The position numbers and the translations under genes were made by a program. Of a stretch of 64,000 nucleotides of DNA, positions 1 through 64,000 are shown piece after piece. The notes below the pieces were generated by a model, which worked only from the letters and a program-made list of their open reading frames with translations, did not search any database and had not been told where the DNA came from. Position 1 is the stretch's first letter. Every line of letters starts with the position of its first letter. The stretch comes from Coffea arabica (lineage: Eukaryota; Streptophyta; Magnoliopsida; Gentianales; Rubiaceae): the NCBI RefSeq assembly GCF_036785885.1, contig NC_092316.1, forward strand, positions 26,343,001-26,407,000, in the 5' to 3' direction.

Positions 1-79
1 GTCTCTTCAACTTCCCATGTTGCCTCCTCTACTCCATGGTTCTTCCATAGAACTTTCACTAGTGGTATCTGCTTGTTCC
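1..79 (-). pseudogene. Chromodomain tail of integrase, out of frame
   Basis: Just past the stop that ends the integrase reading frame, the minus strand encodes in another frame a stretch containing IPLVKVLW and EEATWE, both hallmarks of the chromodomain attached to Tekay-type integrases. The family uses this module to recognise chromatin at the insertion site. The frame change sits near positions 80-90, where a short length difference in an A-rich codon run separates the two halves. The domain runs off the left edge of the window. The link to the integrase is clear from position and motif; the exact indel cannot be fixed without relatives. Confidence 0.75.
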
Positions 80-1144
80 TCAATTTTCCTTTACCTTTCG
101 ATCCAGAAGTTTTACCGGTCTCTCCTCATAGGTCAGGGTTTCATCGATCTCAATATTCTCCGGTTGTAAAACATGAGAGGGGTCTGGATGGTATTTCTTA
201 AGCATAGACACATGAAACACGTTATGAATTCGAGACAAACTCGGTGGTAATTCCAGCTTATAGGCTACATTCCCAACTCGTTGGATAATCTTATAAGGCC
301 CTACAAACTTTGGTTGTAGTTTCTTCCCTTTTCCGGACATCAAACTTGCTTTTAAAGGCGTAATCTTGAGAAATACCATATCTCCAACAGTGAACTCCAA
401 ATCCTTTCTCCGATTGTCGGCATAACTTTTTTGTCTACTCTGAGCGGTTTGAATCCTTTGCCGTACCAATCTTACCTTTTCATTCGCCTCCTCAATCCAA
501 GATACGGTTGTCGGGTCTAAAATTTTCCGTTCACCTACTTCATCCCAACAAATTGGAGATCTACACTTCCGATCATAAAGTGCTTCGTATGGAGCCATTT
601 GAATAGAAGAGTGGAAACTATTGTTATAGGCAAATTCCACTAAAGTCAAAAACTTAATCCAATTCTCTCCAAAATCCAGTACACAAGTCCTCAACATGTC
701 CTCAAGAGCCTGAATTGTTCTTTCAGATTGTCCATCCGTCTGGGGATGGTAAGTGGTACTAAAGTTCAACTTAGTCCCCAACACTTGCATCTTTTGCCAA
801 AACCTCGAAACAAATCTTGGATCCCTATCTGACACAATACTCACAGGTATACCATGTAATCTGATGATCTCATCCAAGTACAACCTAGCCAGCTTTTCTA
901 ACGGGTATTTCATGTTAATCGGTAGAAAATGAGCCGATTTAGTCAATCTATCCACTATCACCCAAATGGCATCATGGCCTCTCTGTGTTCTTGGTAAGCC
1001 TGATACGAAATCCATGGTAATATTTTTCCATTTCCACTCAGGTATTTCTAGAGGTTGCAAAAGCCTTGATGGTCTCTGATGTTCGGCTTTAACCTGTTGA
1101 CAAACCAAGCATGTCTGAACAAATTGGGCAATTTCCTTATTCAT
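80..1144 (-). pseudogene. Integrase catalytic core and GPY module, cut off from gag-pol by one stop
   Basis: This 354-codon stretch follows directly, in the same frame, after the stop at 1151-1153 that ends the gag-pol frame. It opens with CLVCQQVKAEH, the second half of the HHCC zinc-binding domain. The catalytic aspartates are in TMDFVSG (about residue 45) and SDRD (about 105), and the glutamate is in QSERTIQ (about 140). Only 34 residues separate the second D (codon 827-829) from E (722-724); the family norm is 35. The GPY motif is in KFVGPYKII near residue 280. A TGA replaces the expected tryptophan after the YW of the zinc domain. Integrase inserts the cDNA into host DNA; this copy would need readthrough, so I call it broken. 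Confidence 0.88.
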
Positions 1145-1150
1145 ATTTTT

Positions 1151-4100
1151 TCACCAATATAGACTTTTCAAGTTTTGGTACATTTTATTCCCTCCTGGAT
1201 GTACTGTAAACTTTGATCGGTGTGCCTCTTCTAAAATTTCTTTTCTAAGCCCTTCATCCTTTGGCACAACCACCCGATTTCGAAATCTCAATATTCCATC
1301 CGATCCCAAATTGAAATCCGGCTGGTCTCCCATCTTAACTTTCTCCACCAACTTTTGCACTTCAGGGTCCTTTTCCTGAGATTCCTTAATACGTTCCAAT
1401 AAAGTGGAGGTTATCACAATATTCCCCAAAATTACTTTCCTTGGTTCTAATAGAAGATTCCAATAGCTAACTTCCTCCAACAGCTGAAATTCCTTAACCA
1501 TCAATCCAGCCATTTGTACCTGACGGCTCAAAGCATCGGCCACTACATTGGCCTTTCCAGGGTGGTACTTAATCGTACAATCATAATCTTCCAGAAATTC
1601 CATCCATCTACGCTGCCTCAAGTTCAGCTCCTTCTGAGAAAATAAATACTTAAGGCTTTTGTGATCTGTAAAAACCTCAAATGTCACTCCGTATAAATAG
1701 TGTCTCCATTTCTTCAAAGCAAAGACCACAGCCGCTAACTCCAAATCATGGGTCGGATAATTTCCTTCATGCGGTTTCAATTTCCTAGAGGCATAAGCTA
1801 TCACTTTATCATTTTGCATCAAAACACATCCCAAACCTTCCTTAGAAGCATCTGTGTAAACCACAAAACTATCCTGTCCATTAGGTAGAGCTAGAACAGG
1901 CGCTCTAGTCAACCATCTTTTCAACTCCTGAAAACTTCCTTCACACTTAGGACTCCAAATAAATTTTCCATTTTTCTTGGTCAACTCAGTCATAGGCCCA
2001 GCAATTTTCGAAAAATTCTGGATGAATCTCCGGTAATACCCTGCCAATCCTATAAAACTCCGAACTTCGGTTCGGTTTTCCGGTCGTTTCCATTTCGAAA
2101 CAGCTTCAACTTTAGTTGGATCCACTTTAATCCCATCTTGAGAAATTATATGCCCTAGGAAAATCACTTCTTTTAGCCAGAATTCACACTTGCTAAACTT
2201 AGCATATAACTGATGTTCCCTCAAGATTTGTAAAACAATTCTCAAATATTTCTCATGATCCTTCATATTCTTAGAATACACCAAAATATCATCAATGAAG
2301 ATCACCACAAATTGATCCAAGTAAGGCTTAAAAACCCTATGCATTAAATCCATGAAAGCGGCAGGTGCATTGGTTAACCCAAAAGGCATTACTGCAAACT
2401 CGAAGTGCCCATACCTCGAGTTAAAAGTAGTCTTAGGTATGTCCTTCTCCAAAATCCTCAATTGATAGTAACCCTGCCTTAGATCCAACTTTGAAAACAC
2501 TACTGCTCCTTGCAATTGGTCAAACCGTTCATCAATGTGGGGTAGTGGGTATTTATTCTTAATCGTAACATCATTTAAGCCTCGATAATCTATACATAAC
2601 CTCAAACTCCCATCTTTCTTCTTTACAAACAAAACTGGGGCTCCCCACGGGGAATCACTCTCTCGTATAAAATCCCGTTCCAACAAATCCTGTAATTGTA
2701 ATTTCAACTCCTTCAACTCAGCTGGAGCCATCCTATATGGTGTCCTTGAGATAGGTGCTGTTCCCGGAGTCACATCAATTTTAAAAACTATTTTCCGTTC
2801 CGGGGGTAGAGACTCCAATTCTTCAGGAAAAACATCGGAAAATTCTTTCACCATCGGTATGTCCTCCAAATTCACCTTATCGCTAGGGGTATTAATAAGA
2901 AAAGCCAAATATCCTTGAGCTCCCTTATTTAACAATTTTCTAGCCCGAATTCCCGAAATAAGTGCAGACGAGGCTAACTTACCCCTCACATCCAATTTCA
3001 AGGTTGCTTCCCCTGGAATACACAATTCTACAATTTTCGTCCTACAATTCAGTTGGGCATTATAACGGGCTAACCAATCCATCCCTAGGATCACATCATA
3101 TCCTTTAATCGCTAGGCCTATCAAATCGGCTAGCAATTTTCTTTCCTTCACGTAGATTTCACTATTCTTATACACCAGATTAGCAATTAGACTTTTGTCC
3201 CCAGTGGGTGTTTTAACCTCCAAGTCATATGGTAACTTAATTGGCTTCAAGTCTATTCCACTCATGAAATCAGGGTTTACAAAAGAGTGCGTTGCACCCG
3301 GATCAATTAAAACCCTAGCTAGGCGGTGAAAGATTGGAATTGTACCTTCAACCACCTCGGTCGCCACTGGAACTTGTGGATAGTCCAATGCGTAGACCCT
3401 AGCCGGTACTTTCGGTCGACTTCCTCCGGCACTGGTCTGCTTAGAGGTTGATTTTTCAGGCCTCTGCAGGCTTCCCCCTGCCTTCGATGATTTCGGACAA
3501 TTTACAATTTGATGCTCAGTGCTCTCACACAATAAGCATTTTCCCAACTTTCTCCAGCAATCGTTCTCAGAGTGGTTGGATTTACCACAATACCCACATG
3601 TAACTTGAGGGGTCACAGTTCTCGTTCCTCCTTCCCCTCTTCCCTTTTTAGAAGGGTGTACAAACTTACTGGTCTGTCCAGTAGTGCGACTAGGGAAATT
3701 CCTTTTTCTGTTGTGGAAATTCCTCACTTGAGATCTTGCATTCTCAACCCTTTGCGCTTTCTCTAAAGCCTCAGTAAAAGTAGAGATTTGGGTTGCAGCC
3801 AGGCCCTCCTGAAGTTCCACATTAAGTCCCTGTACAAACCTTCTAATCCTCCTCCGTTCATTGGCTACTAACTCAGGAGCGTATTTGAAAAGTTTAGTGA
3901 ACTTCCCTTCATACTCTGCTACAGTAAGGGTTCCTTGTTTCAACTTAATAAATTCGTCCTCCCTCTTCTCTTGGATTAAGGGCGGAAGAAACTTTTCATT
4001 AAACTCCCTTGTGAAATTCTCCCAAGTCCAAGGGGTTCGAGCCCTTTCCCATTTTCCTTTTATCAAATCCCACCAAGCACAGGCCACTCCCTCAAATTGG

Positions 4101-4477
4101 AAAGCAGCAAAGTTCACTCGCCTATCCTCAGTGTAGTCTAGAGCGGCGAATATATTGGTCATCCTTTCTAACCAATTCTCTGCTATTTCGGAGTCAGGTT
4201 CACCCATAAACTTAGGCGAGTTAAACTTTAAGAATCTTTCCAGGGCTCTATCATCTCCTCTATCCTGGCCCCCAGGTTGGTTAAATGGTCCAGGACCCTG
4301 TCTCTCCGCTAGACGTTCTAGGATATCAGTCATCCTATTGATGGCAGTAGCCACTTGGTTACCCTCAATGTTTTCCTGTCCCTGGGTCGGTCCAGTTGCC
4401 GATCCCTGGTCATCCCCCTGAGGTTGGGCCTGTCTAAACGCTCGCCCACGGCCTCGACCACTTCTTAGTCCTTCCAT
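1151..4477 (-). CDS. Gag-protease-reverse transcriptase-RNase H polyprotein (integrase N-terminus at its end)
   Basis: One open frame of 1108 residues. Gag: a capsid-like region near residues 95-240 ([10 protein letters not shown]), then two CX2CX4HX4C zinc knuckles near 292-328 that bind RNA. Aspartic protease: IDPGATHSF near 391, with P in place of the usual T or S after the catalytic D. Reverse transcriptase: [10 protein letters not shown] near 624 and the FIDD box near 726. RNase H: YTDASKEG near 872. Connection and integrase zinc finger: begins with [14 protein letters not shown] and ends at a TGA after YW. There is no frameshift between gag and pol, as is common in plant chromoviruses. 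The start at 4477 is the first ATG after a stop-rich leader and gives an arginine-glycine-rich N-terminus typical of this gag. Length and domain order are normal. Confidence 0.93.
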
Positions 4478-4813
4478 TAGCCTAAATGTGCCTAGTGCAA
4501 GAAATAGATTAACTTAAGCAGAAAAGAAGAAATATATGGAAATTAGAACCAACCAAGAAAGCATTGAAATTAACAATAATTTACATTCATAAACATGTCA
4601 AGTTCGTACAATTAGCAAGTTAGGGACAATTCACAAAAATATAGCACACATGTGCTCAAAAGTATACTTTTAGTCACAGAAGACTAAAGTAAAAACAAGT
4701 GCCCAAAAGTAGGCCACACAAGCATGCAAAATACAATGGCCTCAGCACTCGCGTCACCCTAACTAGTCCTAACTGTACCGGTCAAAAGTCAAAAGGGGTC
4801 AACGACTAAGGTC
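4478..4813 (-). other. Non-coding spacer between leader ORF and gag
   Basis: A-rich stretch of the element's 5' leader without a credible reading frame. Nothing else recognised. Confidence 0.5.
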
Positions 4814-5335
4814 CTAGTCCACAGCGGGGCTATCAGGAGGAACCTTCTCCTCGGGATCCTCCTCCTCAACGTCAGGAATCACCTCAGCAGCGTCCTCAAC
4901 CAATCTAGTGGCATCAGCCAGGATCTCGAAAGTCCGAGTACGGACATCCCGTCCTAACCTAGTAAGTCGAGCCCTAGTATCCTGAAGGTCCTCGTTAACC
5001 ACTGCAGATGTGGCTACCTCACCCTCCAGCACCTCCTCGAGCTCGGCAATCCGCTCACCCTGAGCGCCAACCATCTGCCTAAACTCGTCTACCTCAGCCT
5101 GTAAATCACGGTTGGCATCCACCAACTGACGATTCTCGTCGTCCAGAGCAAGCACTATATGGTTCGGGTAGGCGAAAGTCAACCTACACGAACATCGAGG
5201 GTATCTATTATAAGGTGAGTAGCGTACTCGAGCTCCTCCCGCTAGAGCTCGGTAGAAGATAGTCCTAAGAGGCTCGTAATGACCATTCGCATGGCCATTC
5301 CCATTAGCTGCCGGGGCTCCATTTCCGTCATCCAT
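4814..5335 (-). CDS. Accessory leader ORF upstream of gag (173 aa, acidic, coiled-coil)
   Basis: This frame lies between the primer site and gag on the coding strand of the element. I do not recognise a family. The protein starts with an Asn/Gly/Ala-rich segment (residues 1-20), passes through an Arg/Tyr-rich patch (about 25-55), then forms a long heptad-like acidic helix (about 62-145, with DDENRQLVDANRDLQAEVDE) and a strongly acidic, proline-ended tail. Base composition is clearly more GC-rich than the surrounding leader, which argues that the frame is or was under coding constraint. It has no zinc knuckle or enzyme motif. It might be an accessory Gag-like or assembly protein, or a captured host fragment; both are guesses. 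Confidence 0.55.
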   Translation of the reverse strand: MDDGNGAPAANGNGHANGHYEPLRTIFYRALAGGARVRYSPYNRYPRCSCRLTFAYPNHIVLALDDENRQLVDANRDLQAEVDEFRQMVGAQGERIAELEEVLEGEVATSAVVNEDLQDTRARLTRLGRDVRTRTFEILADATRLVEDAAEVIPDVEEEDPEEKVPPDSPAVD

Positions 5336-5344
5336 CCCTGCAAA

Positions 5345-5359
5345 ATAATAATAATAATA
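5345..5359. repeat. AAT trinucleotide microsatellite
   Basis: Short run of AAT units in the leader, between the accessory ORF and the primer site. Confidence 0.7.
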
Positions 5360-5574
5360 TTTTTCAGGTTAGAAACTTAAATCACCACTCAGTTCCAATA
5401 TCCTGCAATGCATGCCTAACTTAATCGCTGGTTCATCCCAATCGTCACTTGAGGTAGGACTAACTTAGATGCTAGCTCGCCTCAAGTATCACTTAGGGTA
5501 GGATTAAGTCATCCCATATCGAGTCTTAAAGGTAGAGTATCTAATATGTCTCCCATATACACCTCTAACCTAGT

Positions 5575-5586
5575 GCTCTGATACCA
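5575..5586 (-). promoter_or_regulatory. Primer-binding site, tRNA-iMet type
   Basis: On the minus strand this reads TGGTATCAGAGC, the complement of the 3' end of plant initiator-methionine tRNA. It lies 2 bp inside the LTR end (CA at 5589-5590 on the minus strand). It primes minus-strand cDNA synthesis and fixes the element's orientation. Confidence 0.92.
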
Positions 5587-5588
5587 AC

Positions 5589-6235
5589 TGTGACGCCCCA
5601 CATCTCCCTAAGGCGGACCAAAGGGTATCCGCGGACGCCTGCCCAGCTCTCGCCAGGACTCAAGCAATTTCATTCAATTTAAATCCGAACTAAACACATC
5701 GAAGAGAACAACATGAATACAAATGATGCGGAAGCGTTCAAGCATAAAATCATCCATTACTCCGCCCATAGATAGGGCGTTCAAGATACAACTTAAATCC
5801 AAAATATACGTCAGGCCCAAAAGTTACACTTCAATTCCAAAAGTACAATCCCCACAAAGGACATAGCCACTAACAATAGAAAACCTTAAAACAAAAGTAC
5901 AGCGAAGGTTTTCTCCAAACTTCTCCAAGATTCGGTCCTGTTAAGGAAAACAAAACTATAGGGTGAGCTAAATGCTCGTGAGGCCAAGAACACACATGCA
6001 AGCACTTTGTCAAATAACAATCCCAAATTTAATAAATAAAACCATGTCTTTTCAATAATCAATCATTCGAACAGAAAAAGTAATCAGAAACAATTCAAGG
6101 ATATAGTAGCTCTCAGGAGCTAAGTTCCACTCGCTCTGCCGATGTCATTCGTATACCTTCCCGCGTTGACCCTCCTGTCAACCGGGTCGGTATTTCCATT
6201 TCCGTAGATCACCACTTACTTCCCTCCGTCCACCG
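5589..6235 (-). mobile_element. 5' LTR of the chromovirus, 3' (U5-side) segment
   Basis: Begins with TGTGACGCCCC in window orientation, so the LTR ends in GGGGCGTCACA on its own strand. It contains the conserved U5 hairpin at 5642-5657 and a splice-acceptor-like pyrimidine tract ending in CAG at 5938. It is interrupted at 6235 by the solo LTR; the rest continues at 9006. Confidence 0.88.
6231..6235. repeat. Target-site duplication CACCG, left copy
   Basis: CACCG is repeated exactly at 9001-9005, flanking the solo LTR. A 5-bp duplication is the normal Ty3/gypsy footprint. Confidence 0.93.
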
Positions 6236-9000
6236 TGTGACAGCCCCACTTTCCCCTAAGGCGAACCAAAGAGGTTAGCGGACTGCCTGCCCAGCTCTCG
6301 CCAGGACTAACGGTGCAGTATAGAGCGATCTTTCACGTTCCGGAACTTATAACGCGCGCAAATAAGGCAAAAGGGCAAAATAACCCAAAATAAAAGAAAC
6401 AAAATCCGGAGTCGGCCATGAATAGTAACCGACTCGTCCGAACCCAACCAAACATCGAATTTATGAATTACATAAACCACATAACATTTAGCCTTTACAA
6501 ACCAAAAATGACATTTAAAAGTGATACAAAAGTCACTACATATATGGTTTGCCAAAACAAAAGTGAAAACGGCCCTAATGACACATTTAGGGTCCCATTT
6601 TATATACAATACAAAAGAGTCATTCATCTAGTTCATTCGGCAACCATTTATCAAAATTCATTCCAAAAGAGTCATATTCCTGTAAGGAAAACAAAAGGAA
6701 CGGGGTGAGCTAATTGCCCAGTGAGAATACAACTCAAGCAACCAAGTTCATGGATACATCAAGTTTAACAGTCCAATTTACCAAAATAAATAAAGCCACA
6801 CATTAATAATGAGGAAAAAAAGGATACGGGTGGCTCTCAAGAGCCCTTTTCCTCGTTTGAATTCTTGATCAGGTCTCATTGACTCTCCGTCAATGTCTGA
6901 AAGGTAACCAACCGTAGACTCCTCTTAACTTCCATTCCCTTCCTCCTAACATTCCTCAACCGGGCCCGAAATCCAAACACTTGCATTGTGGTATTACTCG
7001 AGTAAACCGGAATCAAGAGTCTCTCATACTACAAGATTCCCTATGATGTTGCCCCAAGGCGCATTAATTGGCACGACCAAGCCCTCGCCGGCTCGATTCA
7101 ATCAATAACCAATGGGGTTGAGCTCATGGATAATATTTGAAGTCATGTATTTCATTTCATATAACATTTCATATAACATTTCATATAACATTTCATATAA
7201 CTTTCCAATAACATGCGAAACAATAAGTGAAAGTGATAAAGTACACTCTCACTTGGATCAATCAACATTCAACATCTCAAGTACAAAGATCAAAGCCATG
7301 TAATAGCACATAAGTGAGTAGTACACTCACCTAGCTAGTACAATGCGGTTTCAAATACTTTAGTCAAAAGAACGTTGTGCACCACCGTCACGCCCTAAAA
7401 TCACGCAACAAATGCAATGAGACTCGATAACGAGTCATATAGCAATGCTAAACACAACCCCAATAGGGTTTCATATGCATAAATGAGCATAATAGCAAAC
7501 CAGAAATTAGAAAATGGCCTTAGTCTTGGCCCCAAATAGAAAACTGTTTTGCCCTTATTATGCGGTAATGGTGTAAAATTCTCTACGGTTATCGGATGGG
7601 GGTGTAAGACCCACCATTTCGAAGCTATGAAACAGGGCTACAACAATGTAGAAGGTCACTCAATCCAGTTCCTAGCTTAACTAGGTCGAAAATGCCAAAT
7701 ACTATACCAGAATTACCAAAACAGGTTTGCAAATCACACAAAACTGTAATTACTATAACTTAGTCTATACAAGTCCAAATGCCGAAATTCCAAAGGCATA
7801 TGTTAGCTAAGACATCCAGCTACATTTCATCAGAAGACACCAACAACTAAATCCAAACCAATTCCAGTCAAAATGGCCAATAACCAGTACAGTTTTCGCA
7901 TTCTGTCCAAAGCAGAACAGCTACAGTAATTTCGTCATATCTCACTCCACACTAATCCAAATGACCTGAAATTTTGCAGGCATCTCAAACACATCAATAC
8001 CTACAACTTTCATGTTTTGAGCAAAGTCCAATTCGGCCTCTATCTATGACCTAAAATTTCGGACAGAATGTTCAACCAAGAACCCTAATTTTTCCAGAAA
8101 TTCTTCCAAATTCAAAATTGATTGCAATTTCCTATCATATGCACCTACTAGAGCCAAAGCCCCTTATTACCAACCATCAAAAACAACCACACCATCAAGA
8201 TCATATGAAACCAGAAAATTCCTCAAAAAAATAAAAAACTCAACCAAATCACTTCAAACCAAGAAATAAATCATATATTCCTTCACTCATGCCACCATTA
8301 AGCATCATATAACCATCATTAGGTATAGGGGAGAGGTTGAAGCATCACTTACCAAGAAACAAGAGAGAGGAGGATATTGGACACCTTAGCTCTTCAAAAC
8401 AACTTCACTAATACTCTTACTAGCACTAAAAGATAGGATTTTATGGAGTGAAATGGATGGAAGCAAATGTTTTTGGTTGATTTGCACCAAGTAGAAGCTA
8501 AAACTTGAAGAGTTTCTCCTTCCTTCCTTGAGCTAGAGAGCCGGCCAACAAGAGAAGAAAATGGTGAGTTTTAGTCAATTTTTTGAGATATTTAACTAAT
8601 GGGTCAAAAGTCAAAAACATGAATAGTAAGCCTTAAGTCAAACCCAATGAAACAATGACACTTGGCACCTCAATTAATGCAATCCTATCCTTTCTTTTCT
8701 CTCTCACATCAATCATTTCACACACTCTACTTATCTCTTAACACCCGATAAATTTTACACAGTATCCGAAACTTAACCTTATTGGCCGAATTTTTCCGAA
8801 CTTTTCGCACTAGTGGGTCCCACGTCCACTATTTACTCTTAATTTTCTAAAAACTCTCTAATACTAGAAAAATCATCTTAAAACTATAATTACGCATAAA
8901 ATCTACCAGAAAATATTTCTAAGCCAGAAAATGCAAAAATTATGCAATTAAGGGGTAATAAACCCTAGGAAAAAAAATAGGGTTTTTACGGGTTCTCACA
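6236..9000 (-). mobile_element. Solo LTR (2765 bp), same family as the array at 53119-64000
   Basis: On its own strand it starts TGTGAGAACCCG and ends GGGGCTGTCACA, matching the ends of the 3120-bp LTRs near the right end of the window. It is about 350 bp shorter and visibly diverged. The exact 5-bp duplication on both sides and the absence of internal sequence show insertion of a full element followed by LTR-LTR recombination. It contains a donor-like GTAAGT at 8352 and an acceptor-like TTACAG ending at 6680 (minus strand), plus the U5 hairpin at 6290-6305. Confidence 0.93.
7153..7200. repeat. Four 12-bp tandem repeats
   Basis: Four consecutive copies of CATTTCATATAA inside the solo LTR. 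The 3120-bp relatives show no such expansion in the parts I compared, so it probably arose by local slippage. Confidence 0.85.
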
Positions 9001-9005
9001 CACCG
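9001..9005. repeat. Target-site duplication CACCG, right copy
   Basis: Matches 6231-6235 exactly and marks the outer edge of the solo LTR. Confidence 0.93.
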
Positions 9006-11277
9006 TACACCTCAAGGGCCCACAAGTCATTTATAAGGCGATACTCCACGAGTATGCCAAGCAGGACCTCTCATTAGGTCGAGCTTATATATATCTCATG
9101 GCTCGCCCAAGTTCCCGACCAAGCCCATTGCCGGCTCGAGTCCAAGGACGGCCTATGAGTTTGGGCGTCCCCCATTCATTTAAAAGTCGAGGAGGTTCAC
9201 TCCATCGACGTATGTATTCATAACATACCATTGCATTTCAGTCATTCATTCAACATATTTCAATCATTTAATACATTTCAATCATTCATTTGAAATTAGA
9301 ACAAGTGCGATAAAGTACGCACCCGCCCTTATTTTCTTAAAATTCCAACAATTACCACAAATAAACATGTATCAAAGATTCACACACTTGACACTCACCG
9401 AGCAATTCAATAAGAATTATTTTCTGGGAGTTCAAGTGTCCACTGTGAGATCCTCTTGAAGGTCTCCTTGTGCGCCTGGCAATTAATAGTGGATAATCAC
9501 ACAATTAACCCACTTATCAAGAAAGATCGTACACTAGTACAATCTAAGGATTATTTCACAAAAGAAACCTCAATTACACGTAAACTGAGGTTCAACTTGC
9601 CTTTTATTATGTACAATATTATTTGAGTTTTTATCATGAAAATCGTGAGCAAAACGTTTAAGAATATCAAAAGAATAAAGAGTTCTTGAAAACTCTATTT
9701 CTTTGAAATTGGAAAATTTTCAGTTTTATTATGAATTTTTGAAAAATCGTAACTCGCTCGGCATAAGTCGAGAATTGGAAAACTTTATACCGTTGGAAAC
9801 CTCTTAGAAAGTACTATAAGTTCCTAGAAGACACTTTTCCATGAATGAAAGTGAAAAGTGTTAAAAAATGAGCTTGAAGATGCAGGGTTGGTTTACAAGG
9901 CAGAATTAAGTTGGATTTCGGCCAACTTTGGAAATTCGGCACGATTCACACGTTGCAAACCGGCCTCTGAAATTTGCAGCTCAATTAGTGTTACAAGTGA
10001 GGTTTATAACAAAACAAACAGATCAAGAATCGGGGTTTCGAGTACCGAGATACGGTAGCCCGAAGTTGGGAAAATTCAAGACTGGAGAAGAATTTCCAGA
10101 TTTGAACCTCCAACACTAGAAATTTAATTAGGTATCGAAACGAACTTGGATTGGTACCAAAATTGGCAGTAATTTACTCCCATATGAAAGGTACCGCTCT
10201 ATCAAAATTTCAGGGAAAAATACCCTCGGAAAGATAGTTAATTAGTCAACCAAAGTTCAGGAAAAATTATAAGGCAATCTGCCTTTAGACTTTCATTACC
10301 CATTTCAAAACGTTTAATCAAGCAAACTATCCAATCATGGTTCATTTGTGAAATAAAGGCCTAAGAAACATCCATAATGCCTTTGGTAAGTGTTTAGTAT
10401 CAAAAACATCAATTAACAAGTTCACTCCAAGATCTTGTTCCAAACTAGTCCAAATATTAGGGTTTTTCCAAAACAGGGCAGTCCTCTTGTTTTGGTCACA
10501 ATTCAGTCAATTTAACTCGGAATCGAGCATAGCTTATTCCGTTGGAAAATACATTCATAGGGCTAAAATATCACAGAAGAAATCATTTCCAAATTCGGCA
10601 CCCATCTGGTTCAAAATCGGGCATCAAGTTGCTGCCTGAACACTTCATTCCAGATGAACAGAGCAACAGGACAGCGAACTTAAAACATTTGGTTTGGCTT
10701 GCTCACAAAGAATCAGAACTTGCATTATATTCCAAATTAAATCCAGGAATGTCTAGTTTCAAACGCCACCAACGGCACATGATTTCGACATCCGAGGACA
10801 GAGTTATAGCCGAAATACTACCACTGGTCAGAGTCATACGCGAACAGTTTTCCAGATTTGCTAGTTTCTCAAAAAAAATTCATTTGCTCAACCAAACCTC
10901 AATTTTTTCAAATGAAAATTTTCACACATCTAATACATCCTATAAACATCCAATTCAAGCCGTTAGACCATTAAAAATTGGCCTTAAAATGGCCGAACAT
11001 GGCAGGGGCAAAATCGGAAATTTTTGCTTCTTACACCCAATGAAGTTTCTACTAATTACCCACCACTAATGCATCATTTTAACCACTAAACCAACAATAT
11101 AACCACCATCAATCATCAAATCAGCAACAACAACCCAAGTGTGGGAATTCAAAGAGCCCACTATCACATTTTTTCACCATACACAAGCTAACCAAATGCA
11201 TGCATGAACTTAACAAGGTAAGATAGCTTCCAAACTTCAAGTTTCCAAGAGTGGATCATCACTTACTTTGGTTTGAT
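9006..11277 (-). mobile_element. 5' LTR of the chromovirus, remaining segment, truncated
   Basis: Continues the LTR begun at 5589. It shows no reading frame I would defend. On the minus strand AAA followed by GTAAGTGATG at about 11266 looks like a splice donor. In the related LTRs the same motif lies about 640-650 bp from the LTR's 5' end, so roughly that much is missing beyond 11277. Confidence 0.75.
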
Positions 11278-13733
11278 TGTGACGCCCGAAAAAAAAAAGA
11301 GTTTGAGAACTCGGAAATTTTCTAAATTTCTAGGGTTTATTTTATTAAATCGCCCGCCTTTTCTACATTTTCTTTATTAGAAAATGTTCCCCACATAAAG
11401 TTTATGAGCAAAGATAGTTTAAAAATGATTTTTCTAGTATCGGTTAGTTTTTGAGAAATTATGAGCGTATTTTGAACGTGGGACCCGCAAGTGCGGTAAA
11501 TGCATTATATTTTTGCCAACTTGTTGGAATTTTGTATTAAGTGATATTATGTCACAAAGTGTTAAGATATTTGTATTGGAGAGACAAAAAGATAAGATTA
11601 AAGCTTAGAGGTGCCAAGTGTCACAAACCCATTGGATGTTGAATTTGACCAAGACTTTTCTAACTTTACTAAAACCAATTTGGACCCAATTTTTCTCCCA
11701 TTTTTCTTGTCATGGCTGGCTGTTAAGAGGAGCAAAATAAGAGAGAAAAAACTTCATTTTCTACTCCACTTTCTATCTTCAATCTTACTCCAATCTACCA
11801 AATCAACCATTGAATTTTGTTTTTGCTCCATAGAAAACATTAAGTGAGTATTTGTGAGGTGTTTATTGGAGTGATTTGGAAGATTTAAGTGCAAGGTTGC
11901 TCCATCTCTTTGGTTACCAAGGTGAGTGGTGAAGGATCCCTTTCCTCCCTTAATTGATGCTTAAATCATGATTGGTGGTGGTATGAGATGCAATATTATG
12001 GATTATTTCTTGATTTGTGGTTGAAGTGATGAAGTTTTATTATTTTTGGGAATTTTTCTGTTTTAATATGAACATGATTGTGTGGCTATATATGATGATT
12101 GGAAATGATGTTTAAGGACTCTGTGAGGTGGAAAAAGTGGTTAATTGCAAACAATTTCTGTTTTGGAAGAAATCTTGGAAAGTTAGGGTTTGATGTTCTT
12201 CATTCTGCTCGAATTTGTAGCTCATAGATAGAAGCCGAATTGGTCTTAGCTTAAAACATGAAAGTTGTAGGGAATAACATTTTAGAGGTGCCTACAAAAT
12301 TTCAGGTCAATCGGAGTAGCGTAGCTTGAGAAAAGTCGAACTTACCCTTGCTGTCCTGGTTTTACCCGAATTTGGGAATTGCTTCTGTAATTGTTTGTTT
12401 TGGTCAGGAATGCTTCCGAATTGGTTGTTGAGGTCTTCTGATGAATTGAATCCGTGTTTCTTAGCTTTCAGGTGGTTTTGGAATTTCTGGATTTGGACTT
12501 GGAGAGCCTGAGTTATGATGTTTCCGCTAGAATGCGTTTTGGTGAATCTGTTTTTGTGATTCCGATGTAGTATCTTGCATTTTTGACCTGGTTACACTCG
12601 AAACTGGGTTGAGTGACCTTCTGCAATATTGTACCCCTATCTCTTAGCTTCGAAACGGTGGGTCTTGTACCTTCATCCGACAATCGTAGTGCCTTTGGTG
12701 CCCTTACCGCAAAAGGATGTCAAAAGCTATTTTTCTGGTTTTGAGCTTAACTTTCATTTCCGAACTTTTCCCTAGCTTGACTTGTACTAGTACTACTTGG
12801 AGCTTGCTGAATGGCTATTGGATGAACTTGTTGTTGTGTGTGTACCTTTGGGACTGGCTGAGGAAATAATGAAGCCATGATGGCTGGAAAAGTAAGCAAA
12901 TTTAGGGGAAGTGATGTCCGAACTTTTAAAGGACTTGTTTGCATTGAGTTTGTGATCTAAGACTTGGATTTGAGCAAGGCAATGATATATGATGGATGGT
13001 TTCTGAGCCATGGAGGTGAGCGACCCTAAACTATTTCCAAAGTACTTGTGAAATGCTTCTTGCATTATTTATTCTATTGCATATCATGCGTGCTTGCATG
13101 TGGATTCATGACATGATTTGGCTTCAATGAGTTCTGGGAAAGTCTAGTGCTGGACACCAACGTCTCCACCTTGTTTATGGTTCATGTTCATGTTTATCTG
13201 GAGCTCAAAAAGGGGCTCCCTCTCAATGTTAATGTTAAATGATCTATTTGAGCGTTGGGTGTTCAAGTGCAATGATTTCACTGGCTCATGAGAGCAATAA
13301 ATGTACATTTGATCTCTGAATCATGACATCATCGAAATGATCGAAATGCATTATTGTGAAATATATTTGATTTCTGATTTTACTGGTTACTCGCTGAGCT
13401 TTTAGCTCACCCCAAAACTATTTTTTTTCCTCCACAGGGCTCAAGGCGAAGGCAGGACTTGTTGTGCTTATTCACGTGAATGGATGGCCTATATCTTGTA
13501 CAGTTTTGGATTTGGAATCATTTGATGTATAGTTGAAAATTAGTTTCCGCTGCATTTGTGACATGTAATTATTGGAGACTTGGATGTATATTTGTGGACC
13601 ATGTGATGTATATTTGATGTTTATTCTTGTAATTCATTTGAGGACTTTAGTGAACGACTGAGTCCCGGCGAGAGTCGGGCAGGCGGCCCGCCGAACCCTG
13701 GGGTACGCCCTAGGGGGAGGTGGGGCCGTCACA
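11278..13733 (+). mobile_element. Array A LTR 1
   Basis: 2456 bp, TG...CA ended. It is the most divergent copy: for example TATGTCACAAAG near 11550 where copies 2-5 read TATTTTACAAAG, and CAGGTGG near 12470 where the others read CAGCTGA. Donor-like AAG|GTGAGT at 11922 and acceptor-like CCTCCACAG ending at 13437 bound a 1516-bp intron-like segment. The U5 hairpin is at 13664-13679. Confidence 0.92.
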
Positions 13734-13902
13734 GTTGGTATCAGAGCTTAGGCTTCAGATCTCGGTAGTATATCCTAGGCTTGATGTTTAGGATGCCGGA
13801 CTGTGGGTTTGGTTTGAAATATTAGTGATTCTTGAGGGATATCTTGATCTGATTAGTACAACAGGGAATGTCGAGGACGACATTCTTTTAAGGAGGGGAG
13901 TT
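13734..13902 (+). other. Array A internal region 1 (169 bp)
   Basis: Primer site TGGTATCAGAGC at 13736-13747, a hairpin at 13866-13885 (stems GAATGTCG and CGACATTC, loop AGGA), then the polypurine tract AAGGAGGGGAG before the next LTR. There is nothing between them that could code. Confidence 0.92.
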
Positions 13903-16359
13903 TGTGACGCCTGAAAAAAAAAAAGAGTTTGAGAACCCGGAAATTTTCTAAATTTCTAGGGTTTATTTTATTAAATCGCCCGCCTTTTCTACATTTTCTT
14001 TATTAGAAAATGTTCCCCACATAAAGTTTATGAGCAAAGATAGTTTAAAAATGATTTTTCTAGTATCGGCTAGTTTTTGAGAAATTATGAGCGTATTTTG
14101 AACGTGGGACCCGCAAGTGCGGTAAATGCATTATATTTTTGCCAACTTGTTGGAATTTTGTATTAAATGATATTATTTTACAAAGTGTTAAGATATTTGT
14201 ATTGGAGAGACAAAAAGATAAGATTAAAGCTTAGAGGTGCCAAGTGTCACAAACCCATTGGATGTTGAATTTGACCAAGACTTTTCTAACTTTACTAAAA
14301 CCAATTTGGACCCAATTTTTCTCCCATTTTTCTTGTCATGGCTGGCTGTTAAGAGGAGCAAAATAAGAGAGAAAAAACTTCATTTTCTACTCCACTTTCT
14401 AGCTTCAATCTTACTCCAATCTACCAAATCAACCATTGAATTTTGTTTTTGCTCCATAGAAAACATTAAGTGAGTGTTTGTGAGGTGTTTATTGGAGTGA
14501 TTTGGAAGATTTAAGTGCAAGGTTGCTCCATCTCTTTGGTTACCAAGGTGAGTGGTGAAGGATCCCTTTCCTCCCTTAATTGATGCTTAAATCATGATTG
14601 GTGGTGGTATGAGATGCAATATTATGGATTATTTCTTGATTTGTGGTTGAAGTGATGAAGTTTTATTATTTTTGGGAATTTTTCTGTTTTAATATGAACA
14701 TGATTGTGTGGCTATATATGATGATTGGAAATGATGTTTAAGGACTCTATGAGGTGGAAAAAGTGGTTAATTGCAAACAATTTCTGTTTTGGAAGAAATC
14801 TTGGAAAGTTAGGGTTTGATGTTCTTCATTCTGCTCGAATTTGTAGCTCATAGATAGAAGCCGAATTGGTCTTAGCTTAAAACATGAAAGTTGTAGGGAA
14901 TAACATTTTAGAGGTGCCTACAAAATTTCAGGTCAATCGGAGTAGCGTAGCTTGAGAAAAGTCGAACTTACCCTTGCTGTCCTGGTTTTACCCGAATTTG
15001 GGAATTGCTTCTGTAATTGTTTGTTTTGGTCAGGAATGCTTCTGAATTGGTTGTTGAGGTCTTCTGATGAATTGAAGCCGTGTTTCTTAGCTTTCAGCTG
15101 ATTTTGGAATTTCTGGATTTGGACTTGGAGAGCCTGAGTTATGATGTTTCCGCTAGAATGCGTTTTGGTGAATCTGTTTTTGTGATTCCGATGTAGTATC
15201 TTGCATTTTTGACCTGGTTACACTCGAAACTGGGTTGAGTGACCTTCTGCAATATTGTACCCCTATCTCTTAGCTTCGAAACGGTGGGTCTTGTACCTTC
15301 ATCCGACAATCGTAGTGCCTTTGGTGCCCTTACCGCAAAAGGATGTCAAAAGCTATTTTTCTGGTTTTGAGCTTAACTTTCATTTCCGAACTTTTCCCTA
15401 GCTTGACTTGTACTAGTACTACTTGGAGCTTGCTGAATGGCTATTGGATGAACTTGTTGTTGTGTGTGTACCTTTGGGACTGGCTGAGGAAATAATGAAG
15501 CCATGATGGCTGGAAAAGTAAGCAAATTTAGGGGAAGTGATGTCCGAACTTTTAAAGGACTTGTTTGCATTGAGTTTGTGATCTAAGACTTGGATTTGAG
15601 CAAGGCAATGATATATGATGGATGGTTTCTGAGCCATGGAGGTGAGCGACCCTAAACTATTTCCAAAGTACTTGTGAAATGCTTCTTGCATTATTTATTC
15701 TATTGCATATCATGCGTGCTTGCATGTGGATTCATGACATGATTTGGCTTCAATGAGTTCTGGGAAAGTCTAGTGCTGGACACCAACGTCTCCACCTTGT
15801 TTATGGTTCATGTTCATGTTTATCTGGAGCTCAAAAAGGGGCTCCCTCTCAATGTTAATGTTAAATGATCTATTTGAGCGTTGGGTGTTCAAGTGCAATG
15901 ATTTCACTGGCTCATGAGAGCAATAAATGTACATTTGATCTCTGAATCATGACATCATCGAAATGATCGAAATGCATTATTGTGAAATATATTTGATTTC
16001 TGATTTTACTGGTTACTCGCTGAGCTTTTAGCTCACCCCAAAACTATTTTTTTTCCTCCACAGGGCTCAAGGCGAAGGCAGGACTTGTTGTGCTTATTCA
16101 CGTGAATGGATGGCCTATATCTTGTACAGTTTTGGATTTGGAATCATTTGATGTATAGTTGGGAATTAGTTTCCGCTGCATTTGTGACATGTAATTATTG
16201 GAGACTTGGATGTATATTTGTGGACCATGTGATGTATATTTGATGTTTATTCTTGTAATTCATTTGAGGACTTTAGTGAACGACTGAGTCCCGGCGAGAG
16301 TCGGGCAGGCGGCCCGCCGAACCCTGGGGTACGCCCTAGGGGGAGGTGGGGCCGTCACA
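13903..16359 (+). mobile_element. Array A LTR 2
   Basis: 2457 bp. A mosaic: it shares the TTTTACAAAG variant with copies 3-5 but TTACCAAGG and CTGCTCG with copy 1. Donor-like site at 14548; acceptor-like CAG ends near 16063. Confidence 0.92.
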
Positions 16360-16528
16360 GTTGGTATCAGAGCTTAGGCTTCAGATCTCGGTAGTATATC
16401 CTAGGCTTGATGTTTAGGATGCCGGACTGTGGGTTTGGTTTGAAATATTAGTGATTCTTGAGGGATATCTTGATCTGATTAGTACAACAGGGAATGTCGA
16501 GGACGACATTCTTTTAAGGAGGGGAGTT
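16360..16528 (+). other. Array A internal region 2 (169 bp)
   Basis: Primer site 16362-16373, pre-polypurine hairpin 16492-16511, polypurine tract to 16528. By eye it is identical to the first internal region. Confidence 0.92.
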
Positions 16529-18984
16529 TGTGACGCCTGAAAAAAAAAAGAGTTTGAGAACCCGGAAATTTTCTAAATTTCTAGGGTTTATTTTATTAAA
16601 TCGCCCGCCTTTTCTACATTTTCTTTATTAGAAAATGTTCCCCACATAAAGTTTATGAGCAAAGATAGTTTAAAAATGATTTTTCTAGTATCGGTTAGTT
16701 TTTGAGAAATTATGAGCGTATTTTGAACGTGGGACCCGCAAGTGCGGTAAATGCATTATATTTTTGCCAACTTGTTGGAATTTTGTATTAAATGATATTA
16801 TTTTACAAAGTGTTAAGATATTTGTATTGGAGAGACAAAAAGATAAGATTAAAGCTTAGAGGTGCCAAGTGTCACAAACCCATTGGATGTTGAATTTGAC
16901 CAAGACTTTTCTAACTTTACTAAAACCAATTTGGACCCAATTTTTCTCCCATTTTTCTTGTCATGGCTGGCTGTTAAGAGGAGCAAAATAAGAGAGAAAA
17001 AACTTCATTTTCTACTCCACTTTCTAGCTTCAATCTTACTCCAATCTACCAAATCAACCATTGAATTTTGTTTTTGCTCCATAGAAAACATTAAGTGAGT
17101 GTTTGTGAGGTGTTTATTGGAGTGATTTGGAAGATTTAAGTGCAAGGTTGCTCCATCTCTTTGGTTACCCAGGTGAGTGGTGAAGGATCCCTTTCCTCCC
17201 TTAATTGATGCTTAAATCATGATTGGTGGTGGTATGAGATGCAATATTATGGATTATTTCTTGATTTGTGGTTGAAGTGATGAAGTTTTATTATTTTTGG
17301 GGATTTTTCTGTTTTAATATGAACATGATTGTGTGGCTATATATGATGATTGGAAATGATGTTTAAGGACTCTATGAGGTGGAAAAAGTGATTAATTGCA
17401 AACAATTTCTGTTTTGGAAGAAATCTTGGAAATTTAGGGTTTGATGTTCTTCATTCTGCCCGAATTTGTAGCTCATAGATAGAGGCCGAATTGGCCTTAT
17501 CTTAAAACATGAAAGTTGTAGGGAATGACATTCTAGAGGTGCCTACAAAATTTCAGGTCAATCGGAGTAGCGTAGCTTGAGAAAAGTCGAAATTACCCTT
17601 GCTGTCCTGGTTTTACCCGAATTTGGGAATTGCTTCTGTAATTGTTTGTTTTGGTCAGGAATGCTTCTGAATTGGTTGTTGAGGTCTTCTGATGAATTGA
17701 AGCCGTGTTTCTTAGCTTTCAGCTGATTTTGGAATTTCTGGATTTGGACTTGGAGAGCCTGAGTTATGATGTTTCCGCTAGAATGCGTTTTGGTGAATCT
17801 GTTTTTGTGATTCCGATGTAGTATCTTGCATTTTTGACCTGGTTACACTCGAAACTGGGTTGAGTGACCTTCTGCAATATTGTACCCCTATCTCTTAGCT
17901 TCGAAACGGTGGGTCTTGTACCTTCATCCGACAATCGTAGTGCCTTTGGTGCCATTACCGCAAAAGGATGTCAAAAGCTATTTTTCTGGTTTTGAGCTTA
18001 ACTTTCATTTCCGAACTTTTCCCTAGCTTGACTTGTACTAGTACTACTTGGAGCTTGCTGAATGGCTATTGGATGAACTTGTTGTTGTGTGTGTACCTTT
18101 GGGACTGGCTGAGGAAATAATGAAGCCATGATGGCTGGAAAAGTAAGCAAATTTAGGGGAAGTGATGTCCGAACTTTTAAAGGACTTGTTTGCATTGAGT
18201 TTGTGATCTAAGACTTGGATTTGAGCAAGGCAATGATATATGATGGATGGTTTCTGAGCCATGGAGGTGAGCGACCCTAAACTATTTCCAAAGTACTTGT
18301 GAAATGCTTCTTGCATTATTTATTCTATTGCATATCATGCGTGCTTGCATGTGGATTCATGACATGATTTGGCTTCAATGAGTTCTGGGAAAGTCTAGTG
18401 CTGGACACCAACGTCTCCACCTTGTTTATGGTTCATGTTCATGTTTATCTGGAGCTCAAAAAGGGGCTCCCTCTCAATGTTAATGTTAAATGATCTATTT
18501 GAGCGTTGGGTGTTCAAGTGCAATGATTTCACTGGCTCATGAGAGCAATAAATGTACATTTGATCTCTGAATCATGACATCATCGAAATGATCGAAATGC
18601 ATTATTGTGAAATATATTTGATTTCTGATTTTACTGGTTACTCGCTGAGCTTTTAGCTCACCCCAAAACTATTTTTTTTCCTCCACAGGGCTCAAGGCGA
18701 AGGCAGGACTTGTTGTGCTTATTCACGTGAATGGATGGCCTATATCTTGTACAGTTTTGGATTTGGAATCATTTGATGTATAGTTGGGAATTAGTTTCCG
18801 CTGCATTTGTGACATGTAATTATTGGAGACTTGGATGTATATTTGTGGACCATGTGATGTATATTTGATGTTTATTCTTGTAATTCATTTGAGGACTTTA
18901 GTGAACGACTGAGTCCCGGCGAGAGTCGGGCAGGCGGCCCGCCGAACCCTGGGGTACGCCCTAGGGGGAGGTGGGGCCGTCACA
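16529..18984 (+). mobile_element. Array A LTR 3
   Basis: 2456 bp. Carries the TTACCCAGG donor variant and CTGCCCG variant shared with copies 4 and 5, but GACATTCTAG and AAAGTCG where those read GATATTCTAG and AAAGCCG. Confidence 0.92.
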
Positions 18985-19153
18985 GTTGGTATCAGAGCTT
19001 AGGCTTCAGATCTCGGTAGTATATCCTAGGCTTGATGTTTAGGATGCCGGACTGTGGGTTTGGTTTGAAATATTAGTGATTCTTGAGGGATATCTTGATC
19101 TGATTAGTACAACAGGGAATGTCGAGGACGACATTCTTTTAAGGAGGGGAGTT
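18985..19153 (+). other. Array A internal region 3 (169 bp)
   Basis: Primer site 18987-18998, hairpin 19117-19136, polypurine tract to 19153. Confidence 0.92.
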
Positions 19154-21609
19154 TGTGACGCCTGAAAAAAAAAAGAGTTTGAGAACCCGGAAATTTTCTA
19201 AATTTCTAGGGTTTATTTTATTAAATCGCCCGCCTTTTCTACATTTTCTTTATTAGAAAATGTTCCCCACATAAAGTTTATGAGCAAAGATAGTTTAAAA
19301 ATGATTTTTCTAGTATCGGTTAGTTTTTGAGAAATTATGAGCGTATTTTGAACGTGGGACCCGCAAGTGCGGTAAATGCATTATATTTTTGCCAACTTGT
19401 TGGAATTTTGTATTAAATGATATTATTTTACAAAGTGTTAAGATATTTGTATTGGAGAGACAAAAAGATAAGATTAAAGCTTAGAGGTGCCAAGTGTCAC
19501 AAACCCATTGGATGTTGAATTTGACCAAGACTTTTCTAACTTTACTAAAACCAATTTGGACCCAATTTTTCTCCCATTTTTCTTGTCATGGCTGGCTGTT
19601 AAGAGGAGCAAAATAAGAGAGAAAAAACTTCATTTTCTACTCCACTTTCTAGCTTCAATCTTACTCCAATCTACCAAATCAACCATTGAATTTTGTTTTT
19701 GCTCCATAGAAAACATTAAGTGAGTGTTTGTGAGGTGTTTATTGGAGTGATTTGGAAGATTTAAGTGCAAGGTTGCTCCATCTCTTTGGTTACCCAGGTG
19801 AGTGGTGAAGGATCCCTTTCCTCCCTTAATTGATGCTTAAATCATGATTGGTGGTGGTATGAGATGCAATATTATGGATTATTTCTTGATTTGTGGTTGA
19901 AGTGATGAAGTTTTATTATTTTTGGGGATTTTTCTGTTTTAATATGAACATGATTGTGTGGCTATATATGATGATTGGAAATGATGTTTAAGGACTCTAT
20001 GAGGTGGAAAAAGTGATTAATTGCAAACAATTTCTGTTTTGGAAGAAATCTTGGAAATTTAGGGTTTGATGTTCTTCATTCTGCCCGAATTTGTAGCTCA
20101 TAGATAGAGGCCGAATTGGCCTTATCTTAAAACATGAAAGTTGTAGGGAATGATATTCTAGAGGTGCCTACAAAATTTCAGGTCAATCGGAGTAGCGTAG
20201 CTTGAGAAAAGCCGAAATTACCCTTGCTGTCCTGGTTTTACCCGAATTTGGGAATTGCTTCTGTAATTGTTTGTTTTGGTCAGGAATGCTTCTGAATTGG
20301 TTGTTGAGGTCTTCTGATGAATTGAAGCCGTGTTTCTTAGCTTTCAGCTGATTTTGGAATTTCTGGATTTGGACTTGGAGAGCCTGAGTTATGATGTTTC
20401 CGCTAGAATGCGTTTTGGTGAATCTGTTTTTGTGATTCCGATGTAGTATCTTGCATTTTTGACCTGGTTACACTCGAAACTGGGTTGAGTGACCTTCTGC
20501 AATATTGTACCCCTATCTCTTAGCTTCGAAACGGTGGGTCTTGTACCTTCATCCGACAATCGTAGTGCCTTTGGTGCCATTACCGCAAAAGGATGTCAAA
20601 AGCTATTTTTCTGGTTTTGAGCTTAACTTTCATTTCCGAACTTTTCCCTAGCTTGACTTGTACTAGTACTACTTGGAGCTTGCTGAATGGCTATTGGATG
20701 AACTTGTTGTTGTGTGTGTACCTTTGGGACTGGCTGAGGAAATAATGAAGCCATGATGGCTGGAAAAGTAAGCAAATTTAGGGGAAGTGATGTCCGAACT
20801 TTTAAAGGACTTGTTTGCATTGAGTTTGTGATCTAAGACTTGGATTTGAGCAAGGCAATGATATATGATGGATGGTTTCTGAGCCATGGAGGTGAGCGAC
20901 CCTAAACTATTTCCAAAGTACTTGTGAAATGCTTCTTGCATTATTTATTCTATTGCATATCATGCGTGCTTGCATGTGGATTCATGACATGATTTGGCTT
21001 CAATGAGTTCTGGGAAAGTCTAGTGCTGGACACCAACGTCTCCACCTTGTTTATGGTTCATGTTCATGTTTATCTGGAGCTCAAAAAGGGGCTCCCTCTC
21101 AATGTTAATGTTAAATGATCTATTTGAGCGTTGGGTGTTCAAGTGCAATGATTTCACTGGCTCATGAGAGCAATAAATGTACATTTGATCTCTGAATCAT
21201 GACATCATCGAAATGATCGAAATGCATTATTGTGAAATATATTTGATTTCTGATTTTACTGGTTACTCGCTGAGCTTTTAGCTCACCCCAAAACTATTTT
21301 TTTTCCTCCACAGGGCTCAAGGCGAAGGCAGGACTTGTTGTGCTTATTCACGTGAATGGATGGCCTATATCTTGTACAGTTTTGGATTTGGAATCATTTG
21401 ATGTATAGTTGGGAATTAGTTTCCGCTGCATTTGTGACATGTAATTATTGGAGACTTGGATGTATATTTGTGGACCATGTGATGTATATTTGATGTTTAT
21501 TCTTGTAATTCATTTGAGGACTTTAGTGAACGACTGAGTCCCGGCGAGAGTCGGGCAGGCGGCCCGCCGAACCCTGGGGTACGCCCTAGGGGGAGGTGGG
21601 GCCGTCACA
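19154..21609 (+). mobile_element. Array A LTR 4
   Basis: 2456 bp, nearly identical to LTR 5 over the shared part. Same intron-like and hairpin signals at equivalent offsets. Confidence 0.92.
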
Positions 21610-21778
21610 GTTGGTATCAGAGCTTAGGCTTCAGATCTCGGTAGTATATCCTAGGCTTGATGTTTAGGATGCCGGACTGTGGGTTTGGTTTGAAATATTA
21701 GTGATTCTTGAGGGATATCTTGATCTGATTAGTACAACAGGGAATGTCGAGGACGACATTCTTTTAAGGAGGGGAGTT
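21610..21778 (+). other. Array A internal region 4 (169 bp)
   Basis: Primer site 21612-21623, hairpin 21742-21761, polypurine tract to 21778. Confidence 0.92.
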
Positions 21779-23299
21779 TGTGACGCCTGAAAAAAAAAAG
21801 AGTTTGAGAACCCGGAAATTTTCTAAATTTCTAGGGTTTATTTTATTAAATCGCCCGCCTTTTCTACATTTTCTTTATTAGAAAATGTTCCCCACATAAA
21901 GTTTATGAGCAAAGATAGTTTAAAAATGATTTTTCTAGTATCGGTTAGTTTTTGAGAAATTATGAGCGTATTTTGAACGTGGGACCCGCAAGTGCGGTAA
22001 ATGCATTATATTTTTGCCAACTTGTTGGAATTTTGTATTAAATGATATTATTTTACAAAGTGTTAAGATATTTGTATTGGAGAGACAAAAAGATAAGATT
22101 AAAGCTTAGAGGTGCCAAGTGTCACAAACCCATTGGATGTTGAATTTGACCAAGACTTTTCTAACTTTACTAAAACCAATTTGGACCCAATTTTTCTCCC
22201 ATTTTTCTTGTCATGGCTGGCTGTTAAGAGGAGCAAAATAAGAGAGAAAAAACTTCATTTTCTACTCCACTTTCTAGCTTCAATCTTACTCCAATCTACC
22301 AAATCAACCATTGAATTTTGTTTTTGCTCCATAGAAAACATTAAGTGAGTGTTTGTGAGGTGTTTATTGGAGTGATTTGGAAGATTTAAGTGCAAGGTTG
22401 CTCCATCTCTTTGGTTACCCAGGTGAGTGGTGAAGGATCCCTTTCCTCCCTTAATTGATGCTTAAATCATGATTGGTGGTGGTATGAGATGCAATATTAT
22501 GGATTATTTCTTGATTTGTGGTTGAAGTGATGAAGTTTTATTATTTTTGGGGATTTTTCTGTTTTAATATGAACATGATTGTGTGGCTATATATGATGAT
22601 TGGAAATGATGTTTAAGGACTCTATGAGGTGGAAAAAGTGATTAATTGCAAACAATTTCTGTTTTGGAAGAAATCTTGGAAATTTAGGGTTTGATGTTCT
22701 TCATTCTGCCCGAATTTGTAGCTCATAGATAGAGGCCGAATTGGCCTTATCTTAAAACATGAAAGTTGTAGGGAATGATATTCTAGAGGTGCCTACAAAA
22801 TTTCAGGTCAATCGGAGTAGCGTAGCTTGAGAAAAGCCGAAATTACCCTTGCTGTCCTGGTTTTACCCGAATTTGGGAATTGCTTCTGTAATTGTTTGTT
22901 TTGGTCAGGAATGCTTCTGAATTGGTTGTTGAGGTCTTCTGATGAATTGAAGCCGTGTTTCTTAGCTTTCAGCTGATTTTGGAATTTCTGGATTTGGACT
23001 TGGAGAGCCTGAGTTATGATGTTTCCGCTAGAATGCGTTTTGGTGAATCTGTTTTTGTGATTCCGATGTAGTATCTTGCATTTTTGACCTGGTTACACTC
23101 GAAACTGGGTTGAGTGACCTTCTGCAATATTGTACCCCTATCTCTTAGCTTCGAAACGGTGGGTCTTGTACCTTCATCCGACAATCGTAGTGCCTTTGGT
23201 GCCATTACCGCAAAAGGATGTCAAAAGCTATTTTTCTGGTTTTGAGCTTAACTTTCATTTCCGAACTTTTCCCTAGCTTGACTTGTACTAGTACTACTT
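21779..23299 (+). mobile_element. Array A LTR 5, truncated
   Basis: Follows LTR 4 through GTACTACTT at 23299, then jumps to Ogre-like LTR sequence. About 935 bp of its 3' end, including the acceptor-like site and U5, is missing. The missing part does not reappear downstream, so this is a deletion junction and not a simple insertion. Confidence 0.9.
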
Positions 23300-24039
23300 T
23301 ATTCACTTTCTTTACTTTTCACTTCACACATTGCACCTATTTTACTTATATATTTACTATTTTCATTCACTTGCACACGAGCATTTATATTTCATTCATT
23401 TGCACACAAACACTTTCAAATTGCACACATGCACTTTTTTCTACACTTTGCACACTTACACTCTCATTTGAGTCCTCATTTGCATCATTCATGATTTTCT
23501 ATGAGGACTTTCCTTATTGGCCGTCACGACTCGTGTGAATGGGACCAAAAGCCTCATAAGAAACATTTCTTAGACTTAGGATTGCATTTCTCATTCATTA
23601 GTCAAATCCAATTTGCAATACATACTTTGGGTAGAAAATATAGGAAAATAAGGGTTAAATCACGCAACTAGCCTTGGTTAGGTCGAAGGGGTGCCTTGGA
23701 TTTTTATCCTTGCCTTCCCCTTCGTCAAATGTGACTCCCGAACCTTTTTCTTTGTTTTACGTGGACTAGGAGTCGTTTAAAAAGGGTTTTCTTACTTTTT
23801 TCTTTAAAAAATTCATTTTTTGGGTGACTTGGTACACCCTAACTCTATACCAAGTGGCGACTCCATTTTTCATATAAAAACCCTTTTTGAATTATTTTTC
23901 TTGGGTCAAATCGTCGCATTTTCAAAAGTCCCATTTAGACCCATTTTTATTTTTATCAAAAAATTCACTTTTTCCAAACCAATAAAATCACAAAAAAAAA
24001 CAATCATTTTATTTTTTCCAAAAAAAGTGGGGCGCGACA
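23300..24039 (+). mobile_element. Ogre-like LTR, truncated 3' portion, diverged
   Basis: 740 bp matching the last part of the LTRs ending at 36796 and 49702, ending in GGGGCGCGACA. By eye it differs from those in roughly one base in six or seven plus indels, whereas the other two are almost identical. About 4.6 kb of the LTR's 5' side is missing at the junction with array A. Confidence 0.85.
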
Positions 24040-24041
24040 GT

Positions 24042-24060
24042 TGGCGACTCCACTGGGGAC
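24042..24060 (+). promoter_or_regulatory. Primer-binding site of the Ogre-like element, unit 1
   Basis: TGGCGACTCCACTGGGGAC two bases after the LTR end. Its complement ends in CCA as a tRNA 3' end should. Ogre/Tat elements are described as using tRNA-Arg, and I infer that here. Confidence 0.8.
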
Positions 24061-25299
24061 TTCCTAAGTGGGTCCAAGCATTTTTGACTTAACCATTTGT
24101 TTCCTTTTTCTACCCTTTCTATGCATGGCATGTGGATATTAGGATTGCATTTTTCATTTTTAGGACCTTTTGTCTTATATACGTAATCAAGCCAATCCCT
24201 CGACTCACGAATGTATGTTTGGATGAACGTTTATTTTTTATCTCGCGCTTGTATTGCATTTTTGGGAGGTATGGGTCACCCTAGAGCCTCGCGTTGGTTC
24301 TTGACCCTTTCCCTCCAAACGAGCACTAGCATACGAGCATACGCTTTACTTCTTTTATCCCTTTTATTTTTCTTTAGTGGCTTGTCACGCCACTCCACCC
24401 TATTAGGATTAGGTGACTCACTTGGACATGTGATCACGACACGATGTGTGTGTAGCATGTTCCAATGGGTCACTCAATCTTCCGCTTAAAGCTATTGGTT
24501 GATAGCCTTTAGCTTTTTGTCGAAGATTGAGGTTTTGATAGATTCACTCAAACACGTAGCCGTGACACGATGTGTGCGTAGCGGTGTTTGGGGAATCGCT
24601 CGAGCCACCGACAAAGAACCTTGGGATTGATGACCCTTGGTTTCTAAGTCTGAAGGCTCGGGGGCCTATGACCTATCGAGTCTAGATGCATTAGTAAGCC
24701 AAGCCTCATGCATCCATATTAGAATTGCCTAGGGAAGAGTCGACCTTACCCTAAATTAGGAAACACTGTTCACGAGGGGAGGGGTCCCACCCCTCTTTCA
24801 TTATCTGTCTTTGTTGCTTTTTGTCCAAATGTGTTATGTGATTATCATTCTAGGCCTACCCTGCCAAATAAAGGGTTCCTTAGGTCACGTTTCATTTCGA
24901 ATTGCATATTTACATCGCTTTAATAAATGGCATCATGCATAAACCCTAGAAAGGGAATGCCACTTAGGGAATCCCGCGTTTAGGAATAAACCACCTTTGT
25001 GTCTCGGATACTTAATCCAGTGAGACTTGCACGTTTACATTTTGTACCATCCAAAGGGGTAGTGCACAAGGTAAGGTAGGATCCGATCATTTTCATAGAG
25101 TGATCTTTGGAATATGAGCATCTAATAATCACTTTTTGGCCCTTTTATCAAAAATTGGTAAAAATCCCTTGCGTGAAGGACATTAATTTGAAGAAATTCA
25201 CAAATGATTCCTCCTATTGAGACGATAAATAAATTGAGGCCAAAATTTGATTTTTAGAAGGTCATAGACTAATGCACCTCAAAAATTTTTGAAATAACC

Positions 25300-25860
25300 A
25301 ATGGCCGGACAATTCAACCAATCCATTTTGCCAATTCATTCAATAAATCATCAATTCATTTGACCAATTTACCCTTTTTAGGGTCACCTGGCCGATTTTG
25401 AATAAATCGTTAATTTATTTGACCAATTTACCCTTTTTAGGGTCATCCGGTCAATTTTGAATAAATCGTCAATTCATTTGACCAATTTCCCCTTTTTAGG
25501 GTTATTTGACCAATCTACCCTTTTTAGGGTCATCCGGTCGATTTTGAATAAATCGTCAATTCATTTGACCAATTTACCCTTTTTAGGGTCATTCGACCAA
25601 TTTTTGAATAAATCACTAATTCAATTTCATTCATTTTGCCAATTTACCCATTTTTAGGGCAACCGAGCCGATTTTGAATAAATCAAGTTTCGTTCAATCT
25701 ATTTGATCAATTTACCCTTTTTAGGGTGATCTGATTAATTTTGGATAAATTAAATTTCATTCAATTCATTTGACATGTTCCCCTTTTTAGGGTAATCTGG
25801 TCGATTTTAAATAAATGATCAATTTCATTCAACCCATTTGACCAATTAAGGTTTCAAGAT
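25300..25860 (+). repeat. Leader minisatellite, about 60-bp imperfect units
   Basis: Eight or so imperfect copies built from TTTACCCTTTTTAGGGTCA, a GATTTTGAATAAAT block and CAATTCATTTGACCAA. Each copy contains the short palindrome ACCCTTTTTAGGGT. Copy number and spacing vary from the second unit. Confidence 0.85.
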
Positions 25861-26442
25861 CGAATTTCAAATTGGGAAACCTAGTCGGTTTTAAGAAAAC
25901 CGTCCACTGCATCCAGCCATTTGATCAGTTGGGGTTTTGACCCGCGCTTTACTGAGGAAATTTTGTCAAACGAATTCCGGTCTCTTCGATAGGAAGTTTG
26001 TCAAGGTCAAACCTGTGCGTTTTTACAAATTCTTGTATCGATCAAAAGTGATCAATCCATTCGGACGTTGACCTCATTTTGACAAAGTGTCTCTCGTCAC
26101 TCCAATTGGCCAAAATTTTCAAATCATTCTTCACACGATCAGTCGATCGGATCCATCAGGTATTGTATAGTGCCTGCTCTGGAGGACTGCATTTTCATGC
26201 TAGGCCTACCCTTGGCACAAAAAGGGTTCCCCCATAGGACATGCATCCGAATTTTCTGAATATCTACTAACTCTTGTTTTTTTCTTTTCTTTTTCTTTGT
26301 TTTTATTGGAATAACTAAGTGAGGGTTGAATCTAAAGGCAATTTTTTTTAAAAAATTTTCAGGTAATATTTAAACTATAGCTTCTCGTCGAAGCCCCATC
26401 ATAACGCGATCCCGTAGTCAAGCCCAGAGGAGTCGTGTAAAC

Positions 26443-28251
26443 ATGAGTTCACAACCGGAACAGTCAGATAGGTCTGCTACTACCGCTCAACCCGAGACTG
26501 CAAGTTTGGGGATTCAGTTGACTGAGATGCTTACCAAGTTTGGAGAGATGGCGTCTGAGATGGCCGCCCAAAAGAAGTTGAATGATGAGCTAATTAGCAG
26601 CGGAGTTCAACCCGAACCTGTACCCGCCAGACAGCCTGAGCAAGAGCCATTTGTCCTACCTTCGGCCCATGCCACTGTTACTCCATCATTTCCTATTGCA
26701 CCCGAAGAAACTTTCACCTATCCCACCACAAATTTGCCATACACTTACCCTCCTCATCCTTCATTTTTTCTTACTCACATGCGAGGTCTACCACCCCAAA
26801 TCACTTCAAATATACCACCTGAGCCACATACCTTTTATCACCCTGTTGCTGAGCCATTCCTACCAGATCATACTGTTCAAACCAAGGCAGAAATGGGGGA
26901 ACCTTCTGCTCCCGTTGATATAAAGCTGCTCAAACGTCTTGATCGTTTTGATGAGTTTATGAGGAAGAGTCAGGGGTTGAACAAGCAAGAAGTCCTAGAT
27001 TACGATAAGCTTTGTTTCTTCCCAAATGTGCAATTGCCTGAGGGATTCAAAACCCCTAAGTTTAACAAGTACGATGGGACGGGTAATCCCAAGACACACC
27101 TCCGACTATTTGCTAACAAGTTAGGAAAGCCTGTAGACGACGAGAACCTGCCTCTAAGGTTGTTCCCGGAAAGTCTGGAGGGGGATGCCCTCGACTGGTA
27201 CTCAAATTTGAAGTCCGAAGAAGTAAAAACCTGGATTGACTTGTCCAATGCTTTTGTAAGGCAATACGAGTATAATTGCGAGCTGGCTCCAACACGAACC
27301 ACATTGGAAGGGACAAAGAGGAAGCCATCTGAAGATCACAAGACTTATGCCAAGAGATGGAGAAAAATAGCTGCCAAAGTCGAGCCACCGATGACTGAGG
27401 ACAAAATCATACGCACTTTCATTAAGGCACATGATCCTCCATATTTCGAAGAAATTTTTCGCATGACTGGATGCTCGTTCGCTGCTATTGTCAATAAACT
27501 TGAGGAGTACGATGACTTCGTGAAAGCTGGGAAGATTGTTAATGTCTCTACCCTCAAGTCACAGTTGGATGCTTTGCAAGGTCAGGGGACTAGTGGGAAG
27601 AACCCGCAATTCCAAAAGAAAAAGGGGGAAACTGCCTTCACCTGGAATCAAAACCCTGTCCCAAGACCCAGACCTCGACAATACCCTACCTACTCAAACC
27701 CTTACCCCTACTACTTAAATCCTCATCCTGTTTACCACACCAATATCACTCATCCTCGACCTCGCCCAAATTATGCCAACTCGCCTACAACCCCTTTCCA
27801 AATATCTCAACCAAGCTTTCAACAAGCTCGTCCTCGGGCTCCTTACCACCAAAGATTTTCCCTACCAAATAGACCCACCTACAACTATCCCCGACCCACT
27901 GAAACCTACAATCAAAGCCGTACCCGAACCTTCGCCAACCTAGGCAGACCTTTGGACCAATTGTATGAGCAATTGAAGGTTGCCAACAAAATAGGCGTGA
28001 TTCCCCCTCCAACTTACCTTCATGGTATGCCTGTTGGGTACAATCCACATGCTATTTGTGCCTATCATTCGGGAGTACCTGGTCACTCAACCGTCGATTG
28101 CAGGGCACTCAAGCACAAAGTCCAAGACATGATCGAGGCAGGGGAAATAATGCTAAGGAAAAGAGGTGAACAAGGGCCGAGCATAAGTACAAATCCTTTC
28201 CCTGAACACAAGGACACCTTCGAAGCATCCACCTCCAATGACGAAATTTGA
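26443..28251 (+). CDS. Ogre/Tat-type Gag (602 aa), unit 1
   Basis: The structural protein that would package element RNA. Residues 1-200 are Pro/Gln-rich with a short helix (LTEMLTKFGEMASEMAA). The capsid-like retrotransposon Gag domain spans about 205-340, with FNKYDGTGNPKTHL, GDALDWYSNL and YAKRWRKIAAKVEPPMTE. A Pro/Tyr/Arg-rich linker (about 400-500) follows, and a modified zinc knuckle C-X2-H-X5-H-X4-C lies at about 538-552, then KHKVQDMIEAGE, typical of this clade. The ATG at 26443 follows a long leader and begins the only long frame. The protein stops where protease should begin. It is identical in sequence to the second copy at 39355, which argues for recent duplication and possibly function supplied in trans to partners. 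Confidence 0.93.
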   Translation: MSSQPEQSDRSATTAQPETASLGIQLTEMLTKFGEMASEMAAQKKLNDELISSGVQPEPVPARQPEQEPFVLPSAHATVTPSFPIAPEETFTYPTTNLPYTYPPHPSFFLTHMRGLPPQITSNIPPEPHTFYHPVAEPFLPDHTVQTKAEMGEPSAPVDIKLLKRLDRFDEFMRKSQGLNKQEVLDYDKLCFFPNVQLPEGFKTPKFNKYDGTGNPKTHLRLFANKLGKPVDDENLPLRLFPESLEGDALDWYSNLKSEEVKTWIDLSNAFVRQYEYNCELAPTRTTLEGTKRKPSEDHKTYAKRWRKIAAKVEPPMTEDKIIRTFIKAHDPPYFEEIFRMTGCSFAAIVNKLEEYDDFVKAGKIVNVSTLKSQLDALQGQGTSGKNPQFQKKKGETAFTWNQNPVPRPRPRQYPTYSNPYPYYLNPHPVYHTNITHPRPRPNYANSPTTPFQISQPSFQQARPRAPYHQRFSLPNRPTYNYPRPTETYNQSRTRTFANLGRPLDQLYEQLKVANKIGVIPPPTYLHGMPVGYNPHAICAYHSGVPGHSTVDCRALKHKVQDMIEAGEIMLRKRGEQGPSISTNPFPEHKDTFEASTSNDEI

Positions 28252-28569
28252 AAATCCTGAAGGAACTTTGCATAATTTGAATGGCCGAGTATCTTCCCTC
28301 TCGAAGGGAATTTCGGTAAATCTAGGGGTTGTTATTTACTAAGGTTCACGAAAACCATTTCTTGCATATGTGAATAGCTTAATGAAAACATCTTTTGCAA
28401 CTAAGTTTTTGTCTTGTTTCCGTTTTGACTAGTTTTTCCATCAAATGCATAATTTGTTTTTTCTGTTTATTTGATTATTGTCCCGAATTTTTAATTCTTT
28501 TAGATGGCCAAAGATGGAATTATTTGACCATTTGAATATCACTGTTCTGGATTCCGATAATACCATTCA

Positions 28570-28905
28570 TTCAAAAATTTCTTCGTGAAAAATTCCTTTG
28601 TTGAAAAGGGCAAAAATTCCTTTGTTGAAAAGGCCACAAATCCCTTCGTTTGAAAATGCCAAAAATCCCTTCATTGAAAAATCCCTTCTTTGAGAAGGAC
28701 AAAAACCTCTTCTTTGAGAGACCCCTTCATGAAAAATCCCTTCATTGAGAAAGTCTTCATTGAGAAATTCCTTCATTGAGAAAGTCTTCATTGAGGAATT
28801 CCTTCATTGAGAAAGCCTTCATTGAGAAATCCCTTTATTAAGAATTCGTTCATTGAGGAAGCCTTCATTGAAAAATCTCTTCATTGAGAAAATCCCTTCT
28901 TTGCC
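28570..28905 (+). repeat. Degenerate TTCATTGAGAAA-type minisatellite, unit 1
   Basis: Many short imperfect copies of CTTCATTGAGAAA, CCTTTGTTGAAAA and CTTCTTTGAGA in a row, directly after gag in the untranslated part. Confidence 0.85.
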
Positions 28906-28941
28906 AAGTTCGAAGCTGATTGATTAAAGCAGCGTCACCGA

Positions 28942-29193
28942 CAATTGATTTTGATGGATGAAAAGCAGCTGAACGCCATGTGCCATGGCTAATGTTATCA
29001 AAGTGCGTGGCCTGTGTTCATAACAAAAAGGTCCGCCTCCGAGCCTTTAGAGAAGGAGGACAAAGAGTTAAAGCGAGTTTTGCCAATGCAAGATGAAGTC
29101 AAAGACGAATTTGATCTAAACTGGTAAGGACATTTGTCATTCAAAAAGGTGCCACCGAGTGGAGCACTTATCCTTGAAGAGATGGATGGGTAA
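28942..29193 (+). pseudogene. Remnant of Ogre-type integrase C-terminus, unit 1
   Basis: A single frame of 83 codons, broken by stops at 28990-28992 and 29125-29127, still reads like the end of Ogre/Tat pol: DEKQLNAMCHG, then KRVLPMQDE, then SGALILEEMDG with a final stop at 29191. In complete elements this segment lies at the C-terminus of integrase. Its survival shows that the unit once had pol and lost protease, RT, RNase H and the integrase core by deletion between gag and here. I recognised it by motif only. Confidence 0.7.
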
Positions 29194-29394
29194 ACATTCT
29201 CTCAACCTATCAAATCAGACATGTGTAAGAAGTCTTTATTTTTGATTATGCAAATTTCTTTTGGAAATCATGCAAGGGACGAGGTAAAAGTCAGGCCATC
29301 TTCCTTTCCAATCAAAACATTTCATCCCTAGTTATCCCTTTTGAGCTATCAAAACAATAATTTTTTCGTTTGGCAGCCCCTGAGGATTGCAAAC

Positions 29395-29625
29395 CCCACA
29401 CTGGGGCAAATTCATTGTGAACAGAGACGATCAGAAAGGACAGGAAAAATCCCCATACTGGGGCAAATTCATTTTGAAAAAAAAAGGGAAAAAGGAAAAA
29501 GAAAAGGAAAAAGAAAACCCTACACTGGGGCAAATTTAGTTTTCAAAGAAAAATGCAAAAAGTGAGGAAAATACAATGAAAAATGCAAAGAGAGAAAATC
29601 TGATCAAACTGGGGCAAATTTTCCT
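29395..29625 (+). repeat. Interspersed CTGGGGCAAATT repeats, unit 1
   Basis: Four copies of CTGGGGCAAATT in A/G-rich spacers, and one more near 30831. This motif sits in the 3' untranslated part; the same GGGGCAAA core recurs in the polypurine tract before the LTR. Confidence 0.8.
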
Positions 29626-29947
29626 CAGTATCGGAGTTGTTTTCAAAAGGGTGCAATCTCAAGTTATTTCACCCCTCGTATCAAATCTGCCTTCAAGCCT
29701 CAACCTTTCTTGAAAAACACCCTACCGGACCTCATTACAAAAGCCCAAAGTCCTGGTTTTCGTCACTTGCTGCATTTCTATTAGGAAATTTGTTAATCAA
29801 CTGGCAGGTGATGTCTATAATGCTTTCGCCTAATCTCACAAGGGAAATGCATTCTACTGATGCCAGAAATCTTCAATTCATATTTCTGAGCCGATAATAG
29901 TCGAGATATTTCATGGTTCTCTAGGTGAAAACCCGAAAGGGCACCTC

Positions 29948-29978
<31 letters not shown>

Positions 29979-30011
29979 AGAAAAGACAAAACAAAACAAA
30001 AAAAAAAAAAG
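29948..30011 (+). repeat. A-rich tract, unit 1
   Basis: Long poly-A run with an AAAACAAAAC stretch, low complexity. It is flanked by two copies of GAAAACCCGAAAGGGC (29927 and 30032). Confidence 0.8.
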
Positions 30012-30949
30012 GGGGTGGGGGCAACCTTGATGAAAACCCGAAAGGGCGCTAGGTAGGTTTCTTCAATGAGCAAACACGAGGAAGAACAGTTGATGACTTG
30101 GTTCATTTGGAATTTCTCTTCATAATACTTCTGCCAGTGTCGAATTGCAGAACAAAGATATTCAGGAACTCGAATATGACATCCGTTGGCCAAAACTGTG
30201 TCGTTTTGTAAAAATATTTCTTTAGCAAATTCATTCTTAGGAAGCTCATTTTTTCTCAATTGCTTGTATTCATGGCATTTTTGTAGGCTTTAAGCACAAA
30301 TGGTTTGTGTTTGCATTCTTTCACATATTCATTTCTGCATGATAGGTGAAATTACTTTTTAATCATCGAATTTTGGTGAATGATAACCCCATGGTTTATT
30401 CAAAGCATACTTGGGTTCAGTCATCTTGCGAAAATGGTTGAAATTCAGCAAGGTCGGTTACGCAAGCTTCACAATATGGCAAAATGCACGCTCGGTTAGT
30501 CGGAAAAAATCAGAGACGTTTAGAAATGACAAATCCAACCAAGTCAGATGCCACGGTCAACTTTGACGAAGGCATCCAAAGACTCATGTTTACACGATTC
30601 TCAAGGACAAACGGATCAAATAAGGGTGGCAATTCCTTTGTTTTTTCTCTTTTGCAGGAAATTTCATGCATGGATGAAAACAATCACACCTCGCACTGGA
30701 ATCGGTGTCGGAAAGAGTCCTCTGGTGAACAAAGGCAGATTGAAAATGTCGCAAGCAAATTTCATCAAAAAGTGCAATAGCATGGCGATACAGAATCAAC
30801 TCTGGACTCAAATATCAAAAATTCATCATACTGGGGCAAATTAATTTTTTGAAAAGATTTTGAAAAGTCAAAAAGAAAAGTCAAAAAGAAGCAAAAATCA
30901 TCAATCAAAAACCAAAATCGAATCAAATTTCGTCACGGCAGGATCGGGT

Positions 30950-31255
30950 TTAATCCCACTGACCGATGATCAAAAGCTTATTCGGGTCAGTCCCACGATC
31001 AAAAACATTTTCGGGTCAGTCCCTCGATCAAAAACATTTTCGGGTCAGTCCCTCGATCAAAAGCATTTTCGGGTCAGTCCCTCGATCAAAAGCTCATTCG
31101 GGTCAGTCCCACGATTCAAAAGCTCATTCGGGTCAGTCCCGCGATTAAAGCTTGTTCGGGCCAGTCCCATGATTTGAATTTCCTTCTCTAGTCAGTCCCA
31201 ATTTTAAATTTCTGCTCGGGTCAGTCCCGTTTTAATTTCCTGTTTGGGTCAATTC
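30950..31255 (+). repeat. CGGGTCAGTCCC minisatellite, unit 1
   Basis: About nine units of roughly 26-36 bp. Each contains CGGGTCAGTCCC, followed by CGATCAAAAGC or CGATCAAAAAC in the central copies. It lies in the 3' untranslated part just before the LTR. Confidence 0.9.
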
Positions 31256-31385
31256 CATTTTAAAAAAAAAAAAAAAAAATGTTAAAGAGGTCGATCCTCA
31301 TTTCAGAAGCGTCCATTGCAGCCGAATAACACAGGTAAGTATTTGGTGTCTACTTCTTTGTCTCAAGTTTTTTCAAAACTCAGAC

Positions 31386-31399
31386 AAAGAGGGGCAAAC
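31386..31399 (+). promoter_or_regulatory. Polypurine tract of Ogre-like unit 1
   Basis: AAAGAGGGGCAAAC immediately before the LTR start at 31400; primer for plus-strand cDNA. Confidence 0.8.
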
Positions 31400-31815
31400 T
31401 GTAGACACCAAATTTTGGTGTAATTTCATTTGCTGTTTATTTTTAATTTTTTCATTTTAGTTTTATTCGATTTTTAGTTTTAGTTTCTAGTTTTATTTTT
31501 ATTTTTAAGTTGTTAGCATAGAATCTCTTGGAAAATGAATGAAAATGAGAAAGTGAAAAGAAAAGAGGAGAGAAAAGAAAGAAAAAAGAAAATTGCCCAC
31601 AAAATATGTTTTATGTCTTCTAAATTCAATCTTTTGGCATTTTGTTTATTTTTGTTAAGTTATTTTGAAAAAAAAAAAAAGAAAGAAAAAAAAAAAGAGA
31701 AAAACGATGAAAATAGGAAATGGAAAAGAAATGGAAATTGCACTTTATTGTTCTAGTTTATTTTTCATCAAATGTTAATTATTTTGTTTTTATTATTATC
31801 AATTTTGTTTGTTTC

Positions 31816-31870
31816 AAAAAAAAAAATCAAAAAATCAAAAAATCAAAAAATCAAAAAATCAAAAAATCAA
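31816..31870 (+). repeat. TCAAAAAA short tandem repeat
   Basis: Six or so copies of TCAAAAAA. The other full LTR (44741-44777) has a rearranged version with TAAAAAAA units, so this block mutates faster than its surroundings. Confidence 0.85.
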
Positions 31871-32029
31871 AATTCTATTTCTGCCGAATCCATTTCCATT
31901 TTACATTCCAGCACCTTCCATCTCTATGCCGACTTATAACCTCTAAAACACTCTACCTCCCTCATCCGCCACTCATTCCATTCCACTACCTCAGAACACA
32001 ACAAGATTTCTCTCCACTATCACAACTTG

Positions 32030-32680
32030 GCATTACCACTCCACCTCACATCGGAATCATCGACCAGAGAGACAAAGAGGGAGCCGCACCTTGCATCTGG
32101 AAAAAAAAAAAGAAAAAAACTCGGGAGCTGAATCTTTCTTGTTTCTGTCCGTGAGCTCGAAGGAAGAGAGGGAGAAGTTGTGCGTGAGTCCCCTTCGTTT
32201 CTCTTCAACCTCCACTAGCTGCAATCATCTTCCAACCAACACCATCACCGCAGCAACCACCAGCTCCACCATCTGCCACAGCCAAGCGAACCAAACCTGT
32301 GCGTGCGAGCCGAAAGGAAGGAAGATTTTCTCAGCTTTCTTGCGCATGAGTTGAGCTCCCAGCTGAGCTCACAACAACATTTCTCTGCCTTGGTATCATT
32401 GACGAGAGAAGCCAGAAAGAGAGCGGTGCGAGCTTCGGTACTTGAACTGTCCGAGAGAGGGTGAGAGCAGGAGACAATTGCGTCAGCTTCATTACTTTCT
32501 CCATCATCTGAGAGCTGCCATTATTCTTCACCTCAACCAGCCGTGCTCAATTCAACCACAATCACTACAACTGCAACCACTGAACTCAGACCAACCAACC
32601 CTGCGTGCGTGAGCAAAGCCGAGAGGAGGAAAATTTTGCAGCTGCTTGGCGTGTGAGCTAAGTCTTAAGCTGAGGTAAAT
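32030..32680 (+). repeat. Diverged tandem duplication in the LTR leader
   Basis: Two halves (about 32030-32365 and 32390-32680) share an order of landmarks: ATCATCGACCAGAGAGA versus ATCATTGACGAGAGAAG, then an ACCAACAC / ACTACAACTGCAACC-rich stretch, then CTGTGCGTGCGAGCCGA versus CTGCGTGCGTGAGCAAAG. The whole looks like an untranslated transcript leader. Confidence 0.6.
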
Positions 32681-34138
32681 TTCTGGACTTAAACTAGTTG
32701 TTTATGGGTTGATGAAGTTGTTTAAGGGCATGCATGTGAGGATTGTGTGGTTAGATGATAACTTAAGTTATAGAAAAATCTGTTTGTGAAGAAAATGGTT
32801 GCCGAGAGTTTAAGCTGGAAATTTGCAGCTTCGGTTGACCAAGTTTTGATGATCTGAGCTATATGTATGTTTAACTAACCAAAGCCTGGATGATCTAGCT
32901 CTGCATGAAGCTAATTAACTTGGATTAAACAAGAAAATTGAAGGAATACCAAAAATCCGGTTGCATGCATGTCAATCGAGAGAATTGGGTTGAATTTCTG
33001 GTTAAATGGTGATTTTGATGACATTTGAACTTGATTTTGGATCCAATCTGATAGATAGTTTGTTATTTGGTGTTGCATGTGATCTTTATGGCTGAGGAAT
33101 TTGGTTGCATGGCTGGAAATTTTATTGGAAGTTGCTGGATTGCTAAACCAATTTTTCCAGTTTAGCCGTTGAAGTTTGTTTTGGAAATTGCATGGGTATT
33201 TTAGCATGAAATTTGCTGGAAAGTGGTTGATTTTCACTTGGTTAGATGTTTAATTAAAATTAGATGTTCAAGCTAAGGAAGTTTATTGGTCTGGCTAAGC
33301 AAGAAAAAAAAATGAAATAATGAACAACTCCAATTGCCGAATGCTGGCTGGACTTTTCTCTAAGCACTGGTGTGTTTTTCTGTTTAGGTTTTGGCTTATT
33401 AGGATGTTGAATTTGGTAATTTTATTGTTAAGATCAAAGTTATGATGTTTGTTTAAGATTCTAGTTTTTGTTTGGATGGAAAAGTTGCATTAGAATGACC
33501 ACAAGAATGGCAAAAAACATTGCTGGAAAATGTACATAGCTGGCCGAATCTTCATGTCTTACGATTTTAGTTTTTTTTGTTTACTCTTTCATTTCGGTTC
33601 CAAGCTGGTATCTTGTCTAGATGACAGTTCAATCAAGCCTTTTATTGGTTGTTTGCATGAATATGTCTAAGTGTAAGAAGAAATTGCATGAGAATGGTTG
33701 TGGAAGGAAAGATTTTTCCTGAAGCTGCGAAATGGTTATAGCAGAAATTTTCTTCATGGCATTTGCATGATTTTTCTTTTATGTTTTGGTTTGATTGAAT
33801 GTTGAAGTTGTTTGCGGAAATGAAGTTGGTTTGATTTGAAAGAATTTTGATTAAGTTTGTGTCGAGGTTGACATTTGTTTTGCGGAAATGAAAGTAGCAA
33901 TGTTGTTTTGGGCTGCAGAAAGCTTTCAGCAAAAATGATTGTTGCAGAAACAAGTTTCTTACGCTTGTTGCATGAACCTGCATGGAAATTGTTTCAAAAT
34001 TGCCTTTGAACCCCCCCAAGTCCCCCCTTAGCTCACTATGGCCCAAGTAATTTGAATACTTAATCAATTTAATCCTTCAAGCTTCTCCATGTTCCACAAA
34101 AGCCCAAACATGTTCTCATTTCTTTACAAAAAGGTCCT

Positions 34139-34336
34139 AAGGAGGTGTTAAGATTCTTCAGTTGTTTGACACCCTTGTTGATGGAAAATCTGTATTCCGA
34201 GGGGTTTAGTGTGTGTTTGGAGGATTTTTATATACCAAAGGCTATTATTGAGGCTGTCCAGCAAAGTCTTCAAGATATTTCACCCTTGCTATATCATATG
34301 CGCTCAACTCAAAGTGAATCAATAAAATTACAGTAA
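34139..34336 (+). pseudogene. NRPD1: NRPD1-like fragment (RNA polymerase IV largest subunit) inside the LTR, copy 1
   Basis: About 66 codons of open frame, including LTPLLMENLYSEGFSVCLED, IPKAIIEAVQQSL and ISPLLYHMRSTQSES, ending at a TAA after KLQ. I recognise this as a conserved internal segment of the largest subunit of plant RNA polymerase IV (NRPD1), with polymerase V (NRPE1) as the near alternative. The enzyme starts 24-nt siRNA production for DNA methylation of transposons. Here only one exon-sized piece is present, with no ATG of its own and no catalytic aspartate triad. The end near ACAGTAATC could be an old splice donor. It is bracketed by a repeated LTR segment (about 33914-34138 and 34896-35065). 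The same piece occurs in the other full LTR. Confidence 0.68.
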
Positions 34337-36798
34337 TCTTTTTCCATCTTGCCTAAAAGTTCCATAAGTGTTTTATATAATTTCCTTCTATGTTTTGCTT
34401 GTTGGATGTGAGTTTTATTTGTTTTGATTGCTTAATCCAGAGTTTGGACAAATGAAATGGTTATACTTAAGGCTGTCTAGAGCCCATTTGTAAATGAAGC
34501 TGCAGCAGACTTCTCCTTTAGTTGTAGCAGATTTTGAATATCAAATGTTTGCATGTTTTTCTTTCAGAATGTGGCGTGATATCCTGTTAAGTTTTTTAGC
34601 CTTTTTAGATGCGGAAGTTCTTATTTTGGTTGCTTAGTTTTTTATTTTGGTGTCTGGGGAACAAAGTTTAGATCAAAATTGGGCATTTGGATGGGAACCT
34701 GCGTTTTTGGGAAATAAAATTTCCAGCAAGTTCTATTTTCTGCCGCAATATGGTTCATCATTTGATCTTTCATTTCATTTTAAGGGTTGGTTGTTTATGA
34801 AGGGATTGAGTTAACAAAAATGTTCAGTTGTCAAGGGTGTTTGAGAGTTGGTGTTAGTTAGTTAGTTTGTTTAAAATCTGGCATGAAGTTTACAAGAGGA
34901 AGCTGCCGAAAGTTTATTGCAGAAACTTGTTTACGTTGTTTTCTTTGTTGCATGAATTTGGCATGTAAAAAGTTTCAAAAAATTGCAAATCAGTCCCCCA
35001 TGTTCCTCCGCATATTACTAAGGCCCAACTATGTTCTAGTAGCTTACAATTGGGTTCTAAAATAATTGCAATTTGAGTCATGACTTGGCCCCCTTCCTTG
35101 CTTTTGAGCTCATTCAAGGTGCAATTAGGTGGTTTTTGATGTTTTTGCTTATACTTTACTTTTAAATTGATGCCTTGACCCCTTTATTGTTTTGAAGCCA
35201 TTTTCCTTCATTTGCTTACCATTAGGGGAAGGTATAACTTTCTTTTATCTTCTTTACTTCTCTCTTACGTGCTCCTACGTGTTACGTGAATTGCATGTCT
35301 ACTTGGCTTTCTTAAGTTTTCTTTAATTCCTTTCATTTTTAAGTCTTTCTTTTATTTTATTTATGGGGTATGTGTACACCTCTTGGCTTGTAATAGATAG
35401 GGCATTAGAGAGCACTTTGTCCATTTTTCCCCCTTCCCCCATTTGTTTTAGTTAGCCCATGTAATAGTTTCATTTGCTTTTGGGGTATTATTTGGTTTGC
35501 TATGTGTTTAATTTGCTTTATTAAACTATTGCATCTAGTCGAGCATGCTAAGTGTTATGTGCTACGTGTTATAAGTGATTTTGCATGTCTACTTGCTTTC
35601 TATATTTATAAATGAATGTGATGGATGAATGTACGTTTCCACTAGTCCAACGCTAGTCGGAATTCATAGAATGGGCTAGTCCAACGCTAGACCCTTAGGG
35701 ACCCTCCTCGCTAGTTCACATTCGCATGCTCCACTACATTTCATACATTTTTAGTTTTTATGGCATTTGGCATGTCCCTCTAACCTTTTCCCTTTCATTT
35801 TAGGCCTTTGCATCTCATGCTAGTTAGGGTACATTTGCCTGAAGGGTCCCTTTCTGATAAGGGAAACGAGCGAGTGTGGCTACTCGATAGCCTTAGCACA
35901 CTAGTTTTGCCTTCTAATCAAAGGGAAAATCGAAGTCGACAAGTTAGGAGTCATTCCCATACCCGACCTGATGCATTCCCTTAGGTTCATTCATTCTCAT
36001 TCATCACTCACTCATTCTTTTCAATTCACATTTCCTTTCCTTATTGTTCATTTTGATTTCTACTTCACGAAATTGCATTTAATTACACCTATATGCACTT
36101 ATCACTATATTTCATACACTTGCACACAAATACTTGGAATTTTCATACAATTGCACACGTGCACCTTTTCATACACTTACACACAAACACTTGGATTTTT
36201 AAATTTCTTTTCATACACTTCCACACTTGCACATTTGAGTCTCATTTGCATTAATCGACCTCTATGGGGTTTTCCTTTGTTGGCCGCCACAATTCATGTG
36301 GTTTGGGATCAAAAGCCTCACGAGAGACATCGTAGAATTTAGGATTGCATTTTTCTCTCCGTTTTGCATTCATATAGTCATATCCAACGTGCGAACATAT
36401 ATTGGGTAGAAAATTAGGAAAGGTAAGGTTAAGTCGCGCAACTAGCCTTGGCTAGGTCAAAGGGGTGCCTTGGATTCTATCCTTGCCTTCCCCTTTGTCA
36501 AACGTGACCCCCGAACCTTTTTCTTTGGCTTACGTGGACTAGGAGTCGTTTTAAAAAGGGTTTTACTACTTTGTCTTTAAAAAACACTTTTTGGGTGACT
36601 TGGTACACCCCAAATCTATACCAAGTGGCGACTCCATTTTCATATTTAAAAAAACCCTTTTTAAAATTTCAATTGGCCAAATCGTCGCTTTCCAAAGTCC
36701 CATGGCCTTTTTACTTTTCATTTTGCACACGTTCACACCACACTTCACACACACATCACTCACACAATTCACACAATCCAAAAGTGGGGCGCGACAGT

Positions 36799-36817
36799 TG
36801 GCGACTCCACTGGGGAC
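36799..36817 (+). promoter_or_regulatory. Primer-binding site, unit 2
   Basis: Same 19 bases as at 24042-24060, two bases after the LTR end at 36796. Confidence 0.8.
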
Positions 36818-38244
36818 TTCCTAAGTGGGTCCAAGCATTTTGACTTAACCATTCGTTTCCTTTTTCTACCCTTTCTATGCATGGCATGTGGATATTAGGA
36901 TTGCATTTTTCATTTTTTAGGACCTTTTGTCTTATATACGTAATCAAACCAATCCCTCGACTCACGAATGTATGTTTGAATGAATGTTTATTTGTTATCT
37001 CGCGCTTGCATTGCATTTTGGGAGGTATGGGTCACCCTAGAGCCTCGCGTTGGTTCTTGACCCTTCCCCTCCAAACGAGCACTAGCATACGAGCATACGC
37101 TTTACTTCTTTTATCCCTTTTATTTTTCTTTAGTGGCTTGTCACGCCACTCCACCCTATTAGGATTAGGTGACTCACTTGGACATGTGATCACGACACGA
37201 TGTGTGTGTAGCATGATCCAATGGGTCACTCAATCTTCCGCTTAAAGCTATTGGTTGATAGCCTTTAGCTTTTTGTCGAAGATTGAGGTTTTGATAGATT
37301 CACTCAAACACGTAGCCGTGACACGATGTGTGCGTAGCGGTGTTTGGGGAATCGCTCGAGCCACCGACAAAGAACCTTGGGATTGATGACCCTTGGTTTC
37401 TAAGTCTGAAGGCTCGGGGGCCTATGACCTATCGAGTCTAGATGCATTAGTAAGCCAAGCCTCATGCATCCATATTAGAATTGCCTAGGGAAGAGTCGAC
37501 CTTACCCTAAATTAGGAAACACTGTTCACGAGGGGAGGGGTCCCACCCCTCTTTCATTATCTGTCTTTGTTGCTTTTTGTCCAAATGTGTTATGTGATTA
37601 TGTGTTGAACTCACGTTTCCTTGTCTCTTGTCTTTTGCATTCACAAACATTAGGAAATAAGAGGTCTGGCATGACTTTCTTTTAGAACCTACCCTTGTAG
37701 ATAGGTTATTGCACGTTTAAAGATTTTGGTATATTGCATTCGTAGATTAATGATTGCATATCATTCTAGGCCTACCCTGGCAAATAAAGGGTTCCTTAGG
37801 TCACGTTTCATTTCGAATTGCATATTTACATCGCTTTAATAAATGGCATCATGCATAAACCCTAGAAAGGGAATGCCACTTAGGGAATCCCGCGTTTAGG
37901 AATAAACCACCTTTGTGTCTCGGATACTTAATCCAGTGAGACTTGCACGTTTACATTTTGTACCATCCAAAGGGGTAGTGCACAAGGTAAGGTAGGATCC
38001 GATCATTTTCATAGAGTGATCTTTGGAATATGAGCATCTAATAATCACTTTTTGGCCCTTTTATCAAAAATTGGTAAAAATCCCTTGCGTGAAGGACATT
38101 AATTTGAAGAAATTCACAAATGATTCCTCCTTTTGAGATGATAAATAAATTAAGACCAAAATTTGATTTTTAGAAGGTCATAGACTAATGCACTTCAATG
38201 ATTTTGAAATAACCAATGGCCGGGCAATTCAACCAATCCATTTT

Positions 38245-38765
38245 GCCGATTCATTCAATAAATTGTCAATTCATTTGACCAATTTACCCTTTTTAGGGTC
38301 GTCTGGTCGATTTTGAATAAATCATCAATTCATTTGACCAATTTACCCTTTTTAGGGTCACCTGGTCGATTTTGAATAAATTGTCAATTTATTTGATCAA
38401 TTTACCCTTTTTAGGGTTATTTGACCAATCTACCCTTTTTAGGGTCATCCGGTCGATTTTGAATAAATCGTCAATTCATTTGACCAATTTACCCTTTTTA
38501 GGGTCATTCGACCAATTTTTGAATAAATCACTAATTCAATTTCATTCATTTTGCCAATTTACCCATTTTTAGGGCAACCGAGCCGATTTTGAATAAATCA
38601 AGTTTCGTTCAATCTATTTGATCAATTTACCCTTTTTAGGGTGATCTGATTAATTTTGGATAAATTAAATTTCATTCAATTCATTTGACATGTTCCCCTT
38701 TTTAGGGTAATCTGGTCGATTTTAAATAAATGATCGATTTCATTCAACCCATTTGACCAATTAAG
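38245..38765 (+). repeat. Leader minisatellite, unit 2
   Basis: Same kind of about 60-bp units as at 25300-25860, with different unit order and some base changes. Confidence 0.85.
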
Positions 38766-39354
38766 GTTTCAAGATCGAATTTCAAATTGGGAAACCTAGT
38801 CGGTTTTAAGAAAACCGTCCACTGCATCCAGCCATTTGATCAGTTGGGGTTTTGACCCGCGCTTTACTGAGGAAATTTTGTCAAACGAATTCCGGTCTCT
38901 TCGATAGGAAGTTTGTCAAGGTCAAACCTGTGCGTTTTTACAAATTCTTGTATCGATCAAAAGTGATCAATCCATTCGGACGTTGACCTCATTTTGACAA
39001 AGTGTCTCTCGTCACTCCAATTGGCCAAAATTTTTAAATTATTTTTTCACTCCATAAGCTGATTGGATCCATCAGGTATGGTATAGTGCCTACTCTAGAG
39101 GATTGCATCCTCATTCTAGGCCTACCCTTGGCGCAAAAAGGGTTCCCCCATAGGACATGCATCCGAATTTTCTGGATATCTACTAACTCTTGTTTTTTCT
39201 TTTCTTTTTCTTTGCTTTTATTGGAATAACTAAGCAAGGGTTAAATCTAAAGGCAATTCCTTTCAAAATTCTCAGGTAATATTTAAATATAGCTTCTCGT
39301 CGAAGCCCCATCATAACGCGATCCCGTAGTCAAGCCCAGAGGAGTCGTGTAAAC

Positions 39355-41163
39355 ATGAGTTCACAACCGGAACAGTCAGATAGGTCTGCTACTACCGCTC
39401 AACCCGAGACTGCAAGTTTGGGGATTCAGTTGACTGAGATGCTTACCAAGTTTGGAGAGATGGCGTCTGAGATGGCCGCCCAAAAGAAGTTGAATGATGA
39501 GCTAATTAGCAGCGGAGTTCAACCCGAACCTGTACCCGCCAGACAGCCTGAGCAAGAGCCATTTGTCCTACCTTCGGCCCATGCCACTGTTACTCCATCA
39601 TTTCCTATTGCACCCGAAGAAACTTTCACCTATCCCACCACAAATTTGCCATACACTTACCCTCCTCATCCTTCATTTTTTCTTACTCACATGCGAGGTC
39701 TACCACCCCAAATCACTTCAAATATACCACCTGAGCCACATACCTTTTATCACCCTGTTGCTGAGCCATTCCTACCAGATCATACTGTTCAAACCAAGGC
39801 AGAAATGGGGGAACCTTCTGCTCCCGTTGATATAAAGCTGCTCAAACGTCTTGATCGTTTTGATGAGTTTATGAGGAAGAGTCAGGGGTTGAACAAGCAA
39901 GAAGTCCTAGATTACGATAAGCTTTGTTTCTTCCCAAATGTGCAATTGCCTGAGGGATTCAAAACCCCTAAGTTTAACAAGTACGATGGGACGGGTAATC
40001 CCAAGACACACCTCCGACTATTTGCTAACAAGTTAGGAAAGCCTGTAGACGACGAGAACCTGCCTCTAAGGTTGTTCCCGGAAAGTCTGGAGGGGGATGC
40101 CCTCGACTGGTACTCAAATTTGAAGTCCGAAGAAGTAAAAACCTGGATTGACTTGTCCAATGCTTTTGTAAGGCAATACGAGTATAATTGCGAGCTGGCT
40201 CCAACACGAACCACATTGGAAGGGACAAAGAGGAAGCCATCTGAAGATCACAAGACTTATGCCAAGAGATGGAGAAAAATAGCTGCCAAAGTCGAGCCAC
40301 CGATGACTGAGGACAAAATCATACGCACTTTCATTAAGGCACATGATCCTCCATATTTCGAAGAAATTTTTCGCATGACTGGATGCTCGTTCGCTGCTAT
40401 TGTCAATAAACTTGAGGAGTACGATGACTTCGTGAAAGCTGGGAAGATTGTTAATGTCTCTACCCTCAAGTCACAGTTGGATGCTTTGCAAGGTCAGGGG
40501 ACTAGTGGGAAGAACCCGCAATTCCAAAAGAAAAAGGGGGAAACTGCCTTCACCTGGAATCAAAACCCTGTCCCAAGACCCAGACCTCGACAATACCCTA
40601 CCTACTCAAACCCTTACCCCTACTACTTAAATCCTCATCCTGTTTACCACACCAATATCACTCATCCTCGACCTCGCCCAAATTATGCCAACTCGCCTAC
40701 AACCCCTTTCCAAATATCTCAACCAAGCTTTCAACAAGCTCGTCCTCGGGCTCCTTACCACCAAAGATTTTCCCTACCAAATAGACCCACCTACAACTAT
40801 CCCCGACCCACTGAAACCTACAATCAAAGCCGTACCCGAACCTTCGCCAACCTAGGCAGACCTTTGGACCAATTGTATGAGCAATTGAAGGTTGCCAACA
40901 AAATAGGCGTGATTCCCCCTCCAACTTACCTTCATGGTATGCCTGTTGGGTACAATCCACATGCTATTTGTGCCTATCATTCGGGAGTACCTGGTCACTC
41001 AACCGTCGATTGCAGGGCACTCAAGCACAAAGTCCAAGACATGATCGAGGCAGGGGAAATAATGCTAAGGAAAAGAGGTGAACAAGGGCCGAGCATAAGT
41101 ACAAATCCTTTCCCTGAACACAAGGACACCTTCGAAGCATCCACCTCCAATGACGAAATTTGA
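39355..41163 (+). CDS. Ogre/Tat-type Gag (602 aa), unit 2
   Basis: Same protein, residue for residue, as the copy at 26443-28251: Pro-rich N-terminus, capsid-like domain at about 205-340, Pro/Tyr-rich linker, and the C-X2-H-X5-H-X4-C motif near 538-552. It is preceded by the same context (GGAGTCGTGTAAAC before the ATG) and followed by the same decayed 3' region. Identity over 1.8 kb while leader repeats differ shows the duplication is young. No protease or RT follows, so any cDNA synthesis would depend on a partner element's enzymes. Confidence 0.93.
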   Translation: MSSQPEQSDRSATTAQPETASLGIQLTEMLTKFGEMASEMAAQKKLNDELISSGVQPEPVPARQPEQEPFVLPSAHATVTPSFPIAPEETFTYPTTNLPYTYPPHPSFFLTHMRGLPPQITSNIPPEPHTFYHPVAEPFLPDHTVQTKAEMGEPSAPVDIKLLKRLDRFDEFMRKSQGLNKQEVLDYDKLCFFPNVQLPEGFKTPKFNKYDGTGNPKTHLRLFANKLGKPVDDENLPLRLFPESLEGDALDWYSNLKSEEVKTWIDLSNAFVRQYEYNCELAPTRTTLEGTKRKPSEDHKTYAKRWRKIAAKVEPPMTEDKIIRTFIKAHDPPYFEEIFRMTGCSFAAIVNKLEEYDDFVKAGKIVNVSTLKSQLDALQGQGTSGKNPQFQKKKGETAFTWNQNPVPRPRPRQYPTYSNPYPYYLNPHPVYHTNITHPRPRPNYANSPTTPFQISQPSFQQARPRAPYHQRFSLPNRPTYNYPRPTETYNQSRTRTFANLGRPLDQLYEQLKVANKIGVIPPPTYLHGMPVGYNPHAICAYHSGVPGHSTVDCRALKHKVQDMIEAGEIMLRKRGEQGPSISTNPFPEHKDTFEASTSNDEI

Positions 41164-41481
41164 AAATCCTGAAGGAACTTTGCATAATTTGAATGGCCGA
41201 GTATCTTCCCTCTCGAAGGGAATTTCGGTAAATCTAGGGGTTGTTATTTACTAAGGTTCACGAAAACCATTTCTTGCATATGTGAATAGCTTAATGAAAA
41301 CATCTTTTGCAACTAAGTTTTTGTCTTGTTTCCGTTTTGACTAGTTTTTCCATCAAATGCATAATTTGTTTTTTCTGTTTATTTGATTATTGTCCCGAAT
41401 TTTTAATTCTTTTAGATGGCCAAAGATGGAATTATTTGACCATTTGAATATCACTGTTCTGGATTCCGATAATACCATTCA

Positions 41482-41817
41482 TTCAAAAATTTCTTCGTGA
41501 AAAATTCCTTTGTTGAAAAGGGCAAAAATTCCTTTGTTGAAAAGGCCACAAATCCCTTCGTTTGAAAATGCCAAAAATCCCTTCATTGAAAAATCCCTTC
41601 TTTGAGAAGGACAAAAACCTCTTCTTTGAGAGACCCCTTCATGAAAAATCCCTTCATTGAGAAAGTCTTCATTGAGAAATTCCTTCATTGAGAAAGTCTT
41701 CATTGAGGAATTCCTTCATTGAGAAAGCCTTCATTGAGAAATCCCTTTATTAAGAATTCGTTCATTGAGGAAGCCTTCATTGAAAAATCTCTTCATTGAG
41801 AAAATCCCTTCTTTGCC
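41482..41817 (+). repeat. Degenerate TTCATTGAGAAA-type minisatellite, unit 2
   Basis: Same block as 28570-28905. Confidence 0.85.
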
Positions 41818-41853
41818 AAGTTCGAAGCTGATTGATTAAAGCAGCGTCACCGA

Positions 41854-42105
41854 CAATTGATTTTGATGGATGAAAAGCAGCTGAACGCCATGTGCCATGG
41901 CTAATGTTATCAAAGTGCGTGGCCTGTGTTCATAACAAAAAGGTCCGCCTCCGAGCCTTTAGAGAAGGAGGACAAAGAGTTAAAGCGAGTTTTGCCAATG
42001 CAAGATGAAGTCAAAGACGAATTTGATCTAAACTGGTAAGGACATTTGTCATTCAAAAAGGTGCCACCGAGTGGAGCACTTATCCTTGAAGAGATGGATG
42101 GGTAA
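41854..42105 (+). pseudogene. Remnant of Ogre-type integrase C-terminus, unit 2
   Basis: Same 83-codon remnant as at 28942, with the same two internal stops, showing the deletion predates duplication of the unit. Confidence 0.7.
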
Positions 42106-42306
42106 ACATTCTCTCAACCTATCAAATCAGACATGTGTAAGAAGTCTTTATTTTTGATTATGCAAATTTCTTTTGGAAATCATGCAAGGGACGAGGTAAA
42201 AGTCAGGCCATCTTCCTTTCCAATCAAAACATTTCATCCCTAGTTATCCCTTTTGAGCTATCAAAACAATAATTTTTTCGTTTGGCAGCCCCTGAGGATT
42301 GCAAAC

Positions 42307-42537
42307 CCCACACTGGGGCAAATTCATTGTGAACAGAGACGATCAGAAAGGACAGGAAAAATCCCCATACTGGGGCAAATTCATTTTGAAAAAAAAAGGG
42401 AAAAAGGAAAAAGAAAAGGAAAAAGAAAACCCTACACTGGGGCAAATTTAGTTTTCAAAGAAAAATGCAAAAAGTGAGGAAAATACAATGAAAAATGCAA
42501 AGAGAGAAAATCTGATCAAACTGGGGCAAATTTTCCT
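42307..42537 (+). repeat. Interspersed CTGGGGCAAATT repeats, unit 2
   Basis: Same arrangement as in unit 1. Confidence 0.8.
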
Positions 42538-42859
42538 CAGTATCGGAGTTGTTTTCAAAAGGGTGCAATCTCAAGTTATTTCACCCCTCGTATCAAATCT
42601 GCCTTCAAGCCTCAACCTTTCTTGAAAAACACCCTACCGGACCTCATTACAAAAGCCCAAAGTCCTGGTTTTCGTCACTTGCTGCATTTCTATTAGGAAA
42701 TTTGTTAATCAACTGGCAGGTGATGTCTATAATGCTTTCGCCTAATCTCACAAGGGAAATGCATTCTACTGATGCCAGAAATCTTCAATTCATATTTCTG
42801 AGCCGATAATAGTCGAGATATTTCATGGTTCTCTAGGTGAAAACCCGAAAGGGCACCTC

Positions 42860-42890
<31 letters not shown>

Positions 42891-43861
42891 AGAAAAGACA
42901 AAACAAAACAAAAAAAAAAAAAGGGGGTGGGGGCAACCTTGATGAAAACCCGAAAGGGCGCTAGGTAGGTTTCTTCAATGAGCAAACACGAGGAAGAACA
43001 GTTGATGACTTGGTTCATTTGGAATTTCTCTTCATAATACTTCTGCCAGTGTCGAATTGCAGAACAAAGATATTCAGGAACTCGAATATGACATCCGTTG
43101 GCCAAAACTGTGTCGTTTTGTAAAAATATTTCTTTAGCAAATTCATTCTTAGGAAGCTCATTTTTTCTCAATTGCTTGTATTCATGGCATTTTTGTAGGC
43201 TTTAAGCACAAATGGTTTGTGTTTGCATTCTTTCACATATTCATTTCTGCATGATAGGTGAAATTACTTTTTAATCATCGAATTTTGGTGAATGATAACC
43301 CCATGGTTTATTCAAAGCATACTTGGGTTCAGTCATCTTGCGAAAATGGTTGAAATTCAGCAAGGTCGGTTACGCAAGCTTCACAATATGGCAAAATGCA
43401 CGCTCGGTTAGTCGGAAAAAATCAGAGACGTTTAGAAATGACAAATCCAACCAAGTCAGATGCCACGGTCAACTTTGACGAAGGCATCCAAAGACTCATG
43501 TTTACACGATTCTCAAGGACAAACGGATCAAATAAGGGTGGCAATTCCTTTGTTTTTTCTCTTTTGCAGGAAATTTCATGCATGGATGAAAACAATCACA
43601 CCTCGCACTGGAATCGGTGTCGGAAAGAGTCCTCTGGTGAACAAAGGCAGATTGAAAATGTCGCAAGCAAATTTCATCAAAAAGTGCAATAGCATGGCGA
43701 TACAGAATCAACTCTGGACTCAAATATCAAAAATTCATCATACTGGGGCAAATTAATTTTTTGAAAAGATTTTGAAAAGTCAAAAAGAAAAGTCAAAAAG
43801 AAGCAAAAATCATCAATCAAAAACCAAAATCGAATCAAATTTCGTCACGGCAGGATCGGGT

Positions 43862-44168
43862 TTAATCCCACTGACCGATGATCAAAAGCTTATTCGGGTC
43901 AGTCCCACGATCAAAAACATTTTCGGGTCAGTCCCTCGATCAAAAACATTTTCGGGTCAGTCCCTCGATCAAAAGCATTTTCGGGTCAGTCCCTCGATCA
44001 AAAGCTCATTCGGGTCAGTCCCACGATTCAAAAGCTCATTCGGGTCAGTCCCGCGATTAAAGCTTGTTCGGGCCAGTCCCATGATTTGAATTTCCTTCTC
44101 TAGTCAGTCCCAATTTTAAATTTCTGCTCGGGTCAGTCCCGTTTTAATTTCCTGTTTGGGTCAATTCC
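43862..44168 (+). repeat. CGGGTCAGTCCC minisatellite, unit 2
   Basis: Same array as at 30950-31255. The following poly-A run is slightly longer here. Confidence 0.9.
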
Positions 44169-44313
44169 ATTTTAAAAAAAAAAAAAAAAAAAATGTTAAA
44201 GAGGTCGATCCTCATTTCAGAAGCGTCCATTGCAGCCGAATAACACAGGTAAGTATTTGGTGTCTACTTCTTTGTCTCAAGTTTTTTCAAAACTCAGACA
44301 AAGAGGGGCAAAC

Positions 44314-47300
44314 TGTAGACACCAAATTTTGGTGTAATTTCATTTGCTGTTTATTTTTAATTTTTTCATTTTAGTTTTATTCGATTTTTAGTTTTAGTTT
44401 CTAGTTTTATTTTTATTTTTAAGTTGTTAGCATAGAATCTCTTGGAAAATGAATGAAAATGAGAAAGTGAAAAGAAAAGAGGAGAGAAAAGAAAGAAAAA
44501 AGAAAATTGCCCACAAAATATGTTTTATGTCTTCTAAATTCAATCTTTTGGCATTTTGTTTATTTTTGTTAAGTTATTTTGAAAAAAAAAAAAAGAAAGA
44601 AAAAAAAAAAAGAGAAAAACGATGAAAATAGGAAATGGAAAAGAAATGGAAATTGCACTTTATTGTTCTAGTTTATTTTTCATCAAATGTTAATTATTTT
44701 GTTTTTATTATTATCAATTTTGTTTGTTTCAAAAAAAAAAATCAAAAAATAAAAAAATCAAAAAATAAAAAAATCAAAATTCTATTTCTGCCGAATCCAT
44801 TTCCATTTTACATTCCAGCACCTTCCATCTCTATGCCGACTTATAACCTCTAAAACACTCTACCTCCCTCATCCGCCACTCATTCCATTCCACTACCTCA
44901 GAACACAACAAGATTTCTCTCCACTATCACAACTTGGCATTACCACTCCACCTCACATCGGAATCATCGACCAGAGAGACAAAGAGGGAGCCGCACCTTG
45001 CATCTGGAAAAAAAAAAAGAAAAAAACTCGGGAGCTGAATCTTTCTTGTTTCTGTCCGTGAGCTCGAAGGAAGAGAGGGAGAAGTTGTGCGTGAGTCCCC
45101 TTCGTTTCTCTTCAACCTCCACTAGCTGCAATCATCTTCCAACCAACACCATCACCGCAGCAACCACCAGCTCCACCATCTGCCACAGCCAAGCGAACCA
45201 AACCTGTGCGTGCGAGCCGAAAGGAAGGAAGATTTTCTCAGCTTTCTTGCGCATGAGTTGAGCTCCCAGCTGAGCTCACAACAACATTTCTCTGCCTTGG
45301 TATCATTGACGAGAGAAGCCAGAAAGAGAGCGGTGCGAGCTTCGGTACTTGAACTGTCCGAGAGAGGGTGAGAGCAGGAGACAATTGCGTGAGCTTCATT
45401 ACTTTCTCCATCATCTGAGAGCTGCCATTATTCTTCACCTCAACCAGCCGTGCTCAATTCAACCACAATCACTACAACTGCAACCACTGAACTCAGACCA
45501 ACCAACCCTGCGTGCGTGAGCAAAGCCGAGAGGAGGAAAATTTTGCAGCTGCTTGGCGTGTGAGCTAAGTCTTAAGCTGAGGTAAATTTCTGGACTTAAA
45601 CTAGTTGTTTATGGGTTGATGAAGTTGTTTAAGGGCATGCATGTGAGGATTGTGTGGTTAGATGATAACTTAAGTTATAGAAAAATCTGTTTGTGAAGAA
45701 AATGGTTGCCGAGAGTTTAAGCTGGAAATTTGCAGCTTCGGTTGACCAAGTTTTGATGATCTGAGCTATATGTATGTTTAACTAACCAAAGCCTGGATGA
45801 TCTAGCTCTGCATGAAGCTAATTAACTTGGATTAAACAAGAAAATTGAAGGAATACCAAAAATCCGGTTGCATGCATGTCAATCGAGAGAATTGGGTTGA
45901 ATTTCTGGTTAAATGGTGATTTTGATGACATTTGAACTTGATTTTGGATCCAATCTGATAGATAGTTTGTTATTTGGTGTTGCATGTGATCTTTATGGCT
46001 GAGGAATTTGGTTGCATGGCTGGAAATTTTATTGGAAGTTGCTGGATTGCTAAACCAATTTTTCCAGTTTAGCCGTTGAAGTTTGTTTTGGAAATTGCAT
46101 GGGTATTTTAGCATGAAATTTGCTGGAAAGTGGTTGATTTTCACTTGGTTAGATGTTTAATTAAAATTAGATGTTCAAGCTAAGGAAGTTTATTGGTCCG
46201 GCTAAGCAAGAAAAAAAAATGAAATAATGAACAACTCCAATTGCCGAATGCTGGCTGGACTTTTCTCTAAGCACTGGTGTGTTTTTCTGTTTAGGTTTTG
46301 GCTTATTAGGATGTTGAATTTGGTAATTTTATTGTTAAGATCAAAGTTATGATGTTTGTTTAAGATTCTAGTTTTTGTTTGGATGGAAAAGTTGCATTAG
46401 AATGACCACAAGAATGGCAAAAAACATTGCTGGAAAATGTACATAGCTGGCCGAATCTTCATGTCTTACGATTTTAGTTTTTTTTGTTTACTCTTTCATT
46501 TCGGTTCCAAGCTGGTATCTTGTCTAGATGATAGTTCAATCAAGCCTTTTATTGGTTGTTTGCATGAATATGTCTAAGTGTAAGAAGAAATTGCATGAGA
46601 ATGGTTGTGGAAGGAAAGATTTTTCCTGAAGCTGCGAAATGGTTATAGCAGAAATTTTCTTCATGGCATTTGCATGATTTTTCTTTTATGTTTTGGTTTG
46701 ATTGAATGTTGAAGTTGTTTGCGGAAATGAAGTTGGTTTGATTTGAAAGAATTTTGATTAAGTTTGTGTCGAGGTTGACATTTGTTTTGCGGAAATGAAA
46801 GTAGCAATGTTGTTTTGGGCTGCAGAAAGCTTTCAGCAAAAATGATTGTTGCAGAAACAAGTTTCTTACGCTTGTTGCATGAACCTGCATGGAAATTGTT
46901 TCAAAATTGCCTTTGAACCCCCCCAAGTCCCCCCTTAGCTCACTATGGCCCAAGTAATTTGAATACTTAATCAATTTAATCCTTCAAGCTTCTCCATGTT
47001 CCACAAAAGCCCAAACATGTTCTCATTTCTTTACAAAAAGGTCCTAAGGAGGTGTTAAGATTCTTCAGTTGTTTGACACCCTTGTTGATGGAAAATCTGT
47101 ATTCCGAGGGGTTTAGTGTGTGTTTGGAGGATTTTTATATACCAAAGGCTATTATTGAGGCTGTCCAGCAAAGTCTTCAAGATATTTCACCCTTGCTATA
47201 TCATATGCGCTCAACTCAAAGTGAATCAATAAAATTACAGTAATCTTTTTCCATCTTGCCTAAAAGTTCCATAAGTGTTTTATATAATTTCCTTCTATGT

Positions 47301-49702
47301 TTTGCTTGTTGGATGTGAGTTTTATTTGTTTTGATTGCTTAATCCAGAGTTTGGACAAATGAAATGGTTATACTTAAGGCTGTCTAGAGCCCATTTGTAA
47401 ATGAAGCTGCAGCAGACTTCTCCTTTAGTTGTAGCAGATTTTGAATATCAAATGTTTGCATGTTTTTCTTTCAGAATGTGGCGTGATATCCTGTTAAGTT
47501 TTTTAGCCTTTTTAGATGCGGAAGTTCTTATTTTGGTTGCTTAGTTTTTTATTTTGGTGTCTGGGGAACAAAGTTTAGATCAAAATTGGGCATTTGGATG
47601 GGAACCTGCGTTTTTGGGAAATAAAATTTCAAGCAAGTTCTATTTTCTGCCGCAATATGGTTCATCATTTGATCTTTCATTTCATTTTAAGGGTTGGTTG
47701 TTTATGAAGGGATTGAGTTAACAAAAATGTTCAGTTGTCAAGGGTGTTTGAGAGTTGGTGTTAGTTAGTTAGTTTGTTTAAAATCTGGCATGAAGTTTAC
47801 AAGAGGAAGCTGCCGAAAGTTTATTGCAGAAACTTGTTTACGTTGTTTTCTTTGTTGCATGAATTTGGCATGTAAAAAGTTTCAAAAAATTGCAAATCAG
47901 TCCCCCATGTTCCTCCGCATATTACTAAGGCCCAACTATGTTCTAGTAGCTTACAATTGGGTTCTAAAATAATTGCAATTTGAGTCATGACTTGGCCCCC
48001 TTCCTTGCTTTTGAGCTCATTCAAGGTGCAATTAGGTGGTTTTTGATGTTTTTGCTTATACTTTACTTTTAAATTGATGCCTTGACCCCTTTATTGTTTT
48101 GAAGCCATTTTCCTTCATTTGCTTACCATTAGGGGAAGGTATAACTTTCTTTTATCTTCTTTACTTCTCTCTTACGTGCTCCTACGTGTTACGTGAATTG
48201 CATGTCTACTTGGCTTTCTTAAGTTTTCTTTAATTCCTTTCATTTTTAAGTCTTTCTTTTATTTTATTTATGGGGTATGTGTACACCTCTTGGCTTGTAA
48301 TAGATAGGGAATTAGAGAGCACTTTGTCCATTTTTCCCCCTTCCCCCATTTGTTTTAGTTAGCCCATGTAATAGTTTCATTTGCTTTTGGGGTATTATTT
48401 GGTTTGCTATGTGTTTAATTTGCTTTATTAAGCTATTGCATCTAGTCGAGCATGCTAAGTGTTATGTGCTACGTGTTATAAGTGATTTTGCATGTCTACT
48501 TGCTTTCTATATTTATAAATGAATGTGATGGATGAATGTACGTTTCCACTAGTCCAACGCTAGTCGGAATTCATAGAATGGGCTAGTCCAACGCTAGACC
48601 CTTAGGGACCCTCCTCGCTAGTTCACATTCGCATGCTCCACTACATTTCATACATTTTTAGTTTTTATGGCATTTGGCATGTCCCTCTAACCTTTTCCCT
48701 TTCATTTTAGGCCTTTGCATCTCATGCTAGTTAGGGTACATTTGCCTGAAGGGTCCCTTTCTGATAAGGGAAACGAGCGAGTGTGGCTACTCGATAGCCT
48801 TAGCACACTAGTTTTGCCTTCTAATCAAAGGGAAAATCGAAGTCGACAAGTTAGGAGTCATTCCCATACCCGACCTGATGCATTCCCTTAGGTTCATTCA
48901 TTCTCATTCATCACTCACTCATTCTTTTCAATTCACATTTCCTTTCCTTATTGTTCATTTTGATTTCTACTTCACGAAATTGCATTTAATTACACCTATA
49001 TGCACTTATCACTATATTTCATACACTTGCACACAAATACTTGGAATTTTCATACAATTGCACACGTGCACCTTTTCATACACTTGCACACAAACACTTG
49101 GATTTTTAAATTTCTTTTCATACACTTCCACACTTGCACATTTGAGTCTCATTTGCATTAATCGACCTCTATGGGGTTTTCCTTTGTTGGCCGCCACAAT
49201 TCATGTGGTTTGGGATCAAAAGCCTCACGAGAGACATCGTAGAATTTAGGATTGCATTTTTCTCTCCGTTTTGCATTCATATAGTCATATCCAACGTGCG
49301 AACATATATTGGGTAGAAAATTAGGAAAGGTAAGGTTAAGTCGCGCAACTAGCCTTGGCTAGGTCAAAGGGGTGCCTTGGATTCTATCCTTGCCTTCCCC
49401 TTTGTCAAACGTGACCCCCGAACCTTTTTCTTTGGCTTACGTGGACTAGGAGTCGTTTTAAAAAGGGTTTTACTACTTTGTCTTTAAAAAACACTTTTTG
49501 GGTGACTTGGTACACCCCAAATCTATACCAAGTGGCGACTCCATTTTCATATTTAAAAAAACCCTTTTTAAAATTTCAATTGGCCAAATCGTCGCTTTCC
49601 AAAGTCCCATGGCCTTTTTACTTTTCATTTTGCACACGTTCACACCACACTTCACACACACATCACTCACACAATTCACACATCCAAAAGTGGGGCGCGA
49701 CA
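44314..49702 (+). mobile_element. Ogre-like LTR, right copy (5389 bp)
   Basis: Begins TGTAGACACCAAA after the polypurine tract AAAGAGGGGCAAAC and ends GGGGCGCGACA at 49702. It is almost identical to the copy at 31400-36796. The sequence after it (CAAAG...) is not a primer site, so this is the true right end of the element. The left edge is lost, so no duplication can be checked. Confidence 0.9.
47046..47243 (+). pseudogene. NRPD1: NRPD1-like fragment inside the LTR, copy 2
   Basis: Identical in translated sequence to the fragment at 34139-34336, in the same position relative to the LTR start. Both full LTRs carry it, so it was present before the last round of cDNA synthesis or duplication and has been copied as part of the element. 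Confidence 0.68.
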
Positions 49703-50071
49703 CAAAGAGCTTAAAAAGGGTTACTGAGAAGATTAATTGATGTGAAGCAGGGGTGCATGCGGTTGCAGAATTTAGAAGTGCAAGACTCGAGACTAATATC
49801 ATAAGATCGATCGATTTTTCTCCGCAACTTTGGGAAGAAACCAAGAATCCTATTTCTCATTGGAAAACTCTATTTTCATTTAAGATAATTAGCTATGATT
49901 TTCACTCCAACTTTTACTTTAACTTAAAGAACAATATATTTCTAATAGGTTAAATTCTAGGAAAACTAGGAGATATCTTTTGAGTGGGAAACATCAATAT
50001 AACTCTGGCTCTCTGTTTAGATTATCATCGTAGAATATTATAGTCGGTAGTTTTTTTCTCTTTTTCTCACA
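49703..50071. other. Spacer between Ogre-like element and Pack-MULE
   Basis: AT-rich; a 66-codon frame (49753-49953) has no resemblance I recognise. Probably the older insertion target. Confidence 0.4.
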
Positions 50072-50080
50072 ATAAAAAAA
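50072..50080. repeat. 9-bp target-site duplication ATAAAAAAA, left
   Basis: Repeated exactly at 51568-51576. Nine base pairs is the Mutator-superfamily length. Low complexity of the motif is the only weakness. Confidence 0.8.
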
Positions 50081-50211
50081 TGGTAAAATACATAAAACCC
50101 CCCTATGGTTAAGGAAATTGACACGAAACTTCTTCATTGTTTAAAAACTCCCACATAACCTCCTTGTGCTTTGGACTAATTTGGAAAATGGACGGAAATC
50201 ATCCAAATTGA
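50081..50211 (+). repeat. Left terminal inverted repeat of the Pack-MULE
   Basis: Starts TGGTAAAATACATAAAACCC; the partner on the other strand starts GGGTAAAATACATAAAACCC. Confidence 0.92.
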
Positions 50212-50360
50212 CGGCGTTTGAGATGCACTAGTGTATTAAGGGAGTTTCAAGTGACATTGTCAAGGACAATTTAGTATTTTGCAGTGTTTTGTCATTATTT
50301 AATTTATTTTCCTTCTCCATTTCTTCCCTGCTCACAACCAAACTGGTCAATAATACCAAA

Positions 50361-50782
50361 ATGGTCAGCGACACTGGTGAACACCAATCATCGTCAGTAC
50401 CACCACTGGTGGTCAGTAGCTCCACCATCACCAACAATCACCAGCAAGTCAGCAACTCTACCATCAATCATCACTCTGCCGTGGTATTCCCTCCACCGTG
50501 GGAATCTCAGGGCCAACCACTGGCAGGAGGTCGCCGACAACATCGCTCCTAGATGCCCCATCGGCAACGCCAAAACGGCCGTTCAGTACCGGCACAAGAT
50601 GGAGAAGCTGAGGAAACGTTACCGTGTCGAGATCCAACGCGCCGGCCCCTACGGCGGATCTAAGAGCCACAGGTATTGCTCCGCCTGGGTCCACTTTAAA
50701 CGCATGGATGCCAATTCTTCCGCTGCGGCCGAAGCCAATGAGGATGAAGAAGATCAGGAAGAGTCACATGTTAAGCCCATTG

Positions 50783-50821
<39 letters not shown>

Positions 50822-51368
50822 CACCAATAGCTTGAATCATATGGGCAGTTATATCAATAATAATAGTAGTAATTGGAGTAGTTTTCATGGGGGTATGGTG
50901 AACGGAGGCACTGGGTTTCGAATTAGGATCACGGGAAGGGGGAACGTGGGGCCTGCCGCGGCTGCCAAGGTATATAGTAGATTTGATGATGTGGGTGGGC
51001 CTAACCCTAACACTGGTGTAAATTATGGGTCTACTAAAGCTTTGAGAGATGGGTTTGGCGGGAGAAGTGATATCGGGAAAAGGGTTGTCGGAGATGATGT
51101 GAAAACGGGAGACCCATTAGCAGAAATGGTGTCGGCCATACGGGTTCTGGGAGATGGGTTCGTGAGGATGGAAAGGATAAAGATGGACATGATAAGGGAA
51201 GTGGAGGAAATGAGGATGGAGATGGAGATGGAGATGAAGAGGACTGAAATGATTCGTGAGTCGCAACAGAGGATTGGTGATGAAGATGATACATTTTATA
51301 AAATTTCAAATGAGCTCCTTAGTTCTACCTTTGTTTCAAATGAAGGAAAAAAGTTTTTAAAACTTTAA
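50361..51368 (+). pseudogene. Trihelix (SIP1-clade-like) transcription factor fragment, disrupted
   Basis: The likely original start is the ATG at 50361 (MVSDTGEHQSS). From 50482 a different frame gives the second and third helices of a trihelix DNA-binding domain: WYSLHRGNLRANHWQEVAD, KTAVQYRHKMEKLRKRYR, WVHFKRMDA. The first helix with its key tryptophan is absent, and the frame changes at that point, consistent with an internal deletion. After an (AT)n run at about 50786-50820 the frame changes again into the C-terminal part: AKVYSRFDDVGGPNPNTG, AEMVSAIRVLGDGFVRMERI, and a Met/Glu-rich coiled coil ending RTEMIRESQQRI. Domain order is normal for SIP1-type trihelix proteins, which bind GT elements. 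Three separated frames make it a pseudogene, captured in the Pack-MULE. Confidence 0.85.
50786..50820. repeat. (AT)n microsatellite in the captured gene
   Basis: About 17 AT units. The coding frame before and after differs, so expansion here probably broke the gene. Confidence 0.9.
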
Positions 51369-51436
51369 TTGAGCCCTGAGCTAAACTTTGATTTAGTTTG
51401 TAAATAGGGTTAATATAGGAAATTTACATCTTTTCA

Positions 51437-51567
51437 TCAATTTGGATGATTTCCATCCATTTTCCAAATTAGTCCAAAGCACAAGGAGGTTATGTGGGAG
51501 TTTTTAAACAATGAGGAAGTTTCGTGTCAATTTCCTTAACCACAGGGGGGTTTTATGTATTTTACCC
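51437..51567 (-). repeat. Right terminal inverted repeat of the Pack-MULE
   Basis: Reverse complement of 50081-50211 with four substitutions by eye. Confidence 0.92.
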
Positions 51568-51576
51568 ATAAAAAAA
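51568..51576. repeat. 9-bp target-site duplication ATAAAAAAA, right
   Basis: Matches 50072-50080. Confidence 0.8.
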
Positions 51577-52640
51577 CATCAATATTTTTCTTGGCCACTT
51601 TTCTCACGAGACATGGCTAAGTTCTTCTTTCCAGTCAAAGGATAAATTGAAGATTTGATTCTACAAACAACTATGAGATCGAATTTATTTTAATTGTTTC
51701 TCTTATTCATTGGTATTTGTATGTCTTCTACTTTTCTTACATTATGATTATTGTATATTGTGAGGACTTGAAAAATTTTCTTATTTTTATCTTATTTATT
51801 GGCTTATTTAAACATTTATTCACCCGTTTTCTCCGAATAATTTATTTCAACCATTTTAAATCCATTTATACAAAACAATGTCTCACTTACATTTTTAAAA
51901 TGTCCTGTCAGCAAATTTAATTTTTTGGAGGCTCGTTTAGTAAGGAATAATAAGTACACGTTTTTTGAGGAAAAATTTGATCCGAGAGTGCAATAATCTT
52001 GGAAATTTGAGGACTCATGTTTATTCTTAAAAATAGTTATTTTTATAATTATTTACCTTAGAGTTAGTTAATTATATCACCGTTACATAAATTTCTTGTA
52101 AGTTTTACTTTATTGCGCGAATCAGAAATTTGCGTAAATTGAGCCGGAACGGCTAAATGGAGATTTAAGAAATTTATACTAGGTTGCTAAGAGTGAATAA
52201 TTACAGTGTTAAAGGAATTACAATTGAAGCTTAGTGCACAAGTGAAATAAACCCGAGAGAAAAAGGATATGAAACGCGCGCGTGCGAGCACTATTCCTAG
52301 TTGACTTTTGTAGGAATTTTGGCCACCAATCACTTAAGCTTCTCAAGGAAGCTTCACAAAACACAAAACCCTCATCTTCTCTTCTCCATTTCAGCCGACC
52401 AAACAGAAAAGAAAAGAAAGGAAGAAAAGCTTCTTCATTCTTGCACCAATCTTCCTCCATTTCATCTCAAACTTTGCATCCAACTCACAAACCACTTGGA
52501 AATTCACTTACACTAGAAGAAAGACTTCCTCTTGGTGGTTTTCTTGGAGCTTTTGGTGCCAAAAAATTTCTGGTTTCTCTCAAAGCTAGGAGGTAACCAT
52601 CCAACACCATCCAATCTTTCATTCTTGGCTTTAATGGGTT
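51577..52640 (+). other. Spacer, possibly a decayed LTR 5' part
   Basis: AT-rich, no gene. From about 52250 it has the look of the 5' transcribed part of the nearby LTR families: a short CT-rich leader, TTCAGCCGACC, then a donor-like GGAG|GTAACC at about 52592. That suggests an older relative, but I could not align it convincingly. Confidence 0.35.
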
Positions 52641-53118
52641 TTATCCTTGGCTTTGAAGCTTGTAGTGATGTGAGACGGATCTAGACGAACACCAAGTTGG
52701 GATGATTTGCGGAACTTTGACCCTTCTAGAATCACAAGCCACGAACTAAGGAGATTCCTTAACCCAAAACTAGCAAATTTAGTGAACCAAAAGTATAGAT
52801 AGAAGAACGCCACAATCAAGGTGACTACTTGATTGATAAGTTCGATGAACAACTTGAGATTAATTCTCAAGCATTCAAAGGAAATTCTCTTGAGGCAAGA
52901 GAGAGTGAATAAACTCACAATATTTTGCAAAAAATCTGAATCCCCTTCATGAATGAATACCTAGGCTATATATAGCCTTACAAGACAAAACCCTAGACCG
53001 CCAATGGACGATCTTGCCCTTCATTAAGGGTGTAATTATCCAAGTTGTATTAACTTAATATCTAACAACTAATTAACTAATCTAAGACTCAGAATTCAGC
53101 CAAAGGTAAAGTGTAATT
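52641..53118 (-). other. Spacer with a palindromic TATA-like sequence
   Basis: No gene. A perfect 16-bp palindrome AGGCTATATATAGCCT lies at 52963-52978, followed on the minus strand by a transcript-leader-like CT-rich stretch. It may be a promoter remnant of another LTR or of a gene; unproven. Confidence 0.3.
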
Positions 53119-56100
53119 TGTGAGAACCCGTAAAACCCTAATTATTTTCCTAGGGTTTATTTCCCCTTAATTGCATGTTTTCTGCATTTTCTGGCGTAGA
53201 AATATTTTCTTAGTGAATTTTATGAGCAATTAGAGTTTTAAGATGATTTTCCTAGCATTGGAGAAATTTTAGAAAATTAAGAGTAAATAGTGGACGTGGG
53301 ACCCACTAGTGCGAAAAGTTCGGAAAAATTCGGCCAATAAGGTTAAGTTTTGGATACTGGAGTTAATTTATCGGGTGTTAAGAGATAAGTAGAGGATGTT
53401 ATTTGGATTGGTATGAGGGGGAAACAAAGAGATAGAGATTCATTTATGAAGTGACAAGTGTCACCATTTGATTGGTTGGACACTATTCACTTTTTGACTT
53501 TTTTTACCAAGTGATTAAATATCTTAAAATTTCACAAAAATCACCATTTCTTCTCTCTCTCATGGCCGAACCTCTTGCAAGGAAAAGGAAGAAAACTTCT
53601 CCAAGTTTCAAGCTTCAAACTAGCTCAAATCTTCCAAGAAAATTACTTAAACTAGTTTCTACTCCATAAATTCCCTCTAGTTGGTGCTAGTAAGTGATTT
53701 GGTGAAATTTTTTGGAGAAGCTAAGGTGTCCACAATCCCTCTCTCTCTTGATTTCTTGGTAAGTGTTGCTTGAACACCCTACTACCTCTAATAATGGTTA
53801 TATGATGCTTAGAAGTGGCTTGAGTGTTTGAAAATGTGATTTATCTCTTGATTTGGCTTGTTTTGGTGAAGTTTTTATTTTATTGGGAATTTTTCTGGTT
53901 TAATATGATCTTGATGTTGGGGGCTTGTATGATGAATTGTAATGGTTGGAAATGACTCTAGTGAGTGTGAATTGTGGTTAAATGCAATCAATTTTGGATT
54001 TGGTGTGAAAAATGGAAAGTTAGGGTTCATAAAATCCCAATTCTGTCCGGTTTTAGATCACTGGTTTAGAGGCCGAATTAGACTTTGCTTAAAACATGAA
54101 AGTTGTAGGTATTGATGTGTTGGAGGTGCCTGTAAAATTTCAGGTCATTTGGATTAATGTAGAATGAGTTATGACGAAATTACTGTAGCTGTTCTGCTTT
54201 GGACAGAATGCGAAAACTGCGATAGTAATTGGCCATTTTGACTGGTTTTGGTTTGGATTTTGAAGTTGGTGTCTTCTGATGAAATGTAGTTGGATGTCTT
54301 AGCTAACTTATGCCTTTGGAATTTCGGCATTTGGACTTGTATGGACTGAGATATACCGATTACAGTTTTCTGTGTTTTGCAAACCTGTTTTGGTGATTCT
54401 GGTTTAGTGTTTGGCATTTTTGACCTAGTTGGGCCAGGAACTGGATTGAGCGACCTTCTACATTGTTGTAGCTCTGTTTCATAGCTTCGAAACGGTGGGT
54501 CTTGCACCCCATTCGATAACCGTAGTGAAAGTGGTGTCATTACCGCATTATGAGGTCAAATACGTTTTTTTGTTAAGGCCTAAGTTAAAGCCATTTCTTA
54601 ATTTCTGGTTACCTATGATGCTTATATATGCATATGAAACCTTATTGGGGTTGTGGTTGGCATTGGTTTATGACTCGTTATCGAGTCTCTTTTAGGGCTT
54701 GCTTTCATTTCGGTTGTTTCCTAGTTAATTTTTGTACTTGTACCACTTTGAGCCTAGTGAACGGCTTTTGGGAAATGAGATGAATTTTGTGTGAGATGTT
54801 GGGACTGATTTGAGGATAGAATGTAGCCTTAATGGCTGGAAAGGTAAGAGATTTAGGGGAAGTGCTGCCCGATTTTCTAGGCCGTTTGGTTCCTTTAAGT
54901 TAGGTTTGCCTTTTGGTAGAATGAAAGGCTTTTGGGTTGTTTGCGCCTAGGTCTTCATGCTACCTTTTCGTTTCCAAGAAAATCATGTTTTGCACCCTTG
55001 CATTAGTATTTATTTGGCAAGGCGTACGACGTGTAGTCGAGCCTCACATGTGCATTCTGTTTACTCGATTCTGGAAGTAAAACCTTCAATTGGTTTATTT
55101 TGATTATTTTAGGGTTTCTTGGCGATTAAGGCCAATCTGAAGTGAAACTTTTTGAAGTTGAATCGGTGAGTGTACCACTCCCCTTCATTGTTGTTTAACT
55201 TGATTTTGCTCTGCAATCTGTTTATTTGTTCGAGACGAGGGTGTACTTTATCACACTCGTTCTCTAGTCTGATCATATGCCAATTTACTATGCAAAATTT
55301 GAATCTGTTATCTATGTCTGCATCTGTTCGGATTTCTATGACCTATGAGCTCAATCCTGTGGCTAAGTTATTCGAGCCGGGCCGGCAAGGGCCTGGACGA
55401 TTAGATAACGAACCACGGTAGTCTGTTCGGGGATTTTGGGTATTGAGACCCTTGATTCCAGGTATACTCGAGTATTACCATTTCTGTTCGGTTACGGTGA
55501 GCGGGCCCGGTAAAGGGGTGTTTGGTGGACGGAATTCGGTGTAAAGGGGGATCTACGGACGCGTTGGTTCTTTATACGTTGACGGAGAGTCAACCGGTTT
55601 AGATCAAGTACTGCGCTGGAAACTTGGCTCCTGAGAGCCACCCGTATCCTTCTGATTTGAATCATTGGTTCCTTTGCTTTATATCTGGCATGTGTACTTG
55701 ATTTGCTAAACGTGAAATGCCATGATTTTAATGCTATCTGTTTGGTACCTCATTGAGCGCAAGCTCACCCTTTTCTGTTCCTTTTGTTTTCCTTACAGGA
55801 AAATAAACACTTTTGGTCTGGATTTGATAATCGGTTGCCGAACTGAGCTAGTTGGACATATCTTTTGTATAGCTCACTGTTTTAAAACCCTAAGTGTACT
55901 TTTGGGGGCGTTTTCTCTTTTGATTTGGCAAACCATGTGTATATATTAACTTTTGAAAACTTTTGTATGTCATTTTGATTTGTAAACGCTAAAGTTCAGA
56001 TGTGAATGGTTGTTAGCTATTTCGGTTGGGTTCTGACGGGTCGGTTACTATTCATGGCCGACTCCGGATTTCATTTTTTTTATTTTGGGTTATTTTACCA

Positions 56101-56238
56101 TTTTGACCTGTTTACGCTCGTTTGTAAGTTCCGGATCGCTATAGATAGTTCTAGTCTGTATCGTTAGTCCTGGCGAGAGCTGGGCAGGCAGTCCGCTAAC
56201 CCCTTTGGTTCGCCCTAGGGGAAAGTGGGGCTGTCACA
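53119..56238 (+). mobile_element. Array B LTR 1
   Basis: 3120 bp, TGTGAGAACCCG...GGGGCTGTCACA. Donor-like CTTG|GTAAGT at 53759 and acceptor-like TTTTCCTTACAG ending at 55798 bound a 2040-bp intron-like segment. U5 hairpin at 56169-56184. Private variant GCAATTAGAG near 53227. Confidence 0.92.
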
Positions 56239-56745
56239 GGTGGTATCAGAGCCACTTCGCGTGGTCTCTGCGCGGAGTGAGACTGGGCCAAGTGGTGTTG
56301 TGGTCCTAATTTCATGAATATGTCTAAGTGCTCGTTTGAGCGTAAGTTATGAACCTGGCATATGATAAGTGTACGAATCATTATCATGGGACTCGAGGAA
56401 GCTAGGTATGTATGTCGGGTAGGAATCCTTAATAAAGATGGTTTACTCTTGGGACCGGCCGGCTCGAGTTGTGAATTATCTTAGATGGGATTCTTGCGCC
56501 CGGATATGAAAGATATGAGGGCCTAGGTTAGAAAGGATTTGGTGAACTAGAAAGGCGATTCTATGGAACTTCGTGTGGTTTGTTCGGGTGTGGTTAAGCA
56601 TGATCGACCCTGATTAAGATATAAATAATTGGACGAAGCCCTAGAAGGGGTACAGATCTGTTAGCTAAGTATAATGCTCAATTTAATCTCGGAGTAGTCA
56701 ATGATAAGGAATTTCGAGGACGAAATTCTTTTAAGGGGGAGAGAG
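56239..56745 (+). other. Array B internal region 1 (507 bp)
   Basis: Primer site TGGTATCAGAGC at 56241-56252, non-coding middle, hairpin at 56709-56728 (stems GAATTTCG and CGAAATTC, loop AGGA), then polypurine tract AAGGGGGAGAGAG. Confidence 0.92.
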
Positions 56746-59700
56746 TGTGAGAACCCGTAAAACCCTAATTATTTTCCTAGGGTTTATTTCCCCTTAATTG
56801 CATGTTTTCTGCATTTTCTGGCGTAGAAATATTTTCTTAGTGAATTTTATGAGCAATTATAGTTTTAAGATGATTTTCCTAGCATTGGAGAAATTTTAGA
56901 AAATTAAGAGTAAATAGTGGACGTGGGACCCACTAGTGCGAAAAGTTCGGAAAAATTCGGCCAATAAGATTAAGTTTTGGATACTGGAGTTAATTTATCG
57001 GGTGTTAAGAGATAAGTAGAGGATGTTATTTGGATTGGTATGAGGGGGAAACAAAGAGATAGAGATTCATTTATGAAGTGACAAGTGTCACCATTTGATT
57101 GGTTGGACACTATTCACTTTTTGACTTTTTTTACCAAGTGATTAAATATCTTAAAATTTCACAAAAATCACCATTTCTTCTCTCTCTCATGGCCGAACCT
57201 CTTGCAAGGAAAAGGAAGAAAACTTCTCCAAGTTTCAAGCTTCAAACTAGCTCAAATCTTCCAAGAAAATTACTTAAACTAGTTTCTACTCCATAAATTC
57301 CCTCTAGTTGGTGCTAGTAAGTGATTTGGTGAAATTTTTTGGAGAAGCTAAGGTGTCCACAATCCCTCTCTCTCTTGATTTCTTGGTAAGTGTTGCTTGA
57401 ACACCCTACTACCTCTAATAATGGTTATATGATGCTTAGAAGTGGCTTGAGTGTTTGAAAATGTGATTTATCTCTTGATTTGGCTTGTTTTGGTGAAGTT
57501 TTTATTTTATTGGGAATTTTTCTGGTTTAATATGATCTTGATGTTGGGGGCTTGTATGATGAATTGTAATGGTTGGAAATGACTCTAGTGAGTGTGAATT
57601 GTGGTTAAATGCAATCAATTTTGGATTTGGTGTGAAAAATGGAAAGTTAGGGTTCATAAAATCCCAATTCTGTCCGGTTTTAGATCACTGGTTTAGAGGC
57701 CGAATTAGACTTTGCTTAAAACATGAAAGTTGTAGGTATTGATGTGTTGGAGGTGCCTGTAAAATTTCAGGTCATTTGGATTAATGTAGAATGAGTTATG
57801 ACGAAATTACTGTAGCTGTTCTGCTTTGGACAGAATGCGAAAACTGCGATAGTAATTGGCCATTTTGACTGGTTTTGGTATGGATTTTGAAGTTGGTGTC
57901 TTCTGATGAAATGTATTTGGATGTCTTAGCTAACTTATGCCTTTGGAATTTCGGCATTTGGACTTGTATGGACTGAGATATACCGATTACAGTTTTCTGT
58001 GTTTTGCAAACCTGTTTTGGTGATTCTGGTTTAGTGTTTGGCATTTTTGACCTAGTTGGGCCAGGAACTGGATTGAGCGACCTTCTACATTGTTGTAGCT
58101 CTGTTTCATAGCTTCGAAACGGTGGGTCTTGCACCCCATTCGATAACCGTAGTGAAAGTGGTGTCATTACCGCATTATGAGGTCAAATACGTTTTTTTGT
58201 TAAGGCCTAAGTTAAAGCCATTTCTTAATTTCTGGTTACCTATGATGCTTATATATGCATATGAAACCTTATTGGGGTTGTGGTTGGCATTGGTTTATGA
58301 CTCGTTATCGAGTCTCTTTTAGGGCTTGCTTTCATTTCGGTTGTTTCCTAGTTAATTTTTGTACTTGTACCACTTTGAGCCTAGTGAACGGCTTTTGGGA
58401 AATGAGATGAATTTTGTGTGAGATGTTGGGACTGATTTGAGGATAGAATGTAGCCTTAATGGCTGGAAAGGTAAGAGATTTAGGGGAAGTGCTGCCCGAT
58501 TTTCTAGGCCGTTTGGTTCCTTTAAGTTAGGTTTGCCTTTTGGTAGAATGAAAGGCTTTTGGGTTGTTTGCGCCTAGGTCTTCATGCTACCTTTTCGTTT
58601 CCAAGAAAATCATGTTTTGCACCCTTGCATTAGTATTTATTTGGCAAGGCGTACGACGTGTAGTCGAGCCTCACATGTGCATTCTGTTTACTCGATTCTG
58701 GAAGTAAAACCTTCAATTGGTTTATTTTGATTATTTTAGGGTTTCTTGGCGATTAAGGCCAATCTGAAGTGAAACTTTTTGAAGTTGAATCGGTGAGTGT
58801 ACCACTCCCCTTCATTGTTGTTTAACTTGATTTTGCTCTGCAATCTGTTTATTTGTTCGAGACGAGGGTGTACTTTATCACACTCGTTCTCTAGTCTGAT
58901 CATATGCCAATTTACTATGCAAAATTTGAATCTGTTATCTATGTCTGCATCTGTTCGGATTTCTATGACCTATGAGCTCAATCCTGTGGCTAAGTTATTC
59001 GAGCCGGGCCGGCAAGGGCCTGGACGATTAGATAACGAACCACGGTAGTCTGTTCGGGGATTTTGGGTATTGAGACCCTTGATTCCAGGTATACTCGAGT
59101 ATTACCATTTCTGTTCGGTTACGGTGAGCGGGCCCGGTAAAGGGGTGTTTGGTGGACGGAATTCGGTGTAAAGGGGGATCTACGGACGCGTTGGTTCTTT
59201 ATACGTTGACGGAGAGTCAACCGGTTTAGATCAAGTACTGCGCTGGAAACTTGGCTCCTGAGAGCCACCCGTATCCTTCTGATTTGAATCATTGGTTCCT
59301 TTGCTTTATATCTGGCATGTGTACTTGATTTGCTAAACGTGAAATGCCATGATTTTAATGCTATCTGTTTGGTACCTCATTGAGCGCAAGCTCACCCCTT
59401 TCTGTTCCTTTTGTTTTCCTTACAGGAAAATAAACACTTTTGGTCTGGATTTGATAATCGGTTGCCGAACTGAGCTAGTTGGACATATCTTTTGTATAGC
59501 TCACTGTTTTAAAACCCTAAGTGTACTTTTGGGGGCGTTTTCTCTTTTGATTTGGCAAACCATGTGTATATATTAACTTTTGAAAACTTTTGTATGTCAT
59601 TTTGATTTGTAAACGCTAAAGTTCAGATGTGAATGGTTGTTAGCTATTTCGGTTGGGTTCTGACGGGTCGGTTACTATTCATGGCCGACTCCGGATTTCA

Positions 59701-59865
59701 TTTTTTTTATTTTGGGTTATTTTACCATTTTGACCTGTTTACGCTCGTTTGTAAGTTCCGGATCGCTATAGATAGTTCTAGTCTGTATCGTTAGTCCTGG
59801 CGAGAGCTGGGCAGGCAGTCCGCTAACCCCTTTGGTTCGCCCTAGGGGAAAGTGGGGCTGTCACA
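56746..59865 (+). mobile_element. Array B LTR 2
   Basis: 3120 bp. Private variants include CCAATAAGATTAAG near 56960 and TTTTGGTATGG near 57883. Intron-like segment 57386-59425. Confidence 0.92.
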
Positions 59866-60372
59866 GGTGGTATCAGAGCCACTTCGCGTGGTCTCTGCGC
59901 GGAGTGAGACTGGGCCAAGTGGTGTTGTGGTCCTAATTTCATGAATATGTCTAAGTGCTCGTTTGAGCGTAAGTTATGAACCTGGCATATGATAAGTGTA
60001 CGAATCATTATCATGGGACTCGAGGAAGCTAGGTATGTATGTCGGGTAGGAATCCTTAATAAAGATGGTTTACTCTTGGGACCGGCCGGCTCGAGTTGTG
60101 AATTATCTTAGATGGGATTCTTGCGCCCGGATATGAAAGATATGAGGGCCTAGGTTAGAAAGGATTTGGTGAACTAGAAAGGCGATTCTATGGAACTTCG
60201 TGTGGTTTGTTCGGGTGTGGTTAAGCATGATCGACCCTGATTAAGATATAAATAATTGGACGAAGCCCTAGAAGGGGTACAGATCTGTTAGCTAAGTATA
60301 ATGCTCAATTTAATCTCGGAGTAGTCAATGATAAGGAATTTCGAGGACGAAATTCTTTTAAGGGGGAGAGAG
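59866..60372 (+). other. Array B internal region 2 (507 bp)
   Basis: Primer site 59868-59879, hairpin 60336-60355, polypurine tract to 60372. Confidence 0.92.
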
Positions 60373-63300
60373 TGTGAGAACCCGTAAAACCCTAATTATT
60401 TTCCTAGGGTTTATTTCCCCTTAATTGCATGTTTTCTGCATTTTCTGGCGTAGAAATATTTTCTTAGTGAATTTTATGAGCAATTATAGTTTTAAGATGA
60501 TTTTCCTAGCATTGGAGAAATTTTAGAAAATTAAGAGTAAATAGTGGACGTGGGACCCACTAGTGCGAAAAGTTCGGAAAAATTCGGCCAATAAGGTTAA
60601 GTTTTGGATACTGGAGTTAATTTATCGGGTGTTAAGAGATAAGTAGAGGATGTTATTTGGATTGGTATGAGGGGGAAACAAAGAGATAGAGATTCATTTA
60701 TGAAGTGACAAGTGTCACCATTTGATTGGTTGGACACTATTCACTTTTTGACTTTTTTTACCAAGTGATTAAATATCTTAAAATTTCACAAAAATCACCA
60801 TTTCTTCTCTCTCTCATGGCCGAACCTCTTGCAAGGAAAAGGAAGAAAACTTCTCCAAGTTTCAAGCTTCAAACTAGCTCAAATCTTCCAAGAAAATTAC
60901 TTAAACTAGTTTCTACTCCATAAATTCCCTCTAGTTGGTGCTAGTAAGTGATTTGGTGAAATTTTTTGGAGAAGCTAAGGTGTCCACAATCCCTCTCTCT
61001 CTTGATTTCTTGGTAAGTGTTGCTTGAACACCCTACTACCTCTAATAATGGTTATATGATGCTTAGAAGTGGCTTGAGTGTTTGAAAATGTGATTTATCT
61101 CTTGATTTGGCTTGTTTTGGTGAAGTTTTTATTTTATTGGGAATTTTTCTGGTTTAATATGATCTTGATGTTGGGGGCTTGTATGATGAATTGTAATGGT
61201 TGGAAATGACTCTAGTGAGTGTGAATTGTGGTTAAATGCAATCAATTTTGGATTTGGTGTGAAAAATGGAAAGTTAGGGTTCATAAAATCCCAATTCTGT
61301 CCGGTTTTAGATCACTGGTTTAGAGGCCGAATTAGACTTTGCTTAAAACATGAAAGTTGTAGGTATTGATGTTTTGGAGGTGCCTGTAAAATTTCAGGTC
61401 ATTTGGATTAATGTAGAATGAGTTATGACGAAATTACTGTAGCTGTTCTGCTTTGGACAGAATGCGAAAACTGCGATAGTAATTGGCCATTTTGACTGGT
61501 TTTGGTTTGGATTTTGAAGTTGGTGTCTTCTGATGAAATGTAGTTGGATGTCTTAGCTAACTTATGCCTTTGGAATTTCGGCATTTGGACTTGTATGGAC
61601 TGAGATATACCGATTACAGTTTTCTGTGTTTTGCAAACCTGTTTTGGTGATTCTGGTTTAGTGTTTGGCATTTTTGACCTAGTTGGGCCAGGAACTGGAT
61701 TGAGCGACCTTCTACATTGTTGTAGCTCTGTTTCATAGCTTCGAAACGGTGGGTCTTGCACCCCATTCGATAACCGTAGTGAAAGTGGTGTCATTACCGC
61801 ATTATGAGGTCAAATACGTTTTTTTGTTAAGGCCTAAGTTAAAGCCATTTCTTAATTTCTGGTTACCTATGATGCTTATATATGCATATGAAACCTTATT
61901 GGGGTTGTGGTTGGCATTGGTTTATGACTCGTTATCGAGTCTCTTTTAGGGCTTGCTTTCATTTCGGTTGTTTCCTAGTTAATTTTTGTACTTGTACCAC
62001 TTTGAGCCTAGTGAACGGCTTTTGGGAAATGAGATGAATTTTGTGTGAGATGTTGGGACTGATTTGAGGATAGAATGTAGCCTTAATGGCTGGAAAGGTA
62101 AGAGATTTAGGGGAAGTGCTGCCCGATTTTCTAGGCCGTTTGGTTCCTTTAAGTTAGGTTTGCCTTTTGGTAGAATGAAAGGCTTTTGGGTTGTTTGCGC
62201 CTAGGTCTTCATGCTACCTTTTCGTTTCCAAGAAAATCATGTTTTGCACCCTTGCATTAGTATTTATTTGGCAAGGCGTACGACGTGTAGTCGAGCCTCA
62301 CATGTGCATTCTGTTTACTCGATTCTGGAAGTAAAACCTTCAATTGGTTTATTTTGATTATTTTAGGGTTTCTTGGCGATTAAGGCCAATCTGAAGTGAA
62401 ACTTTTTGAAGTTGAATCGGTGAGTGTACCACTCCCCTTCATTGTTGTTTAACTTGATTTTGCTCTGCAATCTGTTTATTTGTTCGAGACGAGGGTGTAC
62501 TTTATCACACTCGTTCTCTAGTCTGATCATATGCCAATTTACTATGCAAAATTTGAATCTGTTATCTATGTCTGCATCTGTTCGGATTTCTATGACCTAT
62601 GAGCTCAATCCTGTGGCTAAGTTATTCGAGCCGGGCCGGCAAGGGCCTGGACGATTAGATAACGAACCACGGTAGTCTGTTCGGGGATTTTGGGTATTGA
62701 GACCCTTGATTCCAGGTATACTCGAGTATTACCATTTCTGTTCGGTTACGGTGAGCGGGCCCGGTAAAGGGGTGTTTGGTGGACGGAATTCGGTGTAAAG
62801 GGGGATCTACGGACGCGTTGGTTCTTTATACGTTGACGGAGAGTCAACCGGTTTAGATCAAGTACTGCGCTGGAAACTTGGCTCCTGAGAGCCACCCGTA
62901 TCCTTCTGATTTGAATCATTGGTTCCTTTGCTTTATATCTGGCATGTGTACTTGATTTGCTAAACGTGAAATGCCATGATTTTAATGCTATCTGTTTGGT
63001 ACCTCATTGAGCGCAAGCTCACCCCTTTCTGTTCCTTTTGTTTTCCTTACAGGAAAATAAACACTTTTGGTCTGGATTTGATAATCGGTTGCCGAACTGA
63101 GCTAGTTGGACATATCTTTTGTATAGCTCACTGTTTTAAAACCCTAAGTGTACTTTTGGGGGCGTTTTCTCTTTTGATTTGGCAAACCATGTGTATATAT
63201 TAACTTTTGAAAACTTTTGTATGTCATTTTGATTTGTAAACGCTAAAGTTCAGATGTGAATGGTTGTTAGCTATTTCGGTTGGGTTCTGACGGGTCGGTT

Positions 63301-63492
63301 ACTATTCATGGCCGACTCCGGATTTCATTTTTTTTATTTTGGGTTATTTTACCATTTTGACCTGTTTACGCTCGTTTGTAAGTTCCGGATCGCTATAGAT
63401 AGTTCTAGTCTGTATCGTTAGTCCTGGCGAGAGCTGGGCAGGCAGTCCGCTAACCCCTTTGGTTCGCCCTAGGGGAAAGTGGGGCTGTCACA
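60373..63492 (+). mobile_element. Array B LTR 3
   Basis: 3120 bp. Private variant GATGTTTTGG near 61370. Intron-like segment 61013-63052. Confidence 0.92.
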
Positions 63493-63999
63493 GGTGGTAT
63501 CAGAGCCACTTCGCGTGGTCTCTGCGCGGAGTGAGACTGGGCCAAGTGGTGTTGTGGTCCTAATTTCATGAATATGTCTAAGTGCTCGTTTGAGCGTAAG
63601 TTATGAACCTGGCATATGATAAGTGTACGAATCATTATCATGGGACTCGAGGAAGCTAGGTATGTATGTCGGGTAGGAATCCTTAATAAAGATGGTTTAC
63701 TCTTGGGACCGGCCGGCTCGAGTTGTGAATTATCTTAGATGGGATTCTTGCGCCCGGATATGAAAGATATGAGGGCCTAGGTTAGAAAGGATTTGGTGAA
63801 CTAGAAAGGCGATTCTATGGAACTTCGTGTGGTTTGTTCGGGTGTGGTTAAGCATGATCGACCCTGATTAAGATATAAATAATTGGACGAAGCCCTAGAA
63901 GGGGTACAGATCTGTTAGCTAAGTATAATGCTCAATTTAATCTCGGAGTAGTCAATGATAAGGAATTTCGAGGACGAAATTCTTTTAAGGGGGAGAGAG
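63493..63999 (+). other. Array B internal region 3 (507 bp)
   Basis: Primer site 63495-63506, hairpin 63963-63982, polypurine tract to 63999. The next LTR begins at the last base of the window. Confidence 0.9.
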
Positions 64000-64000
64000 T

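Follow-up and report, generated by a model that had tools for sequence, protein, structure and literature searches.

The 64,000-nucleotide stretch of Coffea arabica DNA that we analyzed (the window) contains, on the plus strand, a tandem LTR-internal-LTR-internal-LTR arrangement in which the first LTR is truncated. This first LTR (LTR_A) is a remnant at positions 23310-24039, and is followed by LTR_B, which occupies 31400-36796 (5397 nt, TGTAGACACC...GCGCGACA), and by LTR_C, the 3′ LTR of the second unit, at 44314-49702 (5389 nt). The limits of LTR_B and LTR_C were set by comparison with the LTR pairs of two elements on contigs C4 and C1, and by the primer-site-like word after LTR_B. This word, TGGCGACTCCACTGGGGAC, is located at 36799-36817 (+), directly after LTR_B, with another at 24042, and both are putative primer-binding sites. 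The two units are 99.3% alike over 12 kb (the unit from 24843 compared with the unit from 37759), and the sole frame of at least 150 aa in each is a plus-strand gag frame of 602 aa, at 26443-28251 in the first unit and at 39355-41163 in the second. The two translations are the same, and Pfam confirmed one gag (Retrotrans_gag, PF03732, second unit). No pol was visible among frames of at least 150 aa in the window units, and a scan of 10 open stretches between 31717 and 43753 for further captured domains identified no family above the cut-off.

The direct LTRs with TG...CA ends and the primer-site-like word behind the 5′ LTR are those of an LTR retrotransposon. As for a 5-bp target-site duplication, the C4 element is flanked by TCTAC on both sides, the C1 pair is without matching flanks, and in the window the first LTR is truncated. 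An 18.3-kb element on contig C21 (L048), which is a carrier of the same captured host sequence as the window units, contains both a gag frame and a pol frame, the latter with the order reverse transcriptase, RNase H, a second RNase H (RVT_3) and integrase. We take this order, with its additional RNase H, to be the rule for the Tat clade, and the C21 carrier fits it. By its predicted domains, the element is a Tat-type Ty3/Gypsy LTR retrotransposon. Like the members of this clade (the Tat, Ogre and Retand lineages), it has very long LTRs and, in the 18.3-kb carrier, the same domain order; unlike them, the window units have gag but no pol.

The element sits among other repeats. To its left, positions 1151-4477 and 80-1144 (minus) belong to a different Ty3/Gypsy element with a 1108-aa frame (gag, protease, reverse transcriptase, RNase H), beside which lies a 354-aa frame with an SH3_Tf2-1 domain. 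A tandem array at 11277-23299, with a period of about 2625 bp and about 4.6 copies that are 98.3-99.7% alike, ends just left of LTR_A. Just right of the element, an open frame at 50284-50835 contains a MADF / Myb-SANT-like DNA-binding domain, and a second tandem array runs from 53119 to 64000 (period about 3627 bp, three copies, 99.9%). Over 738 columns, this second array resembles the 2625-bp one at about 72%, and a 1.6-kb portion matches 7419-9001 in inverted orientation (82%).

About 2.7 kb into LTR_B, and in the sense orientation of the element, we identified a piece of one exon of the host gene NRPE1, which encodes the largest subunit of RNA polymerase V. The piece occupies 34129-34333 (+), i.e., 205 nt, with 5 mismatches to the NRPE1 gene on contig C3 and 6 differences from its homeolog on C4. 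The second copy, at 47036-47240 (+), lies in LTR_C. The window holds two such pieces and not three, as the first LTR is truncated before reaching it. The initial annotation had described an open stretch at 34139-34336, present again at 47046-47243, and had placed it inside the LTR; we confirm this, with the first lying in 31400-36796 and the second in 44314-49702, and with the 198 nt of the stretch identical in LTR_B and LTR_C. The stretch encodes 65 residues and a stop codon, the stop codon being LTR sequence. The match to the host begins upstream of 34139, at 34129 if ungapped or at 34119 with one gap, and ends at 34333. The capture of an NRPE1 piece inside the LTR is real.

The open stretch had been read as a fragment of NRPD1, the largest subunit of RNA polymerase IV. 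Our analysis upheld that it is a fragment of a silencing polymerase captured inside an LTR, but the paralogue was wrong. A search of PDB sequences with the peptide returned 28 rows, in which rows 1-3 were Pol V largest subunits (E = 4.3e-08, 1.4e-05 and 1.4e-05) and row 4 was unrelated (E = 0.94), so the best protein match is beyond chance; a Pol IV chain was absent from the 28 rows. A protein database search with the 65-residue peptide gave no candidate, and a Pfam scan of the same peptide gave no match. Within the 1.198-Gb genome (131 contigs), a search for the Rpb1 domain produced 37 matches to polymerase genes, and among the 20 polymerase loci extracted, good peptide matches were present only at L021 on C3 (61/65 residues) and L022 on C4 (60/65), both in sense orientation; two others, L023 and L024, gave weak partial matches (E about 0.01). 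The L021 donor exon matches Pol V at 2e-246 versus Pol IV at 6.3e-60. The host NRPD1 is another gene pair, L023 (C16) and its partner L024 (C15), of which L023 was compared and aligns to Pol IV at 7e-207. Since the L021 exon matches Pol V far better and L023 matches Pol IV, the donor is NRPE1. NRPD1 as donor is ruled out by these scores and by the finding that 3.5 kb of each NRPD1 locus and the six LTRs compared share no 21-mer. The piece is confined to one exon of NRPE1, which in the same genome stays open beyond both ends of the piece. Over 1749 exon positions, the NRPE1 homeologs show 6 differences (0.34%), and the occurrence of polymerase genes in pairs on neighbouring contig numbers suggests an allotetraploid.

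A genome-wide search with a 53-nt core of the piece, allowing 3 mismatches and using a core chosen for looking identical, gave 59 matches, all exact, of which 57 are in transposons and 2 are the NRPE1 genes themselves. On C15, another two copies retain the 5′ part only (121 nt) and are without the core. The total is 59 transposon copies on 14 contigs, which together with the 2 genes equal in number the 61 first-look candidates of our exon search. LTR limits were seen directly for the window, C4 and C1 elements, and the other copies were placed in LTRs from shared flanks and spacing. The 57 core-bearing copies form 34 clusters, of which 17 hold two copies, 3 hold three and 14 hold one, with a spacing of 12.2-18.3 kb within clusters. 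We distinguish four types. Type A, the longest form at 343 nt, has constant ends (host positions 2176-2518) in 21/21 copies, among 40 scored of the 61 candidates; 16 of these show no length change and 5 (A2) have one extra base. Type B, to which the window copies belong, numbers 27 copies by subtraction, 8 of them scored. Type C (9 copies) covers host positions 2184-2424, with a net change of +1 in 6 copies and +3 in 3 copies, and type D comprises the two 121-nt copies on C15, which look to have arisen from the C form by deletion.

Several carriers have further features. Tandem triple-LTR runs recur, being present at L011-L013 (G000:C13:32429000-32467000) as well as at 23310-49702 of the window, and the piece occurs in triples on C2 and C12. 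A carrier pair 198 kb from the window and on the opposite strand (L003/L004, G000:C7:26164905-26181016) is 99.8-99.97% like the window copies over 3198 nt, with a spacing of 12914 compared with 12907 in the window. The C4 carrier (L015) adjoins, left of its LTR, a stretch resembling the inverted start of a related LTR.

Alignment of six LTRs demonstrated that the block containing the capture (34119-35110, +, in LTR_B) is about 97-100% alike among them, and that outside this block the LTRs are strongly different, i.e., they are mosaics. At least four distinct LTR backgrounds carry the piece, typified by C1, by the window together with C4 and C13, by C21, and by C12 together with C20. Capture-free relatives fix the insertion point at the right junction of types A and B, and at both junctions of type C, with a different LTR for each. 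In the four capture-free LTRs that we fetched, the right flank is 98.0-98.5% alike, and the right switch point of types A and B lies inside a 10-nt word, AAATTACAGC, that is common to these LTRs and NRPE1. In type C (the C12/C20 background), the words CCTGCTT on the left and CCAAAG on the right are common to NRPE1 and to one capture-free LTR per side. The near flanks of type C differ from those of the other types on both sides, with only 70-77% patches further right. Short words common to the LTR and NRPE1 mark the switch points, as template switching leaves them, and we therefore regard a switch of template by reverse transcriptase as the best mechanism for the capture.

The differences between the copies and NRPE1 also bear on how often the capture occurred. 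Among the copies read, a C>A change at host position 2418 is present in every type covering that site, a T>C change at 2227 is common to types A, C and D, and changes at 2461 and 2438 (C or T) are common to types A and B. Since these differences recur across types, they suggest one capture of 343 nt, followed by trimming and by transfer among at least four LTR backgrounds. An independent second capture for type C is disfavoured by the shared differences, with an extra T common to A2 and C adding little, as it lies inside a T run where slippage can recur. The changes at 2227 and 2418 could also represent an older NRPE1 allele, or repeated capture.

Based on these observations, we propose that during reverse transcription of a Tat-type element the enzyme would have jumped from LTR RNA to a host NRPE1 template, presumably RNA rather than DNA, at a short common word, and would have extended over about 343 nt of a single exon before returning to the LTR. 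The chimeric LTR would have been copied into both LTRs and multiplied, and later switches would have carried all or part of the piece to further LTR backgrounds, among them that of the window, where 205 nt are left. As all bases of an LTR belong to U3, R or U5, the full-length genomic RNA of an element would hold the piece at least once. The piece would now persist mainly as a neutral passenger, in a family that was mobile recently.

The LTR pairs provide evidence of age. They are identical over 5425 nt in the C4 carrier and over 5297 nt in the C21 carrier, 99.6% alike over 4867 columns in the C1 pair, and in the window differ at 5 of 3198 positions compared. Since the C4 and C21 pairs are identical, some carriers are young, and the family is, by this measure, recently mobile. 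Among the copies read, divergence from NRPE1 is 1.7-2.4% for types A, C and the window copy, and 3.4% (7/206) for the C4 and C13 copies. Because these values exceed the 0.34% that separates the homeologs, the capture looks older than the homeolog split, but copying errors and relaxed constraint mean that the divergence gives no clock.

Taken as a whole, capture by template switching, spread, and persistence as a mainly neutral passenger is the explanation that we consider probable. We place it first mainly because captures are so common that a piece of a silencing gene is expected now and then; for example, a review counts 1343 transductions among the LTR elements of sorghum and, in maize, 1629 genes that served as donors to several kinds of transposon (PMC13317346). 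It is favoured over small RNAs lowering Pol V as the most likely reading. A benefit to the element would predict that carriers predominate, and among the closest LTRs they are not a minority. A 53-nt flank pattern (up to 3 mismatches allowed; taken from a carrier, and so biased towards carriers) matched 54 LTRs, of which 48 were carriers (44 exact, 4 with one mismatch) and 6 capture-free (one mismatch). Carriers are thus the rule among the closest LTRs, which speaks against pure neutrality and leaves room for a benefit. The 9 type C carriers have another flank and no match to this pattern; this type received the NRPE1 part alone, with no near flank from types A, B or D, and a selective reading is therefore tempting.

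One such reading is that the piece was kept and spread because small RNAs made by the host against the LTR also act on NRPE1 and reduce Pol V; stronger silencing would then weaken itself, and the element would gain an opportunity for transposition; we consider this unlikely, while giving it some weight. Its more specific form, in which small RNAs from the piece cleave NRPE1 mRNA or methylate the exon, thereby lowering Pol V and allowing this element and others to escape RNA-directed DNA methylation, is likewise improbable in our view. It is consistent with the predominance of carriers among LTRs with near-identical flanks described above, and with the finding that, in each window LTR, 99 21-mers and 88 24-mers match NRPE1 on C3 perfectly (88 and 79 for C4). 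There is also precedent, in that derived NRPE1 alleles of Arabidopsis, which show reduced CHH methylation, are associated with an increased number of recent transposon insertions (PMC8101250), and miR820 of a rice CACTA transposon lowers OsDRM2 (PMC3459959). However, all of the common 21- and 24-mers, with a longest unbroken run of 69 nt, are sense. Pairing of the element's own sense transcript with the host mRNA is impossible for this reason, and both strands would be needed for the regulatory role that the initial annotation had envisaged. The reverse complement of any 15-mer of the piece is absent from the 64-kb window, and of the 59 copies the closest one on the other strand lies at a distance of 198 kb. 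In sequence terms, a regulatory role of the piece via small RNAs is possible.

Conservation of the piece was also considered. The 53-nt core is unchanged in 57/57 core-bearing copies and in both NRPE1 genes, compared with 44/57 exact for the flank control, as small RNAs acting on NRPE1 would have it. However, special conservation of this core was not supported, as the core was picked for identity, and 17% of simulations gave an unvaried run as long as the longest one seen, 83 nt (the copies read supplied 16 variable sites, with the extra T and two junction sites omitted); the copies read show no conservation of the piece beyond chance. In addition, the window type holds only 205 of the 343 nt, and the two 121-nt copies on C15 dispense with the core altogether. 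In Brassica napus, donor genes overall have less siRNA than free genes, though siRNA and methylation are both higher at captured homoeologs than at the uncaptured member of the pair (PMC11986588).

A further reading reverses the direction of the effect, such that methylation of the LTR spreads by small RNAs to NRPE1 and the host consequently silences the copies less, i.e., a camouflage or epigenetic conflict in which the host pays for silencing copies. This idea is stated for captured genes in section 11 of the review as excerpted (PMC13317346), and since the donor is in the silencing pathway, such a loop would limit itself. Identical LTR pairs in some carriers, and the prevalence of carriers among the closest LTRs, are as it predicts. 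Set against this, a search with the LTR block gave 757 first-look candidates, and its capture-free total rests on the 40 that were scored (35 carriers and 5 capture-free). We judge this reading very unlikely.

Coding use of the piece also appears unlikely, because nonsynonymous changes outnumber synonymous ones by 7 to 1 in the one 343-nt copy scored (0.71 nonsynonymous expected without constraint) and because 11/59 copies have a net extra base by match lengths, seven of them read directly. Translation of the open stretch into a functional peptide, e.g., one disturbing Pol V, has in its favour 87 codons from stop to stop in the window and 61/65 residues kept, but the window copy repeats the excess (4 nonsynonymous, 1 synonymous), a further 3 copies have a net +3, and in-frame ATG codons occur only inside the piece; we give it almost no credence. 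Chance similarity or an assembly error is equally negligible, given an alignment of 205 nt to an open exon at 5 mismatches, which excludes chance, and given that the 59 copies, spread over 14 contigs, have a small set of boundaries that recur.

These findings can be compared with known systems. Among the matches listed from open-licence papers, there was no report of an NRPE1 or NRPD1 fragment in a retrotransposon. Plant LTR retrotransposons capture foreign sequence by abnormal template switching, and the captures in the excerpted review resemble ours in that host sequence is present in a mobile LTR element, is multiplied along with it, and has switch points at short words (PMC13317346). Unlike those excerpted cases, the piece here is in the LTR itself, and so is present twice per intact element, it occurs in at least four LTR backgrounds, and its donor is a core transposon-silencing gene. 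It also illustrates how template switching builds mosaic LTRs. Muyle et al. 2021 reportedly describe siRNAs that arise from captured pieces of genes and act on the gene of origin. The same is said of maize fragments in section 11 of the review, as excerpted (PMC13317346). Our element is similar to these in that transposon copies contain long runs identical to an extant donor gene, but differs in that the donor belongs to the machinery that would carry out the methylation. It constitutes a natural case of a transposon family with long perfect matches to a gene of its own silencing pathway, with carriers and capture-free LTRs in one genome, which makes the question of whether captured host fragments help transposons to escape directly testable. 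The closest parallel in target is miR820, where transposon sequence likewise matches a gene of RNA-directed DNA methylation, and where the near-perfect target match is also found in our element; in the excerpted account, however, miR820 is a microRNA with tested repression that resides in a DNA transposon and targets DRM2 (PMC3459959), whereas here an LTR element, with no hairpin source in the window, carries sequence of NRPE1.
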